A stretch of DNA of 64,000 bases, from NCBI GenBank assembly GCA_017475035.1, contig JAFVGK010000180.1:1-64000 (forward strand), given 5' to 3'. Both the position numbers and the translations under genes were made by a program. The notes under the pieces are model-generated. The model did no database searches. It was not told where the DNA came from and saw nothing but the letters and a program-made list of their open reading frames with translations. Source of the DNA: Blautia sp. (GTDB lineage Bacteria; Bacillota; Clostridia; Lachnospirales; Lachnospiraceae). The stretch's first letter is position 1. Every line of letters begins with the position of its first letter. Shown in pieces: positions 1 to 64,000 of the stretch.

Positions 1-178
1 CGGGTAGCCAAGCCGGGAAGGGATAAACGCTGAAGGCATCTAAGCGCGAAGCCCCCCTCAAGATGAGACTTCCGCTCGCAAGAGTAAACCCCCTTGAAGA
101 CGACGAGGTAGATAGGGCAGGGGTGGAAGTGTGGCAACACACGCAGCTGACTGCTACTAATCGGGTGAATGCTTGTCC
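1..178 (+). rRNA. 23S ribosomal RNA, 3' end (partial)
   Basis: The first ~178 bases match the conserved 3' end of bacterial 23S rRNA: the CATCTAAGCGCGAAGCC block, the GAAGACGACGAGGTAGATAGG block, GGAAGTGTGGCAACACA, and the CTACTAATCGG end helix. The gene enters from outside the window, so only the last few percent is visible. The exact 3' end is approximate. A terminator follows within about 50 bases, and no 5S rRNA gene lies between, unlike the usual 16S-23S-5S order. Confidence 0.95.
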
Positions 179-227
179 GGGGAAATCTTTTAGAAATCAA
201 CACGTGTGCAGTTTTCAGGGCGCGGGA

Positions 228-260
228 AGCCGGGAGAGTTAAATCTCCCGGCTTTTTTTT
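228..260 (+). terminator. Rho-independent terminator of the rRNA operon
   Basis: A 10-bp GC-rich stem, AGCCGGGAGA (228-237) against TCTCCCGGCT (244-253), closes a 6-nt loop and runs straight into a tract of eight T. Its place just after the 23S gene makes it the end of the rRNA transcript. Confidence 0.93.
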
Positions 261-331
261 AACGCAGACCCGCCCCAAGATGGATTGAAAAGCGGACGAT
301 TTATGCTGCAAAGAGCTTTTAGCCTTTGGAC

Positions 332-360
332 TTGTATTTTATGTCATGTTTTCGTATACT
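332..360 (+). promoter_or_regulatory. Candidate promoter upstream of the merR gene
   Basis: TTGTAT (332-337), a 17-nt spacer and TATACT (355-360) make a plausible sigma-A promoter. The predicted start near 367 lies inside the hairpin 363-392, so transcripts would begin within or just before that hairpin. It is the only clear promoter-like pair before the MerR regulator gene. Confidence 0.4.
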
Positions 361-362
361 GT

Positions 363-395
363 ATGAGTCAGGAGAGATGCCTCCTGACTCATTTT
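363..395 (+). terminator. Terminator-like hairpin, copy 1 of a duplicated stem
   Basis: ATGAGTCAGGAG (363-374) pairs perfectly with CTCCTGACTCAT (381-392), followed by TTTAT. Nearly the same stem occurs again after the flavoprotein gene at 2985-3026. A terminator already stands at 228-260, so this one is not needed for the rRNA operon. It may insulate the merR module or act on transcripts from the promoter just upstream. Confidence 0.6.
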
Positions 396-478
396 ATGCT
401 ATCCCGGAATCGTCCAAAGGAAGATGACATTATTGTATATGTTGCCGGGTTTCAATTATGGAAGAGCAGGATATATTT

Positions 479-1273
479 ATGCCCAAAACAGGAGAACTGT
501 CCCGATTATTTGAAATCGATCGGACGACATTGAACTATTATGTAAAGTCAGGACTTTTGCAGGCGGGAACAGAAGAAAATCAGTATCACAGATATACATT
601 TTCAGACAGCATGGCTTTGGCTTTTATCCGTTATTATAGAGGACTGGATTTCAGTACTGAGGAAATTGTCCGTTTATTAAGTCAGGATGATAATGAGGAA
701 AAGCTTTTCGATATTCAGCAAAAGCAAAAAGAAATTGAAGAGAAGATTCACTTATATCAGCTGAAGCTGCTTTTATTGCAAAACCTGCAGAAGTCGCTGC
801 AATTTATTCAGGAACATGGTTCTGCTCCGTGCCGCTTCACTACGGAACCATATTATTTTGTCCGGAAAGAAGATATCACTGACGATTCCTCCTGGCTTGA
901 GCTTTATAAAATGATCCCAAGTATAGAATTCACGGGACATTATGATAAGTTATTAAGTAAGGTAGAGGTTTCGGATCTGTTTTTACACGCAGGATTGTCC
1001 CTGAAAGAATCGTGGCTGCAGGAATATGGCTTAAAACCGCCTGAAAACAGTGTATATTATCCTGCTCAGGAGAAGGTTCTGGTGAGTTGGAAGATTTCCG
1101 CAGGCAGCAGGGCTGAGGAGCTTTCAGAATGCGTACGTGATTTTTTCTCTTCCTGGAGAGATCATCTGAAAGAAGATTTTGTCTTTTATCTTTTTCCTTC
1201 CCATTATGAATCCGGTGGAGGAGAGTTTGACTGTCTCGGTTTTTTCACAATTGAAGCGGAAAAGCTTGACTGA
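479..1273 (+). CDS. MerR family transcriptional regulator with effector-binding-like C-terminus
   Basis: A DNA-binding regulator of 264 residues. The N-terminus (MPKTGELSRLFEIDRTTL) is a MerR winged helix-turn-helix, followed by a coiled coil at about residues 70-110 and a C-terminal domain that looks like the GyrI/BmrR-type effector-binding fold. I chose ATG 479 because GCAGG lies 8 nt upstream and it places the helix-turn-helix at the usual distance from the start. The in-frame ATG at 458 has no ribosome site. The stop codon overlaps the -35 box of the next promoter, which has the geometry MerR proteins act on, so the downstream flavoprotein gene is its probable target. The ligand is unknown. 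Confidence 0.88.
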   Translation: MPKTGELSRLFEIDRTTLNYYVKSGLLQAGTEENQYHRYTFSDSMALAFIRYYRGLDFSTEEIVRLLSQDDNEEKLFDIQQKQKEIEEKIHLYQLKLLLLQNLQKSLQFIQEHGSAPCRFTTEPYYFVRKEDITDDSSWLELYKMIPSIEFTGHYDKLLSKVEVSDLFLHAGLSLKESWLQEYGLKPPENSVYYPAQEKVLVSWKISAGSRAEELSECVRDFFSSWRDHLKEDFVFYLFPSHYESGGGEFDCLGFFTIEAEKLD

Positions 1274-1296
1274 TGAATGGTTCATCATGTTATAAT
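1266..1296 (+). promoter_or_regulatory. MerR-type promoter with 19-bp spacer and dyad operator
   Basis: TTGACT (1266-1271) and TATAAT (1291-1296) are separated by 19 bp instead of 17. The spacer holds a perfect inverted repeat, TGATGAA-TGG-TTCATCA (1271-1287). Over-long spacers with a central dyad are the hallmark of promoters that MerR regulators activate by twisting DNA. The -35 box overlaps the stop codon of the merR gene, and the promoter reads into the flavoprotein gene. Confidence 0.85.
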
Positions 1297-1318
1297 CATT
1301 ATGTGCCCTTATTTGTTA

Positions 1319-1406
1319 CGGTTAATTGTCCTGTCAAGTGGACATTAACCGCAATTCTTCAATCTCCGTCAAGGGCGTGCGCGGCAGATGTCGTATAAAC
1401 GGAGAT
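1319..1406 (+). promoter_or_regulatory. Structured 5' leader of the flavoprotein mRNA
   Basis: Two hairpins lie in the ~140-nt untranslated leader. The first pairs 1319-1331 with 1340-1351 (12 bp, one bulged T). The second pairs ATCTCCGT (1362-1369) with ACGGAGAT (1399-1406). There is no T-tract, so neither is a simple terminator. I cannot assign a known riboswitch class. They may serve mRNA stability or translation. Confidence 0.45.
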
Positions 1407-1448
1407 GTCAAGTCCTTTGTTGGTTATTATTAGGAGGGACAGATCATT

Positions 1449-2927
1449 ATGAAATCATTATCAAGGAAAGAGTTTCTTAAGGGTTCCGCTGCCCTTGCCG
1501 CTGCCGGTTTATTTTCTGCTGGCGTGAGCGCGAATGAAGCAGAGGATGCGGCAATTCAATGGGATATTGAGGCAGATGTATTGATTATCGGTGCTGGCGG
1601 CGCCGGCATGTGCGCCGGTTATGAGGCAGCGTCCGCAGGCGCAAAGACCGTGATTCTGGAAAAGTCCCAGACCTTCGGCGGAACGTCCATTCGCTCCGGC
1701 GGAATTATTCAGGCATCCGGTACGGAAGCACAGAAGAAGCTGACCTCGTATGCGGATGATACTGCAGAAAAACACGCACAGTATTACATTCAGGAAGGCG
1801 AAGGCACCCTGGACGAAGATCTGGTTTACGATATGACTGCCGGATCAGCGGATCATATTGCCTGGCTGGAGAGCCTTGGACTGGAATTCGTGGAGGTTAC
1901 CGGTTCGGCGCATACTCCGATGGCGGATGAATCGCTCTATGCCGATCGTATTCACGGAACGAGCGTAGGCGCTTCAGGCATCTTTACTGCAGTGCATGAT
2001 GCCGCGGAAGCCGCCGGAGTTGAGTTTGTCTATGATACTCAGGCAACAAAACTGATCCGGGAGGATGGACGTGTCGTTGGCGTGGAAGCTCTCCAGGGAG
2101 AGAAAGTGATTTATGCGAAGGGAATAAAAGGCGTCATTATCGCCACTTCCAGTATTGATCATAACGAAGCCCTTTGCAAGATGCTCAACCCGAATCAGTA
2201 TTACGATCTGCAAAACGCACACTGTGTATCTTACCCCTATGATACAGGCGACGGAATCATCATGGGAGCAGCCATCGGCGCCCAGCTTTCCAACTTTGGC
2301 GGTGTGATTGACCTGACTGGTGTTACCATGGCAGGCATTAATCGTCAGACTCCGATGATGCCTTGCTTCTTTGTCAATAAATATGGAAATCGTTTTGAGT
2401 GCGAGGATAATACGTATGCATTGACATCAAGAGAGCTGTGGCGTGAGATTACAAAAACGAATCATGCATGCTATACGATTTGCGGACCGAACGATATCAT
2501 GACAAAAGAGGCGCTTGACGCAATGGTAGAAGCAGGAACAGCCTGTACAGCCGACACAATTGAAGATCTTGCGGCACAGATTGACGTGGATGCGGCTAAT
2601 CTGAAACTGACCCTGGAGCGCTGGAATAAAGATATGGAAGAGACAGGAACAGATCCGTTATTTGACCGTGCAACAGGTCTGGCTCCCATTAACGGACCAT
2701 ATTACGCGTTTGTGGAAGGCTTCATGAATCTCGGAGCGATCGGCGGCATGAAGATTAATCTGAACTGTGAAGTACAAAGTGTGACAGGAGAATCCATTCC
2801 GGGTCTTTATGCGGCAGGTATGGCATCCGCGGGCTGGGTTGGTCCATTCTATCCGGGATCCGGTACGGCTTTGCTGGGATCCATTCATTTTGGCCGTAAA
2901 GCGGGCAGGATTGTTGCGGCTTTATAA
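1449..2927 (+). CDS. FAD-dependent oxidoreductase, fumarate reductase flavoprotein-like, Tat-like signal
   Basis: A 492-residue flavoprotein of the fumarate reductase/succinate dehydrogenase flavoprotein superfamily. The N-terminus has a Tat-like signal (SRKEFLKG, then an Ala-rich core; RK rather than RR), so it may be exported with FAD already bound. A Rossmann FAD motif GAGGAG follows at about residues 48-53, with GGTSIRSGG just after and a C-terminal FAD loop (YAAG, PGSGTALLGS). There is no cytochrome or FMN-binding domain, so its electron donor must be another protein. The ribosome site is AGGAGGG. It stands alone between a MerR-type promoter and a terminator. Substrate unknown: fumarate, urocanate, cinnamate-like and steroid substrates are all possible for the family. 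Confidence 0.85.
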   Translation: MKSLSRKEFLKGSAALAAAGLFSAGVSANEAEDAAIQWDIEADVLIIGAGGAGMCAGYEAASAGAKTVILEKSQTFGGTSIRSGGIIQASGTEAQKKLTSYADDTAEKHAQYYIQEGEGTLDEDLVYDMTAGSADHIAWLESLGLEFVEVTGSAHTPMADESLYADRIHGTSVGASGIFTAVHDAAEAAGVEFVYDTQATKLIREDGRVVGVEALQGEKVIYAKGIKGVIIATSSIDHNEALCKMLNPNQYYDLQNAHCVSYPYDTGDGIIMGAAIGAQLSNFGGVIDLTGVTMAGINRQTPMMPCFFVNKYGNRFECEDNTYALTSRELWREITKTNHACYTICGPNDIMTKEALDAMVEAGTACTADTIEDLAAQIDVDAANLKLTLERWNKDMEETGTDPLFDRATGLAPINGPYYAFVEGFMNLGAIGGMKINLNCEVQSVTGESIPGLYAAGMASAGWVGPFYPGSGTALLGSIHFGRKAGRIVAAL

Positions 2928-2984
2928 CAGGTATTGAGAAAGCCTGTACCGATGACAAAAGCTGGTCGGAAGCTTTCTTGAGAT

Positions 2985-3026
2985 AAAAAATGAGTCAGGA
3001 GATGTATCTCCTGACTCATTTTTTTT
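2985..3026 (+). terminator. Rho-independent terminator, copy 2 of the duplicated stem
   Basis: An 18-bp perfect stem (2985-3002 with 3007-3024) closes a TGTA loop and ends in a T-tract. The core TGAGTCAGGAGA/TCTCCTGACTCA is the same as in the hairpin at 363-392, so one stem sequence brackets the merR-flavoprotein module on both sides. Confidence 0.9.
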
Positions 3027-3031
3027 TGGCA

Positions 3032-3113
3032 GGGGCGCCGAAAGGAATTTTGTCACCTGAAGGTGACCGGCGCCCCGCTGGGGGTAGAGGGTACGGCTTC
3101 GCCTTCCTCTACC
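3032..3113 (+). other. GC-rich hairpin pair in a non-coding stretch
   Basis: The stretch 3027-3230 holds no convincing gene. GGGGCGCCG (3032-3040) pairs with CGGCGCCCC (3068-3076) around an inner hairpin GTCACC-TGAA-GGTGAC. A second hairpin pairs GGTAGAGG (3083-3090) with CCTCTACC (3106-3113). A weaker one lies near 3180-3210. The function is unknown: structured RNA, DNA cruciform or a decayed repeat are all possible. Confidence 0.4.
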
Positions 3114-3230
3114 CTATTTGTCCCAGAGCGGTTCAAAGGAAGATATCACCTGCCGGAGACGATTGGCGCGCGGGACGGGCGGAAAGCAGGTTTTCTTTCC
3201 TGTTTCCGCAGGACTGCGTTCCTGGCCGAC

Positions 3231-3259
3231 TTGACATGAACGAGATGGATGTTTATACT
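3231..3259 (+). promoter_or_regulatory. Sigma-A promoter of the larA transcript
   Basis: TTGACA (3231-3236), a 17-nt spacer and TATACT (3254-3259) form a near-consensus housekeeping promoter. Transcription should start near 3266, about 10 nt before the closing stem of the structured leader. Confidence 0.85.
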
Positions 3260-3275
3260 TTAGGAGCTATGCAAA

Positions 3276-3400
3276 ATTACCTATACAGATGGTGCAGGAT
3301 AAATTCATCCAGGCAAGGCGGCGGAAGGAGCCGCAGCGGCCTGCGGTGACTGTCAGCAACGCAGCCTGGCCGGATTCAGACGCGCCATTGTAAAGGTTAT
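3276..3400 (+). promoter_or_regulatory. Structured mRNA leader upstream of larA, riboswitch-like
   Basis: A long closing stem pairs 3276-3295 with 3382-3400 (about 17 pairs, one bulge, two mismatches). It encloses a GGAT/ATCC hairpin (3297-3310), GCGGC/GCCGC (3318-3334) and CTGCG/CGCAG (3341-3364), giving a multibranch junction that begins about 10 nt after the predicted start of transcription. That layout is typical of riboswitch aptamers. I cannot match it to a class: there is no cobalamin GCCACTG box and no T-box. Because LarA enzymes carry nickel, a metal- or cofactor-sensing role is a guess worth testing. Confidence 0.5.
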
Positions 3401-3522
3401 TTATACACAGATCCTTACCCAAAGTGTACATGGAAATGAATGATACGGGATCCGGTTTTACGATTCGTTTGGGGAGAACCAGCCGGAAGCAATTCTCATA
3501 TCAGGACGTGGAAAGGATGAAT

Positions 3523-4800
3523 ATGAAAGATTATATTTTCCCTTATGGGAGCGGTACGGTGACTTTATCCCTGGAAGAGACAAGAGTATTGGGGGTTCTG
3601 AAAGGACATGACACGCCTCCGCTGGACGATATTGGAAAAGGACTGTATGAGTCATTGGATGCGCCGGTACAGTCGTGTTCTTTACGGAAATGGACATCTT
3701 CAGGTGACAAGGTTGCTCTGATCATATCTGACATGTCGCGGTTCTGGATGCGTCAGGATCTGGTGATTCCGCACCTGATCCATTACCTGAATGAAGAATG
3801 CGGGATACCTGATGAGGATATCACAATCCTGGTTGCAAATGGCACCCATGTGGGCGGGGATGAGAAGGAGCTTCGTACTCTGGTGACTTCGGAGATTTAT
3901 GACAGGATCCGGGTCATCAATCATGATTGCCTGGCAGAGGATCTTGTCACGATCGGAGTTACGTCCCGCGGGACAACGGTGCGGATTAATAAGATTGCGG
4001 CTATGGCGGATCGAGTGATTGCCTTAGGCGCCTGCACCCATCATGTGATGGCCGGGTATGGCGGAGGAAGAAAGAGCATTCTTCCCGGCATCAGCGCCAT
4101 GGATACGATCTGTCACAATCATGCCTTTGCGCTGGATCCGGAGGTTTTTCGTTCCAATCCTCTGATCGGAAACAGCGTTACCAAAGGAAATCCTCTCAAT
4201 GAGGATATGTGTGAGGCGGCTGCGCTGGTTCCCATGCTTTTTACGATAAACCTTGTGATGAATGCGGATATGAAGCTTTGCAAAATCTTTTCAGGAGATT
4301 GTCAGGCATCCTGGGAAGCCGGATGCCGGGCAATCGATGATATCTATCGTGTGAATGTAAAAGAGAAGGCGGATGTCGTGATTGCCTCCTGCGGTGGTTA
4401 TCCAAAGGATATGTCCTTGTACCAGGGAACCAAGACGATCGATAACATAGAACCGGGCCTGAAGACCGGCGGAACCTTAATCCTGATGATCGAGGCACGG
4501 GACGGCGGCGGACCTGCGGAATACTTTGACTGGCTCAGGCCTCTTGAGGATGGCACATTTGAAGAAAAACTCCGGAACCATTTCACAGTGCCGGGATATA
4601 TTTTCCTCCTCAATTGTGAACAGGCGCAGCGTTACCGTATTATGATGCTGACAACGGTGCCTGAAGAGACCCTGGCTGTCATGGGGATTGAAGGGTACTC
4701 AGATATCCGGGAATTGATGAAACAGGCAGATTTAACGGACAAGACAATTTATGTTATTCCCAATGGAGCCACTGTGATCCCTTGCGTGGAAGCTGATTGA
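3523..4800 (+). CDS. larA: LarA family nickel-pincer-dependent 2-hydroxyacid racemase/epimerase
   Basis: A 425-residue LarA (DUF2088) protein, a family that racemises lactate or related 2-hydroxyacids with a nickel-pincer nucleotide. The signature HHVMAGYGGGRKSILPG is present. Counting from ATG 3523, His174, Lys184 (pincer attachment in Lactobacillus LarA) and His200 (nickel ligand) fall at the same numbers as I recall for the known enzyme, with His109 near the second catalytic His. This supports ATG 3523, which follows GAAAGGA by 5 nt, over an upstream in-frame ATG at 3424 that lacks a ribosome site. The cofactor genes larB, larC and larE are not in the window. Lactate specificity is not shown; malate, phenyllactate or other acids are possible. 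Confidence 0.85.
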   Translation: MKDYIFPYGSGTVTLSLEETRVLGVLKGHDTPPLDDIGKGLYESLDAPVQSCSLRKWTSSGDKVALIISDMSRFWMRQDLVIPHLIHYLNEECGIPDEDITILVANGTHVGGDEKELRTLVTSEIYDRIRVINHDCLAEDLVTIGVTSRGTTVRINKIAAMADRVIALGACTHHVMAGYGGGRKSILPGISAMDTICHNHAFALDPEVFRSNPLIGNSVTKGNPLNEDMCEAAALVPMLFTINLVMNADMKLCKIFSGDCQASWEAGCRAIDDIYRVNVKEKADVVIASCGGYPKDMSLYQGTKTIDNIEPGLKTGGTLILMIEARDGGGPAEYFDWLRPLEDGTFEEKLRNHFTVPGYIFLLNCEQAQRYRIMMLTTVPEETLAVMGIEGYSDIRELMKQADLTDKTIYVIPNGATVIPCVEAD

Positions 4801-4802
4801 TA

Positions 4803-4849
4803 AACAGCTCCGCTGCGGAAAATCCGCAGGGTCAGGATTTGATCGAAGC
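4803..4849 (+). repeat. Dispersed repeat family R2, copy 1 (diverged)
   Basis: This 47-nt block just after the larA stop aligns with three other intergenic copies (10004-10057, 35615-35660, 37453-37505). Shared features are ACAGCTCCGCTGCG, a CCGCAG core and TCAGGATTTGATCGA. It is the most diverged copy. It contains a GCGGA/TCCGC hairpin. Confidence 0.45.
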
Positions 4850-4960
4850 GGGGCGTGTCGGGAAGCTCTGCCACACTGCAGGAGGGCTTGTCGTGGGAAG
4901 ATGCTTTTTGCATGGGAAAGCATTGATCTGTTTGCAGATTGGATGGGAAAGGAATAAGAA

Positions 4961-6121
4961 ATGCAATATCTCGCAAAACGATTTCAAAATCAGGCGCCCG
5001 GGCTTTCCCTGGATACGGAAGCCCTCTCCCGGTATCCGGATTTGATTGACCTTTCGATAGGGGACACGGATTTTGTGACAGATGAGCGCATCATTGACGC
5101 CGCTATGAAAGATGCAAAAGCCGGCTATACGCATTATGGCTTTCCGGGCGGAGATCCGGAGCTGATTGACGCGATCTGTAAGTCCTGGTCTGAGGATTTT
5201 GGCCAGGAGCTTTCCCGGGAAGAGGTTACCGTGACCGCATCCTCCTGTCTCGGAATGGCGGAAGCTTTGTTTGCCATTTTGAATCCCGGGGATGAGGTCA
5301 TTGTGACAGCCCCCTATTTTGCTGTTTACCGTCAGCAGATTGAGCTGGCGGGAGGTGTTTGCGTTGAAGTGGATTCTTACGAAGATGAAAACTTCCGTCT
5401 GCATGAGGGCAGGCTTCGCGCATCCATCACCGAAAAAACCAGGGCGATTATTCTGAATAATCCCTGTAATCCTACCGGTGTGGCTTACCATAGGGAAGAT
5501 CTGGAGCTTCTTGCGGACATAGTAAAAGAGAAAGGACTTTTGCTCCTGGCTGATGAGATTTATACCCGCTATGTTTTTGACGGAGAGTTTATTCCGATTC
5601 GTACCCTTCCCGGCATGAAAGAGCATGTCATTACATTAAACAGTTTTTCCAAAAACTTTATGATGACTGGCTGGCGTATCGGCTGTCTGATTGGCCCGCC
5701 GTCCCTTCTGCGTGCGATAGAACGGATTAACGGAGGTCTGATCTATACGTCACCATCTGTCAGCCAGCGTGCCGCAATTAAGGCACTGGAGCTGAGAGAG
5801 GATCTCGCGCAGAGATATATTACACAGTACAGGGAGAGGCTCTGGTATGCCGCAGACAGGATCGAGAGGATCTCCTATATGAGCCTGTCACGCCCCGGCG
5901 GGACCTTCTATCTGTTTCCGGGAATCCGTAAAGCAAAAGTCAGCTCTGCCCGCTTTTGTCAGATCGCTTTGGAACAGGCCCATGTGCTTTTAAGTCCGGG
6001 CAGCGTGTTTGGGGCTTGCGGGGAAGGGCATGTCAGAATTGCGGTCACACAGCAGAAAGACAAGCTTTCCGAAGCCTTTGACCGGCTGGAAGGATTAGCC
6101 AAAAGACACATTTTTTCTTGA
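4961..6121 (+). CDS. Pyridoxal phosphate-dependent aminotransferase, class I/II
   Basis: A 386-residue fold-type I aminotransferase. It shows NNPCNPTG (cofactor and substrate contacts), LADEIY (cofactor Asp), SFSKNF with the Schiff-base Lys231, and the TGWRIG motif. This is the aspartate aminotransferase subgroup, which moves an amino group between an amino acid and a 2-oxoacid. AAAGGA sits about 8 nt before the ATG. It lies 160 bp after larA with no terminator between, so the two may share a transcript: a 2-hydroxyacid racemase beside a transaminase suggests amino acid to oxoacid to hydroxyacid chemistry. Its substrate cannot be read from the sequence. Confidence 0.9.
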   Translation: MQYLAKRFQNQAPGLSLDTEALSRYPDLIDLSIGDTDFVTDERIIDAAMKDAKAGYTHYGFPGGDPELIDAICKSWSEDFGQELSREEVTVTASSCLGMAEALFAILNPGDEVIVTAPYFAVYRQQIELAGGVCVEVDSYEDENFRLHEGRLRASITEKTRAIILNNPCNPTGVAYHREDLELLADIVKEKGLLLLADEIYTRYVFDGEFIPIRTLPGMKEHVITLNSFSKNFMMTGWRIGCLIGPPSLLRAIERINGGLIYTSPSVSQRAAIKALELREDLAQRYITQYRERLWYAADRIERISYMSLSRPGGTFYLFPGIRKAKVSSARFCQIALEQAHVLLSPGSVFGACGEGHVRIAVTQQKDKLSEAFDRLEGLAKRHIFS

Positions 6122-6145
6122 CATTCCCAAAACATCCGTTACAAT
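6118..6145 (+). promoter_or_regulatory. Promoter of the amino acid ABC operon
   Basis: TTGACA (6118-6123), a 16-nt spacer and TACAAT (6140-6145). The -35 box overlaps the stop codon of the aminotransferase gene, so the transporter can be expressed independently while still reading through from upstream. Confidence 0.75.
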
Positions 6146-6226
6146 ATATAAGGATACAACTGTACAGAATTATCGTGGTAAAGAAAAAAAGCAAAATAAA
6201 CTGTTATGAAAAAGGAGAAGAACGTT

Positions 6227-7030
6227 ATGAAAAAAATTCTAGCTTCCCTGTTGACCGCTTCCCTTCTGGTAAGCCTTTCCTGCACGGTTATGGCAGAAAC
6301 TCCCCTGGAAAAGATCCAGGCTGCGGGAAAGATTAAAGTAGGTACAGAGGCAACGTATCCTCCGTATGAGTATCTGGATGACAACGCTGAGATGGTTGGC
6401 TGTGATATCTGGCTGGCAAAGCAGATCGCTGAGGCTATCGGCGTTGAACTGGAGATGGTTGACATGGGTTTTGACGGGATTATTCCCGCCGTGGCGTCCG
6501 GCCAGATCGACATGGGTCTTGCCGCGTTTACCGTTACCCCGGAGCGCGCGGAAGTCATTGATTTTTCCAATCAGTATGAGGTCAGCAGGCAGCTGCTTAT
6601 TGTCAAGGCAGGAAATGCCTCTGTTTATGCGGATAAAGAATCTCTGTCCGGCCTGAAAGTCGGCGCACAGCTTGGAACGATCCAGTCCAATCTTGTGGAA
6701 TCCGCTCTTCCGGACTGCGAGCTTTTTGAGCTGCCGACCTATCCGGAGCTGGGACTTGAGACGATCAACGGCAACATTGCCGGCTTTGTCGTAGATTCTG
6801 CTGTAGGCGAGTCCATGGTTGCTGCCAGCAACGGAGACCTGGAGGTTTCAGAGTTTGAGTTCACCGCTGAGGAGGCTTCTTTTGGTAAAGCTGCGGTCCT
6901 GAAGAAAGAGAGCGCGGATTTACTGGATGCTGTGAATGAAGTGATTGACCGCGTGGTTGAGGATGGCTCATATCAGGCCGCCTATGATGAGGCTGTTGCG
7001 GCAAGCGGCGTCGAGGAAGCTGAGGAATGA
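6227..7030 (+). CDS. Amino acid ABC transporter substrate-binding protein
   Basis: A 267-residue periplasmic-type binding protein of family 3 (PF00497), which captures polar amino acids outside the membrane. It has a Sec signal peptide ending at VMA, then the family start GKIKVGTEATYPPYEY, DIDLAK-type CDIWLAKQIAE, and GQIDMGLAAFTVTPERAE. A Cys near the cleavage site (SLSC) is a weak lipobox, so a lipoprotein cannot be excluded. ATG 6227 follows AAGGAG at good spacing. An upstream ATG at 6206 lies before that site and is not used. A terminator-like hairpin separates it from the permease gene, which should keep this protein in excess. Confidence 0.92.
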   Translation: MKKILASLLTASLLVSLSCTVMAETPLEKIQAAGKIKVGTEATYPPYEYLDDNAEMVGCDIWLAKQIAEAIGVELEMVDMGFDGIIPAVASGQIDMGLAAFTVTPERAEVIDFSNQYEVSRQLLIVKAGNASVYADKESLSGLKVGAQLGTIQSNLVESALPDCELFELPTYPELGLETINGNIAGFVVDSAVGESMVAASNGDLEVSEFEFTAEEASFGKAAVLKKESADLLDAVNEVIDRVVEDGSYQAAYDEAVAASGVEEAEE

Positions 7031-7085
7031 CAGGATTCATCCGCAGATAAATGAAATGTGAAGGTTTTCATGATTCTGCGAAAAT

Positions 7086-7121
7086 GAAAAAGACCTTCCC
7101 ATCGAAGGGAAGGTCTTTTTC
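7086..7121 (+). terminator. Intercistronic terminator/attenuator after the binding protein gene
   Basis: A 15-bp perfect stem GAAAAAGACCTTCCC (7086-7100) with GGGAAGGTCTTTTTC (7107-7121) and a six-base loop. It lies inside the operon, so it probably reduces rather than stops transcription into the permease and ATPase genes. Confidence 0.88.
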
Positions 7122-7165
7122 GTATCCCGGTACCCTTTTTCCTTTCTTTGAGAGGAGGCCAGCCT

Positions 7166-7864
7166 ATGCAATTTTTATCTACCATGTATAAACTGGTGGT
7201 GAATTACAGTAACTTTTTTTTAGAGGGTGTCCGCAACACTCTGATTCTTTCGGTTTTTTCCGTTGCCATCGGAACCGTCCTCGGCGCATTGATGGCGTTG
7301 GCCAGAATGAGCCGGTTCAGGCCCCTGCGCTGGCTTGCCATGGCATATATCGAATTTTTCCGCGGTACGCCTCTGATGGTACAGCTGATGTTTATTTTCT
7401 ATGGGCTGCCGATGGCAGGCATCACGTTTCCTGAGGTTTCTTTTATTCCGGATTTTTCCCGCTTTATGGCAGGTATTGTTGCAATGAGCCTGAATAGCTG
7501 TGCCTATGTGGCGGAGGTCATCCGTTCCGGGATCCAGGCGGTTGATAATGGCCAGATGGAAGCGGCAAGATGTCTGGGACTCAGCAAAGGACAGAGTATG
7601 ACCATGGTCGTATTGCCTCAGGCAGTACGGAATATTCTTCCTGCTTTGGGTAATGAGTTTATCACGGTGGTCAAGGAATCCTCCGTTGTTTCCGTCATCG
7701 GTATCGCAGAGCTGATGTACCGCACCAACGGTGTGAAGGCAAAAACCTATAATGTTCTGGAATGTCTTGCCGTAGCGGCTGTGATCTATTTTATCATGAC
7801 CTTTACCTTCAGTAAGATTGTCGCCTGGACGGAAAGGAGGATGGCGTATGGCCGGGAAGATTGA
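7166..7864 (+). CDS. Amino acid ABC transporter permease
   Basis: A 232-residue HisM/GlnP-type inner membrane permease with about five transmembrane helices. The EAA loop is visible ([22 protein letters not shown]), where the ATPase docks, and the family hallmark [12 protein letters not shown] follows the second helix. ATG 7166 has GAGGAGG 8 nt upstream. The gene overlaps the ATPase gene by 17 nt, which indicates translational coupling. It forms the channel for the amino acid delivered by the binding protein encoded upstream. Confidence 0.93.
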
Positions 7865-8666
7865 TCCGGCGGGTATGGTTTCCACGGAAAATCAGGCTTC
7901 ATCTAAGCTGCTTTCCGATCTGGGACCGGAATCCGGAAAAGAAATTATTCGTGTATCCCATCTTACCAAAAAGTTTAAAAAGCTTCTGGTTCTGGATGAC
8001 ATTTCGATCTCTTTTCAGGCTCATGAGGTAGTATCGGTGATCGGCCCTTCCGGCGGGGGAAAGAGTACTTTTCTGCGCTGCCTGAATCTGATGGAAACAC
8101 CGACTTCGGGAAGTATCTACGTAGACGGCGTGGATATCTGTGGGAAGGGAATCAATATTAACCGCCATCGGGAAAAGATGGGGATGGTTTTTCAGCAGTT
8201 CAACCTTTTTAACAATATGAACGTGATGAAAAACCTGATTGCGGCTCCTGTCAAGCTGAAAAAGATGACGACGGAAGAGGCGGAAGCCAAAGCGGTGGAG
8301 CTGCTCAGACGCGTCGGGCTGGAGGAAAAAAAAGACAGCTTCCCGAATTCTCTTTCCGGCGGCCAAAAGCAGAGGATTGCCATCGTGCGCGCATTAATGA
8401 TGAACCCGGAGGTTATGCTTTTTGATGAGCCTACGAGCGCCCTGGATCCGGAAATGATCGGAGAAGTGCTGGATGTCATGAAAGAACTGGCCGTGGAAGG
8501 AATGACGATGATCGTGGTTACCCATGAGATGCGTTTTGCACGGGAGGTTTCCAGCCGTACCCTCTTTCTGAACGGGGGACATATCGAAGAAGACAAGCCT
8601 TCGCGCCAGTTGTTTGACAATCCGGAAAGCCCAAGACTAATCTCATTTCTGCAAAAGGTATTGTAA
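7848..8666 (+). CDS. Amino acid ABC transporter ATP-binding protein
   Basis: A 272-residue ATPase of the GlnQ/HisP type that powers the adjacent permease. It has Walker [11 protein letters not shown]-loop FQQFNLF, signature LSGGQKQR, Walker B VMLFDEP and switch His in VTHEM. ATG 7848 follows AAAGGAGG. The protein carries about 35 extra residues before the usual start ([11 protein letters not shown]), a short polar extension not typical of the family. It closes the operon and is followed by a strong terminator. Confidence 0.94.
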
Positions 8667-8674
8667 AAACTTAC

Positions 8675-8706
8675 AGAACGGTTCTCGATCAGAACCGTTC
8701 TTTTTA
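8675..8706 (+). terminator. Rho-independent terminator of the amino acid ABC operon
   Basis: AGAACGGTTCT (8675-8685) pairs with AGAACCGTTCT (8691-8701), followed by a T-run, 8 nt after the ATPase stop codon. Confidence 0.93.
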
Positions 8707-8719
8707 AATAAAAACACTA

Positions 8720-8748
8720 TTGAAAAAAACACAAAAATCTTTTACAAT
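8720..8748 (+). promoter_or_regulatory. Promoter upstream of ddh
   Basis: TTGAAA (8720-8725), 17-nt spacer, TACAAT (8743-8748). It would give ddh a leader of about 250 nt that contains an R1 repeat and a compact folded block (8916-8979). No other gene is seen in 8707-9005. Confidence 0.65.
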
Positions 8749-8778
8749 GGAACACGCTAAAGCACGAAAGTATGGAAA

Positions 8779-8876
8779 ACGAATAAAACGACTGCGTCTT
8801 GATTCGTTTGCCACGCCGAATTTACGTTGCGCAAGAGGCGTTTTTTTCACAGTAAATTCATGTGCATACAATACTA
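8779..8876 (+). repeat. Dispersed repeat family R1, copy A
   Basis: An intergenic repeat of about 100 nt. It shares with copies at 12386-12480, 27476-27587 and 59516-59593 (minus) a left half AACGAAT...TTGATTCGTTT, a centre CGCCGRATTTACG and a right half GTAAATYC...GCATAC. The left half can fold, because AAACGAAT and ATTCGTTT are complementary. It sits behind a terminator, inside the probable ddh leader. It has no coding potential. Confidence 0.7.
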
Positions 8877-8915
8877 ATTGCTGCCTATGCCGCGCACGCC
8901 TGGCATCACCATAAA

Positions 8916-8979
8916 TGAAAGTGAGGGCATGGGTGCATCCCATTTTGGCCGCGCCCTTCACGGGACGGGCCGGCTTTCA
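8916..8979 (+). promoter_or_regulatory. Compact folded leader element before ddh
   Basis: TGAAAG (8916-8921) pairs with CTTTCA (8974-8979). Inside lie ATGGG/CCCAT (929-943) and GGCC/GGCC pairings, making a small three-way fold about 25 nt before the ddh start. It matches no riboswitch class I can name. The structure is a hand-drawn fold and could be chance in GC-rich sequence. Confidence 0.3.
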
Positions 8980-9005
8980 AAGTAAAATGACCGGAGGAAA
9001 ATGCT

Positions 9006-9986
9006 ATGAAAATTGGTATCATGGGATACGGAAATCTTGGAAAGGGAGTGGAGCTGGCAGTGAAAGCGGCTCCGGATATGGAACTGGCGGCTGTGTTTAC
9101 CCGCAGAGATCCTTCCTCCTTAAAGCTGCAGACCCCAAACGTGCCTGTGGCGGCATCTGCCGAGGCGGAGCAGTGGAAGGATAAAATCGATGTACTGATC
9201 ATCTGCGGCGGCAGCGCGACAGATCTTCCTGTCCAGACACCCAGGTATGCCGAGATGTTTCATGTAATAGACAGCTTTGATACGCACGCGAGAATTCCGG
9301 AGCACTTTGCAAATGTAGATGCCGCGGCTAAGAAAGGCGGCAAGGTCGCTGTTATTTCCTGCGGCTGGGATCCGGGTATGTTTTCACTGGCAAGAACATA
9401 TGCAAACGCGATTCTGCCGGATGGACATGACTACACCTTCTGGGGCAAGGGCATTTCCCAGGGTCATTCGGATGCGATCCGCCGCGTACCGGGCGTGAAG
9501 GATGCCAAACAGTATACCATCCCTGTAGAGAGTGCTTTAAAAGCAGTCAGGAACGGGGAAAATCCGGAACTGACCACCCGGCAGAAGCATACCAGGGAAT
9601 GCTTTGTGGTATTGGAAGAAGGGGCAGATGCGGCAGCGGTAGAAAAGCAGATCAAAGAAATGCCGAATTATTTTTCGGATTATGATACGACAGTACACTT
9701 TATCAGTGAAGAGGAGCTGAAACGTGACCACAGCGCCATGCCCCACGGAGGCTTTGTGATCCGAAGCGGAAAGACGGGAGCAGATAAAGAGCATACACAT
9801 ATTATTGAATACAGTCTGAAACTGGATTCCAACCCGGAATTCACGACAAGTGTGCTGACGGCCTGCGCGAGGGCCGCCTATCGCCTGGCGTCGGAAGGTC
9901 AGACCGGCTGTAAGACGATGCTGGATATCCCCCCGGCTTATCTGTCAGAGAAAACGGGAGAGGAACTGAGGGCTCACCTGCTTTGA
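9006..9986 (+). CDS. ddh: meso-Diaminopimelate D-dehydrogenase
   Basis: A 326-residue NADP-dependent dehydrogenase that converts tetrahydrodipicolinate and ammonia to meso-diaminopimelate in one step, feeding lysine and peptidoglycan synthesis. The Rossmann motif GYGNLGKG is at residues 7-14. Family-typical segments follow: CGGSATDLPVQTP, DSFDTHARIP, SCGWDPGMFSLAR, WGKGISQGHSDAIRR and the C-terminal HTHIIEYSLKLDSNPEFT. Length matches the family. GGAGG lies 9 nt before the ATG. It has its own promoter and a long leader. It converges on tctA with a shared terminator. Confidence 0.96.
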   Translation: MKIGIMGYGNLGKGVELAVKAAPDMELAAVFTRRDPSSLKLQTPNVPVAASAEAEQWKDKIDVLIICGGSATDLPVQTPRYAEMFHVIDSFDTHARIPEHFANVDAAAKKGGKVAVISCGWDPGMFSLARTYANAILPDGHDYTFWGKGISQGHSDAIRRVPGVKDAKQYTIPVESALKAVRNGENPELTTRQKHTRECFVVLEEGADAAAVEKQIKEMPNYFSDYDTTVHFISEEELKRDHSAMPHGGFVIRSGKTGADKEHTHIIEYSLKLDSNPEFTTSVLTACARAAYRLASEGQTGCKTMLDIPPAYLSEKTGEELRAHLL

Positions 9987-10003
9987 AGGAATATTAAGAC
10001 GAG

Positions 10004-10057
10004 AGCAGCTTCGCTGCGAAGCGATCCGGCAGAATCAGGTCTTTGTTGATGTAATCA
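10004..10057 (+). repeat. Dispersed repeat family R2, copy 2
   Basis: Begins about 17 nt after the ddh stop. The core GCTGCGAAGCGATCCGGCAGAATCAGG and the tail TTTGTTGATGTAATC match the reverse complement of the copy at 37453-37505 almost base for base, and the copies at 35615-35660 and 4803-4849 more loosely. It can form the hairpin GCTTCG-CTG-CGAAGC. Confidence 0.65.
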
Positions 10058-10100
10058 GGAAAACAGGGTAGAGGAAAGCGCAGCCTCAGCTCTGCCATAA

Positions 10101-10143
10101 AAAAGAGTGGAACGAAGGATAGGGACCTTTGTTCCACTCTTTT
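10101..10143. terminator. Bidirectional terminator between ddh and tctA
   Basis: AAAAGAGTGGAAC (10101-10113) pairs with GTTCCACTCTTTT (10131-10143), with A-rich and T-rich flanks, so it can end transcripts from either side of this convergent pair. Confidence 0.85.
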
Positions 10144-10202
10144 GATTTTAGATATTAGTCCCTGGGAATTCTCCGCGTGATACAATGCTGCACCGGAATC
10201 AT

Positions 10203-11735
10203 TTATTCATTTTCTTTGTTCGCGGCGGCTTGTTCTGCCTCTCTCCTGTTAATCTTTTTCTGATTATGGATAGAGAAGAGAATCGTCGCTAGGCTGACGA
10301 TGAAGAAGCCCATTGCGATCGGACGGTGGAGGATTTCCAGGAAATTCCCATTATTCACGTCAACGAAACGTACGAAGTTCTGCTCACACATCGGACCAAG
10401 GATCAAGGCGAGAAGTATGGGAGAAAGAGGGAACTCATACTTGTTCATCAGCCAGCCGACTACGCCGAAAAGCACGCAGACACCGACATCAAAAACGTTT
10501 TTGTTGATGGCAAAAGCCCCGAGCAGAGAAACGACCAGGATGATCGGATAAAGCATTTTCTTTTCTACGGAGACAATTTTGGCAAAGAAACGTACGCCCA
10601 GGCAGCCGATCAGGAGCATGGCAAGGTTTGCCAGCATTAAGGCGGCAAAAACCTTGTAGACCGTCGGCAGCTCATTGACATACATCATCGGTCCAGGCTG
10701 GATTCCCTTCATGATAAAGGCGCCGAGAAGAACTGCGGTAACCGCGTCGCCGGGCACTCCAAGGGACAGCAGGGGGATCATTGCGCCGCCGGAACAGCCG
10801 TTATTTGCGGATTCTGTGGACGCCACGCCGTTTGGAATGCCGGTGCCCCATTTTTCCGGGTGCCTGGAAAAGCTCTTGTTGAATCCGTACGAAACAAAGA
10901 CAGCGATATCGCCGCCGGCACCCGGTATTGCCCCGATAAAAGTACCGATAATGCCGCCAAACAGGATGTTCGGCCAGATGGACCTGATGGTTCTGCCATC
11001 CGGGAGGACACGGGTGATTTTTTCATGAGAAGTTTCCTGCTTATCTTTCCCGCTGACGATCCGTTCTGCGCCGGCGATAACCTCTGATACTGCAAAAAGA
11101 CCGATCAGGACAGGAATAAAAGCAAAGCCGGACAGGAGCGGACGGAAACTGAAGACAAAACGTTTCGCGCCATAAGTAGGATCCTGCCCTACCGTAGCCA
11201 GCAAAAGTCCGAAGAAGGCGGAAATCAGACCTTTGGAGATGGACTTTCCGGATATGGATACGATAACAGACAAACCGAAAACGGCAAGCATGAGCATCTC
11301 GGCACTGGTAAATTTCATCGCCACCTTTGCCACGGCAGGAGAGAGGAAGGTCATGATCAAGGCCCCAAGGACGCCGCCACAGAAGGAAGAAAACAAAGCG
11401 ACGGAAAGTGCTTTGCCTGCCTGCCCTTTCTGGCACATGGGATAGCCGTCCAGCAGTGTAGCTGCCGCGGAAGGAGTGCCGGGAGCGTGAATCAGGATGG
11501 CTGAAATAGATCCGCCGTACATGCCTCCGCAATAGATGCCCAGCAGCAGCGCGATCGATGGGATCAGATCCATGCCGAAGGAAAAAGGAATCAGGAGGGC
11601 GACGCCCATCGTTGCGGTCATACCCGGAATGGCGCCTAAAAGAACGCCTCCCGCTGCGCCTAACAAGGCCATCAGAATGACCTGAAGACTGGTAAAGATA
11701 GCGCCATAGCTTTGAAACAGTAAACCCCAATCCAT
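10203..11735 (-). CDS. tctA: Tripartite tricarboxylate transporter permease, TctA
   Basis: A 510-residue large membrane subunit of a TctABC carrier, with about 11-12 transmembrane helices. The TctA hallmark near the N-terminus is present (GAIPGMTATMGVALLIPFS, then GGMYGGSISAILIHAPGTP), with its internal repeat around GGIIGTFIGAIPGAGG and GVASTESANN. It takes up carboxylates such as citrate using an ion gradient and the TctC binding protein. The start ATG 11735 has GGAGGTGAG 6-7 nt upstream. It is the last gene of tctC-tctB-tctA, 12 nt after tctB. Confidence 0.95.
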   Translation of the reverse strand: MDWGLLFQSYGAIFTSLQVILMALLGAAGGVLLGAIPGMTATMGVALLIPFSFGMDLIPSIALLLGIYCGGMYGGSISAILIHAPGTPSAAATLLDGYPMCQKGQAGKALSVALFSSFCGGVLGALIMTFLSPAVAKVAMKFTSAEMLMLAVFGLSVIVSISGKSISKGLISAFFGLLLATVGQDPTYGAKRFVFSFRPLLSGFAFIPVLIGLFAVSEVIAGAERIVSGKDKQETSHEKITRVLPDGRTIRSIWPNILFGGIIGTFIGAIPGAGGDIAVFVSYGFNKSFSRHPEKWGTGIPNGVASTESANNGCSGGAMIPLLSLGVPGDAVTAVLLGAFIMKGIQPGPMMYVNELPTVYKVFAALMLANLAMLLIGCLGVRFFAKIVSVEKKMLYPIILVVSLLGAFAINKNVFDVGVCVLFGVVGWLMNKYEFPLSPILLALILGPMCEQNFVRFVDVNNGNFLEILHRPIAMGFFIVSLATILFSIHNQKKINRREAEQAAANKENE

Positions 11736-11747
11736 ACACTCACCTCC

Positions 11748-12278
11748 TTAAATTTTGTCAACCAGGTCACGGAGAGGCTGAAGGACGCCCATCGGAATAT
11801 TGACGGTAAGAAGCTTATAAAAAACAAACCACAGAACCAGGGGGACAAGGATGGAGACCAGGATGATCGTGACAGGCTGTCTCTTTCCCACCATCCACAT
11901 GATGATGGCACAGACGATGGCGCTGATCAGGACATAACCCAGCTGTTCAAAGAATACCGTGAACAGGATGCAAAGACCGATGACCGCAAACGCGGCGAGG
12001 ACGCCTTTGTTTTTGACAGGATTCAGGCTTTCTGCCGGTGCGTTTTCCGGATCCTCCGGTTTCATCGTCCCGAAAACCTTGACGCAGGACTGGATCAGTA
12101 AGACAACCGTAAAAATCATCATGCCGATCAGCATGACTCTGGGGAAGGTAGCAGGCTGGACATAGGCTCTTTTCTGAACTTTAAATCCAAATGTCTCATA
12201 ATATGCCCAGCCCTCAAAAGCAAGAAGGAGCAAAGAGCATATCAGAGATGAAAAAGCTTTGGTTTCCGTTTTTTTCAA
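11748..12278 (-). CDS. tctB: Tripartite tricarboxylate transporter small membrane subunit, TctB
   Basis: A 176-residue small membrane subunit with four predicted helices (near residues 8-25, 42-62, 85-125 split in two, and 140-165). I place the start at TTG 12278, because AAAGGTGGTG lies 8-9 nt upstream and the product then starts just before the first helix, as in the family. The open frame extends upstream to 12356, but that stretch lacks a ribosome site and covers a terminator region. It works with TctA in the membrane; its precise role in transport is not settled. Confidence 0.85.
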   Translation of the reverse strand: MKKTETKAFSSLICSLLLLAFEGWAYYETFGFKVQKRAYVQPATFPRVMLIGMMIFTVVLLIQSCVKVFGTMKPEDPENAPAESLNPVKNKGVLAAFAVIGLCILFTVFFEQLGYVLISAIVCAIIMWMVGKRQPVTIILVSILVPLVLWFVFYKLLTVNIPMGVLQPLRDLVDKI

Positions 12279-12330
12279 TGGAAAAACACCACCTTTCTGC
12301 CTAAAACACTTCTGCGTGAAAAAGGACTGC

Positions 12331-12384
12331 GAAAAAAGCCCTCTGTGCATTCGCATTCGTAAGACTTATTCACAGCCCTTTTTT
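12331..12384 (-). terminator. Intercistronic terminator/attenuator between tctC and tctB
   Basis: Read on the minus strand, AAAAAAG...CTGTG (12384-12371) can pair with CACAG...CTTTTTT (12347-12331), leaving an internal loop, and ends in a T-run. It lies within the operon behind the binding-protein gene. The stem is imperfect, so its strength is uncertain. Confidence 0.55.
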
Positions 12385-12385
12385 A

Positions 12386-12480
12386 ATAGTATACGGGTCA
12401 AACGCAGCTGTTTTGATTCGCTGATTGCACCGGTTTTACGCTGCGTAAGCGGCAGCACGCCGGCGTAAATACATGCGCAG
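12386..12480 (+). repeat. Dispersed repeat family R1, copy B
   Basis: It shares TTTTGATTCG, a CACCGGTTTTACGCTGCGTAAGCGG-type core and GTAAATACATGCGCA with the other R1 copies. TTACGC-T-GCGTAA can form a small hairpin. It occupies the tctC-tctB intergenic gap (12279-12570), which otherwise holds only the attenuator and an imperfect AAGGCCTG/CAGGGCTT hairpin near 12510-12530. Confidence 0.6.
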
Positions 12481-12570
12481 CCGGTCAAAGCGTCTGCAAG
12501 CTCTTTAAGGCCTGAAAAACAGGGCTTTTCAAATAACCCGGGATGAGACGAATCTGCTTCTGCTTCTGAA

Positions 12571-13563
12571 TCAGATCAGATCAGCCGCTTCCATAGCAGC
12601 AGGAACGTCGACATCTTCCTGCTGCTGCAGGAACTCTTTGAACTCTTCCGCGTTCAGGTAAGCGATGCCGAGGCCGGCATTATTCATGTACTCGATGAAG
12701 TCAGGATCTTCAACGGCTTTTGCGCAGGCATCCTGCAGGATCTGACGGATCTCATCGTCTACGCCCAGAGGAAGGGCAAAGCCGCGCCATGTCGTATAGA
12801 CAGCGTCGACTCCCTGCTCTTTGCAGGTCGGAACATCCGGGAACGCAGGGATGCGTTCTTCACCCATGAGGCCAAGGCAGATCAGGTCGCCGGATTCGAT
12901 GAAGCTTCTGGCCTCTGCAAGAGAAACGGTCACGCCTTCAACGTCTACGCCCTGGGCAGCAGCCTGCACCGCGGAAGCAGCGCCGTCCGCGAAGGTAACC
13001 ATACGAAGATCGATGTCCGCGGCGTTCATCAGATAACCGCCTGCGATATGCCATACAGAAGCATTGGATGAACCGCCCATGCGAACCTCACCCGGATGCT
13101 CCTTGCAATAGTCAATAAAGGTAGCCAGATCTGTAATGCCGTTGGCTTCTGCCCAGGCTTTATTTACCGTAACGCCTGCGGCGTCCGCATTCAGGCGGCA
13201 GAGCGGATCATAGTTTTCATAGGATTTGTAATCGGAGGTCTCGAGGAGGTTATAGGTCACAACCTCGAAAGTGATGGAGCCGAAGGTATATCCGTCCGGT
13301 TCCGCATCTGCGATGGCTTCATGTCCTGTGACGCCGCCTGCGCCGGTCCGGTTGTCGACGGTGATGGTCTGTCCCAGCTCTTTCTGCAGCGCTTCGCAGA
13401 ATGCGCGGACACAGGAGTCGGTACCGCCGCCTGCGCCCCATGGGCAGATCGCGGTGATGGGCTTGGTCGGATAATCTGCTGCCATAACGGTGGACATCGC
13501 GCCGACTGTCATAGCGCACACCAGAATAAGGCTGCCGATGGTCTTAAGTAGGGATTTTTTCAT
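12571..13563 (-). CDS. tctC: Tripartite tricarboxylate transporter substrate-binding protein, TctC
   Basis: A 330-residue extracytoplasmic receptor of the Bug/TctC family. A Sec signal peptide (MKKSLLKTIGSLILV..., cleaved near VMA-ADYP) leads into the family opening YPTKPITAICPWGAGGGTD and the NRTGAGGVTGHEA loop that contacts a ligand carboxylate. ATG 13563 has GGAGGACA upstream; an in-frame start at 13578 precedes that site. It is the first gene of the operon, behind the promoter at 13605-13633, and delivers a carboxylate to TctAB. The ligand is not predictable. Confidence 0.94.
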   Translation of the reverse strand: MKKSLLKTIGSLILVCAMTVGAMSTVMAADYPTKPITAICPWGAGGGTDSCVRAFCEALQKELGQTITVDNRTGAGGVTGHEAIADAEPDGYTFGSITFEVVTYNLLETSDYKSYENYDPLCRLNADAAGVTVNKAWAEANGITDLATFIDYCKEHPGEVRMGGSSNASVWHIAGGYLMNAADIDLRMVTFADGAASAVQAAAQGVDVEGVTVSLAEARSFIESGDLICLGLMGEERIPAFPDVPTCKEQGVDAVYTTWRGFALPLGVDDEIRQILQDACAKAVEDPDFIEYMNNAGLGIAYLNAEEFKEFLQQQEDVDVPAAMEAADLI

Positions 13564-13604
13564 AAGTCTGTCCTCCATACAAGATTAGTTTTTGTAGCAC
13601 TTGT

Positions 13605-13633
13605 ATAATATCACGAATGCAGATGATTGACAA
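13605..13633 (-). promoter_or_regulatory. Promoter of tctCBA
   Basis: On the minus strand TTGTCA (13633-13628), a 17-nt spacer and TATTAT (13610-13605), ending about 40 nt before the tctC start codon. Confidence 0.7.
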
Positions 13634-13715
13634 TCATATCTTTTATTATCTTTTTGAAAAAACAGCTTATATTTTAAAATAATTATTCTCACTACCAGCT
13701 CGGCTCACATCTTTA

Positions 13716-13911
13716 ACAGGCGGACGGATCGATGTCACAATGAGCGATGCATTCGAAAAATAATTGACGAGACTGAAACCGATGGGAGACTTGAGGTCTG
13801 AGGTGGCTCCGGTGCTTTTCCGGAGACATTTCAGACCTTTAGTCTCCCACGGGAGATGGCTCGGCTGTTATTTTTCGGCTGAGCGAATGTGACATCTATC
13901 CGGGAGCCTGT
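13716..13911. repeat. Long imperfect palindrome (foldback element)
   Basis: Two arms of about 90 nt fold over a short loop near 13815. The outer arms pair ACAGGC with GCCTGT and GATGTCACA with TGTGACATC. The middle pairs GAAAAATAA with TTATTTTTC and GGGAGACT with AGTCTCCC. The tip pairs GGTCTGA with TCAGACC and GCTCCGG with CCGGAGA. It fills the gap 13634-14079 between the yesL operon and the tct promoter. It has no open frame and no terminal T-tract, so it may be a miniature foldback transposon relic or a structured RNA. A CCCTGA/TCAGGG hairpin follows at about 13917-13938. Confidence 0.65.
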
Positions 13912-14079
13912 GCAAACCCTGAAGCCGAGCGTCAGGGTATCGCCAAAACCCTGATCTTTCACTTGACGATAACTACATTAAATTTAAGTTTAAAGCAGTT
14001 CTTCCTGGCAAAAGCTTCTGCCGGACTATAGAAAGCGACACGGAACACGAGAGCGGACGGGCAGAGGTTTCACCTTCCA

Positions 14080-14796
14080 CTATGCGATCTCCAGGTACGT
14101 GAGAAACTGTTTTACGGTATCCAGGCGCTGGGTATTTGCGATGACGCCGAGATAAACCGGTTCGGAAAAGCCGGCCTCGGCGAAGCAGGGGAAACATCCG
14201 GCGTCAATTCCCATAGGATATTCCAGGACGGTGGACTGATAAGCGACGGAGGAGTCATAGACGACCTCTTTGGCGTTATCCTCCACGATTTCTTTGTTTA
14301 CTGCAAGACGGCATTGTTCAGAAAGGCCGTCCAGCTTTGAAAGATCATAGAGATAGCCATTCTGCGCAAAAGCGTCAAAGGCTTCCTGATTCATCAGGAC
14401 GACATCAAGCCTTTCGTCATCGATGGCTGCCAGGATCTTGACCTGGGAGGCGTAATTATATGCATAATATTCGCTGCTTTCATCTGTGGTCAGGTACAGG
14501 CCGGTATAATACAGAACCTCCTGTTGATCCGGGCTGCCGTTACAGTAAGAAAGAAAGCCGTCAGTGAGCTTTTCGGTCAGAGTCTCTCCTGTGACAATAT
14601 TAACAGCCCCAAGGTGTAAGACTGCTTCCTTTTTTCCGAGATGATGGAAGAGGAGAGAAAGAATAAAAAAAGCCGCAAATAAACCGGCGAAAATCGGCAG
14701 CTTATAATAATCCCAGATATATTGCGCTTTTTGCGGCAGGGAAAGGTCAGACCAGGAGGTATGCCGTTCTGCCACGGCCGGACGCTTTTTTCTCAT
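14080..14796 (-). CDS. Single-pass membrane protein of unknown function
   Basis: I do not recognise a named family. The 238-residue product has a short basic cytoplasmic N-terminus, one transmembrane helix at about residues 34-50 (LPIFAGLFAAFFILSLLF) and a large outside domain. The segment RLDVVLMNQEAFDAFAQNGYLYDL resembles stretches of sugar-binding proteins, so a ligand-binding fold tethered to the membrane is possible. It lies 32 nt after yesL in the LacI-led minus-strand operon next to a sugar ABC importer, which points to an accessory role in that uptake system. AGAAAGGA lies about 11 nt before the ATG. Confidence 0.7.
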   Translation of the reverse strand: MRKKRPAVAERHTSWSDLSLPQKAQYIWDYYKLPIFAGLFAAFFILSLLFHHLGKKEAVLHLGAVNIVTGETLTEKLTDGFLSYCNGSPDQQEVLYYTGLYLTTDESSEYYAYNYASQVKILAAIDDERLDVVLMNQEAFDAFAQNGYLYDLSKLDGLSEQCRLAVNKEIVEDNAKEVVYDSSVAYQSTVLEYPMGIDAGCFPCFAEAGFSEPVYLGVIANTQRLDTVKQFLTYLEIA

Positions 14797-14828
14797 TTCA
14801 TGTTCGATCCTTTCTGGTTCTTTATGCG

Positions 14829-15476
14829 TTAATTCTGTTCACCCGGGTTTTCTGTTTCTTCACCGTCAGAGCCTTCACATTGTTTCAGCACGCCGCCAAG
14901 CAGATAAGAGCACAGATATGCGCATAATCCCTCTCCGAAAATGAAGGCGGGGGTAAAGAAGCGGACGATGATGAGAAGCATGAAAAAATAGATAGCTGCC
15001 ATCAGAACCGTGCAGAAAAGGAATCGGATGCCGATGAACAGAGAGTTTTTCAGCATTGCGAAAACAGTATTCTCAAAATGCGCCATCAATGGGAAAATAT
15101 ACATCAGTATGATGCCATAGGCTATGAAAACCACAACCAATGCCGCCGCGAGAATCGTCCAGAAGGCGTTCTCATAACGAAGATGGTAGAGGACATAACC
15201 GTCCACGCCGAGGACAACGCCAAGAGCGAGGAGGATGAGCCAGACTTTGGTTGAAAACCTGAAATTCTCCTTAAATGCCTTGAAAAACCCGTAGGTGACG
15301 GAACCTTCCTCATTCTTTGCCATTTTTAAGGTAACGGTAAAGAGAGCAGTGGTGGAAGCTCCGATCGTAAAAACCGGAATGGAGCAGATGAACCAGAGAA
15401 GGTTAAGCCAGACCGTGAAGGCGATTTTTGTAAGCTGGATCATCAGCGGGTTGTCAGGGCTGAAAAAATCTTTCAT
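14829..15476 (-). CDS. YesL family (DUF624) membrane protein
   Basis: A 215-residue DUF624/YesL protein. The family start is clear (FFSPDNPLMIQLTKIAFTV, then IGASTTALFTVTLKMAKNEEG), and five to six membrane helices are predicted. Such proteins usually sit beside LplB/YtcP-type sugar transporters, as here; their biochemical role is unknown. I use ATG 15476, which follows AGGAGGAGGAG by about 10 nt; the frame runs on to 15524 but the added residues are a basic tail outside the usual family start. A second YesL gene occurs at 48155-48895. Confidence 0.85.
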   Translation of the reverse strand: MKDFFSPDNPLMIQLTKIAFTVWLNLLWFICSIPVFTIGASTTALFTVTLKMAKNEEGSVTYGFFKAFKENFRFSTKVWLILLALGVVLGVDGYVLYHLRYENAFWTILAAALVVVFIAYGIILMYIFPLMAHFENTVFAMLKNSLFIGIRFLFCTVLMAAIYFFMLLIIVRFFTPAFIFGEGLCAYLCSYLLGGVLKQCEGSDGEETENPGEQN

Positions 15477-15584
15477 ACCTTTCTTTCTCCTCCTCCTAAA
15501 ACGAAGTTTGGTACGTTGGCTCAATGTTTTCGGGTTACGGTTTTAACACAGTTCCTTAGGCAGCTGAACTGAGAAAAGGCAAAA

Positions 15585-16733
15585 TCAGTCTTCTTCCGCT
15601 TGTTTTTTTGTGGAGTCACGATAAATCAGGGAAGTCTCCGTATAAACTGTCCGGTAGTTTAAAGATGGCTCCCTGATCCGGGAAAGAAGCAGGGAGACGG
15701 CACTGTGTCCCATAATCTGGCTGTGAATATGGATCGAAGTCAGGGTGGGTAACATGACCCTGGATTCCGGAGAATCATCAAAGCCACAGAGCATCACATC
15801 CTCCGGTACCCGGATGCCAAGGTTACGGCAGGCAATAATGGCATCCATTGCCACAAAATCATTTGCGCAGATAAATACCTCGGGAATCTGCGGTATTTTT
15901 TTCAATGCATCCGTAAGATAGTCCTGATAGGTTTTGCTGTCAGGGTATCTGACAATTTCTTTATAGGAAGAAATCGTAAAGGAAGGCTCATAAGGTAAAC
16001 CGGCGCGAAACAAAACTTCCCGCATGGCGGCAAAACGTTCATAAAAAGAAATGCAGTGACCGGTTTCGCCGATAAAACCAAATCTGGTGTATCCCTGTCG
16101 GATCATTTCCTGTATAAATGTCTGTATCTCTGTCCTGTTGTCCATCAACAGAATATCAGATGGAAGTTTTTTTCCGAAATAAACAGCAGCAGCGTCAACG
16201 AACAGAGTAGGAATCCCCAGACTGCAGATCATTTCGCTGTAGTCGGGGTCAAACATCTCGATACATAGAATGCCGTCATTCATCTCCGGCCGGAAAGAGG
16301 AAGGCAATTCCATATGAGAGAGGTTGTCTTCCGTTACCCTATGAATCATGAAGCTGTAGCCAGCCTCTGTCAATCCTCTCTGGAAACGGTCCAGCATGGT
16401 AGAGGAAAAATGGGAGTTCCCCAGATTTTGCGTTGTCAGCAAGGAGATGACTCCGGTTTTTCTGGGATTGACATCTTTTAATTCAGGCAGTGAAACAGAA
16501 AGTCTTGCGGCGGCAGGTACGGAATTTCCGTCCGGAGCATTCGCGGCGCTCTGATACGAAGGCGGCAGTGAAACATAGGAAAACTGTTTATACCCCATCT
16601 CGACGGCTTTTCGTAATACACGTTCTCTGGTTGCTTCTGCAAGTACCCCTGTATTATTTATCGCCTTTGATACAGTGTTGCGGGATACGCCGAGGGCATC
16701 GGCTATATCCTGGATTGTAACTCTTTCAGCCAA
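15585..16733 (-). CDS. LacI family transcriptional regulator
   Basis: A 382-residue regulator with a LacI helix-turn-helix (VTIQDIADALGVSRNTVSKAINN), a hinge, and a periplasmic-binding-like sugar sensor (GVISLLTTQNLGN, FVAMDAII, LCGFDDSPES). It starts at TTG 16733 with GGAGGTG upstream. The region between helix-turn-helix and sensor is about 40 residues longer than usual (Ala/Pro/Ser-rich, residues 55-85). It is divergent from the sugar ABC operon and is the likely regulator of the fructan or sucrose genes. Confidence 0.92.
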   Translation of the reverse strand: MAERVTIQDIADALGVSRNTVSKAINNTGVLAEATRERVLRKAVEMGYKQFSYVSLPPSYQSAANAPDGNSVPAAARLSVSLPELKDVNPRKTGVISLLTTQNLGNSHFSSTMLDRFQRGLTEAGYSFMIHRVTEDNLSHMELPSSFRPEMNDGILCIEMFDPDYSEMICSLGIPTLFVDAAAVYFGKKLPSDILLMDNRTEIQTFIQEMIRQGYTRFGFIGETGHCISFYERFAAMREVLFRAGLPYEPSFTISSYKEIVRYPDSKTYQDYLTDALKKIPQIPEVFICANDFVAMDAIIACRNLGIRVPEDVMLCGFDDSPESRVMLPTLTSIHIHSQIMGHSAVSLLLSRIREPSLNYRTVYTETSLIYRDSTKKQAEED

Positions 16734-17052
16734 AGTCCTTCACCTCCCGGATAATAATCTGTCATTGCGCCATATGGTGAGCTGTTCCGTCTGCGCTTTA
16801 TAATGAATGGTCATGTGAATGATGCAGGGCATTATGCGGAAATCCATTTCTTGATGAAGATTCCTGATCATATGTCACAATAAAGTATATTCGAATTTGT
16901 TTATTTTGTCAAATGTAAAAAAGTGTTTTGCCTTGTTTTTGTGAAAAACACAGGAAAGGATTTATATTTTGCGTTTACCCGGAAATGAGGCGTATGCAAC
17001 ATTAAATAAAATGCAAAAGAGAAAATATGCAGCTGAAATGTAAATTTTTTTC

Positions 17053-17104
17053 TTGACAAACACACAGTGCAGATGTAAAATTACCTCACGAACAACTCAT
17101 GAGT
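17053..17104 (+). promoter_or_regulatory. Promoter and candidate operator of the sugar ABC operon
   Basis: TTGACA (17053-17058), a 17-nt spacer and TAAAAT (17076-17081). Just downstream of the expected start lies the perfect palindrome ACTCATGAGT (17095-17104), flanked by AACA and TGTT, a good position for a repressor. The LacI gene is divergent, so it is the natural candidate to bind there. The rest of 16734-17171 is AT-rich, with a GTGTTTT/AAAACAC hairpin near 16922-16953 and no gene. Confidence 0.7.
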
Positions 17105-17171
17105 GTGTTACAAATGAACCAATCTATGTAACAAAGTAAAAACCTCTTCTATGAGAAAGGAGGAAAACACT

Positions 17172-18107
17172 TTGGGCGAAAGTAAAGCGGCAGCTGGTAA
17201 AAAAGAAAGCGGTCTACACAATACTCTGGTCTATGTCCAGCAGCATTGGCAGCTTTATTTGATCTTTTTGCTTCCTGCTCTGGCACTGACGATCATCTTT
17301 AAATACCTTCCCATGGGCGGAATCCTGATCGCTTTTAAGAATTATAATCCGATCAAGGGCATCTGGGGAAGCAAATGGGTCGGCCTCAAGTATTTCCGTC
17401 GCTTCTTAAATTCACCGGACTTCATGAAATACCTGATTAACACCCTGAAGCTTAGTATCTATGGCTTGCTGTGGGGCTTTCCGATTCCGATCCTGCTGGC
17501 TTTCCTGCTGAACAGGATTGAGAGAGAAGGTATTAAAAAGAAGATTCAGCTGGTTCTCTACATGCCGAACTTCATTTCTGTTATTGTTCTCTGCGGTATT
17601 GTCCGTATCTTCCTGTCCGTGACGGGACCTCTGAACATGCTGCTTGGCACAAAGATCAATTTCATGACGATGCCGGAGGCGTTCCGTCCTATCTATATCA
17701 TCAGCGGTATCTGGCAAGGCGCAGGCTGGGCATCTATTATGTACACCGCCTCGTTGTCCAATGCCAGCAAGGACTTAAAGGAAGCCGCTGTCATCGATGG
17801 GGCAAATATCTTCCAGCAGATTAAAACTGTTGAATGGCCTGCCATCAAGGATATGGTAGTGATCCAGTTCATTCTGCAGGCAGGTAATATCATGAGCATC
17901 GGCTTTGAAAAGGCTTACGCTCTGCAGACAGACCTGAACCTGAGAAGTTCTGAGATTATTTCTACCTACGTGTATAAGAAAGGTCTTCTGGATGGCGACT
18001 ATGGTTTTTCCACTGCGGTTGGCTTGTTTAATACCGTGATCAATGTCATCCTTCTCGTATCGGTGAATAAGATCGTGGAGAAGATGAATGACGGAAAGGG
18101 GCTGTGA
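17172..18107 (+). CDS. Sugar ABC transporter permease, LplB/YteP type
   Basis: A 311-residue inner membrane permease. It opens with YLIFLLPALALTIIFKYLPMGGILIAFKNYNP, a typical start of LplB-type oligosaccharide permeases, and has six helices with the EAA loop KEAAVIDGANIFQQIKTVEWPAI. I choose TTG 17172 because AAAGGAGG lies 8 nt upstream. The ATG at 17151 precedes that site. It overlaps the next permease gene by one base and forms a heterodimer with it. With the binding protein it imports an oligosaccharide; the GH32 gene downstream suggests fructans or sucrose. Confidence 0.92.
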   Translation: MGESKAAAGKKESGLHNTLVYVQQHWQLYLIFLLPALALTIIFKYLPMGGILIAFKNYNPIKGIWGSKWVGLKYFRRFLNSPDFMKYLINTLKLSIYGLLWGFPIPILLAFLLNRIEREGIKKKIQLVLYMPNFISVIVLCGIVRIFLSVTGPLNMLLGTKINFMTMPEAFRPIYIISGIWQGAGWASIMYTASLSNASKDLKEAAVIDGANIFQQIKTVEWPAIKDMVVIQFILQAGNIMSIGFEKAYALQTDLNLRSSEIISTYVYKKGLLDGDYGFSTAVGLFNTVINVILLVSVNKIVEKMNDGKGL

Positions 18108-19021
18108 TGGAAGGTACAAAGACAAAAAAGAAAGGCCGGTTTGCCCGGTATTCCGCACAGGATAAAGCTCTTCTGCTGACCGGTTATATCCTGTTGGGTC
18201 TGTTTGTCGTCGCCATTCTGATCCCGATGATCTATATCATCATCGCCTCCTTCATGGATCCGATCACCCTGCAAAACAAAGGTGTGACCTTTGATCTTGA
18301 AAAATGGACTTTGACAGCTTATGAGCGAGTCATGAGCAACAAACAGATCTGGGTAGGCTTTAAAAACGCGATTGTTTACTCACTGCTTTTTACAGGTATT
18401 TCGGTTATGATCACCTTACTGGCTGCTTATCCGATGTCCAGATCCGATTTTAAAGGAAGAGGTCTTTTTAATCTGATCTTCATGATTACGATGTTCTTCG
18501 GCGGCGGCCTGATCCCGACTTACCTGTTGATTTCCAGCCTGGGCTTGCTGGATACGATGTGGGCAGTCATCCTCCCGGGCGCTTTCAGTGTCTGGAATAT
18601 GATCATTGCCAGGACTTATTATCAGGGTATACCGATAGAATTGAAAGAAGCGGCGAGCGTGGACGGCGCAAGTGAGATCATGTATTACTTCCGCATTCTG
18701 CTTCCTGTGTGTACCCCTGTTATTGCGGTTCTTGCTTTGTGGCAGTTCGTAGCAATGTGGAACAGCTATTTTGATGCTATGATTTATTTGAACGACGCTT
18801 CCAAGCAGCCTCTGCAGCTGGTGCTTCGTTCGATCCTTATTCAGAACCAGCCTGAGTCCGGCATGATCGCGGATATGCAGAGTACCGCGGAGAGAGCACA
18901 GCTGGCTGAGCTTTTGAAGTACGCGACGATTATCATCTCCAGCCTTCCGCTGCTGGTTATGTATCCTTTCTTCCAGAAGTACTTCGATTCCGGTATTATG
19001 GCAGGATCTGTCAAGGGTTGA
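18107..19021 (+). CDS. Sugar ABC transporter permease, LplC/YtcP type
   Basis: A 304-residue second permease of the pair, with six helices and the EAA loop KEAASVDGASEIMYYFRILLPV. The ending KYFDSGIMAGSVKG is the usual tail of this group. ATG 18107 overlaps the stop of the first permease gene (TGATG), with GGAAAGGGG upstream. No ATPase is encoded nearby, which is normal for this family, since one shared MsmK-like ATPase often serves many importers. Confidence 0.93.
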   Translation: MEGTKTKKKGRFARYSAQDKALLLTGYILLGLFVVAILIPMIYIIIASFMDPITLQNKGVTFDLEKWTLTAYERVMSNKQIWVGFKNAIVYSLLFTGISVMITLLAAYPMSRSDFKGRGLFNLIFMITMFFGGGLIPTYLLISSLGLLDTMWAVILPGAFSVWNMIIARTYYQGIPIELKEAASVDGASEIMYYFRILLPVCTPVIAVLALWQFVAMWNSYFDAMIYLNDASKQPLQLVLRSILIQNQPESGMIADMQSTAERAQLAELLKYATIIISSLPLLVMYPFFQKYFDSGIMAGSVKG

Positions 19022-19102
19022 TCGGGATTGAAAAAAGAATGGTTTTCATGCGCTAATAAATAACAATAAACAGGTTCTGTTACTATGCGAAAGGAGTTCA
19101 AA

Positions 19103-20722
19103 ATGAGAAACGCAAGAAGATTTTTGGCAGTTCTTGTGGCAGCATCTATGACGATGGCTATGGGCATCACCGTCATGGCAGATGATTTCAACGGCTTCCC
19201 GCTTGAAGAGAAAATTACTTTGACCGGTATGATCAGCTATCCGCCCAGCACTGAGTCTGAGCCGAACAATCGCACCATCTTCAAACGTCTGGAAGAGGAT
19301 ACCAATGTTCACATTGAGTGGACCGCGATCCAGTCTGATCAGTGGGGAGACAAGATTGCCCTGAATATGGCAAATATCAATACCCTGACCGACTTCGTTT
19401 TCTCAGCCGGTTTCTCAAACAGCGACCTGCTTCGCTATGCGGATCAGGAAGTCATTATCCCGCTTGAGGATTATATTGATACCGTTATGCCGAATCTTTC
19501 CGCAGTTTTCGAAAAATATCCGGAATACCGCGCGATGTGTGAGGACGAGGACGGACATATCTGGGCTCTTCCGTGGATTGAGCAGCTCGGCTCTGAGAAG
19601 ACCGCAATCCAGACAGTCGGCTACATGAGCTACATCAACAAAAAGTGGCTGGATTTCCTCGGCCTTGATATGCCGACGACTGTCGATGAGTTCGAGCAGG
19701 TTCTGATTGCGTTCCGCGATAATGCTGCTGACATTCAGGCTGAGTTCGGCATCGAGGGAAGCATCATCCCGATGTCCTGCATCATGAACGATGGCGACCA
19801 GGATCCATGCATCCTGATCAATGGCTTTGGCGAAGGCTATGGCGATCCTGACAGAGGCCGTCATATTGCTGTAACAGATGATAAGGAAGTTATCTGCGTA
19901 GCTACGACCGAAGGCTTTAAGAAGGGTATGCAGTGGCTGCACAAGCTGTATGATGAAGGTCTCATCGATCCGGAAGCCTTCACACAGGAATGGTCAACTT
20001 ATGTTTCCAAGGGTAAATCCGGCCGTTATGGCGTAGCCTTCAGCTGGGATATCGCAAATATTGACAATCTTCAGGATTGGGTTCCGCTTCCCGCCCTTAC
20101 AGCTGATGTAAGAAACATTACTCCTGCAAACGGTTCTTTCACCAGCGGCTTTGACCGTGGACGCTGTGTCGTTACCGCTCTTGCAGAAGATCCGGAAATG
20201 GTTTGCCGTTGGCTGGATGTCATGTATGATCCGTTCCAGTCTCCGCAGAACAACTGGGGTACCTATGGCGAAGATGATGATTTCGATATCTTCGTTCTTG
20301 GCGAGAATGCTGACGGAGAGCCGATGCTGCAGCATGCTCTGGGAGATGCTTCTCCGGTAGAGGTCAGAGAAGCTGAGTGCGTCGGCGGACCTCTGGCTAT
20401 CCTTGACGAGTATTATGGCGTTTATGTAACCTGCCCGGATGATGCGCAGTATCGTCTTGACTGGATTAAGGACATCTATACTCCTGACATGAACACCAAG
20501 TATGTGTATCCGAATGTTTTCATGAACATGGACGATACCGAAGAACTGTCTAATCTGACTGCAGATATCACGAAGACGATCAACGCCGCGAAATCCAACT
20601 GGGTTATGAATGGATTCACGGACGCTGATTTCGATCAGCTGCAGAAAGACCTTGACGCCTATGGCCTCGAGGATTATCTGGCAATCTTCCAGAAATATCT
20701 GGATGCTTTCTACGCAGAATAA
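19103..20722 (+). CDS. Sugar ABC transporter extracellular solute-binding protein
   Basis: A 539-residue family 1 binding protein of the LplA type, large as usual for this group. A Sec signal peptide ends at VMA-DDFN. There is no lipobox Cys, so membrane tethering is not obvious. The body shows the usual ITLTGMISYPPS start, WLDFLGLDMPTTVDEFEQVL and RYGVAFSWD. AAAGGAG stands before ATG 19103. It follows both permease genes rather than leading the operon, unlike the other importers in this window, and is closed by a terminator. Its likely ligand is a fructo-oligosaccharide or sucrose, from context only. Confidence 0.9.
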   Translation: MRNARRFLAVLVAASMTMAMGITVMADDFNGFPLEEKITLTGMISYPPSTESEPNNRTIFKRLEEDTNVHIEWTAIQSDQWGDKIALNMANINTLTDFVFSAGFSNSDLLRYADQEVIIPLEDYIDTVMPNLSAVFEKYPEYRAMCEDEDGHIWALPWIEQLGSEKTAIQTVGYMSYINKKWLDFLGLDMPTTVDEFEQVLIAFRDNAADIQAEFGIEGSIIPMSCIMNDGDQDPCILINGFGEGYGDPDRGRHIAVTDDKEVICVATTEGFKKGMQWLHKLYDEGLIDPEAFTQEWSTYVSKGKSGRYGVAFSWDIANIDNLQDWVPLPALTADVRNITPANGSFTSGFDRGRCVVTALAEDPEMVCRWLDVMYDPFQSPQNNWGTYGEDDDFDIFVLGENADGEPMLQHALGDASPVEVREAECVGGPLAILDEYYGVYVTCPDDAQYRLDWIKDIYTPDMNTKYVYPNVFMNMDDTEELSNLTADITKTINAAKSNWVMNGFTDADFDQLQKDLDAYGLEDYLAIFQKYLDAFYAE

Positions 20723-20797
20723 TGTGATGATGATTGACCTTGCCGGAATACGGTAAAAACCTGCCACAGAACAGGCCTGCAGCCTGCCCTGCGGCAC

Positions 20798-20826
20798 AAA
20801 AAGCCCCATTTATGGGGCTTTTTTGG
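20798..20826 (+). terminator. Rho-independent terminator of the sugar ABC operon
   Basis: AAAAAGCCCCA (20798-20808) pairs with TGGGGCTTTTT (20813-20823) over a four-base loop and runs into more T. Confidence 0.92.
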
Positions 20827-20929
20827 TATTTGTTTCATGATTTTACTTGCTTTTTTGGCGGTTTGCGTATAGTATGCTATAAAGTAAAACACAATAATCC
20901 ATTATCAGGTTTTAAGGAGATACAGTCAG

Positions 20930-22420
20930 ATGATCAGTCAGACGTTGAGAGAAGCGAGAAAATACGAAGAGGTTTTTGAAAAAATGATCCCTGAAGAGGG
21001 GCGGCCGGCATTTCACTTGACTCCCCGCGTGGGCTGGATGAATGATCCGAATGGTTTTTGCCGTTATCAGGGAAAATATCACATGTTTTACCAATACTAT
21101 CCTTTTGCGTCCCACTGGGACAGCATGCATTGGGGGCATGCCGTGAGCGAGGATCTTCTGCATTGGACGGCGGTTCCGGCAGCGTTGGCGCCTGATGAAG
21201 CGTATGATTATAATGGCTGTTTTTCCGGAAGCGCGATCGAGATGAAGGATGGAAAGCATCTTTTGATGTATACCGGAGTGCGTCTTGAGATCGGCAAGGA
21301 CGGGAGAAAGCACGAAGTGCAGACCCAGTGTGTTGCGATTGGAGATGGTGTGGATTACGAGAAATATTCCCAGAATCCTGTCCTTGATGAGAGTGATTTG
21401 CCGGAAGGTGCGAGCCGCCAGGATTTTCGTGATCCAAAGATGATCCGGAGAAAAGACGGTTCCCTGATCAGCCTGATCGGCAGCAGACCGGCGGACGGGA
21501 GCGGCCAGATCCTGATTTATAAAAGTCAGGACGGAATATCCTGGAAATACTGGAAGACGTTGATCAAGAATGAGTGTCGTTATGGGAAGATGTGGGAATG
21601 TCCGGACTTTTTTGAACTGGACGGAAAATGGGTTCTGTTGACAAGCCCACAGGATATGCTGCCGGAAGGCTTTGAGTACCATAATGGAAACGGTACTCTG
21701 TGTGTGATAGGAACCTGCGATGAAGAAAACATGGATTTTACCGAAGAGCATAATCAGTCTATTGATTATGGCATCGATTTTTATGCTCCGCAGACAGTTC
21801 TGACAGAAGACGGACGCAGGGTTATGATTGGCTGGATGCAGAACTGGGACGCCTGCGCAATGCGTGAACCGGAGGATCCATGGGCCGGGCAGATGAGCCT
21901 TCCCCGAGAGCTTTCCATCAGAAACGGACGCCTGTATCAGTGGCCGATCCGGGAAATAGAGGATATGCGGTGTAATCCGGTTTCTTTTGAAAATGTGATT
22001 ATTTCCGGTAAGCAGCAGTTTGAGGGAATATCAGGCCGCAGGATTGATATGGAACTTGAAATCGAACCGGTACCCGGTGAGGAGCTGTTCCAGAAGTTTT
22101 CTGTCTGGTTTGCCCAGAATAAAACCTATCATACCGGGGTGAGCTTCCGTCCTTTGGAATCTACATTAAAGATAGACCGCAAATTCTCAGGCTCCCGCAG
22201 AGCGATAGTACACCAGCGCAGGGCTAAGGTATACGCGCCGGATCATAAAATCCGCCTGAGGCTGATTCTTGACCGATACAGCGCGGAAGTTTTCATCAAT
22301 GATGGGGAACAGGTCATGTCCGCAACCCTCTATACTCCTCAGGAAGCAAATGGCATTTCTTTCCAGACGATCGGGGGCGGCAGGGCGCGTATCAATGTCA
22401 GAAAGTGGGATCTGAGATGA
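20930..22420 (+). CDS. Glycoside hydrolase family 32, beta-fructosidase / sucrose-6-phosphate hydrolase type
   Basis: A 496-residue cytoplasmic GH32 enzyme that releases fructose from sucrose, sucrose-6-phosphate or fructans. The three catalytic blocks are visible: WMNDPNG with nucleophile Asp39, FRDPK, and WECPD with acid/base Glu223. A beta-sandwich C-terminal domain follows from about residue 340. There is no signal peptide, so it acts on imported sugar. AAGGAG lies 10 nt before the ATG. Its stop overlaps the ATG of the M3 peptidase gene. Beside a sugar ABC importer and a fructokinase, it completes a fructan or sucrose pathway. Confidence 0.95.
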   Translation: MISQTLREARKYEEVFEKMIPEEGRPAFHLTPRVGWMNDPNGFCRYQGKYHMFYQYYPFASHWDSMHWGHAVSEDLLHWTAVPAALAPDEAYDYNGCFSGSAIEMKDGKHLLMYTGVRLEIGKDGRKHEVQTQCVAIGDGVDYEKYSQNPVLDESDLPEGASRQDFRDPKMIRRKDGSLISLIGSRPADGSGQILIYKSQDGISWKYWKTLIKNECRYGKMWECPDFFELDGKWVLLTSPQDMLPEGFEYHNGNGTLCVIGTCDEENMDFTEEHNQSIDYGIDFYAPQTVLTEDGRRVMIGWMQNWDACAMREPEDPWAGQMSLPRELSIRNGRLYQWPIREIEDMRCNPVSFENVIISGKQQFEGISGRRIDMELEIEPVPGEELFQKFSVWFAQNKTYHTGVSFRPLESTLKIDRKFSGSRRAIVHQRRAKVYAPDHKIRLRLILDRYSAEVFINDGEQVMSATLYTPQEANGISFQTIGGGRARINVRKWDLR

Positions 22421-24084
22421 AATTTGAAGAAATGCCCTATGAGAGGGTAGAGGAAGAAAAGGTTAAGGAAGAATTTGCCGCTTTGATGGCCGCCTTTGGC
22501 GAGGCAAAGAGCGGATCAGAGCAGTTTGCTGTCCATCAGCGGTTTTATACGTTGACAGACCATGTGATGACGGAGATGACTTTGGCGGAGATCCGTCATG
22601 ATATCGATATGACAGACGAGTTTTATCGGGCGGAGCAGGATTATTATGACCGGCTGCGCCCGGTACTGCAGAATCTGATGGTAGAATACCAGAAGAAACT
22701 CTATATGTCTCCTTTTCGCGCTTATCTGGAGGAGAAGATCGGAAAAGTCGCTTTCAAGAATATAGAGCTGGCGATGCGCTCTACGGATCCTTCCCTCGTT
22801 GAGCTCATGCAGGAGGAAAACGCCCTGCAGACCCGGTATAATGTATTGCTTGCAACGGCGGAGATCGACTGGCATGGAGAAACAAAAAATCTGTCATTGA
22901 TGACGCCTTACCTTCATCATGCCGACAGACAGATCCGAAAAGAGGCCTGGGAAAAGTATTCCGCCTTCTTTGTGAAAAATGAAGAGGAAATTGAGGATAT
23001 CTACGATCAGTTAGTCAGGAACCGGACAAAACAGGCGCAGACGCTGGGCCAGGAGAATTATCTGACCCTTGGCTACGACCGAATGATGCGAAACTGTTAT
23101 GACCGTGACATGGTTGCCGAATTCCGCAGGCAGGTAAAGAAAGATCTCGTTCCTTTTGCCGGGCAGCTTCATGAACGGCGGAGAAAAAGGCTGGGCCTTT
23201 CCGGTCTTTCCTTTATCGACGAGGGCGTCTATTTCCCGAACGGAAATCCGGATCCTATCCTTTCTCCGGAGGAAATCCTCGCAAAAGGCAGACAGATGTA
23301 CAGGGAGCTTTCTCCGGAAACGGGGGAGTTCATGGATTTCATGTGTGACAACGGGCTCTTTGACGTGCTGGGGCGTAAAACGAAAAAAACCGGAGGTTAT
23401 ATGACGTATCTTCCGGATTATCATTCTCCCTTTGTTTTTGCCAATTTTAACGGGACCAGCGGAGACGTGGATGTCATCACCCATGAATGCGGACATGCTT
23501 TCCAGGGCTTTTTGTCCGGCAGGGATCCGATCCGTGAGCATGCCGATATTACCATGGAGACAGCGGAAACCCATTCCATGTCGATGGAGTTCTTTACAGA
23601 GCCATGGATGAAGCTGTTTTTCGGAGATCGGTATCAGGACTATCTCGAGATGCATCTGGAGGATTCCGTGATCTTTATTCCTTATGGGACGATGGTGGAT
23701 GAGTTCCAGGATATCATGTACGCAAACCCGGGTCTGACCCCTGCCGCGCGCAATCAGGTATGGAGGGATCTGGAACGGCAGTACAAGCCCCATCTGGACT
23801 ACACGGGAAACGAGTTCTATGAGAAGGGCGGCTTCTGGCAGAAGCAGCATCACATTTTTGACTGCCCGCTCTATTATATTGACTACTGTATCGCAGGCGC
23901 GAATGCATTGCAGTACAAAAACCGGATGGATAAAGATTTCCGTGAAGCGTTTGAAAGCTATCTGAAGCTTTGCAAACTGTCTGCTTCCGGCTTCTTTACG
24001 GAGCTGATTGCCGATGCAGGCCTGGATAACCCGTTTGAGGATGGTTGTCTGAAGCATATTGTAAGCGGGCTTATGAAATGCTGA
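22417..24084 (+). CDS. M3 family oligoendopeptidase (PepF-like)
   Basis: A 555-residue zinc metallopeptidase that cuts oligopeptides in the cytoplasm. The zinc site HECGH spans residues 356-360, followed by GFLSGRDPI and the third ligand region ETAETHSMSMEFF. ATG 22417 overlaps the GH32 stop codon (ATGA), so the gene is translationally coupled to a sugar hydrolase, an unexpected partner. An in-frame GTG at 22405 is possible but less likely. It is followed by a 22-bp terminator hairpin shared with the convergent fructokinase gene. Confidence 0.93.
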   Translation: MKFEEMPYERVEEEKVKEEFAALMAAFGEAKSGSEQFAVHQRFYTLTDHVMTEMTLAEIRHDIDMTDEFYRAEQDYYDRLRPVLQNLMVEYQKKLYMSPFRAYLEEKIGKVAFKNIELAMRSTDPSLVELMQEENALQTRYNVLLATAEIDWHGETKNLSLMTPYLHHADRQIRKEAWEKYSAFFVKNEEEIEDIYDQLVRNRTKQAQTLGQENYLTLGYDRMMRNCYDRDMVAEFRRQVKKDLVPFAGQLHERRRKRLGLSGLSFIDEGVYFPNGNPDPILSPEEILAKGRQMYRELSPETGEFMDFMCDNGLFDVLGRKTKKTGGYMTYLPDYHSPFVFANFNGTSGDVDVITHECGHAFQGFLSGRDPIREHADITMETAETHSMSMEFFTEPWMKLFFGDRYQDYLEMHLEDSVIFIPYGTMVDEFQDIMYANPGLTPAARNQVWRDLERQYKPHLDYTGNEFYEKGGFWQKQHHIFDCPLYYIDYCIAGANALQYKNRMDKDFREAFESYLKLCKLSASGFFTELIADAGLDNPFEDGCLKHIVSGLMKC

Positions 24085-24111
24085 CGGATACGGATCCTGT
24101 TCAGGATAACA

Positions 24112-24168
24112 GACAGGGGACGTTTTGGATGACTGGAATGGTCATCCAGAACGTCCCCTGTCCTTTTC
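24112..24168. terminator. Terminator between convergent M3 peptidase and fructokinase genes
   Basis: A 22-bp stem with one G-T pair joins 24112-24133 and 24141-24162 (GACAGGGGACG... with ...CGTCCCCTGTC), then CTTTTCATTTTT on the plus strand. A small ATCCTG/CAGGAT palindrome precedes it. Confidence 0.85.
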
Positions 24169-24200
24169 ATTTTTACAGGACCTTTTGCAGCCTGAATTCT

Positions 24201-25172
24201 TTAAAAGGATGCGATAAAAGCTTCAACTTCTTCTTTATCCGGCATGACGCGCAATGCACCCTTACGCGTTGTTACGAGGGAAGCGGCGGCATTGGCAAAG
24301 GTCAGCATCTCGGCAAGATTTTCATCTGTGAGATCCTCCAGGCCATGGTCGAGGATATAATTGATCATGCTGGCGCAGAAGGTATCGCCGGCTCCTGTGG
24401 TCTCGATGGTTTTGGAGGTGAGGAAGGGTCTTGCGGAGACCTTTCTGCCTTTATAATAAGCGCGGCTTCCGTCTTTTCCCATAGTGATGCAGATCAGAGG
24501 AATATGATATTCCTCGATCAGACGGGCAGCGCCTTCGTCATAATCTGTCGTCCCATAGAGGAATTCTACTTCATTATCAGAAATCTTTAGCATGTCACAA
24601 TGAGCAAGACCGTACTGGATCTCTGCCTTGGCGTTATCCAGAGATGCCCAGAGGGGAGGACGAAGGTTTGGATCAAAGGAGATCAGGTCTCCGGCTTCCT
24701 TTGCGACGGAAAGCGCATATCTCGTCGCTTCCCTGACGCCGGGATGCGTGGAAGAGAGGGTACCGAAATGGAAGATCCTGCTGCTTTTAATTAAATCCGT
24801 ATCTACCTCATCCTTTGTCAGCATCATATCCGCGCCGGGATCACGGTAGAAGGAGAAATCCCTGTCTCCGTCAGGATAGGTATGAACAAAAGCCAGGGTG
24901 GTATGGCACTTATCATCAACGATCAATCCACGGGTATCAATGCCGACTTCTTCTACGGCATTTTTTAACTGCTCACCAAACATATCGCGGCCGACTTTGC
25001 CGATGAAAGCGGTCTTTTTTCCCATTTTTCCCAGCATCGCAAGGACATTGCAGGGAGCGCCGCCGGGATTTGCTTCAAGCAGAGGATTTCCCTGTCCGCT
25101 GGTGCCGTTTTCTGTAAAATCAATCAGAAGCTCGCCGAGAGCCGTAACATCGATAGGACGATTTTCAGACAT
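24201..25172 (-). CDS. PfkB family carbohydrate kinase, probable fructokinase
   Basis: A 323-residue ribokinase/PfkB-fold sugar kinase. It shows the N-terminal substrate block (GELLIDFTENG, NPGGAPCNVLAMLGKMG) and the catalytic GAGDTFCAS with its Asp base. With GH32 next door, phosphorylation of fructose to fructose-6-phosphate is the likely reaction, although the family covers other sugars. ATG 25172 is chosen because CAGGAGGG lies 7 nt upstream. The frame runs on to 25265 without a ribosome site. It has its own promoter and converges on the peptidase gene. Confidence 0.9.
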   Translation of the reverse strand: MSENRPIDVTALGELLIDFTENGTSGQGNPLLEANPGGAPCNVLAMLGKMGKKTAFIGKVGRDMFGEQLKNAVEEVGIDTRGLIVDDKCHTTLAFVHTYPDGDRDFSFYRDPGADMMLTKDEVDTDLIKSSRIFHFGTLSSTHPGVREATRYALSVAKEAGDLISFDPNLRPPLWASLDNAKAEIQYGLAHCDMLKISDNEVEFLYGTTDYDEGAARLIEEYHIPLICITMGKDGSRAYYKGRKVSARPFLTSKTIETTGAGDTFCASMINYILDHGLEDLTDENLAEMLTFANAAASLVTTRKGALRVMPDKEEVEAFIASF

Positions 25173-25255
25173 AAACATTCCCTCCTGTTTTAGCCGGGAA
25201 CGCAGAAAAAGCCTGGAAAAACCCTTCTTGCGTTCCATGATTTTTCCTGTCTTAT

Positions 25256-25285
25256 ATTTTAACATATGGGTATTTCCTGCGTCAA
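25256..25285 (-). promoter_or_regulatory. Promoter of the fructokinase gene
   Basis: On the minus strand TTGACG (25285-25280), an 18-nt spacer and TAAAAT (25261-25256). A divergent TATGAT box near 25329 may serve the GlgB-like gene, but its -35 is unclear. Confidence 0.6.
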
Positions 25286-25367
25286 CGAAGTTTTCACAAA
25301 CACTACTTTTCTTTTCGCTTCGAAGATGGTATGATAAGGGATAAGAATTCTAAAGGGGGTACCAGAT

Positions 25368-27473
25368 ATGTCGGATCTGGCTTACAGCTATATGGACTGG
25401 CCAAGGATAGAGGCCATTGTTTACCATGAAGAGGCTTCTCCGAGAGATGTGATGGCACCGCGCATTACACCGGATGGCATATTGATCCAGGGATATTTTC
25501 CTGATGCTGCGTCAGCTTCGGTCATTTCCTCGCAGAAAAAATACGAGATGGCGAGAGAGGATGCTGCCGGCTATTTTGCGGCGGTCATACCGGGAAGAAA
25601 GATTCCGGAATACCGTTTCTGCGTGCAGTATGCAGAGGAGAAAAAAGAGTTTTATGATGCCTATGCCTATCCCGGGACTTTGACTCCGGATGAGGAAAAG
25701 GCTTTTCTTTCCGGTGTGTTTTATGAAGCCTACAGAAAAATGGGAGCACACCGCGTGATACAAAACGGGACGTCAGGATATTCATTTGCCGTATGGGCGC
25801 CAAATGCCGTACGAGTCAGCCTTGTCGGTGATTTTAACCATTGGGACGGCCGACCTTTGCCGATGCACAAGATGCCCATGTCAGGAATATTTGAACTCTT
25901 TATCCCCGGGATGAAGGCAGGGGAAAGATATGCCTACGAGATAAAAACAAAGCGTGGGGACGTATTTCTGAAGGTTGATCCTTATGGGGCATGTACGGTA
26001 AAAGGAAAGCCATCGGATGTTCTTCCTTTATACAGCGTGACTCCGCCGGAAGAAGATTTCAGCTGGGAGGATGCGGGATATCTGGCCGAAAGACCTGGTT
26101 TTGCGGACAGAGATACACCCTTGAGCATCCTGGAGCTGAAAGCGGATGAGTGGAAGGATCCTGCGGATCTGGTTTCCTATGTCAAGGAGAGAGGCTTTAC
26201 ACATGTAGAGCTTCTTCCCGTCGCGGATTATCTGCCGGACAGCGGAGAAGGGTATTCCACGGCTGCTTATTTTTCCGTAGGAATGGAGCTTGGCGGCGCG
26301 TCCGCTCTGAAAACCCTGGTTAATTCTCTTCACAAGGCCGGGATCGGGGTAATCTGTGACTGGACGCCGGCGCAGTTTTCCGGTTTTGCGGGAGGACTAT
26401 CCAAATTTGACGGGACTCCTCTGTATGAACCGACAGATCCTTCGGCAGCGATTCATCCGAAATGGGGAACGTATTTATACAATTATGACAGCCCCATGGT
26501 TAAGGATTTCCTTTTGTCAAATGCCTGTTATCTGGCGGAAGAGTTCCATATGGATGGTCTGCGGCTGGATGATGTGGATGCCATGCTGTATCTGGACTAT
26601 TATCGTTCGGAAGGAAGCTATCAGCCAAATATATATGGGACGAATGAAAACCTTGCGGCAGTGGAGTTTTTCAAACACCTGAATTCCATTCTGCATAAGA
26701 AATATCCGGGGATCCTTACGATCGCCCAGGAGGACGGCTTATGGCCGGAGCTGACCCAGAGCGTGAAGGATGACCATCCGGGATTCGATTATAAATGGAA
26801 TGGAAACTGGACGTCAGCCTTTTTATCCTATCTGGCTGTGGATCCGATCTATCGGAAAAATGATCATGATCAGTTGACACTGTCGATGCTGTACGCTTAT
26901 TGCGAGCATTATGTCCTTACCCTCGGAAGACGCGATGTAGGCGGCTATGCCGGATTTATGAGCAAACTTTTCGGCAGCGATGCGCAAAAACAGGCGCAGA
27001 TCCGGACTGCGTTTGCGTATCAATATCTCCATCCGGGAGCAAAGATGATCACAGCCATGCCGGACGCTCCGGCAGAGCTGAAAAAGTTTCTGCATGACCT
27101 GAATGAAATTTATCGGGAATATCCGGCACTGTCGGTTCTCGATTCCGATTATGAGGGGTTTGAGTGGATTCAGCTTACCCGGTATGACGAGAATGTACTC
27201 GCCTTTTTGCGTAAGGGCAGGGAGAATGACCAGATGCTTCTGGCAGTATTGAATTTCTCGGCTGTTGATTTCGATCAATATGCCGTGGGGGTACCTTTCT
27301 CCGGAAAATATAAAGAGATATTTAATACAGATAAGACAATTTACGGAGGAAATGGTTTCACAAATCCGAGAGTAAAAGCTTCGCATCCTGAGGAATGCGA
27401 TGAGCGCCCGGATTCGATCAAAGTGAGACTGGGGGCTTTATCTGCGGCGATATTTGTGTGCAGTGAAGCCTGA
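25368..27473 (+). CDS. 1,4-alpha-glucan branching enzyme-like GH13 protein with altered catalytic residues
   Basis: A 701-residue protein with GlgB architecture: an N-terminal region, a CBM48 domain at about residues 140-215 (YSFAVWAPNAVRVSLVGDFNHWDG), a GH13 barrel and a C-terminal beta domain. The nucleophile is kept (LRLDDVDAMLYLDY, Asp401), as is the acid/base Glu455 (IAQED). But the conserved His of region I (DWVPAH in typical GlgB) is Gln336, and the HDE of region IV is Arg521-Arg522-Asp523, so the transition-state Asp appears lost. Glycogen branching may therefore be weak, changed or absent; a glucan-binding or regulatory role is possible. No other glycogen gene is in the window. Confidence 0.82.
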   Translation: MSDLAYSYMDWPRIEAIVYHEEASPRDVMAPRITPDGILIQGYFPDAASASVISSQKKYEMAREDAAGYFAAVIPGRKIPEYRFCVQYAEEKKEFYDAYAYPGTLTPDEEKAFLSGVFYEAYRKMGAHRVIQNGTSGYSFAVWAPNAVRVSLVGDFNHWDGRPLPMHKMPMSGIFELFIPGMKAGERYAYEIKTKRGDVFLKVDPYGACTVKGKPSDVLPLYSVTPPEEDFSWEDAGYLAERPGFADRDTPLSILELKADEWKDPADLVSYVKERGFTHVELLPVADYLPDSGEGYSTAAYFSVGMELGGASALKTLVNSLHKAGIGVICDWTPAQFSGFAGGLSKFDGTPLYEPTDPSAAIHPKWGTYLYNYDSPMVKDFLLSNACYLAEEFHMDGLRLDDVDAMLYLDYYRSEGSYQPNIYGTNENLAAVEFFKHLNSILHKKYPGILTIAQEDGLWPELTQSVKDDHPGFDYKWNGNWTSAFLSYLAVDPIYRKNDHDQLTLSMLYAYCEHYVLTLGRRDVGGYAGFMSKLFGSDAQKQAQIRTAFAYQYLHPGAKMITAMPDAPAELKKFLHDLNEIYREYPALSVLDSDYEGFEWIQLTRYDENVLAFLRKGRENDQMLLAVLNFSAVDFDQYAVGVPFSGKYKEIFNTDKTIYGGNGFTNPRVKASHPEECDERPDSIKVRLGALSAAIFVCSEA

Positions 27474-27475
27474 CA

Positions 27476-27587
27476 GTATATAAGTAAACGAATAAAATAC
27501 TTGCATTCTGATTCGTTTACTGCGCCGGATTTACGCCGCTTCAAGCGGGATGATTCTGCGGTAAATCCGTACGCATACTATAAATCA
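27476..27587 (+). repeat. Dispersed repeat family R1, copy C
   Basis: The most complete R1 copy, starting just after the GlgB-like stop codon. GTAAACGAAT pairs with ATTCGTTTAC (27484-27520 span), and GGATTTAC pairs with GTAAATCC (27527-27568 span), giving two successive hairpins. Inside the second, CCGCTT-C-AAGCGG forms a small stem. It matches copies at 8779, 12386 and 59516. Confidence 0.7.
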
Positions 27588-27642
27588 GGTGGCAAAAGGT
27601 TATATTTTATTATCTGATGTAGTGGGAGCAGGGGGTATCGAG

Positions 27643-28662
27643 ATGAAAAAAAAGCTTTGCGCGTTATTTACGGCAGCATTTCTGGGGCTGAGCCTTTTTG
27701 CAGGCGCCGGATTCGCTGCTGAACCGGAAGAAGGGACGGATTGGACGGATTACGTACTGGAGTTTTCTGATGAGTATTTTGCTTTTCGAAGCTTTCTTGG
27801 GGAGGATATGGGAAACTTCTATTTACGTAAATCGACTGAAGATGAGTGGTCGAATACGCTGTCAAAAGTCGGTACTTCTTCTTATGATATCAGGTTTGTC
27901 GGTGACAAGGGCGGAGTTTTCCTTTTCTTTGGCCTGCCATTAGGCAATGCAAACCGGCTGAACCTGTATTCTCAAAATGGGTTTGATTATGCGCAATATG
28001 TGACAGATAAAGGGGAGACTGTTACGACCACGCCTGTCCTTGGTTATGAAGAGCCTGTGGAACTGACGGTAAGCGAGACCTTAAATGTCCGTTCCACTCC
28101 GGATACAAGCAAGACAAGGATCGGAACCGTGAGCACGAACGCAAAGGTAAAGGCCTACGGTGAAGCGGACGGAGACAACGGTTTTAAATGGTATCTTGTC
28201 AGATATAACAAGGGTTATGGATTCTTATCCGGGCAATACTTACGCGATGCGGACGGTGTCCCGGTACAGCCCACCCCGACACCGAAAAATACCAGGCCGG
28301 CAGATGAAGATTCCGATGAAGATTCCGATGAAGAGTCCGAGGATAATTCAGTGGAAGAAAACTCTGAAGACGAAGCGGAAGAAAACTCCGGAGAAGCAGA
28401 GCAGGAAGAGGATTTCACTGAGGATGAGGCGGAAGAGAACCCTGAATCTGTCAATGAGGGGGAAGGCGCTGACTCTGACGAAGAGGATATTGCCGAACCG
28501 TCGGAAGGGGCAGATCAGGGCGGGCAGGGGGAAACCGCTGCCGCAGCTGAGGATTCTGGTACGGAAGAAAATATTGTGAGAGTAGAGTCTTTACACAATC
28601 CGGGTCATGGATATATCTTCTATTTACGCGATGACGGAACGGTTGTTTCTGAGCTTTATTAA
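27643..28662 (+). CDS. Secreted SH3-domain protein with long acidic tract
   Basis: A 339-residue protein of unknown function. The signal peptide (MKKKLCALFTAAFLGLSLFAGAG, cleaved near GFAA) precedes a domain of about 100 residues I do not recognise. A bacterial SH3 domain follows at about 137-205 (TLNVRSTPD, then YGFLSGQYL), which usually binds cell-wall peptides. A PTPTP hinge leads to about 90 residues dominated by Asp, Glu and Ser (222-310) and a short C-terminal domain (GHGYIFYLRDDG). ATG 27643 follows GGGGGT; the frame runs upstream to 27589 without a better site. It is the first gene of a three-gene cassette ending in an Hsp70-like ATPase. Confidence 0.8.
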   Translation: MKKKLCALFTAAFLGLSLFAGAGFAAEPEEGTDWTDYVLEFSDEYFAFRSFLGEDMGNFYLRKSTEDEWSNTLSKVGTSSYDIRFVGDKGGVFLFFGLPLGNANRLNLYSQNGFDYAQYVTDKGETVTTTPVLGYEEPVELTVSETLNVRSTPDTSKTRIGTVSTNAKVKAYGEADGDNGFKWYLVRYNKGYGFLSGQYLRDADGVPVQPTPTPKNTRPADEDSDEDSDEESEDNSVEENSEDEAEENSGEAEQEEDFTEDEAEENPESVNEGEGADSDEEDIAEPSEGADQGGQGETAAAAEDSGTEENIVRVESLHNPGHGYIFYLRDDGTVVSELY

Positions 28663-28679
28663 AGGGAAGGCATGGATCT

Positions 28680-29570
28680 ATGAAAGCGAAAGAACTTCTC
28701 GAACAGGATAAAGATCGTTTCATGTCGAAGTTTGGGCAGGATTTATCTCCGAGTGACGGAATTCTGGCGGTGGAAGATCAGCTTGACCGTATCCTTTACA
28801 GATATTGTACGGACGAGACGCCGCCGCAGGTTGCCATGCATGCCCGTTTGAGCTTTACAGCGCTGAAAGCTTCCCTGCCTCTGATGGACGAAGTCGGAGA
28901 GATAAAAATCTATGAGCAGACGAGGGAACGGACTCCAAAGGATGCTCTGAAAAAAGAAAGGGGCATACTTGCCGCGGCAATCGCTGCCGTGCTTTTGATT
29001 GCGAGTGTCATGCTGGCTTCATGCGGGGGAGGAAACGGTATTCTTATTTTTCTTTCTCTTTGTTCGGGGAGTGCAGCACTTGTGACCGCCTTTTTGCAAG
29101 GACAGCAAAAAGGAAAACCGGTAAAGGCGCAAGCCTCTCAACGTAAGATTGAAAAATGCGTTGACGTGGAAAAGCTTTATCATGATCTGTCAACCCTGAT
29201 GACAGTCATGGATGAAAACCTGGAGGAAATAGAGAGTTCAGCTGCGGAAGCTGACAGGACCGAAGAGACGGAGACTGGTCCTGAGGTGCTGGATTCGTCA
29301 GTTTTGGACGCGGATTTTCTCAGCCTTCTGGCTTCTGTCCTGGAAAGCGTTTATGTGTCGGGAGAGGATGCTTACGCTCAGGAGATTGTCGCACAGATAC
29401 GATTTTTCCTGCATAAGTATGGAATTGAAATGGTAGATTATTCTGCTGATCAGCAGCAATTATTTGATTTGATGCCGTCCCTTCACGAACAGACGATTCG
29501 TCCTGCTCTTGTGCATGAGGGTGTGCTTCTAAGCAAAGGCCTGTCTACATTGAAGACAACGGTTACTTAA
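28680..29570 (+). CDS. Two-helix membrane protein, possible GrpE-like partner of the adjacent Hsp70-like ATPase
   Basis: A 296-residue protein. An N-terminal cytoplasmic part of about 95 residues is followed by two hydrophobic helices (roughly 96-114 and 120-139) and a C-terminal cytoplasmic part with a helical stretch (VEKLYHDLSTLMTVMDENLEEIE). The tail KYGIEMVDYSADQQQLFDLMP...TIRPALV faintly recalls the beta domain of GrpE, the nucleotide-exchange factor of Hsp70. That resemblance, by eye only, fits its place 107 bp before an Hsp70-like gene. AAGGGAAGG precedes the ATG, 17 nt after the SH3 gene. I do not know a family name for it. Confidence 0.75.
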   Translation: MKAKELLEQDKDRFMSKFGQDLSPSDGILAVEDQLDRILYRYCTDETPPQVAMHARLSFTALKASLPLMDEVGEIKIYEQTRERTPKDALKKERGILAAAIAAVLLIASVMLASCGGGNGILIFLSLCSGSAALVTAFLQGQQKGKPVKAQASQRKIEKCVDVEKLYHDLSTLMTVMDENLEEIESSAAEADRTEETETGPEVLDSSVLDADFLSLLASVLESVYVSGEDAYAQEIVAQIRFFLHKYGIEMVDYSADQQQLFDLMPSLHEQTIRPALVHEGVLLSKGLSTLKTTVT

Positions 29571-29577
29571 GGAGACT

Positions 29578-29620
29578 GATTCTGCTGCTTTGGCAGCCCG
29601 GCTGCCGAAGCAGCAGAATC
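29578..29620 (+). other. 19-bp intergenic hairpin before the Hsp70-like gene
   Basis: Positions 29578-29596 (GATTCTGCTGC...) pair with 29602-29620 (...GCAGCAGAATC) over a CCCGG loop, with one G-T pair. There is no T-tract, so it is not a standard terminator. It could stabilise or process the cassette mRNA. The outer GATTCTGC is shared with the R2 repeat family. Confidence 0.6.
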
Positions 29621-29677
29621 GTCATCCGAAGACGTTTAGTCACCCTGCAAAACTGCGTTTTTGGGAGGAGGAGACCT

Positions 29678-31591
29678 ATGGAACGCTTTTTTGGCTTTGA
29701 TCTGGGGGATGCGGAGAGCGCGGTCTGCGTGCTTTCCAGAAAAGGGGAAAAGTCACCAAGGATTCTGCCTGTCTGTGGGGAAAAAAGCCTGGTGACTGCC
29801 TATGCGACCCTTTCGGATAAAAAAATCCTGATCGGAGAAAATGCCTGTTACCATCCGGAAGCGACAGAGCGTAAGCTGCGTTTTAAAAGCAGGTTCCTGA
29901 AGGATGAGTCGAGTGAACGGGATGTGCGCTGCTTTGCTCTTGGCCTGCTGAATGAATTGTATCAGGACGGCAGCCTGGAGCGGGACGAAGACTGCGCTTT
30001 TTATATCGGCTGCCCCGCAGGCTGGAACAGGGTGGAAAGAGAAAGGTACCGAAAGCTGTTCGAAGAGAGCGGTTTTCCTCCGGTACGGATTATTTCGGAA
30101 TCCCGCGCGGCAATGGTATCGGCCTGCCAGTCACGGCATCTGCAGGTTGGTTATGATATTCTGTCACATCCGGTCCTGGTTGTGGATATAGGCTCTTCTA
30201 CTACGGACTTTGCCTATATTATGGGCGGCAAAGAAGTGGAGCTGCGCACGGCGGGAGAAGTGTATCTCGGCGGGGGACTGATGGATGAGCTGCTTTTGGA
30301 GAAAAGCGTGGCTGCCAGTCCGGATGCTGACCGGATACGGGAAGTATTTGCCAAAAGTGAAGCATGGCGAAGCTATTGTGAATTTGCGGCGCGGCGGTTA
30401 AAGGAAAAATATTTTTCCGATGAGGAATATTGGAAAACAAATGATTGCGTTCAGACAGTTCGTATTTTGTATGACAGTCCCTTGCGCCTGACGCTGAGAA
30501 TGAATGAAAAGATTGCGGAACAGATTCTCTACGGTCCCATGGAAGCTCTGGGAGGAAGTTCTTTCTATAAAGTATTTCGTGACAGTCTTGTACAGATTCG
30601 GGACGGACTGGCAAAGAGCCAGCCGGATCTTGTTTTTTTAACCGGCGGCGTCTCAAAGCTGAGTGTTCTTGCAAGATGGTGCAGTGTGGTTTACCCTGAC
30701 GCAATCGTGATTACCGGAACCGAACCGGAGTTTTCCGTAGCCAGAGGGCTTGCCTGGTGCGGGCGGGTCGATGAGGATCTGAGGGCCTTTTCCCGTGAGG
30801 TGGAGGATCTGAAGGATTCCTCTACAGTGGAGAGGATCGTATCAAAGCATATCGGGGAGCTGTATCGTGACGCGGTGGATCATCTGACTCAGCCGATCAT
30901 TGAAAATGCGGTTCTTCCTGTCCTGGATCAGTGGAGAAATGGGGAAATAACAACATTAAAGGAAATTGATGGTATATTGACAAAAGAGGTAGCGGATTAT
31001 CTCCGGACAAAGGAAGTAAGGAAGCTTTTGCAGGCACCTGTAGCGGCGTGGCTGAAGCCCGTGGCTTATGAGCTGGAGGAATACACAGTTCCGATTTGTG
31101 TCAGACATAATGTCCCTTATCGCGCATTAAGCCTGAATTCCTATCTGTCTCTTTCAGAGGTGGATATTCGGGTGGAGGCAAAAGACGTTTTTGCCGTGGA
31201 AGAACTGACGTTAATGATTGATACGATTATCACGATCCTGGTAGGCATCCTCTGCGGGGGAGGAGGGATTGCCATGATCGCGCAGGGACTGCCGGGGATT
31301 ATAGCGGGAGCCGTGCTTTCGATCCTGGTTCTTCTTCTGGGAAAAGAAAAAATGCAGAATGTCCTGCTTACCGCGAATATCCCGACAGCTGTGAGGAAAC
31401 TGATTCCCAGGAGCACCTTTGTCAACCGTATGGATAAGGTTGCGGATCAGGTAAAGGAAAAATTCTACGAAAGTCTGCAAAAGGAAAATAATGCCGCTAT
31501 CACAGAGCATATGGCAGATGAGATATCCGCGCAGATCGATGACTGCCTGGTACGTATGGCTAAGGTGGTGGAGGTTCCTCTGGCGGGATGA
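29678..31591 (+). CDS. Hsp70-like actin-fold ATPase with C-terminal membrane hairpin
   Basis: A 637-residue protein. The N-terminal half is an Hsp70/actin-type ATPase: phosphate-1 loop FGFDLGDAESAV (residues 4-15), phosphate-2 loop DIGSSTTDF (from Asp170) and adenosine motif FLTGGVSKLSVLARW near 325. Instead of an Hsp70 peptide-binding domain it has a long helical region (about 370-510), two closely spaced membrane helices (about 513-550) and a helical tail. That second half is laid out like the membrane part of dynamin-like proteins, but no GTPase is present. GGGAGGAGGAG precedes the ATG. With the two genes upstream it forms a probable envelope-associated machine of unknown purpose. Confidence 0.82.
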   Translation: MERFFGFDLGDAESAVCVLSRKGEKSPRILPVCGEKSLVTAYATLSDKKILIGENACYHPEATERKLRFKSRFLKDESSERDVRCFALGLLNELYQDGSLERDEDCAFYIGCPAGWNRVERERYRKLFEESGFPPVRIISESRAAMVSACQSRHLQVGYDILSHPVLVVDIGSSTTDFAYIMGGKEVELRTAGEVYLGGGLMDELLLEKSVAASPDADRIREVFAKSEAWRSYCEFAARRLKEKYFSDEEYWKTNDCVQTVRILYDSPLRLTLRMNEKIAEQILYGPMEALGGSSFYKVFRDSLVQIRDGLAKSQPDLVFLTGGVSKLSVLARWCSVVYPDAIVITGTEPEFSVARGLAWCGRVDEDLRAFSREVEDLKDSSTVERIVSKHIGELYRDAVDHLTQPIIENAVLPVLDQWRNGEITTLKEIDGILTKEVADYLRTKEVRKLLQAPVAAWLKPVAYELEEYTVPICVRHNVPYRALSLNSYLSLSEVDIRVEAKDVFAVEELTLMIDTIITILVGILCGGGGIAMIAQGLPGIIAGAVLSILVLLLGKEKMQNVLLTANIPTAVRKLIPRSTFVNRMDKVADQVKEKFYESLQKENNAAITEHMADEISAQIDDCLVRMAKVVEVPLAG

Positions 31592-31611
31592 CAAAAAAAT
31601 AAAAAAGGTTC

Positions 31612-31640
31612 TTGACAGGCAAGGGTTCATATCATATAAT
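31612..31640 (+). promoter_or_regulatory. Consensus sigma-A promoter of tRNA-Thr
   Basis: TTGACA (31612-31617), a 17-nt spacer and TATAAT (31635-31640), a perfect consensus match, about 44 nt before the tRNA. Confidence 0.93.
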
Positions 31641-31683
31641 AGCATTCGTGCCAAGGAGAAGGCCTTATTTCTCCTTGGGATAA

Positions 31684-31756
31684 GCTGGAATAGCTCAGTC
31701 GGTAGAGCACTTCACTCGTAATGAAGGGGTCGAGAGTTCGAGTCTCTTTTCCAGCT
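31684..31756 (+). tRNA. tRNA-Thr (anticodon CGT)
   Basis: A 73-nt cloverleaf: acceptor GCTGGAA/TTCCAGC, D arm GCTC...GAGC, anticodon stem CTTCA/TGAAG around the loop CTCGTAA (anticodon CGT, reading ACG), and T arm GAGAG-TTCGAGT-CTCTT. The discriminator is U at 31756, and CCA is not encoded. A consensus promoter precedes it and a terminator follows. Confidence 0.96.
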
Positions 31757-31763
31757 TTTTCTT

Positions 31764-31798
31764 AGCCTTGTATCTGTTGAGGATATAAGGCTTTTTTA
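31764..31798 (+). terminator. Rho-independent terminator after tRNA-Thr
   Basis: AGCCTTGTATC (31764-31774) pairs with GGATATAAGGCT (31781-31792), including G-T pairs, and runs into a T-tract. Confidence 0.88.
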
Positions 31799-31826
31799 TT
31801 ATCCCAGAGCCGACCGGAGGAAGATA

Positions 31827-33203
31827 TTGATTATAGGAATTATGAAGCAAAGGCAGAGTATCATGGAACAGAAAAAGCTGGAAATAGTTATAGAAGATAA
31901 TCCGATCGACAATGTGCAAAAGACAGTGGGGCTTGCTCTTCTCGGGCTTGGCACGGTTGGAGGAGGTACATACCGGGTCCTGACGGGACAGCTTGATGAG
32001 ATTCAGAAAAGACTGGGCTGCAGGATCGAAATTCGGCATATTCTTGTAAGAAATTTAAAAAAGGCTTCTTTACGTGTGCAGGATTCCCGGATTCTGACGA
32101 ATCGCTGGGAGGATGTCATAGAGGATGATGGTGTCGATATTGTCGTTGAGCTGATGGGAGGTATGGAACCTGCTTACACCTATATCCGGGAGGCAATGGA
32201 GCGGGGAAAACATGTCGTTACGGCAAATAAGGATCTTCTTGCCGAGCACGGTCCTACGCTGCTGGAGCTGGCTTTAAACAAGGGTGTTGACTTTATGTTT
32301 GAAGCAGCGGTAGCGGGAGGCATTCCGATTATCATGCCTTTGGAGAAAAGCCTTGCAGGAAATCATCTGACGGAGATCATGGGTATTGTCAACGGGACGA
32401 CCAACTTTATTCTCACCAAGATGTCGGAAGAGGGAATGGATTATCGGGAAGCTTTGATTCAGGCTACGGAGCTGGGGTATGCGGAAGCGGATCCCACAGC
32501 GGATGTGGATGGACTGGACGCAGGCAGGAAGGTCGCGATCCTTGCTTCCCTGGCGTTTCATTGTCCGGTCTATTTCCATGATGTCCATGTAGAAGGGATG
32601 TCTATGATTTCGGCAAAGGATATCCGATATGCCAGCCAGATGGGAAGAACGATCAAACTGGTAGGGGTAGCGAGAGATACGGATACCGGTGTGGAAGCTT
32701 ATGTGTGTCCGATGCTGCTGCCGAAGAGCCATCCGCTTTCCAGCGTGAATGATTCCTTTAATGCTGTTTTTGTTCACGGAGACGCAGTGGGTGACGCGAT
32801 GTTTTTCGGAAGAGGCGCGGGGGATCTGCCGACAGCCAGTGCTGTAACCGGTGATATTCTATCGATCGCGGAAAATATTCTTCATGGCAGTTCTGGGAGG
32901 ATCGGACAGCTTCTTTATAAAAAGCGGCCGATGAAACGGATGGAAGATACCTACAACCGCTATTTCCTGAGACTGCATGTGGAAGACCGCTGCGGTGTTC
33001 TTGCCGAACTGACAGAGATTTTTGCGCGCTATGAAGTAAGCGTCGCACAGATCATACAAAGGGAGCATCAGAAGGATGATCTGGCAGAGGTAGTTGTAAT
33101 CACATCACTGGTTCGTGAAGGAGATTTTCAGACGGCGATTGAAGAGCTGTCTTATCGTACTTCGGTTAAAAAAATATCTCGTATGATTCGTGTTTATGAA
33201 TAA
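31827..33203 (+). CDS. hom: Homoserine dehydrogenase
   Basis: A 458-residue enzyme that reduces aspartate semialdehyde to homoserine, the branch point to threonine and methionine. Visible are the NAD(P) motif GLGTVGGG (about residues 40-47), ANKDLLAEHG, the family signature GIVNGTTNFILTKM and the catalytic region EADPTADVDGLDAGRK with its Lys. A C-terminal ACT domain (RLHVEDRCGVLAELTEIF, from about 372) suggests feedback control, probably by threonine. GGAGG lies 6 nt before TTG 31827; ATG 31842 is an alternative start. It sits directly behind tRNA-Thr. Confidence 0.95.
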   Translation: MIIGIMKQRQSIMEQKKLEIVIEDNPIDNVQKTVGLALLGLGTVGGGTYRVLTGQLDEIQKRLGCRIEIRHILVRNLKKASLRVQDSRILTNRWEDVIEDDGVDIVVELMGGMEPAYTYIREAMERGKHVVTANKDLLAEHGPTLLELALNKGVDFMFEAAVAGGIPIIMPLEKSLAGNHLTEIMGIVNGTTNFILTKMSEEGMDYREALIQATELGYAEADPTADVDGLDAGRKVAILASLAFHCPVYFHDVHVEGMSMISAKDIRYASQMGRTIKLVGVARDTDTGVEAYVCPMLLPKSHPLSSVNDSFNAVFVHGDAVGDAMFFGRGAGDLPTASAVTGDILSIAENILHGSSGRIGQLLYKKRPMKRMEDTYNRYFLRLHVEDRCGVLAELTEIFARYEVSVAQIIQREHQKDDLAEVVVITSLVREGDFQTAIEELSYRTSVKKISRMIRVYE

Positions 33204-33267
33204 AACGTATTGGGATAGAATTCAGGAACAAGAGGTCATGAAAAGTCGGGAGGTTTAGCTACGAAAG

Positions 33268-35448
33268 ATGGAGCTTTTGAATGATAGAATAGATGTAGAA
33301 GAAAAAGAGGCGACCTCAGAGGAGATGGCTGAAGCTGCTGCCGGGAATAATGAGACGGAAGCACACGAATCAATGACAGAAGACGCCGTAAAAGAGACCG
33401 CATCTCAGGAATCGGAGCCCCAGGAAACCGGGAGTGAAACGGCATCCCCGGAGTCGATAACCGAAGAGGAAGAGGATGAGGAAGATTCATCCGAGGAGTC
33501 AGATACTGAGGAGGATGAGGAAGATTCATCCGAGGAGTCAGATACTGAGGAGGATGAGGAAGATTCATCCGAGGAGTCAGCCGCCGAAAAAAGTTTTTAT
33601 GGTGATCCGCGGCCTGCAGGTGAAGATTATATAGATGAAGAATCACCTCTGGATGAGGAGATGCCTTATGAAGAACAGCAGGCATATCGGTCTCAGCGTG
33701 CTTACGATCGGGATTTTGAGCGGCTGTTGGAGGATGAGACAGATGATGTAATCTTTTATGATGACCGCTTTATCGTAAAACGTGATCCCTACCATGCCAG
33801 ACAGTCGGAAACGCAGGGGCGTACCGGATCCCGGGAAGGAAGAGCAGAGCAAAGACAGAACCATGGCGAAGCATCATCTCAGGAAGGTGAACGTAAGGTA
33901 ACGCTTCCGCCGGGGAGACAGGATGGATATCCGGTCAGAAATCTGAGACCGAGATCGGCGCGTCCGAGACAGATCACGTATGTGGATATGTCCGTTCATG
34001 ATGAATATGTCCCTCCGCTGATAAAAAAGAAAAAAGGTCATAAAGGCGCTAAGGTTATGGCGGGGCTGCTTGGAATTGTAGTATTGCTGCTTGCGGCCGG
34101 TTATGCGGGATTATCCTATTACTATACGGATCACTTCTTTATTGGCACCAGAATCAACGGCATAGACAGTTCCAATATGACGCCCTATGAAGTGGAGCAG
34201 GCCATTGCAAAAAGATTCGATGATTATTCCATTTCCGTGGCGTCGAGAAATCAGGAAACGCAAACGATTCAGGGAAGCGCGATTGATTATTGCTATCTGT
34301 CGGATGGCGAGATATTGAAGCTTTTGCAAAGACAAAAACCATATGAATGGATCCGCGGCTTTTTTGATCGGACCAGTTATACGGTGGAAGAAAACGTCAG
34401 TTATAATAAAAAACTATTGCGCACACAATTAAGCAGTCTTGCATGTGCGCAGGAAGAAAATCAGGTTCCTCCGGTAAACGCATATATCACACGGGTAAAT
34501 GATGAGTTTGCGATCGTTCCCGAGACGGAGGGCAGCGATCTGAACTTAAAAGAAGCCTTTTATGCTTTGGATGAAGCGATTGAAGAAGGGGAAGCTTCCA
34601 TTGATCTGGATCAGGCCGGGGCATATGAAGCAGCGCAGCTGACCGGAGACAGCCCTGAGATCATAGGTATGCTGAACGCATATAATAATTATGCGAACGC
34701 CAGTATTACATATACTTTTGGGGATGACAGGGTGACCTTAAACGGTGATCAGCTTACGGATTGGCTGGAAGTGGATGAAAACGGACGTATTATTCAGGAT
34801 CCCGGTATTTTTATGGGGCATGTCTACGACTTTGTAGGGAACCTTGCAGCAGAACATGATACCGTCGGTACCACCCGCCCGTTTTACGCTTCGGACGGTC
34901 GTCTGGTATATGTGTACAGTTATGTTTTCGGCTGGCAGATCGATCAGGTAGCGGAAGCGGAGCACCTTGCAGCTGATATTGCGGGCGGAGCAGTGGTAAC
35001 CAGAGAGCCTGAATATGCGATGCGTGGTAATTCCTATGGGTTTAATGACCTTGGAGATACCTATATCGAAGTAGATATGGGAAATCAGCATATGTATTAT
35101 TACCAGAACGGCTATATTATTTTTGATTCCGATTTTGTCTCAGGGGATGTCACAAAAGAAGGACGCGCTACGCCGGAGGGAGTCTATTATCTGTACGGTA
35201 AACAAAGCCCCGCTGTCCTTCGCGGAGAACAGGATGAAAACGGGAAATATGAATATGAGACGGAAGTGGAATACTGGATGCCTTTTAACGGAGGCGTAGG
35301 TTTCCATGATGCTCCCTGGCAGCCTTACTTTGGCGGGGACCGGTATATGGGAGGCGGCTCCCATGGCTGTATCAATCTTCCTTCTTATGCTGCGGCAGAG
35401 CTTTACAATATCATCGGCTACGATGTGCCGATCGTCTGTTTCTATTAA
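33268..35448 (+). CDS. Membrane-anchored L,D-transpeptidase (YkuD) with acidic repeat tail
   Basis: A 726-residue peptidoglycan cross-linking enzyme. The first ~250 residues are cytoplasmic and very acidic, including a 13-residue repeat (EEDEEDSSEESDT) three times. One transmembrane helix is at about 264-284. Outside follow PG-binding-type domains (about 300-560) and a C-terminal YkuD domain with catalytic SHGCINLP (Cys701). YkuD enzymes form meso-DAP to meso-DAP bonds, which fits the ddh gene in this window. The start is ATG 33268, with GGGAGG a little far upstream (about 14 nt). Such a long acidic intracellular tail is unusual and could bind cytoplasmic partners. It lies downstream of hom with no terminator between. 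Confidence 0.92.
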   Translation: MELLNDRIDVEEKEATSEEMAEAAAGNNETEAHESMTEDAVKETASQESEPQETGSETASPESITEEEEDEEDSSEESDTEEDEEDSSEESDTEEDEEDSSEESAAEKSFYGDPRPAGEDYIDEESPLDEEMPYEEQQAYRSQRAYDRDFERLLEDETDDVIFYDDRFIVKRDPYHARQSETQGRTGSREGRAEQRQNHGEASSQEGERKVTLPPGRQDGYPVRNLRPRSARPRQITYVDMSVHDEYVPPLIKKKKGHKGAKVMAGLLGIVVLLLAAGYAGLSYYYTDHFFIGTRINGIDSSNMTPYEVEQAIAKRFDDYSISVASRNQETQTIQGSAIDYCYLSDGEILKLLQRQKPYEWIRGFFDRTSYTVEENVSYNKKLLRTQLSSLACAQEENQVPPVNAYITRVNDEFAIVPETEGSDLNLKEAFYALDEAIEEGEASIDLDQAGAYEAAQLTGDSPEIIGMLNAYNNYANASITYTFGDDRVTLNGDQLTDWLEVDENGRIIQDPGIFMGHVYDFVGNLAAEHDTVGTTRPFYASDGRLVYVYSYVFGWQIDQVAEAEHLAADIAGGAVVTREPEYAMRGNSYGFNDLGDTYIEVDMGNQHMYYYQNGYIIFDSDFVSGDVTKEGRATPEGVYYLYGKQSPAVLRGEQDENGKYEYETEVEYWMPFNGGVGFHDAPWQPYFGGDRYMGGGSHGCINLPSYAAAELYNIIGYDVPIVCFY
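33472..33581 (+). repeat. Tandem repeat, 39-bp unit x 2.8, inside the L,D-transpeptidase gene
   Basis: Units 33472-33510 and 33511-33549 are identical base for base, and a third partial unit starts at 33550. Each unit encodes 13 residues, so loss or gain keeps the frame. The identity, rather than mere codon similarity, suggests recent duplication. Confidence 0.9.
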
Positions 35449-35518
35449 GCGGCTATCTGAGCTTGCTGCAAAATAAGGCTTTATGTCTTGAATGCTTGAA
35501 TGACCGGCTAAGATGTAC

Positions 35519-35588
35519 AAAAAGGTTCACAGGTATACGGAAAAACCATCAGGATTTCCGCGGGCATCATACCTGTGAACCTTTTTCT
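35519..35588. terminator. Terminator between the L,D-transpeptidase and HAD genes
   Basis: AAAAAGGTTCACAGGTAT (35519-35536) pairs with ATACCTGTGAACCTTTTT (35569-35586). The loop holds an inner hairpin CGGAAA/TTTCCG. It is symmetrical enough to serve both convergent genes. Confidence 0.88.
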
Positions 35589-35614
35589 GAGATTGTATCA
35601 TTTTGATTCAGCCG

Positions 35615-35660
35615 AAAGCAATTCCATTGCGAAGCGTTTCGCAGAATCAGTTTTTGCCCG
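35615..35660 (+). repeat. Dispersed repeat family R2, copy 3 (partial)
   Basis: AAGCAATTCCATTGCGAAGCG followed by TTTCGCAGAATCAG matches the core of the copies at 10004 and 37453, but the GATGTAATC tail is missing. It lies just beyond the bidirectional terminator, in the 250-bp gap after the L,D-transpeptidase gene. Confidence 0.5.
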
Positions 35661-35698
35661 TGCAGGCGGCTTTTGATCATTGAGGTTCGGAACCTTGA

Positions 35699-36331
35699 TC
35701 AGTCGGGCTCCTTTATCAGCTGGATCAGTTCCGCAGGTTCATGGATATGGTGAAGCGCTTCCGGTACCTCTCCAAATCCATATGCGGCATGTATAAAAGA
35801 TACACCGGCCTCCTGGCATGCCAGATAGTCACCGTGTGTATCACCTACATACACGGGTGCGGTTAAATGATGTCGCGTGACGATCTCCCTGATGTTGGAA
35901 GCCTTTGCAAATCCGGTATCACCGGGGCAAAGATGATCCGTGACAAAGGAGGACAGCCCGGTTTTCTTTAAAAAAACCTCAATATAGCCTGCTTCGCAAT
36001 TGCTGACGATAAACAGAGGATATTCTTTGGAAAGCTCCCGGAAAACAAAAGGAATCCCGTCGTATAACAGCTTCTGATCCGTTGCAAGGATTGCTTCGTG
36101 CTCTCTTTGGCAGCAAAGATCAATCAACCGAAGCTGTTCCTTTTCAGATTTGTCAGGAAAGATCTGTTTTGCGATATCCGGTAAAAGCTGTCCGAACAGA
36201 TGTGTCAGATCTTCGGCAGTGATGGTGATGTCAAGTTTCTCCTCGTCTTTCAGGTAATGCGTCCAGGCATCAGCCACAACAGGAGTGGTGTTCCAGAGCG
36301 TTCCGTCGATATCAAAGATAATGCCGTCCAT
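35699..36331 (-). CDS. HAD family hydrolase, phosphoglycolate phosphatase-like
   Basis: A 210-residue HAD phosphatase with motif I FDIDGTLWNT (nucleophile Asp), motif II IVSNCE, Lys in GFAKASN and motif IV GDTHGDYLACQEAG. The helical cap of about 70 residues after motif I is typical of the phosphoglycolate/beta-phosphoglucomutase branch. It probably removes phosphate from a small metabolite; the substrate is not predictable. It is divergent from mutY with its own promoter. Confidence 0.9.
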   Translation of the reverse strand: MDGIIFDIDGTLWNTTPVVADAWTHYLKDEEKLDITITAEDLTHLFGQLLPDIAKQIFPDKSEKEQLRLIDLCCQREHEAILATDQKLLYDGIPFVFRELSKEYPLFIVSNCEAGYIEVFLKKTGLSSFVTDHLCPGDTGFAKASNIREIVTRHHLTAPVYVGDTHGDYLACQEAGVSFIHAAYGFGEVPEALHHIHEPAELIQLIKEPD

Positions 36332-36363
36332 GGATAAAGTTCCTTTCTTCTATAAATATAAAA

Positions 36364-36391
36364 AGTATAGCAGGATTCTTTGAAATTGCAA
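36364..36391 (-). promoter_or_regulatory. Promoter of the HAD phosphatase gene
   Basis: On the minus strand TTGCAA (36391-36386), a 16-nt spacer and TATACT (36369-36364), about 30 nt before the start codon. Confidence 0.6.
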
Positions 36392-36412
36392 GGAAAGAAA
36401 TAACGGACAGAT

Positions 36413-37450
36413 ATGAAATCTTTTGCGCCTTTACTGATCGAATGGTATCACCGGAATAAGCGAAGCCTGCCCTGGCGCGGCCAGCATCAGGCGTATTACA
36501 CCTGGGTTTCTGAAATCATGCTGCAGCAGACCCGGGTAGAAGCTGTAAAGCCGTATTTTTTACGGTTTGTGGAGGAGCTGCCGGATGTATTTGCGCTGGC
36601 TGATTGCGACCCTGACCGGCTTTTAAAGCTCTGGGAGGGATTGGGATATTACAGCCGGGTGAAAAATATGCAGGAGGCGGCAAAAACGATCACCACAGAA
36701 TATCATGGTGTAATTCCTGATTCCTTTGATGCTTTGCTGAAGCTGAAAGGAATTGGCAGATATACGGCTGCGGCGATTGCTTCGATTGCTTACGGAGAAA
36801 AGGCTGCCTGCGTGGACGGGAATGTATTGCGCGTTTTCATGCGGTTGACGGAAAACCCTGCGGATATCAGAAAAGCGGCAGTAAAACGAGAGGTTGAAAA
36901 AGAATTAGAAGAAATGATGCCGGCGGAGGCTCCGGGAGATTTTAATCAGGCGATGATGGAACTCGGAGCTTTGATCTGCGTACCGAACGGCTTGCCTAAA
37001 TGCGGGGAATGTCCATTGAGAAGACAGTGCCTTGCCTTTCTTCATGATACCGTATCTTTGTATCCGGGCAAAACGGCTGCAAAGGAGCGGGAAAAAGAAG
37101 ACCGCACAATCCTGATTCTTCAGGATGAAGAAGGCACTGCAGTGAGGAAACGCCCGCCAGGTGTCGTTTTGGCCGGACTGTATGAACCGGTCAACATCCC
37201 GGGGCATTTGTCGGAGCAGGAGGTTCAGGCCTGGGCAGAACGCGCGGGGCTTCACCCGATTGAAATAGAAGCATTGCCCGCGTCCCGACATGTGTTCACG
37301 CACCTGGAATGGAGGATGAAAGCGTATCGTATTCGTGTGGGAACATTGGAGGGCATAGAAAACAAAGAAGTGCCTGCCCTGGTTCGTATGAAAAAAGAAG
37401 AATATGCGATACCGTCGGCATTTCGGGCATATAAAGATATGATTTATTAA
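36413..37450 (+). CDS. mutY: A/G-specific adenine DNA glycosylase MutY
   Basis: A 345-residue repair enzyme that removes adenine mispaired with 8-oxoguanine. It shows the catalytic Glu in SEIMLQQTRVE, the helix-hairpin-helix LKGIGRYTAAAI, the catalytic Asp in VDGNVLRV, four Cys of the iron-sulfur cluster (CVPNGLPKCGECPLRRQC) and a C-terminal Nudix-like domain that recognises oxidised guanine (HVFTHLEWRMKAY). The ribosome site is weak (AAGGAAAG, 14 nt upstream). Confidence 0.96.
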   Translation: MKSFAPLLIEWYHRNKRSLPWRGQHQAYYTWVSEIMLQQTRVEAVKPYFLRFVEELPDVFALADCDPDRLLKLWEGLGYYSRVKNMQEAAKTITTEYHGVIPDSFDALLKLKGIGRYTAAAIASIAYGEKAACVDGNVLRVFMRLTENPADIRKAAVKREVEKELEEMMPAEAPGDFNQAMMELGALICVPNGLPKCGECPLRRQCLAFLHDTVSLYPGKTAAKEREKEDRTILILQDEEGTAVRKRPPGVVLAGLYEPVNIPGHLSEQEVQAWAERAGLHPIEIEALPASRHVFTHLEWRMKAYRIRVGTLEGIENKEVPALVRMKKEEYAIPSAFRAYKDMIY

Positions 37451-37452
37451 AT

Positions 37453-37505
37453 GATTACATCGACAAAAGCCTGATTCTGCGAATCGCTTCGCCGTGGAGC
37501 TGTTC
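37453..37505 (-). repeat. Dispersed repeat family R2, copy 4
   Basis: Immediately after the mutY stop. Its reverse complement reads GAACAGCTCC, then GCGAAGCGATTCGCAGAATC, then AGGCTTTTGTCGATGTAATC, and matches the copy at 10004-10057 over its whole length with few changes. GATTC-GCA-GAATC can fold into a hairpin. Confidence 0.65.
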
Positions 37506-37569
37506 GGAATCCAATTATTTTCACAGAAAGATTTACGAAATCAGGTGCAGTTACAGGAGGTTATCATAG

Positions 37570-38586
37570 ATGAAATTATTGAGTATTGCAGTACCTTGTT
37601 ATAATTCCCAGGATTATATGGAAAAGTGTATTCACTCCCTGCTCCCGGGTGGAGAAGAAGTTGAGATTCTCATTGTCGATGACGGATCAAAGGATCATAC
37701 TGCTGAGATTGCGGATCGACTTGCCGCAGAGCATCCGACGATCATACGTGCCATTCATCAGGAGAACGGAGGGCATGGAGAAGCGGTCAATACAGGAATT
37801 GCCAACGCCACAGGCTTATATTTTAAGGTTGTGGACAGTGATGACTGGGTAGGAGAGGAAGCGTATCAGGAAATTCTGAATACGCTTAGGCAGCATCAGG
37901 AAGAGGCTGATCAGCTGGATCTGGTAATAAGTAATTACATCTATGATAAACAGGGGGCTGTAAGAAAGAAGGTTATGCAGTTCCGAAAATCCTTCCCGAA
38001 AAATCAGGTGTTTGGCTGGGAGGAGACCCGGAGGCTGCCTGCAGGGAAATATCTGCTGATGCATACGCTGATTTATCGCAGACAGCTGCTGCTTGACTGT
38101 GGGCTTCATCTTCCCGCCCATACCTTCTATGTGGATAATCTGTTCGCATATGAACCACTTCCTTATGTGAAAAAGATGTATTATGTGGATGTGGATTTTT
38201 ATCACTATTTTATCGGAAGAGAAGATCAGTCCGTCCATGAAAGTGTGATGATTCGAAGAATTGAACAACAGCTGAAGGTGAATCGCCGGATGATAGAAGC
38301 CTACGGGGAGCATGATTATTCGGATAAGCATTTAAAGAAGTACATGATCAGCTATGCTAATATTATTACAACGGTTTCCTCCATCATGCTGATCCGGTCC
38401 GGGACAGAAGATGCACTGGAGAAGAAAAAACAGCTGTGGCAATACATAAAAGAAACCAATCCTTCCTTATACCGGGCGTTTCGCTGCAGTCTGACCGGTT
38501 TTATTATAAATCTGCCCGGGAGTGTGGGAAGATTCATTGCGGTTATCGTTTATAAGATTACACAAAAGATATATGGATTTAACTGA
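37570..38586 (+). CDS. Glycosyltransferase family 2
   Basis: A 338-residue GT-A fold transferase: SIAVPCYNSQDYMEKCIHSLL, IVDDGSKDHT, ENGGHGEAVNTGI and the metal-binding VVDSDDW. These enzymes move a sugar from a nucleotide donor to a lipid, protein or polysaccharide. The C-terminal 100 residues are basic and hydrophobic and may touch the membrane. CAGGAGG lies before the ATG. It is a single gene with no polysaccharide cluster around it, so the acceptor is unknown. Confidence 0.93.
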   Translation: MKLLSIAVPCYNSQDYMEKCIHSLLPGGEEVEILIVDDGSKDHTAEIADRLAAEHPTIIRAIHQENGGHGEAVNTGIANATGLYFKVVDSDDWVGEEAYQEILNTLRQHQEEADQLDLVISNYIYDKQGAVRKKVMQFRKSFPKNQVFGWEETRRLPAGKYLLMHTLIYRRQLLLDCGLHLPAHTFYVDNLFAYEPLPYVKKMYYVDVDFYHYFIGREDQSVHESVMIRRIEQQLKVNRRMIEAYGEHDYSDKHLKKYMISYANIITTVSSIMLIRSGTEDALEKKKQLWQYIKETNPSLYRAFRCSLTGFIINLPGSVGRFIAVIVYKITQKIYGFN

Positions 38587-38594
38587 AAAGGAAC

Positions 38595-38644
38595 AAAAAG
38601 CCTATATCCCACGCAAGACGCCAGGCATGGGATACAGGCTTTTT
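38595..38644. terminator. Bidirectional terminator between the GT2 and PAP2 genes
   Basis: AAAAAGCCTATATCCCA (38595-38611) pairs with TGGGATACAGGCTTTTT (38628-38644) with one internal mismatch region, between two convergent genes. Confidence 0.87.
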
Positions 38645-38672
38645 ACCTTAGCTGTTATGTTTTTATATCCTC

Positions 38673-39359
38673 TTATCTGCGAGGCAGGGATTTTCCTCCC
38701 TCGGCGTATGCAAGCTGTCCGACTTTGACTTCCTGCGGTGTATAGAAAATCACATATCCAAGCATAGCCATAGCTGATCCGAGAGCGACATCGATTACGG
38801 AATGCTGCTTTAAGAACATCGTCGCTAAAATGATGGTAATGCACAAAACCAGAGAACTGACGGATATAACCGGGTATTTTTTCAACTGCATGCTGTGGGC
38901 TATCGCCATATGACAGGCCAGAGAATTAAATACATGGATGCTCGGAAGGACGTTCGTCGGAGTATCGGTGGCGTAGAGCCATCTGACGATGGGAGTGAAA
39001 ACGCTTGTGTCATCGAGAACGAGAGGTCTTAACTCCTGCATATTCGGGTATACATAGGATACCACAAGAAAAATGCTCATGCCGATCATCAGATTTGAAA
39101 TCAGACGATAATATTCACCCTTGGTTTCCGCAAAAAGAATAAACAACACGGTAACCAGAATATATGGGAACCACAGCATATACGGGATGATAAATGCCCC
39201 ACAGAATGGGATCATGTCATCCAGCGGCATATGAACAACATGATATTCATAAACCTGCCGGGACTCCAGCATACTGAAAAGGATACAGTATATGATCATA
39301 TAAAGCAGAATAATACCGCCACGACGATAATGCAGGCAGAAGGAACCAACCTTTCGCAT
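38673..39359 (-). CDS. PAP2-type membrane phosphatase
   Basis: A 228-residue integral membrane protein with five to six helices. The PAP2 motifs are present in the shorter form used by inositol-phosphotransferase-like members: PSIHVFNS, then KQHSVIDVALG with the catalytic His and Asp. It probably dephosphorylates a lipid phosphate such as phosphatidic acid or undecaprenyl pyrophosphate at the outer face. AAGGAG lies 8 nt before the ATG, in a repeated AAAGGAGTTTAAGGAG stretch. A TATAAT-like box at 39481-39476 may be its -10. Confidence 0.88.
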   Translation of the reverse strand: MRKVGSFCLHYRRGGIILLYMIIYCILFSMLESRQVYEYHVVHMPLDDMIPFCGAFIIPYMLWFPYILVTVLFILFAETKGEYYRLISNLMIGMSIFLVVSYVYPNMQELRPLVLDDTSVFTPIVRWLYATDTPTNVLPSIHVFNSLACHMAIAHSMQLKKYPVISVSSLVLCITIILATMFLKQHSVIDVALGSAMAMLGYVIFYTPQEVKVGQLAYAEGGKSLPRR

Positions 39360-39605
39360 AATGAAAACTCCTTAAACTCCTTTCATAGATTGTAAACATA
39401 GCATATAACGCAGCAAAACAGATGGAATAAATGTTTTGTCACGAATACATAATATATTCTTAATGTTTAACGGATATTATATCACAGGTTTCCTTCTTTG
39501 GAAAGAGGGAAAAGCGAAAGAAAAATGGGAGAAACAAGAATGCTTTTTAGCATTTTGCCCAGAGGAATTTGCGTAAAATATAGAAGGCCTGATTAAATTT
39601 CTGTC

Positions 39606-39674
39606 TTAACCTTTCACTGCCCCGGCCATAGCTCCTTCAATAATATGATACAGAGGATACAGATCAGGATTCCT
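39606..39674 (-). pseudogene. Relic of the 3' end of a sugar ABC permease gene
   Basis: A 22-codon open stretch on the minus strand reads NPDLYPLYHIIEGAMAGAVKG and then stops. The ending GAMAGAVKG is the common C-terminus of carbohydrate ABC permeases (compare GIMAGSVKG of the intact permease at 18107-19021). Nothing upstream of it codes for the rest. It is very short, so chance cannot be excluded. Confidence 0.45.
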
Positions 39675-39713
39675 TTAAGCAGTGAAGCTCTAAAAAAATA
39701 TTTGAAAGACCAC

Positions 39714-39742
39714 TTGACACGCATACTGCTTTATGGTATTGT
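39714..39742 (+). promoter_or_regulatory. Promoter of infC-rpmI-rplT
   Basis: TTGACA (39714-39719), a 17-nt spacer and TATTGT (39737-39742). It gives the infC mRNA a leader of about 300 nt. In the rest of the gap 39360-40051 I see only the permease relic, a small AATGC/GCATT hairpin near 39540, and the leader itself. Confidence 0.8.
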
Positions 39743-39845
39743 AGCACAGGTAAAGAAAGCAGAGTTCCGCTCTCACCATAGCACTCCGTGTGACTATGGT
39801 TTATACTATGTCAACTCCCTTTTTAATGGGGGTCTCTATGTATGT

Positions 39846-39873
39846 GTGCGGGCTTTGTCTGCACTATTTTTTT
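39846..39873 (+). terminator. Attenuator terminator in the infC leader
   Basis: GTGCGGGC (39846-39853) pairs with GTCTGCAC (39857-39864), using two G-T pairs, followed by TATTTTTTT. It lies about 100 nt into the leader, after CCATAG/CTATGG and ACTCCC/GGGGGT hairpins. In Bacillus subtilis the infC operon is attenuated by L20 binding to the leader; a similar control is likely here, but the L20 site is not identified. Confidence 0.65.
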
Positions 39874-40051
39874 GCCGTTTCACAGATTTTCCATGATGCC
39901 ATGGACGGATGGGTCGGGGATTGGGTGCACCAGGGAGAGGCATCCAAGCAGTTTCACCAGGCGGTGGCAGGTTGATCATCATCGATACGCATCCGAGCCG
40001 GCCGGGACAGTCCGGCGGCTGCCACAGATTCAGGTATGGAGGTAAAAGACA

Positions 40052-40558
40052 ATTAGCAATTTAATGATTAATGAGCAGATTAGGGACAGGGAAGTGCGCC
40101 TGGTTGGCTCAGACGGAGCGCAGCTCGGTATCGTTTCTTCCAGAGAGGCATTGCAGAAGGCACAGGAAGCCGGATTGGATCTGGTGAAGATTGCACCTCA
40201 GGCAAAGCCGCCCGTGTGTAAGATTATTGATTATGGCAAATACCGTTATGAGCTTGCGAGAAAAGAAAAAGAGGCCAAAAAGAAGCAGCGGACGATAGAG
40301 ATTAAAGAAGTCCGTCTGTCGCCAAACATCGATACCAATGACCTGATGACAAAAGCAAGCGCGGCGAGGAAGTTTCTGACAAAAGGCGACCGCGTGAAGG
40401 TGACCTTGCGCTTCCGCGGCAGAGAGATGGCACATATGGCCAGCAGCAAGCATGTCCTGGATGATTTTGCCCAGCAGCTTTCGGATATTGCCGTCGTAGA
40501 GAAGCCGCCCAAGGTAGAGGGCAGGAGCATGACCATGTTCTTGTCTGAGAAACGGTGA
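40052..40558 (+). CDS. infC: Translation initiation factor IF-3
   Basis: A 168-residue IF-3 (MINEQIRDREVRLVGSDGAQLG at the N-domain, and KVTLRFRGREMAHM in the C-domain), which keeps ribosomal subunits apart and checks the start codon. I place the start at ATT 40052. GGAGG (40038-40042) lies 9 nt before ATT, whereas the first in-frame ATG (40064) is 21 nt away. An AUU start is the classical device by which IF-3 limits its own synthesis. It is first in the infC-rpmI-rplT operon, behind an attenuated leader. Confidence 0.93.
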   Translation: MSNLMINEQIRDREVRLVGSDGAQLGIVSSREALQKAQEAGLDLVKIAPQAKPPVCKIIDYGKYRYELARKEKEAKKKQRTIEIKEVRLSPNIDTNDLMTKASAARKFLTKGDRVKVTLRFRGREMAHMASSKHVLDDFAQQLSDIAVVEKPPKVEGRSMTMFLSEKR

Positions 40559-40587
40559 GAAACACGTAGATAAAGGAGGAATACACT

Positions 40588-40785
40588 ATGCCTAAGATGA
40601 AGACCTGCAGATCAGCAGCGAAGCGTTTCAAAGTTACCGGTTCCGGTAAGCTGGTTCGCAATAAAGCGTACAAGAGCCATATCCTGACCAAGAAATCTCA
40701 GAAGAGAAAGAGAAACCTGAGAAAAGATACGGTCGTCGATCAGACAAACGTAAAGAACATGAAGAAGGCTATGCCTTATCTTTGA
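40588..40785 (+). CDS. rpmI: 50S ribosomal protein L35
   Basis: A 65-residue basic protein with the L35 opening [20 protein letters not shown] and full family length. AAAGGAGG lies 8 nt before the ATG. It lies between infC and rplT, the standard order. Confidence 0.98.
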
Positions 40786-40820
40786 TGAATAAGATCGACG
40801 ATATACAGGAGGGATAAAAA

Positions 40821-41177
40821 ATGGCAAGAATTAAAGGCGGTTTGAACGCAAAGAAAAAACACAATCGTGTATTGAAGCTCGCAAAGGGCTATAGAGGAGC
40901 AAGGTCAAAGCAGTACAGGATCGCGAAGCAGTCCGTTATGCGCGCACTCGCATCATCCTACGCAGGCAGAAAGCAGAGAAAGCGTGACTTCCGTAAGCTG
41001 TGGATTACCCGTATCAATGCGGCGGCAAGGATCAATGGCATTTCCTACAGCAAGCTGATGTATGGCCTGAAGGTTTCCGGTATCGAGATCAACCGCAAGA
41101 TGCTCGCTGACATGGCTGTCAACGATGCAGAGGGCTTCGCAGCTCTGGCTGAGATCGCAAAGAAGGCAGTTGCATAA
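40821..41177 (+). CDS. rplT: 50S ribosomal protein L20
   Basis: A 118-residue L20: [20 protein letters not shown], then [16 protein letters not shown] and [21 protein letters not shown]. It is an early 23S rRNA assembly protein and the likely autoregulator of this operon. AGGAGG precedes the ATG, and a terminator follows 40 nt after the stop. Confidence 0.98.
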
Positions 41178-41217
41178 ATATTTGCAGAAGGCCAAGGCGA
41201 GTATTGAGAGAATGATA

Positions 41218-41261
41218 AAAAAAGCAGCAGGTGTAAAAGAGACACCGGCTGCTTTTTTTAT
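41218..41261 (+). terminator. Rho-independent terminator of infC-rpmI-rplT
   Basis: AAAAAAAGCAGC (41218-41229) with an inner GGTGT/ACACC pairs to GCTGCTTTTTTT (41249-41260). Between it and the pseudogene (41262-41486) I see nothing convincing. Confidence 0.9.
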
Positions 41262-41486
41262 GGCTGAGGCGGAGTTGTTTGCTTATTGTCGCGAAGCAAC
41301 AGCGAGAGGAAAATGGTAAGGATGAGAAGTAACAAAAGATGACCATACAAAGTCGCTCTTGATAAAGAATCCGGTGAACGGTATACTTAAACTATCTTCT
41401 TTCGTATAGGTTTTTTCGCTCTGCACTCTGACAGAATACAAAAGCGGAGCGGACAAATTTAAAGACAAAAGCACATGGAGATAAAA

Positions 41487-41827
41487 ATGCGGACAGTAGG
41501 ACTGGGAATTCAGGAATTCGAAAAAATACGAAAAAACAATCAATTTATTTAGATAAGACAGATTTTATTCGGGAATGGTATCAAAAGAATGATGATATAA
41601 CCTTGATTACAAGGCCGAGAAGATTTGGAAAAACCTTGACAATTGATATGCTCTATTGTTTTTTCTCTCCCCTTTTTGCAGGAAGGTCAGATCTTTTCAA
41701 AACGAAACATCCCTTTGCTTACATCCTGGAATTTAAAGTGTTCAGTGTAAAAGATCATGATCATAATCTTGAGGATACCGCGATCCGGGCAAGAAAACAA
41801 ATAGACGATGGCTACAAAAAACCTTGA
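41487..41827 (+). pseudogene. AAA-ATPase-like / PD-(D/E)XK family gene, frameshifted and internally deleted
   Basis: The first frame starts at ATG 41487 (after GGAG) with MRTVGLGIQEFEKIRKNN and hits TAG at 41550. A second frame picks up with YLDKTDFIREWYQKNDDITLI and continues through ITRPRRFGKTLTIDML, the Walker A-like opening of PF09820 proteins. It then jumps into AYILEFKVF...IRARKQIDDGY, which normally belongs some 400 residues later in the C-terminal nuclease-like domain, and stops. So the gene has one frameshift near the A-rich tract at 41525, a large internal deletion and a lost 3' end. Intact members are multicopy in clostridia. Confidence 0.85.
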
Positions 41828-41852
41828 AAACCCATCCTTTAGATGTTATACT
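41824..41852 (+). promoter_or_regulatory. Promoter of the branched-chain amino acid ABC operon
   Basis: TTGAAA (41824-41829), a 17-nt spacer and TATACT (41847-41852), with the -35 overlapping the pseudogene stop. The leader of about 110 nt holds no clear fold. Confidence 0.75.
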
Positions 41853-41969
41853 TACGTTCGTATTATCAGGCAGAGTATACAAAAATGCCCAGGCCGGCTG
41901 ACTCGCTTTTGAGCAGCAGGCTTTCTTTTGCGGATATTTCTGCCATCATTTTTGTAAGGAGGGAAAACG

Positions 41970-43118
41970 ATGAAAAACTTCAAAAAGGTACTTAGCCTTA
42001 CCGCAGCTGTAGCTCTGGCTGCCTCTGCACTTCTTCCTGTCACGGCATTTGCCGATGATACCTTTAAGATCGGTATGATCGGACCGCTGACCGGCGGGGC
42101 TGCTATTTACGGCAGCGCTGTAGCCAATGCGGCAAAGATCGCTGTTGATGAGGTAAATGAAGCAGGTGGTATCGCGGGCTTCACCGTAGAGTACAATCCA
42201 CAGGATGATGAGCATGACGCGGAAAAGTCTGTAAATGCATACAACACCCTGAAGGACTGGGGCATGCAGCTCCTGCTCGGCACGGTTACATCTGCTCCGT
42301 GTATCGCGGTTGAGGCTGAGGCAGCCAGTGACAATATGTTCCTTCTGACACCGTCAGGCACGGCAGTAGACTGCATCACCGCTGGCGACAACGCTTTCCG
42401 TGTATGCTTCTCCGACCCGGCACAGGGTACTGAGGCGGCCCGTTATATTGGCGAGCATGGTCTTGCAGAGACCGTCGGCGTTCTCTATGACAGCTCCGAT
42501 GTCTATTCTTCCGGTATCTATGCTACCTTCCGCGCAGAGGCAGAAGGACAGCCGTTCGAGATCGTTGCTGAGACATCCTTTACGGCTGATTCCAAGACTG
42601 ATTTCTCCGCACAGCTTCAGACTCTTAAAGATTCCGGCTGCCAGCTTGTGTTCATCCCGTTCTATTATAACGAGGCGACCATCGTTCTGAAGCAGGCACA
42701 TGATATGGGCTTTGAAGCCGCATGGTTTGGCGTAGACGGCATGGACGGCATCCTTTCTGTAGAAGGCTTCGATACCTCCCTGGCAGAGAATCTGATGCTT
42801 CTTACCCCGTTCTCCGCGACTGCTGAGGATGAGCTGACCCAGAACTTTGTTGCGAAATACGTAGAGCTTTACGGTGATATCCCGAACCAGTTTGCGGCAG
42901 ACGCTTATGACGGGATCTATATCATGAAGCAGGCTGCTGAGCAGGCAGGCGTGACCCCGGATATGGATCCGAGCGAGATCTGCGACGCTATGAAGACTGC
43001 CATGACCGAGATTACCTTTACAGGCATCACCGGCGAAATTACCTGGACAGCTGAAGGTGAGCCCACCAAGGATCCGATCGCTGTCATCATCAAAGACGGC
43101 GTTTATGAGTTTATGTAA
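41970..43118 (+). CDS. Branched-chain amino acid ABC transporter substrate-binding protein
   Basis: A 382-residue LivJ/LivK-type receptor that binds leucine, isoleucine or valine (or related ligands) outside the membrane. A Sec signal peptide ends near AFA-DDTF, followed by the family start FKIGMIGPLTGGAAIYG, then ELVNAAGG-type EVNEAGGIAGF and PNQFAADAYDGIYI. There is no lipobox. AAGGAGGG precedes the ATG. It is the first gene of a complete five-gene liv operon. Codon use is strongly biased, as expected for an abundant binding protein. Confidence 0.95.
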   Translation: MKNFKKVLSLTAAVALAASALLPVTAFADDTFKIGMIGPLTGGAAIYGSAVANAAKIAVDEVNEAGGIAGFTVEYNPQDDEHDAEKSVNAYNTLKDWGMQLLLGTVTSAPCIAVEAEAASDNMFLLTPSGTAVDCITAGDNAFRVCFSDPAQGTEAARYIGEHGLAETVGVLYDSSDVYSSGIYATFRAEAEGQPFEIVAETSFTADSKTDFSAQLQTLKDSGCQLVFIPFYYNEATIVLKQAHDMGFEAAWFGVDGMDGILSVEGFDTSLAENLMLLTPFSATAEDELTQNFVAKYVELYGDIPNQFAADAYDGIYIMKQAAEQAGVTPDMDPSEICDAMKTAMTEITFTGITGEITWTAEGEPTKDPIAVIIKDGVYEFM

Positions 43119-43219
43119 TTAATTGCAGAAACTTATAGATTAAAAATAATGGTTCAATAAAGAGCTGATTTCTGATATCCATAAAGATATCGTTCAGCCT
43201 GCATACAAAAAACAATGTG

Positions 43220-43244
43220 GCGGGGGCATGTTCCATGCCTCCGC
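43220..43244 (+). terminator. Intercistronic hairpin after the liv binding-protein gene
   Basis: GCGGGGGCATG (43220-43230) pairs with CATGCCTCCGC (43234-43244) over a TTC loop, with one G-T pair. It has only a weak T-tract, so it is more likely an mRNA-stabilising or partial-termination hairpin than a full terminator. A GATATC/GATATC hairpin lies just before it (43176-43193). Confidence 0.6.
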
Positions 43245-43267
43245 TTCAATGGATAATGAGGTGACTT

Positions 43268-44152
43268 ATGAGTTTTTTATCCTATCTGATTAATGGCATC
43301 AGTCTCGGTAGCGTATATGCCATAATCGCATTGGGGTACACGATGGTCTACGGCATCGCAAAGATGCTGAATTTTGCCCATGGAGATGTCATCATGGTCG
43401 GAGGTTACGTCGCGTTTACCTGTTCGATGACGAAAGGATTAGGGCCGCTGCCTTCGATTCTCATAGCGATTGTGGTATGCACGGTGCTGGGAGTTGTGAT
43501 TGAGACGATCGCCTACCGCCCTTTGCTGGAAGCGGCGTCTCCTTTGGCAGTGCTGATTACGGCGATAGGCGTGAGTTACTTCCTGCAAAATATTATTCTT
43601 CTGATTTTCGGCTCAAATCCAAAGAGCTTTCAGTCCCTCGTTCCGGTTCCTTCTCTTCGTCTGGCAGACGGTGCGCTTTATATCAGCGGGGAAGCCATTA
43701 CTACAATCGTGACCTGTATTATCATCATGATTGCCCTGACGACGTTTATCAGCCGTTCCAAGATGGGTCAGGCGATGCTGGCAGTTTCTGAGGATAAAGG
43801 CGCAGCACAGCTGATGGGTATTAACGTCAACGGAACGATTGCCCTTACCTTTGCCATTGGTTCGGGACTGGCTGCAATTGCGGGAGTGCTCCTTTGCTCG
43901 TCTTATCCTTCCCTGTCGCCCTATACCGGGGCGATGCCTGGGATCAAAGCGTTCGTCGCGGCAGTTTTTGGCGGCATCGGATCGATTCCGGGAGCTTTTC
44001 TGGGCGGCATCATGTTAGGTGTGATTGAAATTCTGGCAAAAGGCTATATTTCCACCCAGCTGTCGGATGCAATCGTGTTCGGCGTGTTGATCAGTGTATT
44101 GCTTGCAAGGCCTGCAGGTCTTCTGGGCAAAAAAATACAAGAGAAAGTGTAA
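43268..44152 (+). CDS. livH: Branched-chain amino acid ABC transporter permease LivH
   Basis: A 294-residue permease with eight helices. It has the LivH opening INGISLGSVYAIIALGYTMVYGI, then MLNFAHGD and the ATPase-contact region KAFVAAVFGGIGSIPGAFLGG. It pairs with LivM to form the channel. GAGGTG lies 6 nt before the ATG. It is followed 9 nt later by livM. Confidence 0.95.
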   Translation: MSFLSYLINGISLGSVYAIIALGYTMVYGIAKMLNFAHGDVIMVGGYVAFTCSMTKGLGPLPSILIAIVVCTVLGVVIETIAYRPLLEAASPLAVLITAIGVSYFLQNIILLIFGSNPKSFQSLVPVPSLRLADGALYISGEAITTIVTCIIIMIALTTFISRSKMGQAMLAVSEDKGAAQLMGINVNGTIALTFAIGSGLAAIAGVLLCSSYPSLSPYTGAMPGIKAFVAAVFGGIGSIPGAFLGGIMLGVIEILAKGYISTQLSDAIVFGVLISVLLARPAGLLGKKIQEKV

Positions 44153-44161
44153 GGTGGCGAG

Positions 44162-45211
44162 ATGAAAACAAAGAAAAGAAGAAATGCTCTCATCACCTAT
44201 GGCATCATCATAGCTGCTTTTCTGGTCGTACAGTCCATGTTAAATTCAGGCAGGCTGTCCAGTTTAATGAAAGGCTTGCTGGTACCGATCTGTGTTTATG
44301 TTGTCCTGGCTGTATCCTTAAATCTTGTTGTAGGTATTTCAGGTGAATTAAGCCTTGGTCATGCCGGTTTTATGTGTGTCGGAGCTTTTTCCGGAGCTTT
44401 TTTCTCTAAATGCATGCAGGAAAGCCTGACCATAGCTCCGCTCCGGTTTGCCCTGGCCATAGTGATAGGCGCACTCGTGGCTGCTCTGTTTGGCCTTCTG
44501 ATCGGAATTCCTGTTCTGAGACTGAAGGGAGATTACCTGGCTATTGTGACGCTGGCGTTTGGTGAGATAATCAAGAATGTCATGAATATCTTTTACATCG
44601 GCAGGGATTCTGCCGGTTTTCACATGTCTGTGAAGGATCAGTTTTCCCTGGGTATGGAGCCGACAGGAAAGGTAATCGTATCCGGCCCCATGGGCATAAC
44701 AGGCACGCCCAAGGATGCCAGCTTTGCAGCGGGAGTGATCCTGATACTGGTAGTGCTTTTTATTGTGCAGAATCTGATTGATTCGCGCAGCGGTCGCGCG
44801 ATCATGGCGATCAGGGATAACCGTATCGCTGCCGAATCCGTCGGTTTAAACGTAACAAGCTTCAAGCTGATGGCGTTTACTCTTTCCGCAGCCATGGCGG
44901 GAGCTGCCGGTACTCTTTATGCCCATAACCTTGCCACGCTGCAGGCAAAGAAATTTGATTATAATACTTCCATTCTTGCCCTGGTTTTTGTGGTACTGGG
45001 CGGCATCGGAAATATCCGTGGCTCTGTGATCGCGGCTGTGGTTCTTTATGCGCTTCCGGAGATGCTGCGTGGGACGGATAAATATCGTATGCTGATTTAT
45101 TCCGTTGTTCTGATTGTCATGATGCTCTTTAACTGGTCGCCGAAGTTCCTGGAGTGGAGAGAGCGTCACTTTGGCAGATTTTTCCGCCGGAAAACAAAAG
45201 GGGGTGAATGA
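44162..45211 (+). CDS. livM: Branched-chain amino acid ABC transporter permease LivM
   Basis: A 349-residue permease with the LivM features LNLVVGISGELSLGHAGFM, LRLKGDYLAIVTLAFGE and the coupling region GGIGNIRGSVIAAVVL. The C-terminus is basic (HFGRFFRRKTKGG). AAGGTGGCG precedes the ATG. Its stop overlaps the livG start (ATGA). Confidence 0.95.
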   Translation: MKTKKRRNALITYGIIIAAFLVVQSMLNSGRLSSLMKGLLVPICVYVVLAVSLNLVVGISGELSLGHAGFMCVGAFSGAFFSKCMQESLTIAPLRFALAIVIGALVAALFGLLIGIPVLRLKGDYLAIVTLAFGEIIKNVMNIFYIGRDSAGFHMSVKDQFSLGMEPTGKVIVSGPMGITGTPKDASFAAGVILILVVLFIVQNLIDSRSGRAIMAIRDNRIAAESVGLNVTSFKLMAFTLSAAMAGAAGTLYAHNLATLQAKKFDYNTSILALVFVVLGGIGNIRGSVIAAVVLYALPEMLRGTDKYRMLIYSVVLIVMMLFNWSPKFLEWRERHFGRFFRRKTKGGE

Positions 45212-45978
45212 CGGTTATGGGAACGATGCTTGAAGTCAACCACCTGAGTATCTCATTCGGCGGCCTTGCGGCTGTGGATGATTTTAATGTGTCCATAGAA
45301 AAAGGCGAGCTTTACGGTCTCATCGGACCGAACGGAGCCGGAAAAACCACCGTTTTTAACCTTCTGACCGGCGTATATAAGCCGAATGAAGGGAAGATTT
45401 TTCTCGACGGAAAGGACATTACCGGAAGACGGACGATTGATATCAACAAAGCAGGAATTGCCCGTACGTTCCAGAATATCCGCCTGTTCCATCAGCTTCC
45501 CGTTATCGATAATGTTAAGGTCGGTCTTCACAATCGTCATGCTTATTCTACCCTGTCGGGAATTCTCCGGCTTCCGTCCTATTGGACGAAGGAGAAGGAA
45601 ATGGACGAAGAGGCCATGAGGCTTCTTTCCGTTTTCGGTCTGGATCAGAATGCGTTTACCCTGGCCTCAAATCTGCCTTACGGGCAGCAGAGAAAGCTGG
45701 AAATCGCGAGAGCATTGGCTACAAAGCCGAAACTCCTTTTACTGGATGAACCGGCAGCAGGCATGAACCCCAATGAAACTGCGGAGCTCATGGAGACGAT
45801 TCGGTTCGTATTATCAGAATTTGATATCACGGTTCTTCTGATCGAGCACGATATGAAACTGGTTTCCGGTATCTGTGAAAGGCTGACGGTGCTGAATTTC
45901 GGACGCATCCTCGCACAAGGGGAAACTGCCGAGGTACTGCATGATCCGGAAGTGATCAAGGCATACCTGGGAGAGTAA
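45208..45978 (+). CDS. livG: Branched-chain amino acid ABC transporter ATP-binding protein LivG
   Basis: A 256-residue ATPase with Walker A GPNGAGKTT, Q-loop ARTFQNIRLF, a LivG-type signature LPYGQQRKLEIARAL, Walker B LLLLDEPAAGMNP and switch IEHDM. ATG 45208 overlaps the livM stop. ATG 45217 and 45226 are in frame and possible, since the ribosome site AAAGGGGG is only 3-4 nt from the first. It pairs with LivF. Confidence 0.95.
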   Translation: MTVMGTMLEVNHLSISFGGLAAVDDFNVSIEKGELYGLIGPNGAGKTTVFNLLTGVYKPNEGKIFLDGKDITGRRTIDINKAGIARTFQNIRLFHQLPVIDNVKVGLHNRHAYSTLSGILRLPSYWTKEKEMDEEAMRLLSVFGLDQNAFTLASNLPYGQQRKLEIARALATKPKLLLLDEPAAGMNPNETAELMETIRFVLSEFDITVLLIEHDMKLVSGICERLTVLNFGRILAQGETAEVLHDPEVIKAYLGE

Positions 45979-45996
45979 AGAGAGGGAGGCGAGGGA

Positions 45997-46707
45997 ATGG
46001 CGTTACTGGAAGTAAAAGATATTAAAGTCTACTATGGCGTTATCCAGGCACTGAAAGGGCTCTCCTTTTCCGTGGAGGAAGGGGAGGTTGTTGCCCTGAT
46101 CGGTGCCAATGGCGCCGGCAAGACGACGACACTGCATACCGTCACGGGTCTGCTCAGGCCGAAGGAAGGGCAGATCCTTTATGACGGAGAAGACATCACT
46201 CACGTCGGAGCCCATAAGATTGTGGCGATGGGTATGGCTCATGTCCCGGAAGGCCGCAGAGTCTTTGCAAATATGACGGTTCTGCAGAATCTTCGCATGG
46301 GTGCCTTTACAAGATCCGATAAAGCCGAAATAGCCGACACTCTGAGAAAGGTTTTCCGGCGTTTCCCAAGACTTGAGGAAAGACAGAATCAGATTGCCGG
46401 CACGCTCTCCGGCGGGGAACAGCAGATGCTGGCTATGGGGCGGGCGCTGATGAGCAAACCAAAGATCATCCTGATGGATGAACCATCCATGGGACTTTCT
46501 CCGATTTTCGTAAATGAAATCTTTGACATCATCCGCAGTGTATCAGAAAGCGGCACTACAGTTCTTCTGGTGGAGCAGAACGCAAGGAAAGCACTTTCCA
46601 TCGCAGACCGGGCATATGTACTTGAGACCGGCACGATTTCCATGACCGGCAAGGCAGATGACCTGCTGCATGATGAGGCGGTTCAAAAGGCTTATCTGGG
46701 CGAGTAA
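45997..46707 (+). CDS. livF: Branched-chain amino acid ABC transporter ATP-binding protein LivF
   Basis: A 236-residue ATPase: GANGAGKTT, VPEGRRVFANMTVLQNL, signature LSGGEQQMLAMGRALM, Walker B ILMDEPSMGLSP and switch VEQNA. It ends with QKAYLGE, typical of LivF. GAGGGAGGCGAGG precedes the ATG, 18 nt after livG. It completes the importer. Confidence 0.95.
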   Translation: MALLEVKDIKVYYGVIQALKGLSFSVEEGEVVALIGANGAGKTTTLHTVTGLLRPKEGQILYDGEDITHVGAHKIVAMGMAHVPEGRRVFANMTVLQNLRMGAFTRSDKAEIADTLRKVFRRFPRLEERQNQIAGTLSGGEQQMLAMGRALMSKPKIILMDEPSMGLSPIFVNEIFDIIRSVSESGTTVLLVEQNARKALSIADRAYVLETGTISMTGKADDLLHDEAVQKAYLGE

Positions 46708-46729
46708 GATTCAGAAAGGGGGCGTCAGC

Positions 46730-47359
46730 ATGACCTATAATTGCATTACAATTGCCAGGCAATATGGCAGCGGCGGGAGGTCGATCGGTGAAATACTCTC
46801 AAAGAGGCTGGGCATTGGCTATTATGACAAGGACATCATTCGCATGGCCTCAGAGGACAGCGGTATTAACGAAGCCCTCTTTGGCCGGGTGGACGAACAT
46901 ACCGGAACAAAACCGGGTTTTTTTTCACGGTCAGGCAGTTATGGCTCAGGAGCGCTGATTCCGCCGCCGAGCAGGGATTTTATCTCGGATGACAATCTGT
47001 TCAATTATCAGGCAAGAGTCATCCGCCATCTGGCTGAGACCGAATCCTGTGTCATTATCGGCAGATGCGCCAACTTTCTTCTGAAAGACTATCCGAATGT
47101 CCTGCGGGTCTTTATCCATGCAGACTGGGCTGTCCGCATGGAATGGGCATCCAAAAAGCTGTCCATGAGCGAAAAAGAACTGGAAAGGTTTTTGCGGAAA
47201 GACGATAAGAGAAAAGAAGATTTTTGCCGCCATTATACCGGTCATGAATGGACAGACGTGACACAATATGACCTTTGTCTCGACACAGGGCGGCTTGGAT
47301 ATGACCGGTGCGTAGAGGAAATCATGAAATTATCCGGGATGAAACCAGTTTCAGAATAA
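46730..47359 (+). CDS. Cytidylate kinase-like family protein
   Basis: A 209-residue P-loop kinase-like protein of the AAA_26/Cytidylate_kin2 group. ITIARQYGSGGRSIGEILSKRL carries the phosphate loop, and DKDIIRMASE, VIIGRCANFLL and the arginine-rich lid (WASKKLSMSEKEL, KDDKRKEDFC) follow. It is not the housekeeping Cmk, and its substrate is unknown. AAAGGGGG stands 8 nt before ATG 46730, 22 nt after livF, so it is probably transcribed with the liv operon. The frame extends upstream over livF, but that part is not likely to be translated. Confidence 0.87.
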   Translation: MTYNCITIARQYGSGGRSIGEILSKRLGIGYYDKDIIRMASEDSGINEALFGRVDEHTGTKPGFFSRSGSYGSGALIPPPSRDFISDDNLFNYQARVIRHLAETESCVIIGRCANFLLKDYPNVLRVFIHADWAVRMEWASKKLSMSEKELERFLRKDDKRKEDFCRHYTGHEWTDVTQYDLCLDTGRLGYDRCVEEIMKLSGMKPVSE

Positions 47360-47430
47360 GTATTCTCTTTACATAGGCGCCGTTCACCGGCAGATGTAAT
47401 ACACTACGCATACTACGCTGCATCGGCGAT

Positions 47431-47467
47431 AAAAAAAGAGCATCTGTTTTCAGATGCTCTTTTTTTT
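47431..47467. terminator. Bidirectional terminator between the liv operon and the DUF4364 gene
   Basis: AAAAAAAGAGCATCTG (47431-47446) pairs with CAGATGCTCTTTTTTT (47451-47466) over TTTT. The A- and T-tracts on both sides fit the convergent genes. Confidence 0.92.
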
Positions 47468-47508
47468 ACACCGTCACAAGGAAACTGTTATCGATTTTGC
47501 AACAGCCC

Positions 47509-48180
47509 TTATCTAAGCAATTCCTCCATCAGAATATCATAAACATTCTGCCACCGCAGTGCCCAGGAGTCACAGATCGCCTTTGCGGCTTCTTCGCTGG
47601 GCACTTCAAACTTCAGATCCATGACGGTCATGCTTCCTTCCAGCAAAACGCAATGAACCCTTTTTCCGGTTGTAACACTATCATCATATCGCGTAACAGT
47701 CCGATAAGGCTTTTGGGAAGGAAGGCGAAGCTCTTCCATCCGCTTCACAATCGTACGCCTCAGGTCAAGGGAAAGCTCAGACAAAAGACTGCTCAAAGTA
47801 TCTCTGCCATCCTCCGTGATCTGATAAGTAAGCGTTTTCTCCGCCTTTTCCGTCAGGAGGAAACCATCTCTTTCCATTTCCGCCACAGCCTGCTGCAGAT
47901 GGAAAAAATTCCCGAATATTTTCTCCAGCAGAACATCACAAAGCTGCGAAACAGAAGCCGGCTTGTCCAGCTGATCCAGCATATACAGGACACACAGCTT
48001 ATATTTCATCATGACCTGTGTCTGAGGAGGAATATAGGGCTCATTCTCGTCATCTACAGCAGGGGTATCCTTCTGAGTTCCGGCAGCCATACACGTACTT
48101 TTGTCAGACAGGTCTTTCTGCATTTTTTCTTTTGATCCTCCCGGGACCGGATTATCACGCCTGCGCCTTGCTTTCTTCAT
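47509..48180 (-). CDS. DUF4364 family protein, winged-helix-like
   Basis: A 223-residue protein. Residues from about 56 match DUF4364 (MMKYKLCVLYMLDQLDKPASVSQLCDVLLEK, then FFHLQQAVAEMERDGFLL), a winged-helix-like fold common in Lachnospiraceae that suggests DNA binding. The first ~55 residues are basic then disordered, longer than usual. Start 48180 has GGAGGAG 5 nt upstream and overlaps the end of yesL by 26 nt, so the two are translationally coupled. Its target is unknown. Confidence 0.85.
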   Translation of the reverse strand: MKKARRRRDNPVPGGSKEKMQKDLSDKSTCMAAGTQKDTPAVDDENEPYIPPQTQVMMKYKLCVLYMLDQLDKPASVSQLCDVLLEKIFGNFFHLQQAVAEMERDGFLLTEKAEKTLTYQITEDGRDTLSSLLSELSLDLRRTIVKRMEELRLPSQKPYRTVTRYDDSVTTGKRVHCVLLEGSMTVMDLKFEVPSEEAAKAICDSWALRWQNVYDILMEELLR

Positions 48181-48895
48181 TTACTCCTCCGGAAGTATTG
48201 TCTGTATTCTCGTCCAATGATTCAAAATTGAGCTGACCCATTTCGGTCAGGTCTTCTTCCCCTTCTTCTTTAGGGATATACTGATCAAATATTTTAACAA
48301 GAAAATGAGAGTTCACATAAGCCACAGAAGAAATCGCCAGCAACAGATACAATGGCGTCAGAATCCCCTGCAGCTGTCCGGAAGCAAAATAGATCGCCAC
48401 GATGGGAACCACTGTGGCAAGAATCATCAGCAATGTATAAGGCAGATGCCGGATCGACATAAGGAAAGCATTCGTAAAGGTTCCCTTTATCGTATTTACG
48501 AATTTGGCCAATACCGGGTATATATAAGTAAAGACCATCAGATAAAGCATAAGGACAATCATCAATAAAAAGTACATCACGATGGCAGTGGTCCCCTCCA
48601 TCTGGTTTACAAGAGAAAAATCAAGCCAGAGAAGACCGCCTGCCGCCAGCATAATAAGATTGATCACCAGCCCCTGCCTGAAATTTTCTTTAAAAGAATG
48701 AAAGAAGCCTCGAACAATATAGGACTCTTCATTGCGGACCATTTTCAGGGTCATATAAAATAAAGCCGTAAGCGCGGGACCGATCGTAATGACAGGAATG
48801 CATAAAACCAGGCATAAAAGATTCAGTATGATCAAATCGGCGATCCGGTTCATAGCAGTGAAAAATTTGTTGTCCATATTGAAAAAACGATCCAT
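48155..48895 (-). CDS. YesL family (DUF624) membrane protein
   Basis: A 246-residue DUF624 protein and paralogue of the one at 14829-15476. The family core IGPALTALFYMTLKMVRNEES and GFFHSFKENFRQGLVINL is clear, with six helices and an acidic C-terminal tail. ATG 48895 follows AAGGAG by 7 nt; the frame runs to 49072 but lacks a site there. Unlike the first copy it has no sugar transporter nearby and is coupled to DUF4364. Confidence 0.85.
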   Translation of the reverse strand: MDRFFNMDNKFFTAMNRIADLIILNLLCLVLCIPVITIGPALTALFYMTLKMVRNEESYIVRGFFHSFKENFRQGLVINLIMLAAGGLLWLDFSLVNQMEGTTAIVMYFLLMIVLMLYLMVFTYIYPVLAKFVNTIKGTFTNAFLMSIRHLPYTLLMILATVVPIVAIYFASGQLQGILTPLYLLLAISSVAYVNSHFLVKIFDQYIPKEEGEEDLTEMGQLNFESLDENTDNTSGGVNEESKAQA

Positions 48896-49066
48896 ATCCA
48901 TTCTCCTTCTCTTACAATGATACTTGTAAACCGACATACCGTCGGGATGACGATTTTGCTGTAAGATATCCATTTCTCCAGTGTAGTATAGACATTTATT
49001 CAGAAAATGTAAAGTCCTATACAGCTGTGAAGCGAAAGTCCTGCTATGAAGAAACGAAATCATTTG

Positions 49067-49095
49067 TTGCACAAATTCTTCAAGTAGTGTAAACT
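49067..49095 (+). promoter_or_regulatory. Promoter of the c-di-GMP protein gene
   Basis: TTGCAC (49067-49072), a 17-nt spacer and TAAACT (49090-49095), about 50 nt before the start codon. The rest of 48896-49148 shows nothing else. Confidence 0.5.
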
Positions 49096-49148
49096 ATAAA
49101 GATAAGAAAGTGAAATAGCTTATAGGAAGATAAAAGGGAGAATATCCT

Positions 49149-51824
49149 ATGGGGAAAATGACTGCACTAAATCGGGCTTTTGAGAAAGCTTTTGCCCACA
49201 CGGCAACGAAGGAGACTCTGTACGATCTTCTGGCTTGTCTCGGGGAAGAGCTTTCCTGTGACCGGATCGCTGTCTTTGAGTATAATATAGATGGAACGAT
49301 TGATAATACCCATGAATGGTGCCGCCAGGGGATGCAGAAGGAACAAGGGCTTTTACAGGGGTTCAGGATCGAAGGCTTTCATTCCTGGAAAAAAAGGCTG
49401 GAACAGGATGAGATCATAAGGATTCCTTCTCTTGAGATGATACGAAGGACGGATCCGGATACCTATGACTTCTTTTCCCGGCAGGATGTGGAATCAGTCA
49501 TCATATCCAAGCTTGCCTTCCACGGAGGAGAGCTTGGCTTTTTCGTTCTGGAAAACCCTGATAAAGAGATGCTGGATGAGACGGAAATCGTCCTTCCGGG
49601 GATGCGGTATATCCTTTCTTCCCTGGTCTATTCTGATCAGCTTATCCATCGACTGGAGAAGATCGGATTTAAGGACCGCCTTACAGGAACAGGCAACCGT
49701 ATGAGCCTTCAGGAACACCTGGAGGAGCTTGACCCCAAAGTCTCCATCGGTATTATTTATTGCGAAGTGGTAGGCTGGGAGGTAGAGGATAACCGGCCGG
49801 AGCATCTACAGGATGAACAGAAGCTTTTGCATGCAGGGAGAGTCCTGAGGGATGTCTATGAGGAAAGTGAAGTATTCAGGGTCGGCGTAGATGAGTTTCT
49901 GGTTGTTGTGACATCAAAGAAGGAGCAGGATTTTGACAGGACACTGAGCATGATCCGGCATTTATTTGCTGAAAGCGATCTCCTGGTAGCCATAGGACAT
50001 TTATGGAAGCCTTACTGTGATGCGAATTTTGATTCTCTGATCCGTATGACGCACCTGCTGGTTTTCGAAGAGAAAAAGAAACTGCTGAAAAATCACGCCA
50101 GGTATCATGAGAAGGCAAAAGTTCTGCAAAAAGAAAAGTATGAGCATGCAAATATCACACTGCCTCGAGGAGATGATTTTTTCCGCCTTGCAGAACTTTT
50201 TCTTGCAGAAATCTTTGACCAGCCCGTGATGACAGGGGTCCTTGATATCAATTATTTTAAGCTCTACAATGACATCTTTGGAAGGCGTGCCGGCAACAGG
50301 ATCCTGGAGGATATTGCGGACTCCCTCAAGGAGCAGGCCGACTTGTATCATGGGATTGCAGGGTACCTTGGCGGAGACAATTTCTGTCTGATGCTGCCCA
50401 TCCCGTATGAAGACACCCTGAAGCTGAAAGACTTCATGGAAGAGAGATTCAGGGAAATGAAATATGCGGACGGATTTATGCCCGCGATAGGCATCTATCT
50501 CTCCTATAACCGGGAAGAGACGATGATCACGATGTATGACCGGGCTCTCACCGCGCTTGCAGAGATTAAGGGCAGCTATATGGAGCATTTTCGCTTCTAT
50601 GAAGCAGGGCATTTTGAACATCTGAAAGAAGACAAGCTGCTGCTGATGGATCTCAGAAGAGGCCTTCAGGATGGGGAGTTTACTTTCTACCTGCAGCCTC
50701 AGGTTCATGAAAAAACAGGAAAAATTATCGGTGCGGAAGCGTTGGTGCGCTGGCGGAAAGGCAGGGAGATGATTTCTCCATCCAGATTTATCCCCCTGCT
50801 TGAAAAAACCGGCTACATTTTTGAAGTGGACTGTTTCGTGTGGGAGTCCGTCGTCAAGTGGCTGAAGAGCCTGATTGAGAGGGGAATCTCACCGGTGCCC
50901 TGTTCGGTAAATGTTTCCCGGATGGATTTTTATTTCACGGATATTGCGGATCATTTTATCGGATTATTAAATAAATACGATCTGAAGCCGGAATATCTTG
51001 GCGTTGAGATAACGGAGAGCGCTTTCACGGATAATACGGAAAGTATTCTCGAAGCGGTAAATAAACTGCATGACGCCGGCTTTCGTATCCTGATGGACGA
51101 CTTTGGCAGCGGCTCCTCCTCGCTTTCCATGCTTCATACCATGGATCTGGACGTATTAAAAACAGACGTCCGGTTTATGAGCAAAAAGGCGCAGGATAAT
51201 CGCGCCGTGAGTATCGTGGAGGCAGTGATTACCATGGCTCACATGATCGGTATGATGGTTGTTACGGAGGGTGTTGAGACGACAGAGCAGAGAGACAATC
51301 TGATAGCCATGGGAGACAATTATGCCCAGGGGTTTCTTTTCTACCGGCCGATGCCGGTCGAACAGTTTGAAAAACTTCTCAGGATCCCGGATAATGTCGG
51401 CCGTTCACCGAAACGCGGCGACAAGCTGATGACGAATCATCTTTGTTTCCGCAATATGATCCAGGAAGGCATGGTAAGTGATACCCTGCTCGATAATATC
51501 ATCGGCGCCGCTGCCGTTTACCGGGAAGCTGACGGACATTTTTCACTGGTTCAGGTGAATGATCAGTTTACGGAGCTGACCGGTCTTTCTTTAGATGAAA
51601 GTGAAAAGGCGGAGCATTATTCCGAAAGGTACCAGGAGAGAGAATTAGACAGGATTATGGGCATCTTCCATGGGGCGGATGTTCATCCTTTGGAAGGTTC
51701 AAAGGGAAATGTTAAGCTGTATCGGGCTGATGGAAACGAGATTGAAGTTGAGGCACGGATATTCCTGCTTTTCTCAAGCAGTGAACATAAGCTGTATCTT
51801 GCCACGATTCAGGAGCGGGCATAA
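49149..51824 (+). CDS. c-di-GMP phosphodiesterase, GAF - two degenerate GGDEF - EAL - PAS
   Basis: An 891-residue signalling protein with no membrane helix. Order: a GAF-like sensor (about 1-170), a first GGDEF-like domain with RVGVDEF at 244-250, a second with GGDNF at 408-412, an EAL domain (about 495-750) and a C-terminal PAS-like domain (about 780-885). The EAL domain keeps the active residues: EALVRW (Glu530), NVSR, VEITES, DDFGSGSSS, LKTD, EGVETTEQ and QGFLFYRPM. So it should hydrolyse c-di-GMP. Neither GGDEF copy has an intact GG[DE]EF, so cyclase activity is unlikely; they may bind GTP or serve as regulatory spacers. GGGAG lies before the ATG. Confidence 0.9.
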   Translation: MGKMTALNRAFEKAFAHTATKETLYDLLACLGEELSCDRIAVFEYNIDGTIDNTHEWCRQGMQKEQGLLQGFRIEGFHSWKKRLEQDEIIRIPSLEMIRRTDPDTYDFFSRQDVESVIISKLAFHGGELGFFVLENPDKEMLDETEIVLPGMRYILSSLVYSDQLIHRLEKIGFKDRLTGTGNRMSLQEHLEELDPKVSIGIIYCEVVGWEVEDNRPEHLQDEQKLLHAGRVLRDVYEESEVFRVGVDEFLVVVTSKKEQDFDRTLSMIRHLFAESDLLVAIGHLWKPYCDANFDSLIRMTHLLVFEEKKKLLKNHARYHEKAKVLQKEKYEHANITLPRGDDFFRLAELFLAEIFDQPVMTGVLDINYFKLYNDIFGRRAGNRILEDIADSLKEQADLYHGIAGYLGGDNFCLMLPIPYEDTLKLKDFMEERFREMKYADGFMPAIGIYLSYNREETMITMYDRALTALAEIKGSYMEHFRFYEAGHFEHLKEDKLLLMDLRRGLQDGEFTFYLQPQVHEKTGKIIGAEALVRWRKGREMISPSRFIPLLEKTGYIFEVDCFVWESVVKWLKSLIERGISPVPCSVNVSRMDFYFTDIADHFIGLLNKYDLKPEYLGVEITESAFTDNTESILEAVNKLHDAGFRILMDDFGSGSSSLSMLHTMDLDVLKTDVRFMSKKAQDNRAVSIVEAVITMAHMIGMMVVTEGVETTEQRDNLIAMGDNYAQGFLFYRPMPVEQFEKLLRIPDNVGRSPKRGDKLMTNHLCFRNMIQEGMVSDTLLDNIIGAAAVYREADGHFSLVQVNDQFTELTGLSLDESEKAEHYSERYQERELDRIMGIFHGADVHPLEGSKGNVKLYRADGNEIEVEARIFLLFSSSEHKLYLATIQERA

Positions 51825-51852
51825 AAAATAATTATTGGAGGAACTACGAATT

Positions 51853-52830
51853 ATGATTGTACCTGTATTATTGTTTATTCTGGGTTTGGTTTTACTCATC
51901 AAGGGCGGCGACTGGTTTGTGGACGGCGCATCTGCTATTGCTCATCGATATCATGTCCCTGAGCTGATTATCGGAGCGACAATCGTGTCCATCGGCACAA
52001 CCCTGCCGGAGGTTCTGGTTTCCGCAACCTCGGCGGTCAGCCATCATGGAGAGATTGCCTATGGCAACGCGATTGGCTCGATTATCTGTAATACGGCTCT
52101 GATTTCTGCCATTACCATGGCAGTCCGCCCGGGTATCGTGGCTGCCTCCGAGCTGATTCTTCCGGTCATTTTTTACTTTCTGGCAGCGATTTTTTACGCT
52201 GGAAATGCATATCTGACAGGGTATTTTTCCCGGCCGATCGGTCTGGTTCTTCTGGGCATCTTTCTGATCTATATGATTCTGACACTGCGCAGGGGGTTTG
52301 CTTCACAGTCTGCGCCGTCGAAAGAAGAGGTTCTGGAAAAGGCCGAGGAGATTACCATGTCCCTGGGAAAAGCTGTGGCGCTTTTGGTCATCGGCGCGGC
52401 TTTGATTGCGGTCGGGGCAAATCTCCTTGTTAATAACGGTACCAAAATCGCGGCCTGGATGGGCGTGCCGGAGTCCGTTATCGCCCTGACCTTCGTTGCC
52501 TTGGGGACATCGCTGCCGGAGCTTGTCACAGCAGTGACTTCTCTGATCAAGGGACACAGCGCTCTGTCTGTCGGTAATGTCATCGGAGCAAATCTCTTCA
52601 ATCTCGTTTTGGTTTGCGGAGTTTCTGTCACACTGAGCCCGTTCAGCATACCGACAGAGAAGTTATTGTTTGGCAGAAATGCTTCTCTTGTATTGGACAT
52701 TCCTCTGACGTTTATTGTCATGCTGATCATGACGGTACCTGCGTTATGGAAAGGAAAGCTGTACCGCCTGCAGGGTATTTCCCTGCTTGCCATTTACGCG
52801 GCATTTTGCGCGTTCCAGTTTATGGCTTAA
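51853..52830 (+). CDS. Calcium/sodium antiporter (CaCA family, YrbG-like)
   Basis: A 325-residue membrane exchanger with ten helices. The two inverted alpha repeats are seen as GATIVSIGTTLPEVLVSATSAV (about 40-61) and TFVALGTSLPELVTAVTSLI, each followed by GN.IGS/N-type residues (YGNAIGSIICNT, VGNVIGANLFNL) that line the ion path. ATG 51853 follows GGAGG by 11 nt; an in-frame start at 51835 precedes that site. It lies 28 nt after the c-di-GMP gene and 9 nt before lon. Confidence 0.93.
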   Translation: MIVPVLLFILGLVLLIKGGDWFVDGASAIAHRYHVPELIIGATIVSIGTTLPEVLVSATSAVSHHGEIAYGNAIGSIICNTALISAITMAVRPGIVAASELILPVIFYFLAAIFYAGNAYLTGYFSRPIGLVLLGIFLIYMILTLRRGFASQSAPSKEEVLEKAEEITMSLGKAVALLVIGAALIAVGANLLVNNGTKIAAWMGVPESVIALTFVALGTSLPELVTAVTSLIKGHSALSVGNVIGANLFNLVLVCGVSVTLSPFSIPTEKLLFGRNASLVLDIPLTFIVMLIMTVPALWKGKLYRLQGISLLAIYAAFCAFQFMA

Positions 52831-52839
52831 GGAGAAAAA

Positions 52840-55116
52840 ATGTTAACGATACCGATTTATGACCTGTTGCTTCTGCCAGGCGTAAACTTTTTCTTTAAGA
52901 GAGATACTTTCCCCGGACATTCTCTTTCTGCGGAGGATGTGGGGCAGGACGTCCTCTTTTTGATGCTGAAAACGGACCGCGACCGACAGGCGGTTCAGCC
53001 GGAGGATATTTACCCTGTCGGTATCATGGGCAGGCTTGAGAGCATAGACGACGATGACAGCGCCAGGATCCACGCGACTTCCCGGGTAAAGATCTCTTCT
53101 GTCCATCAGGAAGAAGGGATGCTGAAGGCAGAAGTCGAGCCCTTCCCGGATGAGGTGGACATTACCCCTGAGGAAGAGAAGGAAAGCTTCGCGAAGATTA
53201 AAAAAGAGCTTATGGAGTTTGCCAGAGGCTTTCAATGGGGAATCTGGGCCAGGACGATGATTTATCACTGGAATACACTGGAAGAAGCGATCTGTGCCCT
53301 TTCCGGTTATCTGAATTTTACCTGGGAGGATAAATACGCTCTTTTGGAAATTTCCTCCCGCAAAGAAAGAAACAGCCGTATTCAGGAAGCGCTTTTTGAG
53401 CTGATGGAGATTTTCCGTGTGAGTGAGGAGGCTGAAATTGCGCAGAAGGACTCCAATGAAAAGCTCTATCGGGAATCGGCACTGAAAAAACAGATAGATT
53501 TTCTGCAGACCCAGCTTGACGATCTGCATCCGGAAAATATCTCGGATATACGGCGTTATGAAAAAAAGATCCAGGAGTCCGGGATGAACGAAGAGGCTGA
53601 AAAAGAAGCCCTGAAAGTCCTGAACCGGATGAAACAGGAAGGAAAGGACAGTCATGAGTATGGCATCCTGTATGATTACCTGGATTTTGTAACGACCCTG
53701 GTATGGAAAACAGAGGAGATTGATGATATTGACCTTAAAAAGGCGGAAAAGATACTGGAAGAGGATCATTATGGCTTGAAGAAGGTCAAAGAACGCATTA
53801 TTCAGCAGCTGGCGGTTATGGCTTTGAATAAAAAGCAGTCAGGATCCATTCTGCTCTTTGTGGGGCCTCCCGGTACAGGAAAAACGAGTATCGGCCAGAG
53901 TATAGCGAAAGCGCTTGGGCGGAAATATGTTCGCATCAGTCTGGGAGGCGTGCGGGATGAAGCTGAGATCCGGGGACATCGCAGAACCTATATCGGAGCA
54001 ATGCCCGGCAGGATTATGGAAGGAATCAAGCGCAGCGGCGCGAGCAATCCGGTCATGGTCCTGGATGAGGTAGATAAGCTGGGCAATGATTTTCGGGGAG
54101 ATCCCTCCAGCGCTCTTCTGGAGGTACTGGATCCGGAGCAGAACTACACCTTTACCGACCATTACATGAATGTACCCTATGATCTGTCAAATGTTCTATT
54201 TGTGTGTACGGCAAATTCTCAGGATACCATTCCGGAGCCTTTGCTGAATCGTATGGAGGCAATTCCCTTTCCCGGATATACGGAAATAGAAAAGTTTCAG
54301 ATCGCGAAGAAGCATCTGATCATCCGCGCTATGGAGGAAATGGGAATTAAGAAGGAAAACCTCCGGATTCAGGATGCGGCCCTGCGCAGGATCATTACCG
54401 AATATACGGCAGAGGCGGGTGTGCGTGGACTGAAAAAGCAGATTGATATCTTATGCAGGCATGCGGCTGTCAAGCTGGTGAAAGGAGAACAGAAATCCGT
54501 TACCCTGACTGAGAAACGGGTGCCGGAGTATCTGGGAAGAAACCGGCTGCACCATGAGAAAGTCATGGATGAGCCGAGAGTCGGGGTGATGACAGGGCTC
54601 GCATATACACAGGCCGGCGGCGAAATCCTGTTTATAGAAACGGCGTTTACCAAAGGAGACGGAAAGCTTCTTATTACCGGACAGCTGGGAGACGTCATGA
54701 AGGAGTCAGCCCAGATAGCGGTTACCCTTGTGAAAGAGATGTTCCCGGACAGGGCTTCCATGTTTATGGAAAACGACCTTCATATCCACGTTCCTGCCGG
54801 AGCGGTGCCGAAAGACGGCCCGAGCGCGGGTATTACGCTCACAACAGCGATCGCTTCGCTTGTTACAGGACGATGTGCGGATACCCATACGGCTATGACG
54901 GGAGAGGTTTCACTTCGGGGAAAGGTGCTGCCGATCGGCGGACTGAACGAAAAGCTCATGGCGGCACAGCGGGCAGGCGTTACGACGGTTTACATTCCCG
55001 GAGAAAATATGGATGATCTGGAGGATGTAGCAGAGGAAGTAAGAAAAACCCTGACGATTTATCCCATGGATGAAGCAAAAACAGTTGTGGAGGCATTGCT
55101 TTGCAGGCCGGAATAA
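52840..55116 (+). CDS. lon: ATP-dependent Lon protease
   Basis: A 758-residue serine-lysine protease that degrades misfolded and regulatory proteins. It has a LAN substrate domain (about 1-200), a coiled coil (about 200-260), an AAA+ module with GPPGTGKTS and [14 protein letters not shown], and a protease domain with catalytic Ser662 (KDGPSAG) and Lys705 (NEKLMAA). The N-domain begins unusually abruptly ([19 protein letters not shown]) and is divergent from typical Lon. AAGGAG precedes the ATG. It is the last gene of the 49149-55116 run. Confidence 0.95.
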
Positions 55117-55176
55117 TGCTGTATGAAAAGTCTGATAACAGGGTAAAGTACAAATCTGAATAACAGGAAATATTAT

Positions 55177-55205
55177 TTGAGTATTTCACGAGATTTTCAT
55201 ATATT
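55177..55205 (+). promoter_or_regulatory. Candidate promoter of the DUF1002 gene
   Basis: TTGAGT (55177-55182), a 17-nt spacer and TATATT (55200-55205). A TATACT at 55211 is an alternative -10. The 323-bp gap 55117-55439 contains this, a run of Lys- and Arg-rich tiny frames, and nothing I can name. Confidence 0.4.
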
Positions 55206-55439
55206 ATAAGTATACTGAAGACAACCGGAGAGCCGTACTTTTTGGGCATGGTCTGACTGCAGGTTTTACGTGTGCGGCATGAAGGTGATTCATCTGTTTT
55301 TCTCTGTATCGATGGATGCGGCAGAAAAAAGGAAAGCAGACAGATATGAAAGACAGGATCCTTCATAAGCTGTAAGCTCCAGGCTCTCGCACAGACATGT
55401 GCGAAGCTATGAACAAAAAAAGAAAAGGAGGAACCAAGG

Positions 55440-57518
55440 ATGAAAATAAGAAAGCTTGCTCAGAGCATACTTCTGGCTGTTTCTTTGCTTGCAGGAAGTA
55501 TTCTGCCATCTCTCCCCGCGAGAGCTGACGCGATGCGTGTCGTGACTCTTGGCGCGGATCTTTCCCAGGCACAGCAGGATACGATGCTGAAATATTTTAA
55601 GGTAAACAGAGACGAGGTCAGGATTATTTATGTAACGATCCAGGATGAGATCGCACACCTTTCTACCTATGTGCCGATGGAGCAGATCGGTTCCAGGACA
55701 GTCAGCTGCGCATATGTACGGCCGACGACGTCCGGCGGCATCAAGGTACGTACCGCTAATCTGAACTGGGTGACGGGCAATATGATCGCGGCGTCCCTCT
55801 CTACTTCGGGAGTGACGAACTGTGAGGTCATCGCCGCCTGTCCGTTTGAAGTTTCCGGTACCGGTGCCCTGACAGGCGTGCAGATGGCCTATGAGGTCGC
55901 TGTGGGTGAGAAGCTGGACAACAGAAAGAAAGAGATCGCTACAGAAGAGATCGTCGTCACGGGCAACGTGGGAAATGTCGTCGGACAGGATGCCGCTACC
56001 TATGTGATTAACCGTGCGAAGATCGAGGTACTTGGCCGCGGCCTGACGAATTATGTTGATATTTACAATACCGTCATTGATATTATTGATGAAAACCATC
56101 TGCAGTTAAGTGATGAGATGATCTATGATATTGTCAATCTGCTTGAAGAGATGGTGGCAGAAGATTATCAGTATGAAGATGTGATAGATACACTGGCAAT
56201 GGTCGGAAACAACGTGGCTGAAGCCGCCGATGATGATTTCTTCAGTGAGACCGGCGGTTTCTCGGAGATTGCTCCTCCGGAAATGTCACTTCGCACAGAT
56301 GATGACTATGACGACGAGTTCGATGATGAATTTGACGATGAATTTGATGAAGACAGTATCGTCATGGATCTGGACGAAAGTGTACTGGGAGATGATGTCG
56401 TTGTAAGCTCCACTCTCAATGATGCAGAGGATGATGAGTTTGATGATGACGAACTCGATGATGACTACTGGGATGTGTTTGAAAATGCAGACGATATGAC
56501 GGATGATCCTGACCTGGATGACGATGACGACCTGAATGAAGATGATGATCCGGATGGTGAGGCCGGCTGGCTGCAGACTCTGTTCGGAACAGAAGATGAC
56601 GATGATGATATCGGCTTGCCCGCAGATGATGACATCGAGACGGATGATGACATCGAGACGGATGATGATTTCGATGAGCTTGATGATGACGGGTTTGATG
56701 AATTTGATGATGAAGATGATCTTGTGGATGCCGATCTTGCAGAGGATGATCTCTTTGATGATGAGATGATATCAGATGATACTGATTCGGCAGGTCAGGT
56801 AACGGAAACTGAATCACATACAGCAGAAACCGGTACCGATGAAGTTGATATCTCTTATCTCAGCGCAGACAGGCAGAAGCTGTACAGACAGGCCGATCTG
56901 TTCTGCCAGAGCGAATATGAAGGAAAGAAGAAAGCCTTAAAGAAGCTCAATAAACAGATTGATTTTATGGTTGAAAAATCTTCTGTATCATTGGACGAGA
57001 AAACCGGCAGTGCACTCAAGGATCTTGTGCTTGACCGTTATTTAAGCATTCTGGGTAATGGCGGCTATTATACGCCTGCCGCGGATGACCAGTATCTGAC
57101 ACCGGAGCTGAATATGCTGAAGGATTCCCTGCAGAGGATCTTTGGCGTCAATGCTGTTCAGGATGCGGATGCCGGCGATGTCCTGATGAACGTCTTTGAT
57201 GATGAAGCGGCGGCCCTTTATGAGGAGACGATGACATTCTTCGCGAAGCTGTATGATGAATATACTGAGATCGATGAAGACTTTGATGATTTAGATGATA
57301 TTGACGACCTAGATGACATTGAAAATGCTGACGCGGCTGATGACGGCCTGATCGAAGCAGATGATCTCGATGAAACAGAAGACGACCTTGCGGATGACGA
57401 TATGGTTATCGGCGAAGCTTCCGAGTTCGACGAGGAAGAATATGACGTTTTCGGAGATGAAGATCTTGCCGGAGAAGGGGAGTTTGATGTCGAAGATTGG
57501 GATCTTACCGTATTCTGA
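55440..57518 (+). CDS. DUF1002 (YpuA-like) secreted protein with extreme Asp-rich tracts
   Basis: A 692-residue protein. The signal peptide (MKIRKLAQSILLAVSLLAGSI, cleaved near ARA-DAMR) precedes a DUF1002 domain at about 30-280 (VVTLGADLSQAQQDTMLKYF, then YVTIQDEI and NPVTGNV-type VTGNVGN). Residues about 286-460 are dominated by Asp with Glu, Phe and Met (DDEFDDEFDDEF and similar), then a helical segment (465-610), then a second Asp-rich stretch (611-688). About a third of some windows is Asp, which suggests calcium or cation binding or a charged spacer at the surface. DUF1002 function is unknown. AAAGGAGG precedes the ATG. Confidence 0.87.
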   Translation: MKIRKLAQSILLAVSLLAGSILPSLPARADAMRVVTLGADLSQAQQDTMLKYFKVNRDEVRIIYVTIQDEIAHLSTYVPMEQIGSRTVSCAYVRPTTSGGIKVRTANLNWVTGNMIAASLSTSGVTNCEVIAACPFEVSGTGALTGVQMAYEVAVGEKLDNRKKEIATEEIVVTGNVGNVVGQDAATYVINRAKIEVLGRGLTNYVDIYNTVIDIIDENHLQLSDEMIYDIVNLLEEMVAEDYQYEDVIDTLAMVGNNVAEAADDDFFSETGGFSEIAPPEMSLRTDDDYDDEFDDEFDDEFDEDSIVMDLDESVLGDDVVVSSTLNDAEDDEFDDDELDDDYWDVFENADDMTDDPDLDDDDDLNEDDDPDGEAGWLQTLFGTEDDDDDIGLPADDDIETDDDIETDDDFDELDDDGFDEFDDEDDLVDADLAEDDLFDDEMISDDTDSAGQVTETESHTAETGTDEVDISYLSADRQKLYRQADLFCQSEYEGKKKALKKLNKQIDFMVEKSSVSLDEKTGSALKDLVLDRYLSILGNGGYYTPAADDQYLTPELNMLKDSLQRIFGVNAVQDADAGDVLMNVFDDEAAALYEETMTFFAKLYDEYTEIDEDFDDLDDIDDLDDIENADAADDGLIEADDLDETEDDLADDDMVIGEASEFDEEEYDVFGDEDLAGEGEFDVEDWDLTVF

Positions 57519-57575
57519 TATGAATCAGGCTTTGCCGATGCAATCATAGTATAAACGCTATAAAATCATATGAAT

Positions 57576-57627
57576 GACAAAGGGTCATGCAAAAATGAGC
57601 GGTTTCATTTTTGCATGACCCTTTGTC
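57576..57627. other. 23-bp perfect hairpin between the DUF1002 and nhaC genes
   Basis: Positions 57576-57598 (GACAAAGGGTCATGC...) pair without mismatch to 57605-57627 (...GCATGACCCTTTGTC) over a six-base loop. There is no T-tract on either side, so it is either a terminator of unusual form or another kind of signal. Confidence 0.7.
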
Positions 57628-57668
57628 GTACACAGTTTTATTTCCTGTTTGATTTTATGAAAAAGCAG

Positions 57669-57698
57669 TTGTGCGGAATACGCATTATGTGGTATCAT
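57669..57698 (+). promoter_or_regulatory. Candidate promoter of nhaC
   Basis: TTGTGC (57669-57674), an 18-nt spacer and TATCAT (57693-57698), about 65 nt before the start codon. Confidence 0.45.
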
Positions 57699-57766
57699 AG
57701 TAAAGCGTTAAATTGATATAGCGCAAATACTATTTTGATTTCATTCGTTAAAAGGAGGAAAAGGTG

Positions 57767-59401
57767 ATGAAAAATCGGTTTTCATCTAAAATTCGCTGCC
57801 TGTGGCTGAGCTTATCTGCGCTTTTGGCAGCTTTGATTTTGCCTCAGCTTGTGTTGGCTGCAGAGGAAGAGGCTGCCGCTGCGGCGCCGAAAATGTATGC
57901 ATCGTTCTGGGCGCTGATTCCGGCGATCGTAGCAATTGCTCTGGCTCTTATCACGAAAGAAGTATATAGCTCGCTCTTTATCGGAATCGTGGTAGGCGCT
58001 CTTTTTGCTTCCAATTTCCATATCGAGGCTACGATCCGGAAAATCTTCGACGGCGGTATCGTTACGGCTCTTACGGATTCCTATAATCTGGGTATTCTGG
58101 TGTTTCTGGTGATTCTGGGCATGATGGTAGCGCTCATGAACCGGGCCGGCGGTTCCGCGGCTTTTGGCCGCTGGGCAAGTGTGCATATCAAAACAAGAGT
58201 AGGAGCTCAGCTTGCGACGATTCTTTTGGGTGTGTTGATTTTCATTGATGACTATTTCAACTGCCTTACCGTAGGTTCTGTCATGAGACCGGTTACGGAT
58301 AAGCATAATATTTCCCGTGCGAAGCTGTCTTATCTGATCGACGCAACGGCGGCCCCGGTATGCATCATTGCCCCTATTTCCTCCTGGGCGGCAGCGGTCA
58401 GCGGCTTTGTGGAAGGAGAGGACGGTCTTGCTCTTTTCGTAAAAGCAATCCCATATAATTATTATGCGCTCCTTACGATTGCGATGATGATTCTCATGGT
58501 AGTGCTGAAGGTAGAATATGGTCCCATGGCGACTCATGAGGCAAATGCACTGAAGGGTGATATTTATACGACACCTGAACGTCCGTATGCAAATGCTTCC
58601 GCAGATACGGAAGGAAATCCGAATGGTACGGTTCTGGATCTTCTGATTCCTATTCTCTGCCTTGTTGTCTTCTGCGTAATCGGGATGATCTATACCGGCG
58701 GCTTCTTTTCCGGAGAAAGCTTTATCACGGCGTTCTCCAACAGCGACGCCTCTGTCGGCCTTGCTTTGGGAAGCTTCTTTGGCATGGTGCTTGCCATCAT
58801 CATCTATTGTATACGCAAGGTGCTGTCCTTCAAGGAATGCATGGCCTGTCTGCCCGACGGCTTTAAATCCATGGTGCCGGCGATCCTGGTTCTTACATTT
58901 GCATGGACACTAAAGGGTATGACTGACAGCCTTGGAGCGAAGGAATTTGTAGCTGACCTGATGGCGTCCGCCTCCGGAAATCTCGCAGTATTCCTTCCGG
59001 CTATCATTTTCCTGGTAGCCTGCTTCCTGTCCTTTGCGACAGGAACCTCCTGGGGCACCTTCGGAATCCTGATTCCGATCGCTCTGGCGGTATTCCCGGA
59101 AACCTCCAACCCGCTCTGCATCATTTCCGTATCTGCCTGTATGGCAGGCGCGGTTTGCGGTGATCATTGCTCACCGATCTCAGATACGACGATTATGGCG
59201 TCGGCTGGAGCGCAGTGCGATCATGTGAATCATGTATCGACACAGCTCCCATATGCGGTTACCTGTGCGGCTGTATCTTTTGTGACCTATATTATTGCAG
59301 GTTTCTCAAAGAATATCGGGATTTCCCTTGGCAGCGGTCTGATTATCCTGTTGATCACGATCCTGATTCTCAAAGCTGTCTTTAAGCCTAAGGATCTGTA
59401 A
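57767..59401 (+). CDS. nhaC: Na+/H+ antiporter NhaC family protein
   Basis: A 544-residue membrane carrier with about twelve helices. NhaC features are GGSAAFGRW, FIDDYFNCLTVGSVMRPV, then GTSWGTFGILIPIA and GAVCGDHCSPISDTTIMASAGA. It begins with a signal-like stretch and an Ala-Glu rich loop (AEEEAAAAAP). These proteins exchange Na+ for H+ or carry amino acids such as lysine or tyrosine, so the true substrate is open. ATG 57767 follows AAAGGAGG by 8 nt. A GTG just before it (57764) is also in frame. Confidence 0.93.
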   Translation: MKNRFSSKIRCLWLSLSALLAALILPQLVLAAEEEAAAAAPKMYASFWALIPAIVAIALALITKEVYSSLFIGIVVGALFASNFHIEATIRKIFDGGIVTALTDSYNLGILVFLVILGMMVALMNRAGGSAAFGRWASVHIKTRVGAQLATILLGVLIFIDDYFNCLTVGSVMRPVTDKHNISRAKLSYLIDATAAPVCIIAPISSWAAAVSGFVEGEDGLALFVKAIPYNYYALLTIAMMILMVVLKVEYGPMATHEANALKGDIYTTPERPYANASADTEGNPNGTVLDLLIPILCLVVFCVIGMIYTGGFFSGESFITAFSNSDASVGLALGSFFGMVLAIIIYCIRKVLSFKECMACLPDGFKSMVPAILVLTFAWTLKGMTDSLGAKEFVADLMASASGNLAVFLPAIIFLVACFLSFATGTSWGTFGILIPIALAVFPETSNPLCIISVSACMAGAVCGDHCSPISDTTIMASAGAQCDHVNHVSTQLPYAVTCAAVSFVTYIIAGFSKNIGISLGSGLIILLITILILKAVFKPKDL

Positions 59402-59460
59402 TTCATCTGATCAGAAGAAGAAAGCGCTGCGGGCGCCGCAGAATGATGGCGATACAGCAA

Positions 59461-59507
59461 AAAAAGCCTCTCTTCGGATTCAAAACATGCCGAAGAGGGG
59501 CTTTTTC
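59461..59507. terminator. Terminator between nhaC and vanZ
   Basis: AAAAAGCCTCTCTTCGG (59461-59477) pairs with CCGAAGAGGGGCTTTTT (59490-59506), one G-T pair, between convergent genes. Confidence 0.9.
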
Positions 59508-59515
59508 ATATTGCG

Positions 59516-59593
59516 GAAAGATACCGCTTACGCAGCGTAAACCCGGCGCAGCTAACGAATCAAAATGCAGGCATTCTGTTCGTTTACTATAAC
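59516..59593 (-). repeat. Dispersed repeat family R1, copy D
   Basis: On the minus strand it reads GTAAACGAACAGAATGCCTG, then CATTTTGATTCGTTAGCTGC, then GCCGGGTTTACGCTGCG, then TAAGCGG, matching the left and central parts of copy C and copy B. The right end is missing. It sits right behind a terminator, like copies A and B. Confidence 0.65.
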
Positions 59594-59600
59594 ACTTGAT

Positions 59601-60104
59601 TTACATGAAACTGCGTTCATTTGGCCGGTGCGTCACAGACCAGCAGAAGGCCTGCACCAGGATGCAGCCCAGTAAAACTCCGATGCTGTCTATGCCGACA
59701 TCCTTAATTGATGAGCCTCTTCCGGAAACCATGGACTGATGGAACTCATCGAGGCCGGCGTAGCAGATACAGAATATGCAGGCAAGCAGAAACAGGCGGA
59801 ATCCGCGTATCCCATATACATAGAGAGGAAAGGACAGGCAGACCGCAAGCAGGAAAAATTCTGTGATGTGCGCGGCTTTGCGAACGTAATAATGGAGGCT
59901 GTAGGCTTGCTCGGATAATTCCCATTCGGACAGCTGCGTATTGAGAAGAATATCTTTTGTTTCTACGATCTCATAACTGATTCTGTAGCTTAAATCGCCG
60001 GATGACGAACCTGTCTGTGAGGAAAAAGAGTAAATCACGACCATCATGATGATAGCTGGAATAAATGAAAGAGGTTTTAACAGAGCTATAATCGTTTTTT
60101 TCAT
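59601..60104 (-). CDS. VanZ family membrane protein
   Basis: A 167-residue protein with four helices and the VanZ motifs IYSFSSQ, HITEFF and DEFHQSMVSGRGSSIKDVGIDSIGVLLG. VanZ proteins are linked to low-level teicoplanin resistance, but most, like this one outside a van cluster, have no known role. It lies 8 nt after deoD and is probably in the same transcript. Confidence 0.9.
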   Translation of the reverse strand: MKKTIIALLKPLSFIPAIIMMVVIYSFSSQTGSSSGDLSYRISYEIVETKDILLNTQLSEWELSEQAYSLHYYVRKAAHITEFFLLAVCLSFPLYVYGIRGFRLFLLACIFCICYAGLDEFHQSMVSGRGSSIKDVGIDSIGVLLGCILVQAFCWSVTHRPNERSFM

Positions 60105-60112
60105 AAATAGTA

Positions 60113-60823
60113 TTAAATCTCAAGTGCAATTTCCATCATCTGATGAAAACTGTTCTGCCTGTCTTCGGCAGAGAGAGCCTCAGGACGATAAAGATGATCG
60201 GAAATCGTGAGGATCGCCAATGCTTCCTTTCCGGCCCTTGCGGCGTTCATATACAGGGCGGCTGCTTCCATTTCCGTACACAGAACGCCCATGCGTCTCC
60301 AGAGATCGCTCTCCGATGGATCATCCGCATAGAAGACATCGGAGGAGAAGATGTTGCCGACGTGGTAACGGACGCCGGATTTTTCCGCATTTTCAACTGC
60401 TTTCGCCAAAAGGGAATAGCTGGCGATGGGCGCGAAGGTACCCGGCAGATGATACTGGCTGGCATATGAGGAATTCGTGCAGGCTCCCATGGCAATGACG
60501 ACATCACGAAGCATTACGTCATCCTGCAGAGCGCCGGCAGAGCCGATACGGATAATCTGGTCTACATCATAAAAATGATATAATTCATAAGAATAGATCG
60601 CAATGGACGGGATACCCATGCCGCCTCCCATGACGGAAACAGGTTTTCCTTTATAGGTGCCTGTGAAACCGAACATGTTCCGAACCGTGTTAAAACAGAC
60701 CGGATTTTCCAGATAATTTTCCGCAATGTATTTTGCGCGAAGCGGATCGCCGGGCATCAGTACTTTCTTTGCAATATCGCCGGGTTTTGCCCCGTTATGG
60801 GGAGTAGGTGTGTGTTGACTCAT
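60113..60823 (-). CDS. deoD: Purine nucleoside phosphorylase DeoD
   Basis: A 236-residue hexameric-type phosphorylase that splits purine nucleosides with phosphate. MPGDPLRAKYIAENYL binds phosphate, MGIPSIAIYSYEL and RIGSAGAL follow, with EMEAAALY for ribose and TISDHLY with the base-contact Asp. ATG 60823 has AAAGGAG 8 nt upstream and gives exactly the family length; the frame extends to 60880 without a site. Confidence 0.96.
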   Translation of the reverse strand: MSQHTPTPHNGAKPGDIAKKVLMPGDPLRAKYIAENYLENPVCFNTVRNMFGFTGTYKGKPVSVMGGGMGIPSIAIYSYELYHFYDVDQIIRIGSAGALQDDVMLRDVVIAMGACTNSSYASQYHLPGTFAPIASYSLLAKAVENAEKSGVRYHVGNIFSSDVFYADDPSESDLWRRMGVLCTEMEAAALYMNAARAGKEALAILTISDHLYRPEALSAEDRQNSFHQMMEIALEI

Positions 60824-60887
60824 GGTGTACGCTCCTTTCTTTTCAGAGAATGATGAAGCCGTGTCTCTTTTTCCTTCCATTAGATTT

Positions 60888-60916
60888 ATTATATCATAAC
60901 CGTGAATGTTTCACAA
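60888..60916 (-). promoter_or_regulatory. Promoter of deoD-vanZ
   Basis: On the minus strand TTGTGA (60916-60911), a 17-nt spacer and TATAAT (60893-60888). The 369-bp gap 60824-61192 otherwise holds only the divergent tetR promoter; 60920-61120 shows no gene I can defend. Confidence 0.75.
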
Positions 60917-61128
60917 CTCCCCAATTCAGAAGCATCACGGTTGGCAAACCGTAAGGAACCTTTGCGTTGTTCAGGTTTTATCATCGCGTACTGTCAAACC
61001 CTTGGAATCTGTTCTGATACACAAATGGATTGAGTATCCGGCAGTGCGTCCGGCTTTGCCGATACTTTTGAATGAATTGTTTCATGGTTGGCTCAACCTG
61101 TTCATAATTACCAATATCGTTCTGAATA

Positions 61129-61157
61129 TTGACAGGTTTATGATGTACTGTTATACT
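61129..61157 (+). promoter_or_regulatory. Promoter of the tetR-dehydrogenase operon
   Basis: TTGACA (61129-61134), a 17-nt spacer and TATACT (61152-61157), near consensus. I see no clear palindromic operator for the TetR protein in it. Confidence 0.82.
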
Positions 61158-61192
61158 GATAAGCGGATTATTGATAAAGGAAGGTGAAATAA

Positions 61193-61822
61193 ATGTCAAT
61201 TCCCGATAAGAGCATTGATCCACGATTGTTATCTGCGGCAAGAGAAGAATTCCTGAAAAATGGTTTTGAGAAGTCTTCTCTTGCTGTGATCTGTAAGAGA
61301 GCAGGCGTTACGACCGGCGCTCTTTACAATCGCTTCAGCGGCAAGGAAGATCTGTTTTCCGCCCTTGTAACTGATACGATCCGGGACATGGAGGAATATG
61401 TTCTGAAAATTGAAAGCGTAGACCTGACAAGCTGCACAGACCGGCAGATTTATGATGCGTTTTTCATGTCTTCTGAAATAAACAGGCAATGGCTTGAGTT
61501 TTTGTATGAACATAAAGAAGGACTTACGCTTCTGATCCGGTCTTCAGCCGGAACCAGATATGGAAGCTTTCACCATGACTGGGTGAAAATAATGTCCCGG
61601 TTCGATAATAAGTATTATCAGGAGGCGTACAGGCGCGGGTTGACGACAAAACTGGTTTCAGAGGAAGAGATGCACGTTTTGACTTATGGAGTATGGGGGC
61701 TTTTCTATGAGCCGTTTTTCTATGATTTTGCCTGGGAACAGATTGAGAGGCATGCAGAAATCATACAGGATTTTGTAGACTGGCATAAAGCATTGGGGAT
61801 AAAAAATCCCAGTGTTGATTGA
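61193..61822 (+). CDS. TetR/AcrR family transcriptional regulator
   Basis: A 209-residue repressor with the TetR helix-turn-helix (AREEFLKNGFEKSSLAVICKRAGVTTGALYNRFSGKEDLF, residues about 14-53) and a helical ligand-binding C-domain of unknown specificity. AAAGGTG lies 9 nt before the ATG. It heads an operon with two NAD(P)-dependent dehydrogenases and a membrane protein, and probably controls them in response to their substrate. Confidence 0.93.
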   Translation: MSIPDKSIDPRLLSAAREEFLKNGFEKSSLAVICKRAGVTTGALYNRFSGKEDLFSALVTDTIRDMEEYVLKIESVDLTSCTDRQIYDAFFMSSEINRQWLEFLYEHKEGLTLLIRSSAGTRYGSFHHDWVKIMSRFDNKYYQEAYRRGLTTKLVSEEEMHVLTYGVWGLFYEPFFYDFAWEQIERHAEIIQDFVDWHKALGIKNPSVD

Positions 61823-61883
61823 AAACTCTTCCGGGATGGTATTATACCTGGAAAGGTCCTATATAAGAAGGAGGATGGAAATC

Positions 61884-62921
61884 ATGACAACGCAGATGAA
61901 CCCGAATACTATCTTTCTTGTTACCGGCGCGGCAGGCTTCCTTGGCGGTACCGTATGCCGTCAGCTGGTAGAGGAGGGAAGAAAGGTAAGAGCGCTGGTT
62001 TTGCCGAATGACCCGGCAAGTAAATTTATTCCGGAGGAAGCAGAGGTTGTTGAAGGCAACCTGGCGGACCTGGAGAGTCTGAAGCCCTTTTTTGATATAC
62101 CGGAAGGGGAAGAGGCGATTGTGCTGCATATCGGGAGCATCGTCACGACGACTCCCGAATTTAATCAGAAAGTTATCGATGTAAATGTGGGAGGAACGAA
62201 AAATATTATTGAGCTTTGCCTGAGTACGCCGGGCGTAAAAAAGCTGGTGTATTGTTCCAGTACAGGAGCGATCCCGGAGATGCCGGAGGGAACCGCGATA
62301 CGGGAGATCGACTATTTTGACGAGACAAAGGTGCCCGGCTGTTATGCCCAGAGCAAAGCGCTTGCCACGCAGGAAGTCCTGGATGCCGTTCATCACAGGG
62401 GGCTGAACGCCTGTGTCGTCCATCCGAGCGGGATTATGGGGCCTGGTGACTACGCAGTCGGTGATATCACCAGGAACCTGATCCAGATCATCAACGGAGA
62501 GCTTCCCGCCGGAATTGACGGTGATTTTAATCTCTGTGATGTCAGGGATCTGGCGCAGGGCGTGATCGGAGCCGCTGAAAAAGGCCGCTGCGGGGAGTGC
62601 TATATTCTTGCGAACGAGCCTGTTACCTTTAAGGAATTCTGCCGTATGATTACAGATGAAAGCGGCGGAAAGAAAGTAAGCGTTTTTCTTCCGATCTTTG
62701 CGGCGAATATTATGGGCGCCGCAATGGAAATGAAAGCAAAAAGGACCGGAGAAAAGCCCGTGATGACAACCTTTGGCGTTTACAGTATGGCGAGGAACAA
62801 TTGCTTTGATTCGAGCAAGGCGAAAGAGGAGCTGGGATATAGCACCCGGCCTTATGAAGAAACGATAAAGGATATGATATCATGGCTTATCGAGGAAGGG
62901 ATCCTTAAAGTGGAATCATAA
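61884..62921 (+). CDS. NAD-dependent epimerase/dehydratase family (extended SDR) protein
   Basis: A 345-residue extended short-chain dehydrogenase. It shows the Rossmann motif TGAAGFLGG (about 13-21), then NVGGTKNIIEL, catalytic Ser in YCSSTGAIPE and YAQSKALA with Tyr and Lys. The layout is closest to dihydroflavonol-reductase/3-beta-hydroxysteroid-type members that reduce ketones. AAGGAGG lies 9 nt before ATG 61884; the frame runs upstream to 61812 but overlaps tetR without a site. Substrate unknown. Confidence 0.9.
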   Translation: MTTQMNPNTIFLVTGAAGFLGGTVCRQLVEEGRKVRALVLPNDPASKFIPEEAEVVEGNLADLESLKPFFDIPEGEEAIVLHIGSIVTTTPEFNQKVIDVNVGGTKNIIELCLSTPGVKKLVYCSSTGAIPEMPEGTAIREIDYFDETKVPGCYAQSKALATQEVLDAVHHRGLNACVVHPSGIMGPGDYAVGDITRNLIQIINGELPAGIDGDFNLCDVRDLAQGVIGAAEKGRCGECYILANEPVTFKEFCRMITDESGGKKVSVFLPIFAANIMGAAMEMKAKRTGEKPVMTTFGVYSMARNNCFDSSKAKEELGYSTRPYEETIKDMISWLIEEGILKVES

Positions 62922-62957
62922 GGAGCATGATGAGTCTGGAAAAAAGGAGGAGAAAAG

Positions 62958-63797
62958 ATGGCAAAGGTTTGTGTGATTACCGGCGGCGGAAGCGGTATGG
63001 GGCTTGAGGCTGCAAGAAATATAGATAAAGATGTTATTCTGGTATTAACCGGCAGAACGGTCGCGAAACTTGAAAAGGCAAAAGCGCTGCTGGAGTCGGA
63101 AGGGCACGAAGTTCACGTGACAGCCTGCGATGTTTCCGTACGCCGGGATGTTCATGAACTGTGCCTGCTGGCTGCAGGCCTTGGCACGATTAAGACCGTG
63201 ATCCATGCGGCAGGATTGTCGCCCACGATGGCCGATCCGGAGAAGATTATCATGGTTAATGCGGTGGGCACAAAGAATGTCAACATGGAGTTCTATAAAT
63301 ATATGAATGACGGCGGCGTGATCGTGGATGTAGCCTCCAGCTCTGCCTATGAAGCGCCGGCGATTCTTGTGAAGCATCAGATTTACGAAGAGGCGGAGTA
63401 CAAGGAGGAGGCATTCCTGAAGCATATGACAGGAGAGGCGAATCTCGCTCCGCAGGATTATCTTAAATCCGGGATGGCATATACATTAAGCAAAAACTTT
63501 GTCGTATGGTATGCGCAGAAATGCGCACATGAATACGGGAAAAAGGGAATCCGCGTGGTTTCTGTCAGCCCCGGTCTGATTGAGACGGATATGGGGACGC
63601 AGGAAGTGGAAAAATCAGATTTCGCGAAACAGATGATCGAGAATACCTGTGAGCGCAGAATGGGAAGACCCGAGGAGCTGGGCTTCGCCATCGCCATGAT
63701 CGCCGATGAGAGAAACGGATATCTCAGCGGGATTGATGTATTGATCGATGGCGGGGCGTCCACAGGCAAACGGTTCAAAGGGGTAAAGGGAGAATAA
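62958..63797 (+). CDS. SDR family oxidoreductase (classical type)
   Basis: A 279-residue short-chain dehydrogenase with cofactor motif TGGGSGMG, HAAG (NNAG equivalent), catalytic Ser in VASSSAY and YTLSK with Tyr and Lys. Between the Ser and the Tyr lies an insert of about 40 residues (VKHQIYEEAEYKEEAFLKHM...), longer than usual, which may shape a bulky substrate pocket. AAAGGAGGAG precedes the ATG. It lies 36 nt after the epimerase-like gene, with which it shares an operon. Steroid or other polycyclic alcohol substrates are possible but not shown. Confidence 0.92.
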   Translation: MAKVCVITGGGSGMGLEAARNIDKDVILVLTGRTVAKLEKAKALLESEGHEVHVTACDVSVRRDVHELCLLAAGLGTIKTVIHAAGLSPTMADPEKIIMVNAVGTKNVNMEFYKYMNDGGVIVDVASSSAYEAPAILVKHQIYEEAEYKEEAFLKHMTGEANLAPQDYLKSGMAYTLSKNFVVWYAQKCAHEYGKKGIRVVSVSPGLIETDMGTQEVEKSDFAKQMIENTCERRMGRPEELGFAIAMIADERNGYLSGIDVLIDGGASTGKRFKGVKGE

Positions 63798-64000
63798 ATG
63801 CTGTTTAATACTTTGGACAAATTTAAAAGAACGTTGCTTATGACGATCGTTCTTCTTATGTTTACGGGGCTGACGATGTTTCTGATCCCGGTATCCTATG
63901 TTCCGATGCTGGGAAAATTATTGGGTTTTACTCTCCTGGTATTTTCTATTCTGAGGATAATGGATTTTTTCAGCAGCAATAAGGCACTGATTCATTATAT
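63798..64000 (+). CDS. Membrane protein, N-terminal part (cut by window end)
   Basis: An open frame from ATG 63798, immediately after the SDR stop codon, with AAGGGAG about 5 nt upstream, runs off the window. The 67 visible residues hold two hydrophobic helices (LLMTIVLLMFTGLTMFLIP and YVPMLGKLLGFTLLVFSIL). It could be a DUF308/HdeD-like small membrane protein; too little is visible to be sure. It continues the tetR operon. Confidence 0.7.
   Translation, partial: MLFNTLDKFKRTLLMTIVLLMFTGLTMFLIPVSYVPMLGKLLGFTLLVFSILRIMDFFSSNKALIHY

Follow-up and report, generated by a model that had tools for sequence, protein, structure and literature searches.

Two adjacent genes in the 64,000-nucleotide stretch of DNA analysed here (hereafter the window) appear to form a module, in which P3 would be a membrane-anchored, cytosol-facing ATP switch and P2 its dedicated membrane partner. 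We put the probability of this reading at about 0.45, slightly short of even. As sequence and model show, P3 joins an Hsp70-type nucleotide-binding domain with conserved catalytic-type motifs to a helical region with a hydrophobic hairpin, has no substrate-binding beta domain, and is co-inherited with P2. It appears to be an undescribed variant within the Hsp70/actin superfamily. Hsp70s are known as peptide-gripping chaperones, and the P2-P3 family would show another use of the same ATP engine, in which the engine is kept, the grip is dropped, and the protein is inserted into the membrane with a single membrane partner. The pair comprises only two genes, small enough for expression and assay.

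Gene layout

The original prediction placed three open reading frames in this region, and all three hold at the positions claimed. The features are as follows.

27643..28662, forward strand: P1 (gene 1), secreted SH3_3 protein with an acidic stretch and a C-terminal 'PGHGYIF' end; accessory, one clade
28680..29570, forward strand: P2 (gene 2), two-helix membrane protein of 296 aa; core gene
29578..29644, unstranded: dispersed palindromic repeat, one copy between P2 and P3; outside the module
29678..31591, forward strand: P3 (gene 3), Hsp70-type nucleotide-binding domain and helical membrane region, 637 aa; core gene

The repeat has arms of 21 nt and recurs at 41 other sites of this genome, while no inverted repeat was found in the P2-P3 gap of locus L009; it is therefore considered to lie outside the module.

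Fold and motifs of P3

P3 consists of a nucleotide-binding domain (residues ~1-365), a helical region, a glycine-rich membrane hairpin (~517-555) and a helical tail. Taken alone, the window protein matches Pfam weakly (MreB_Mbl, 1.8e-5; HSP70, 2.1e-4), neither match reaching the curated cut-offs; L120 likewise scores best with MreB. At the level of the family, represented by 50 rows (a subset of the loci; both alignments, A1 and A2, are of this size), HSP70 is matched by 46 rows (best 1.6e-11), MreB_Mbl by 43 (best 1.7e-8) and FtsA by 5. DnaK is first among the PDB matches of the family profile (1.4e-8), and DnaK nucleotide-binding domains also rank first when the P3 model is searched with Foldseek (2.5e-14), where Mbl is matched as well (E 6.3e-13). 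Residues D8, G10, K70, E141, D170, G172, T175, D177 and G323 are invariant in 50/50 close rows and 12/12 rows of the deep set. By the PDB profile alignment and the known DnaK motifs, we take them to be the catalytic and phosphate-binding positions of that protein, K70 being one column off.

The likeness ends with this domain. The top-scoring PDB and Pfam stretches stop inside it, and the model predicts no strand beyond residue 346, so that the beta substrate-binding domain is absent. The hydrophobic interdomain linker of DnaK is LLLDV; by eye, no linker of this Hsp70 type was found in P3, where the sequence behind the domain reads 'GRVDEDLRAFSREVEDLKD'. The profiles, the Foldseek ranking and the lack of strands thus agree with the original description of an Hsp70/actin-type ATPase whose peptide-binding domain is replaced by a helical region with a membrane hairpin. 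The dynamin likeness suggested for its C-terminus found no such backing, dynamin being absent from the five Pfam families matched by the 50 P3 rows (E <= 0.01).

P2 and the membrane hairpins

P2 was expected to be a membrane protein with two helices, and AlphaFold2 indeed models hydrophobic helices at residues 86-115 and 120-144 (mean pLDDT 90.7), in a region where 44/50 rows carry at least two hydrophobic segments. The hydrophobic segments of P3 lie at 517-535 and 537-555; the model is weak across the hairpin (pLDDT <50 at 528-545), and the region can be aligned in remote relatives. The loops of both hairpins are short and contain few K/R and, as the ATPase is necessarily cytosolic, the predicted topology has P2 and P3 both probably facing the cytosol. 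The ATP-driven passage of a signal or force across the membrane, as first proposed, is consequently not indicated.

The P2 model comprises a helical N-terminal part, a long helix, short helices and a small C-terminal beta domain. GrpE has the same order of long helix, short helices and small beta domain, and the motif 'TIRPALV' near the end of P2 recalls GrpE by eye, but neither profile comparison nor the fold search with the whole model reveals a relation. In hhalign the P2 family reached a probability of 0.2% against a GrpE profile built from a narrow set of 18 sequences, whereas a divergent true GrpE, 25% identical, scored 97.5% as positive control. The faint GrpE resemblance originally seen in the tail of P2 is thus rejected at the profile level, and neither the eight PDB profile matches of P2 nor the 25 that Foldseek gave for the whole model include GrpE. 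Since the P2 model matches no known fold at E <= 0.001, viral folds included, a role as regulator is a guess.

Linkage, spread and evolution

P2 lies immediately upstream of P3 in 78/80 related loci, P3 being at a contig edge in the remaining two. Across the 80 loci, the identity of P3 in the best segment is 56-72% and extends over almost the full length of the protein, so its reading frame is not a chance one. Conversely, P2 was found in 7/61 genomes (E < 1e-80), six of which have P3, while in the seventh the contig stops 22 bases past P2. Measured at 83 loci, two of which repeat the same contig, the gap between the genes ranges from -4 to +144 nt, and the gene ends overlap in 14 of 81 distinct loci. 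(L003/L017, L004/L043, L127/L019, L128/L060, L131/L076 and L132/L045 were each taken as the same contig, the two lengths being equal.) In 12 pairs, dN/dS was 0.005-0.121 for P3 and 0.009-0.178 for P2, and both genes evolve under purifying selection.

The distribution of the pair is patchy in Bacillota and scattered among gut bacteria. Odd placements are common to the P2 and P3 trees, both of which carry long-branch warnings, and the pair has apparently been transferred together in part. Left out of both trees were L075 and L078, where P2 has no space; the P3 tree also lacks L015, with its interrupted P3 frame, and the P2 tree L018, L027 and L085, where a contig end truncates P2. A diverged pair is present on a plasmid of Calothrix, a distant cyanobacterium. 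A tblastn search for P2 in plasmids returned nothing, but it was blind to such cases, since it missed the existing Calothrix partner. Profile comparison of the P2 family gave 0.4% with the putative partner in L139, which is not significant, and a weak 5.8% with that in L120. Hosts are named in the record title for 27/80 loci, 26 being ruminants and one a horse; sampling bias is possible, and the pattern suggests an ecological role that is worth testing.

All three genes had been expected to be conserved together, which is true of P2 and P3 and not of P1. The latter does have a signal-peptide-like start and an acidic stretch of ~90 residues (both by eye) together with an SH3_3 domain (Pfam E 1e-12), as originally described. 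Its relatives were found only in L009, L010 and L017/L003, which form one clade with the window; among loci with at least 900 bases upstream of P2, P1 is present in 3/73 and was not found in 70/73, although a strongly diverged P1 could escape a profile made from four sequences. Weaker P1-like SH3 proteins occur apart from P2-P3 elsewhere in the genus. Having been found in a single small clade, P1 is taken as an accessory gene, probably recruited there; it was rejected as a core gene, and its proposed place as a part of the machine is not supported.

Proposed mechanism and alternatives

In the reading that we favour, binding and hydrolysis of ATP would open and close the nucleotide-binding lobes of P3 as in Hsp70, and the helical stalk would transmit this motion to the membrane hairpin or its cytosolic surface. 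P2 would dock on P3, either as controller of its nucleotide cycle or as its target. The pair would most likely remodel or hold membrane-protein complexes at the inner membrane face, where HscC has been proposed to act together with J-proteins anchored in the membrane. In the clade that includes the window, the secreted P1 would have been recruited as an addition.

A bolder form of this proposal, to which we give perhaps one chance in four, would make P2-P3 the founder of a class of Hsp70-type machines integral to the membrane, undescribed so far and spanning phyla. Such a motor without peptide binding would couple an ATP-driven clamp motion to the glycine-rich hairpin and the partner, and perform mechanical work in or on the membrane, while its remote relatives would have become parts of multigene systems with AAA ATPases or of HerA type. 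The remote P3 relatives L140 and L143 lie in multigene operons with IetA-like AAA ATPases, the layout around a third, L141, is similar by eye, and a P3 paralogue in the window's own genome lies two genes from a HerA-like ATPase.

It is unlikely that P3 works like a bacterial dynamin fuelled by ATP, with the hairpin as membrane paddle and P2 as a second membrane-inserting partner, after the manner of paired bacterial dynamins. The P3 model would fit, with a motor domain followed by long helices, the membrane hairpin and further long helices, as would the hydrophobic pairs in both proteins and a weak match of P2 residues 94-187 to LeoBC (PADLOC, E 0.0077). However, the motor is of Hsp70 type and not a GTPase, no dynamin family is among the five Pfam families matched by the 50 rows, and the LeoBC match covers the hydrophobic part of P2 and the start of its long helix.

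Equally improbable is an accessory immunity or conflict system, in which P3 would sense an insult and P2 or the P3 hairpin would permeabilize the membrane. The patchy distribution and apparent partial transfer are consistent with it, as are the integrase genes on both sides of the Calothrix copy, whose plasmid is typed as conjugative, and the IetA-like and HerA-like neighbours of remote relatives and of the paralogue. Against it, window P3 has no PADLOC match and P2 none better than LeoBC, P3 relatives are absent from phage and viral collections, and purifying selection shows no arms-race pattern. Applied to 150 neighbours drawn at random from the 330 sampled, PADLOC found 18 families at E <= 1e-15 (counted without a background set), one with four members and 17 with a single member, 14 of these being PDC-S02 models; a defence-island setting was rejected on these few families.

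Somewhat less probable still is the cell-envelope (wall) machine of the original proposal, with P1 as outer partner. P1 adjoins the pair in 4/4 lineages of the window's clade, and wall enzymes are adjacent in two other lineages, namely VanY in L036 and an L,D-transpeptidase-like protein (by eye) in the L061 clade, with a relative in the window at 33268-35448. However, P1 was not found at most testable loci, and neither P2 nor P3 has a clearly external part. No neighbour apart from P2 recurs widely beside P3 or hints at a function: in 61 adjacent same-strand genes (25 of 96 families listed, sorted by members, without a control set), only SH3_3, that is the four P1, recurs more than twice, and there is no envelope enrichment beyond P1. 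A separate set of neighbour counts is rough, as antisense frames masked genes at some loci during gene calling. The least probable alternative, a membrane-anchored actin-like filament of MreB/FtsA type, draws on the MreB_Mbl, FtsA and Mbl matches and on the top MreB score of window P3 alone and of L120, but the Hsp70 matches are stronger across the family and DnaK comes first in both the PDB profile and Foldseek searches.

Relation to known systems

Fixed-phrase searches of open-access literature, judged by titles and abstract openings, turned up no paper on a pair like P2-P3, which is weak evidence of absence. A review names three types of prokaryotic Hsp70, none of which resembles P3 (PMC8215388). 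DnaK, HscA and HscC share its nucleotide-binding fold and motifs, and HscC has been proposed to act at the plasma membrane via the tail-anchored J-proteins DjlB and DjlC (PMC8215388). Unlike these three, P3 lacks both the substrate-binding beta domain and the Hsp70 linker; it has a membrane hairpin of its own and P2 as a partner.

Within the GAP1-N2 conflict systems, a subset from actinobacteria and firmicutes includes a second HSP70 protein that, like P3, lacks the peptide-binding domain (Kaur et al., 2020, PMC7159879). In the part of that account available, the loci also encode GrpE, a DnaJ- or TPR-fused FNIII protein and GTPases, and no membrane hairpin is mentioned for the HSP70 protein (PMC7159879). 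One is predicted in P3, and P2-P3 stand alone without another recurrent neighbour. Paired bacterial dynamin-like proteins resemble P2-P3 in being encoded by two adjacent genes, driven by NTP (a use that is predicted for P3) and active at the membrane (PMC6104087). They are GTPases of another fold, and no sequence relation to P3 was found among its Pfam matches.

Organization of the locus

The genes for P1 (a secreted SH3 protein), P2 (a two-helix membrane protein) and P3 (an Hsp70-type ATPase) are open frames whose starts are all preceded by purine-rich stretches, in the following arrangement.

ends 27473: putative glycogen-branching-type enzyme (by eye), upstream of P1–P3
27643–28662, + strand: P1
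28680–29570, + strand: P2
29578–29644: 21-nt inverted repeat in the P2–P3 gap, belonging to a palindromic repeat dispersed in the genome
29678–31591, + strand: P3
31683–31757: tRNA-Thr, downstream of P3
31827–33203: homoserine dehydrogenase, downstream of P3 (Homoserine_dh Pfam match in the set of adjacent genes)

The P2–P3 gap has a predicted RNA fold of -54.8 kcal/mol (z -6.6). Its palindromic repeat has at least 64 matches, often on both strands of one palindrome, which by our own count represent at least 42 places in the genome; the tally is a lower bound, as 40 of 193 candidates were scored. The analysis turned up one Y1-type transposase fragment, lying at a contig edge. A perfect 12-of-12 match to a sigma-70 type promoter is located at 31612–31640, between P3 and tRNA-Thr.

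P3, an Hsp70-type ATPase domain with a membrane body

As a single sequence, P3 gives weak matches to MreB, HSP70 and Hsp70 chains in the PDB. One scan of a genome collection found 180 relatives, and 80 loci were retained, 56–72% identical in the best segment with the length essentially fully covered. A profile from 50 aligned P3 proteins (mean column identity 69%) recovers DnaK in the PDB (1.4e-8), and Pfam matches to HSP70 and MreB are found in 46 and 43 of the 50 members, respectively. The AlphaFold2 model (mean pLDDT 79.8) has DnaK nucleotide-binding domains as its top Foldseek matches (2.5e-14), in agreement with the Hsp70/actin-type ATPase fold originally predicted. Residues D8, G10, K70, E141, D170, G172, T175, D177 and G323 are invariant in all 50 close rows and in all 12 rows of a deeper set that includes a cyanobacterial protein of 26% identity.

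The peptide-binding domain had been predicted to be replaced by a region with two membrane helices, and this too is borne out: the model contains no strands past residue 346, and hydrophobic segments occupy residues 517–535 and 537–555, with at least two such segments in 44/50 rows. The geometry of this hairpin is poorly modelled (pLDDT <50 across 528–545). The missing strands and the hydrophobic segments together indicate that the Hsp70 substrate-binding domain is absent; judged from profile and model, P3 is an Hsp70-type ATPase domain joined to a membrane-hairpin body. In one contig (L134/L137, G881:C20) P3 occupies two frames, the break falling after the nucleotide-binding domain and before the membrane part, through either a frameshift or a natural split.

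P2, the constant partner of P3

In 78 of the 80 loci, P3 is immediately preceded by a P2 relative in the same orientation (cut by a contig end in three), and in the other two P3 starts at contig base 1 and base 56. The gap between the genes ranges from -4 to +144 nt in 83 measured loci, five of them added from the same genus; two repeat a contig already counted, and the ends overlap in 14 of the 81 distinct loci. P2 is also present in all eight family-sample loci (L127–L134), four of which are contigs already among the 80. Among 61 related genomes, P2 is found at E <1e-80 in seven; six of these carry P3, and the contig of the seventh stops 22 bases past P2. Five further genomes have weak P2 matches (E 5.6e-5 to 8.2e-4) covering the hydrophobic part. 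The predicted co-occurrence is thus upheld for P2 and P3, but not for P1, as described below.

P2 is more variable than P3 (mean column identity 33%), and as a single sequence falls into no convincing family. In its model (mean pLDDT 90.7), a helical N-terminal part and a strand precede the two hydrophobic helices, after which come another strand, a long helix, two further helices and finally a small beta domain, consistent with the predicted two-helix membrane protein; a fold search of solved and viral structures returned nothing similar at E <= 0.001. K/R residues average 1.3 before the hydrophobic pair, 0.0 in it and 2.0 after it in P3, and 3.3, 0.7 and 3.9 in P2 (44/50 rows each), which would fit with both ends of either protein being inside the cell.

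The C-terminal end of P2, 'TIRPALV', resembles that of GrpE by eye, and a tail faintly reminiscent of GrpE had been noted. This kinship finds no sequence support: hhalign gives the P2 profile a probability of 0.2% against 18 GrpE sequences from relatives, whereas the same GrpE profile recovers a divergent, 25%-identical GrpE at 97.5%. GrpE is likewise absent from the 8 PDB profile matches and 25 whole-model fold matches of P2, and from the 25 listed of 92 Pfam families for the P2 set. The divergent GrpE of this control comes from a related genome (L117, G041:C41) and is 25% identical to the usual one.

P1, an accessory gene

P1 carries an SH3_3 domain and an acidic stretch. Across the loci searched, a profile built from four P1 sequences matches only in the window, L009, L010, L017 and L003, the last two being taken as the same contig because their lengths are equal. 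The window, L009, L010 and L017 form a single clade of a quick P3 tree (SH-aLRT 98). P1 occurs in 3 of the 73 loci (among 78 bearing P2) that have at least 900 bases before P2. The conserved three-gene cassette originally envisaged is therefore not retained, and sequence comparison marks P1 as an accessory gene. Its confinement to one clade makes a single recruitment probable, and its presence in all four lineages seen of that clade makes a functional link with P2–P3 there possible.

Weaker P1-like SH3 proteins occur elsewhere in the genus, apart from P3. At 33268–35448, the window encodes an L,D-transpeptidase-like membrane protein (by eye) with N-terminal repeated acidic units closely similar to the acidic stretch of P1; a relative of this protein lies just 5' of P2 in L061, L067 and L084.

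Distribution, transfer and constraint

Of 37 genomes from the window's genus, 6 contain full-length P3 and one remote match is counted besides; none of 24 other genomes of the order has full-length P3. The family sample has 11 matching genomes of 299, nine close (one with P3 split in two frames) and two remote; the class (2/391) and phylum (2/398) samples each contain the window's own genome and one remote match. Families are intermixed in the P3 tree, where Erysipelotrichaceae require four changes, at least two of them forced by well-supported branches, and L062/L080 (Solobacterium) are placed among Clostridia in P3 and P2 trees alike; both trees raise long-branch warnings, and metagenome-bin labels may be wrong. 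Since the same odd placements recur in both trees, P2 and P3 appear to have been transferred together as a unit.

In twelve close pairs, dN/dS is 0.005–0.121 for P3 and 0.009–0.178 for P2, and these low values identify both as working genes under constraint. Their neighbours are ordinary, lineage-specific genes: among 61 adjacent same-strand genes from 51 lineages, SH3_3, the domain of P1, is the only Pfam family to recur more than two times. A host is named in 27 of 80 record titles, comprising 26 ruminants and one horse (a raw tally).

Remote relatives

In Calothrix brevissima, a plasmid classed as conjugative encodes a P3 relative; the alignment spans 622 columns at 27% identity and takes in the hairpin region. 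Just 5' of this relative is a two-helix protein that scores 22.2 bits with the P2 profile and 66% in hhalign. The conserved C-terminal end of P2 lies in a second frame ('APALLKGDRLLRRGRV'; 16.0 bits), so this annotated P2-like gene (L122, 8000–8889) seems to be frame-shifted. In two remote Bacillota, G257 (L120/L144) and G459 (L139), a P3 relative with hydrophobic segments lies directly 3' of a gene whose product has two or three such segments; the match to P2 is weak for the L120 partner (5.8%) and not significant for the L139 partner (0.4%).

More remote P3 relatives (L140, L141 and L143) have no or one hydrophobic segment and belong to longer operons, with IetA-like AAA ATPases in L140 and L143 and a layout in L141 that is similar by eye. 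The operons of these three genomes combine an Hsp70-type protein, smaller partners, an AAA ATPase and proteins with near-C-terminal membrane helices. The window's genome itself has a remote P3 paralogue, an Hsp70-type protein of 758 aa with two hydrophobic segments (L142, G000:C67). Behind it are genes for proteins of 334 aa, 1176 aa (a HerA/FtsK-type ATPase) and 243 aa; from its gene content this stretch (390–8015) looks like a separate multigene system.

Possible mechanism and known systems

Starting from the established domains, motifs, hydrophobic pairs, P2–P3 pairing and constraint, we propose that ATP-driven lobe motion of P3 could be coupled to its membrane body, with P2 as a docking partner or regulator. 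Both proteins would be oriented towards the cytosol, and their task may be to act on membrane-protein complexes. Because two defining features of Hsp70 chaperones are lacking, P3 is not classed as an Hsp70; at most, it works like one in its motor part.

Searching open-access full texts gave no description of the P2–P3 pair. The nearest described situation is that of HscC, which has been proposed to work at the plasma membrane via tail-anchored J-proteins (PMC8215388). HSP70 without the peptide-binding domain is also mentioned by Kaur et al. (2020; PMC7159879), in systems that are different from and larger than P2–P3.
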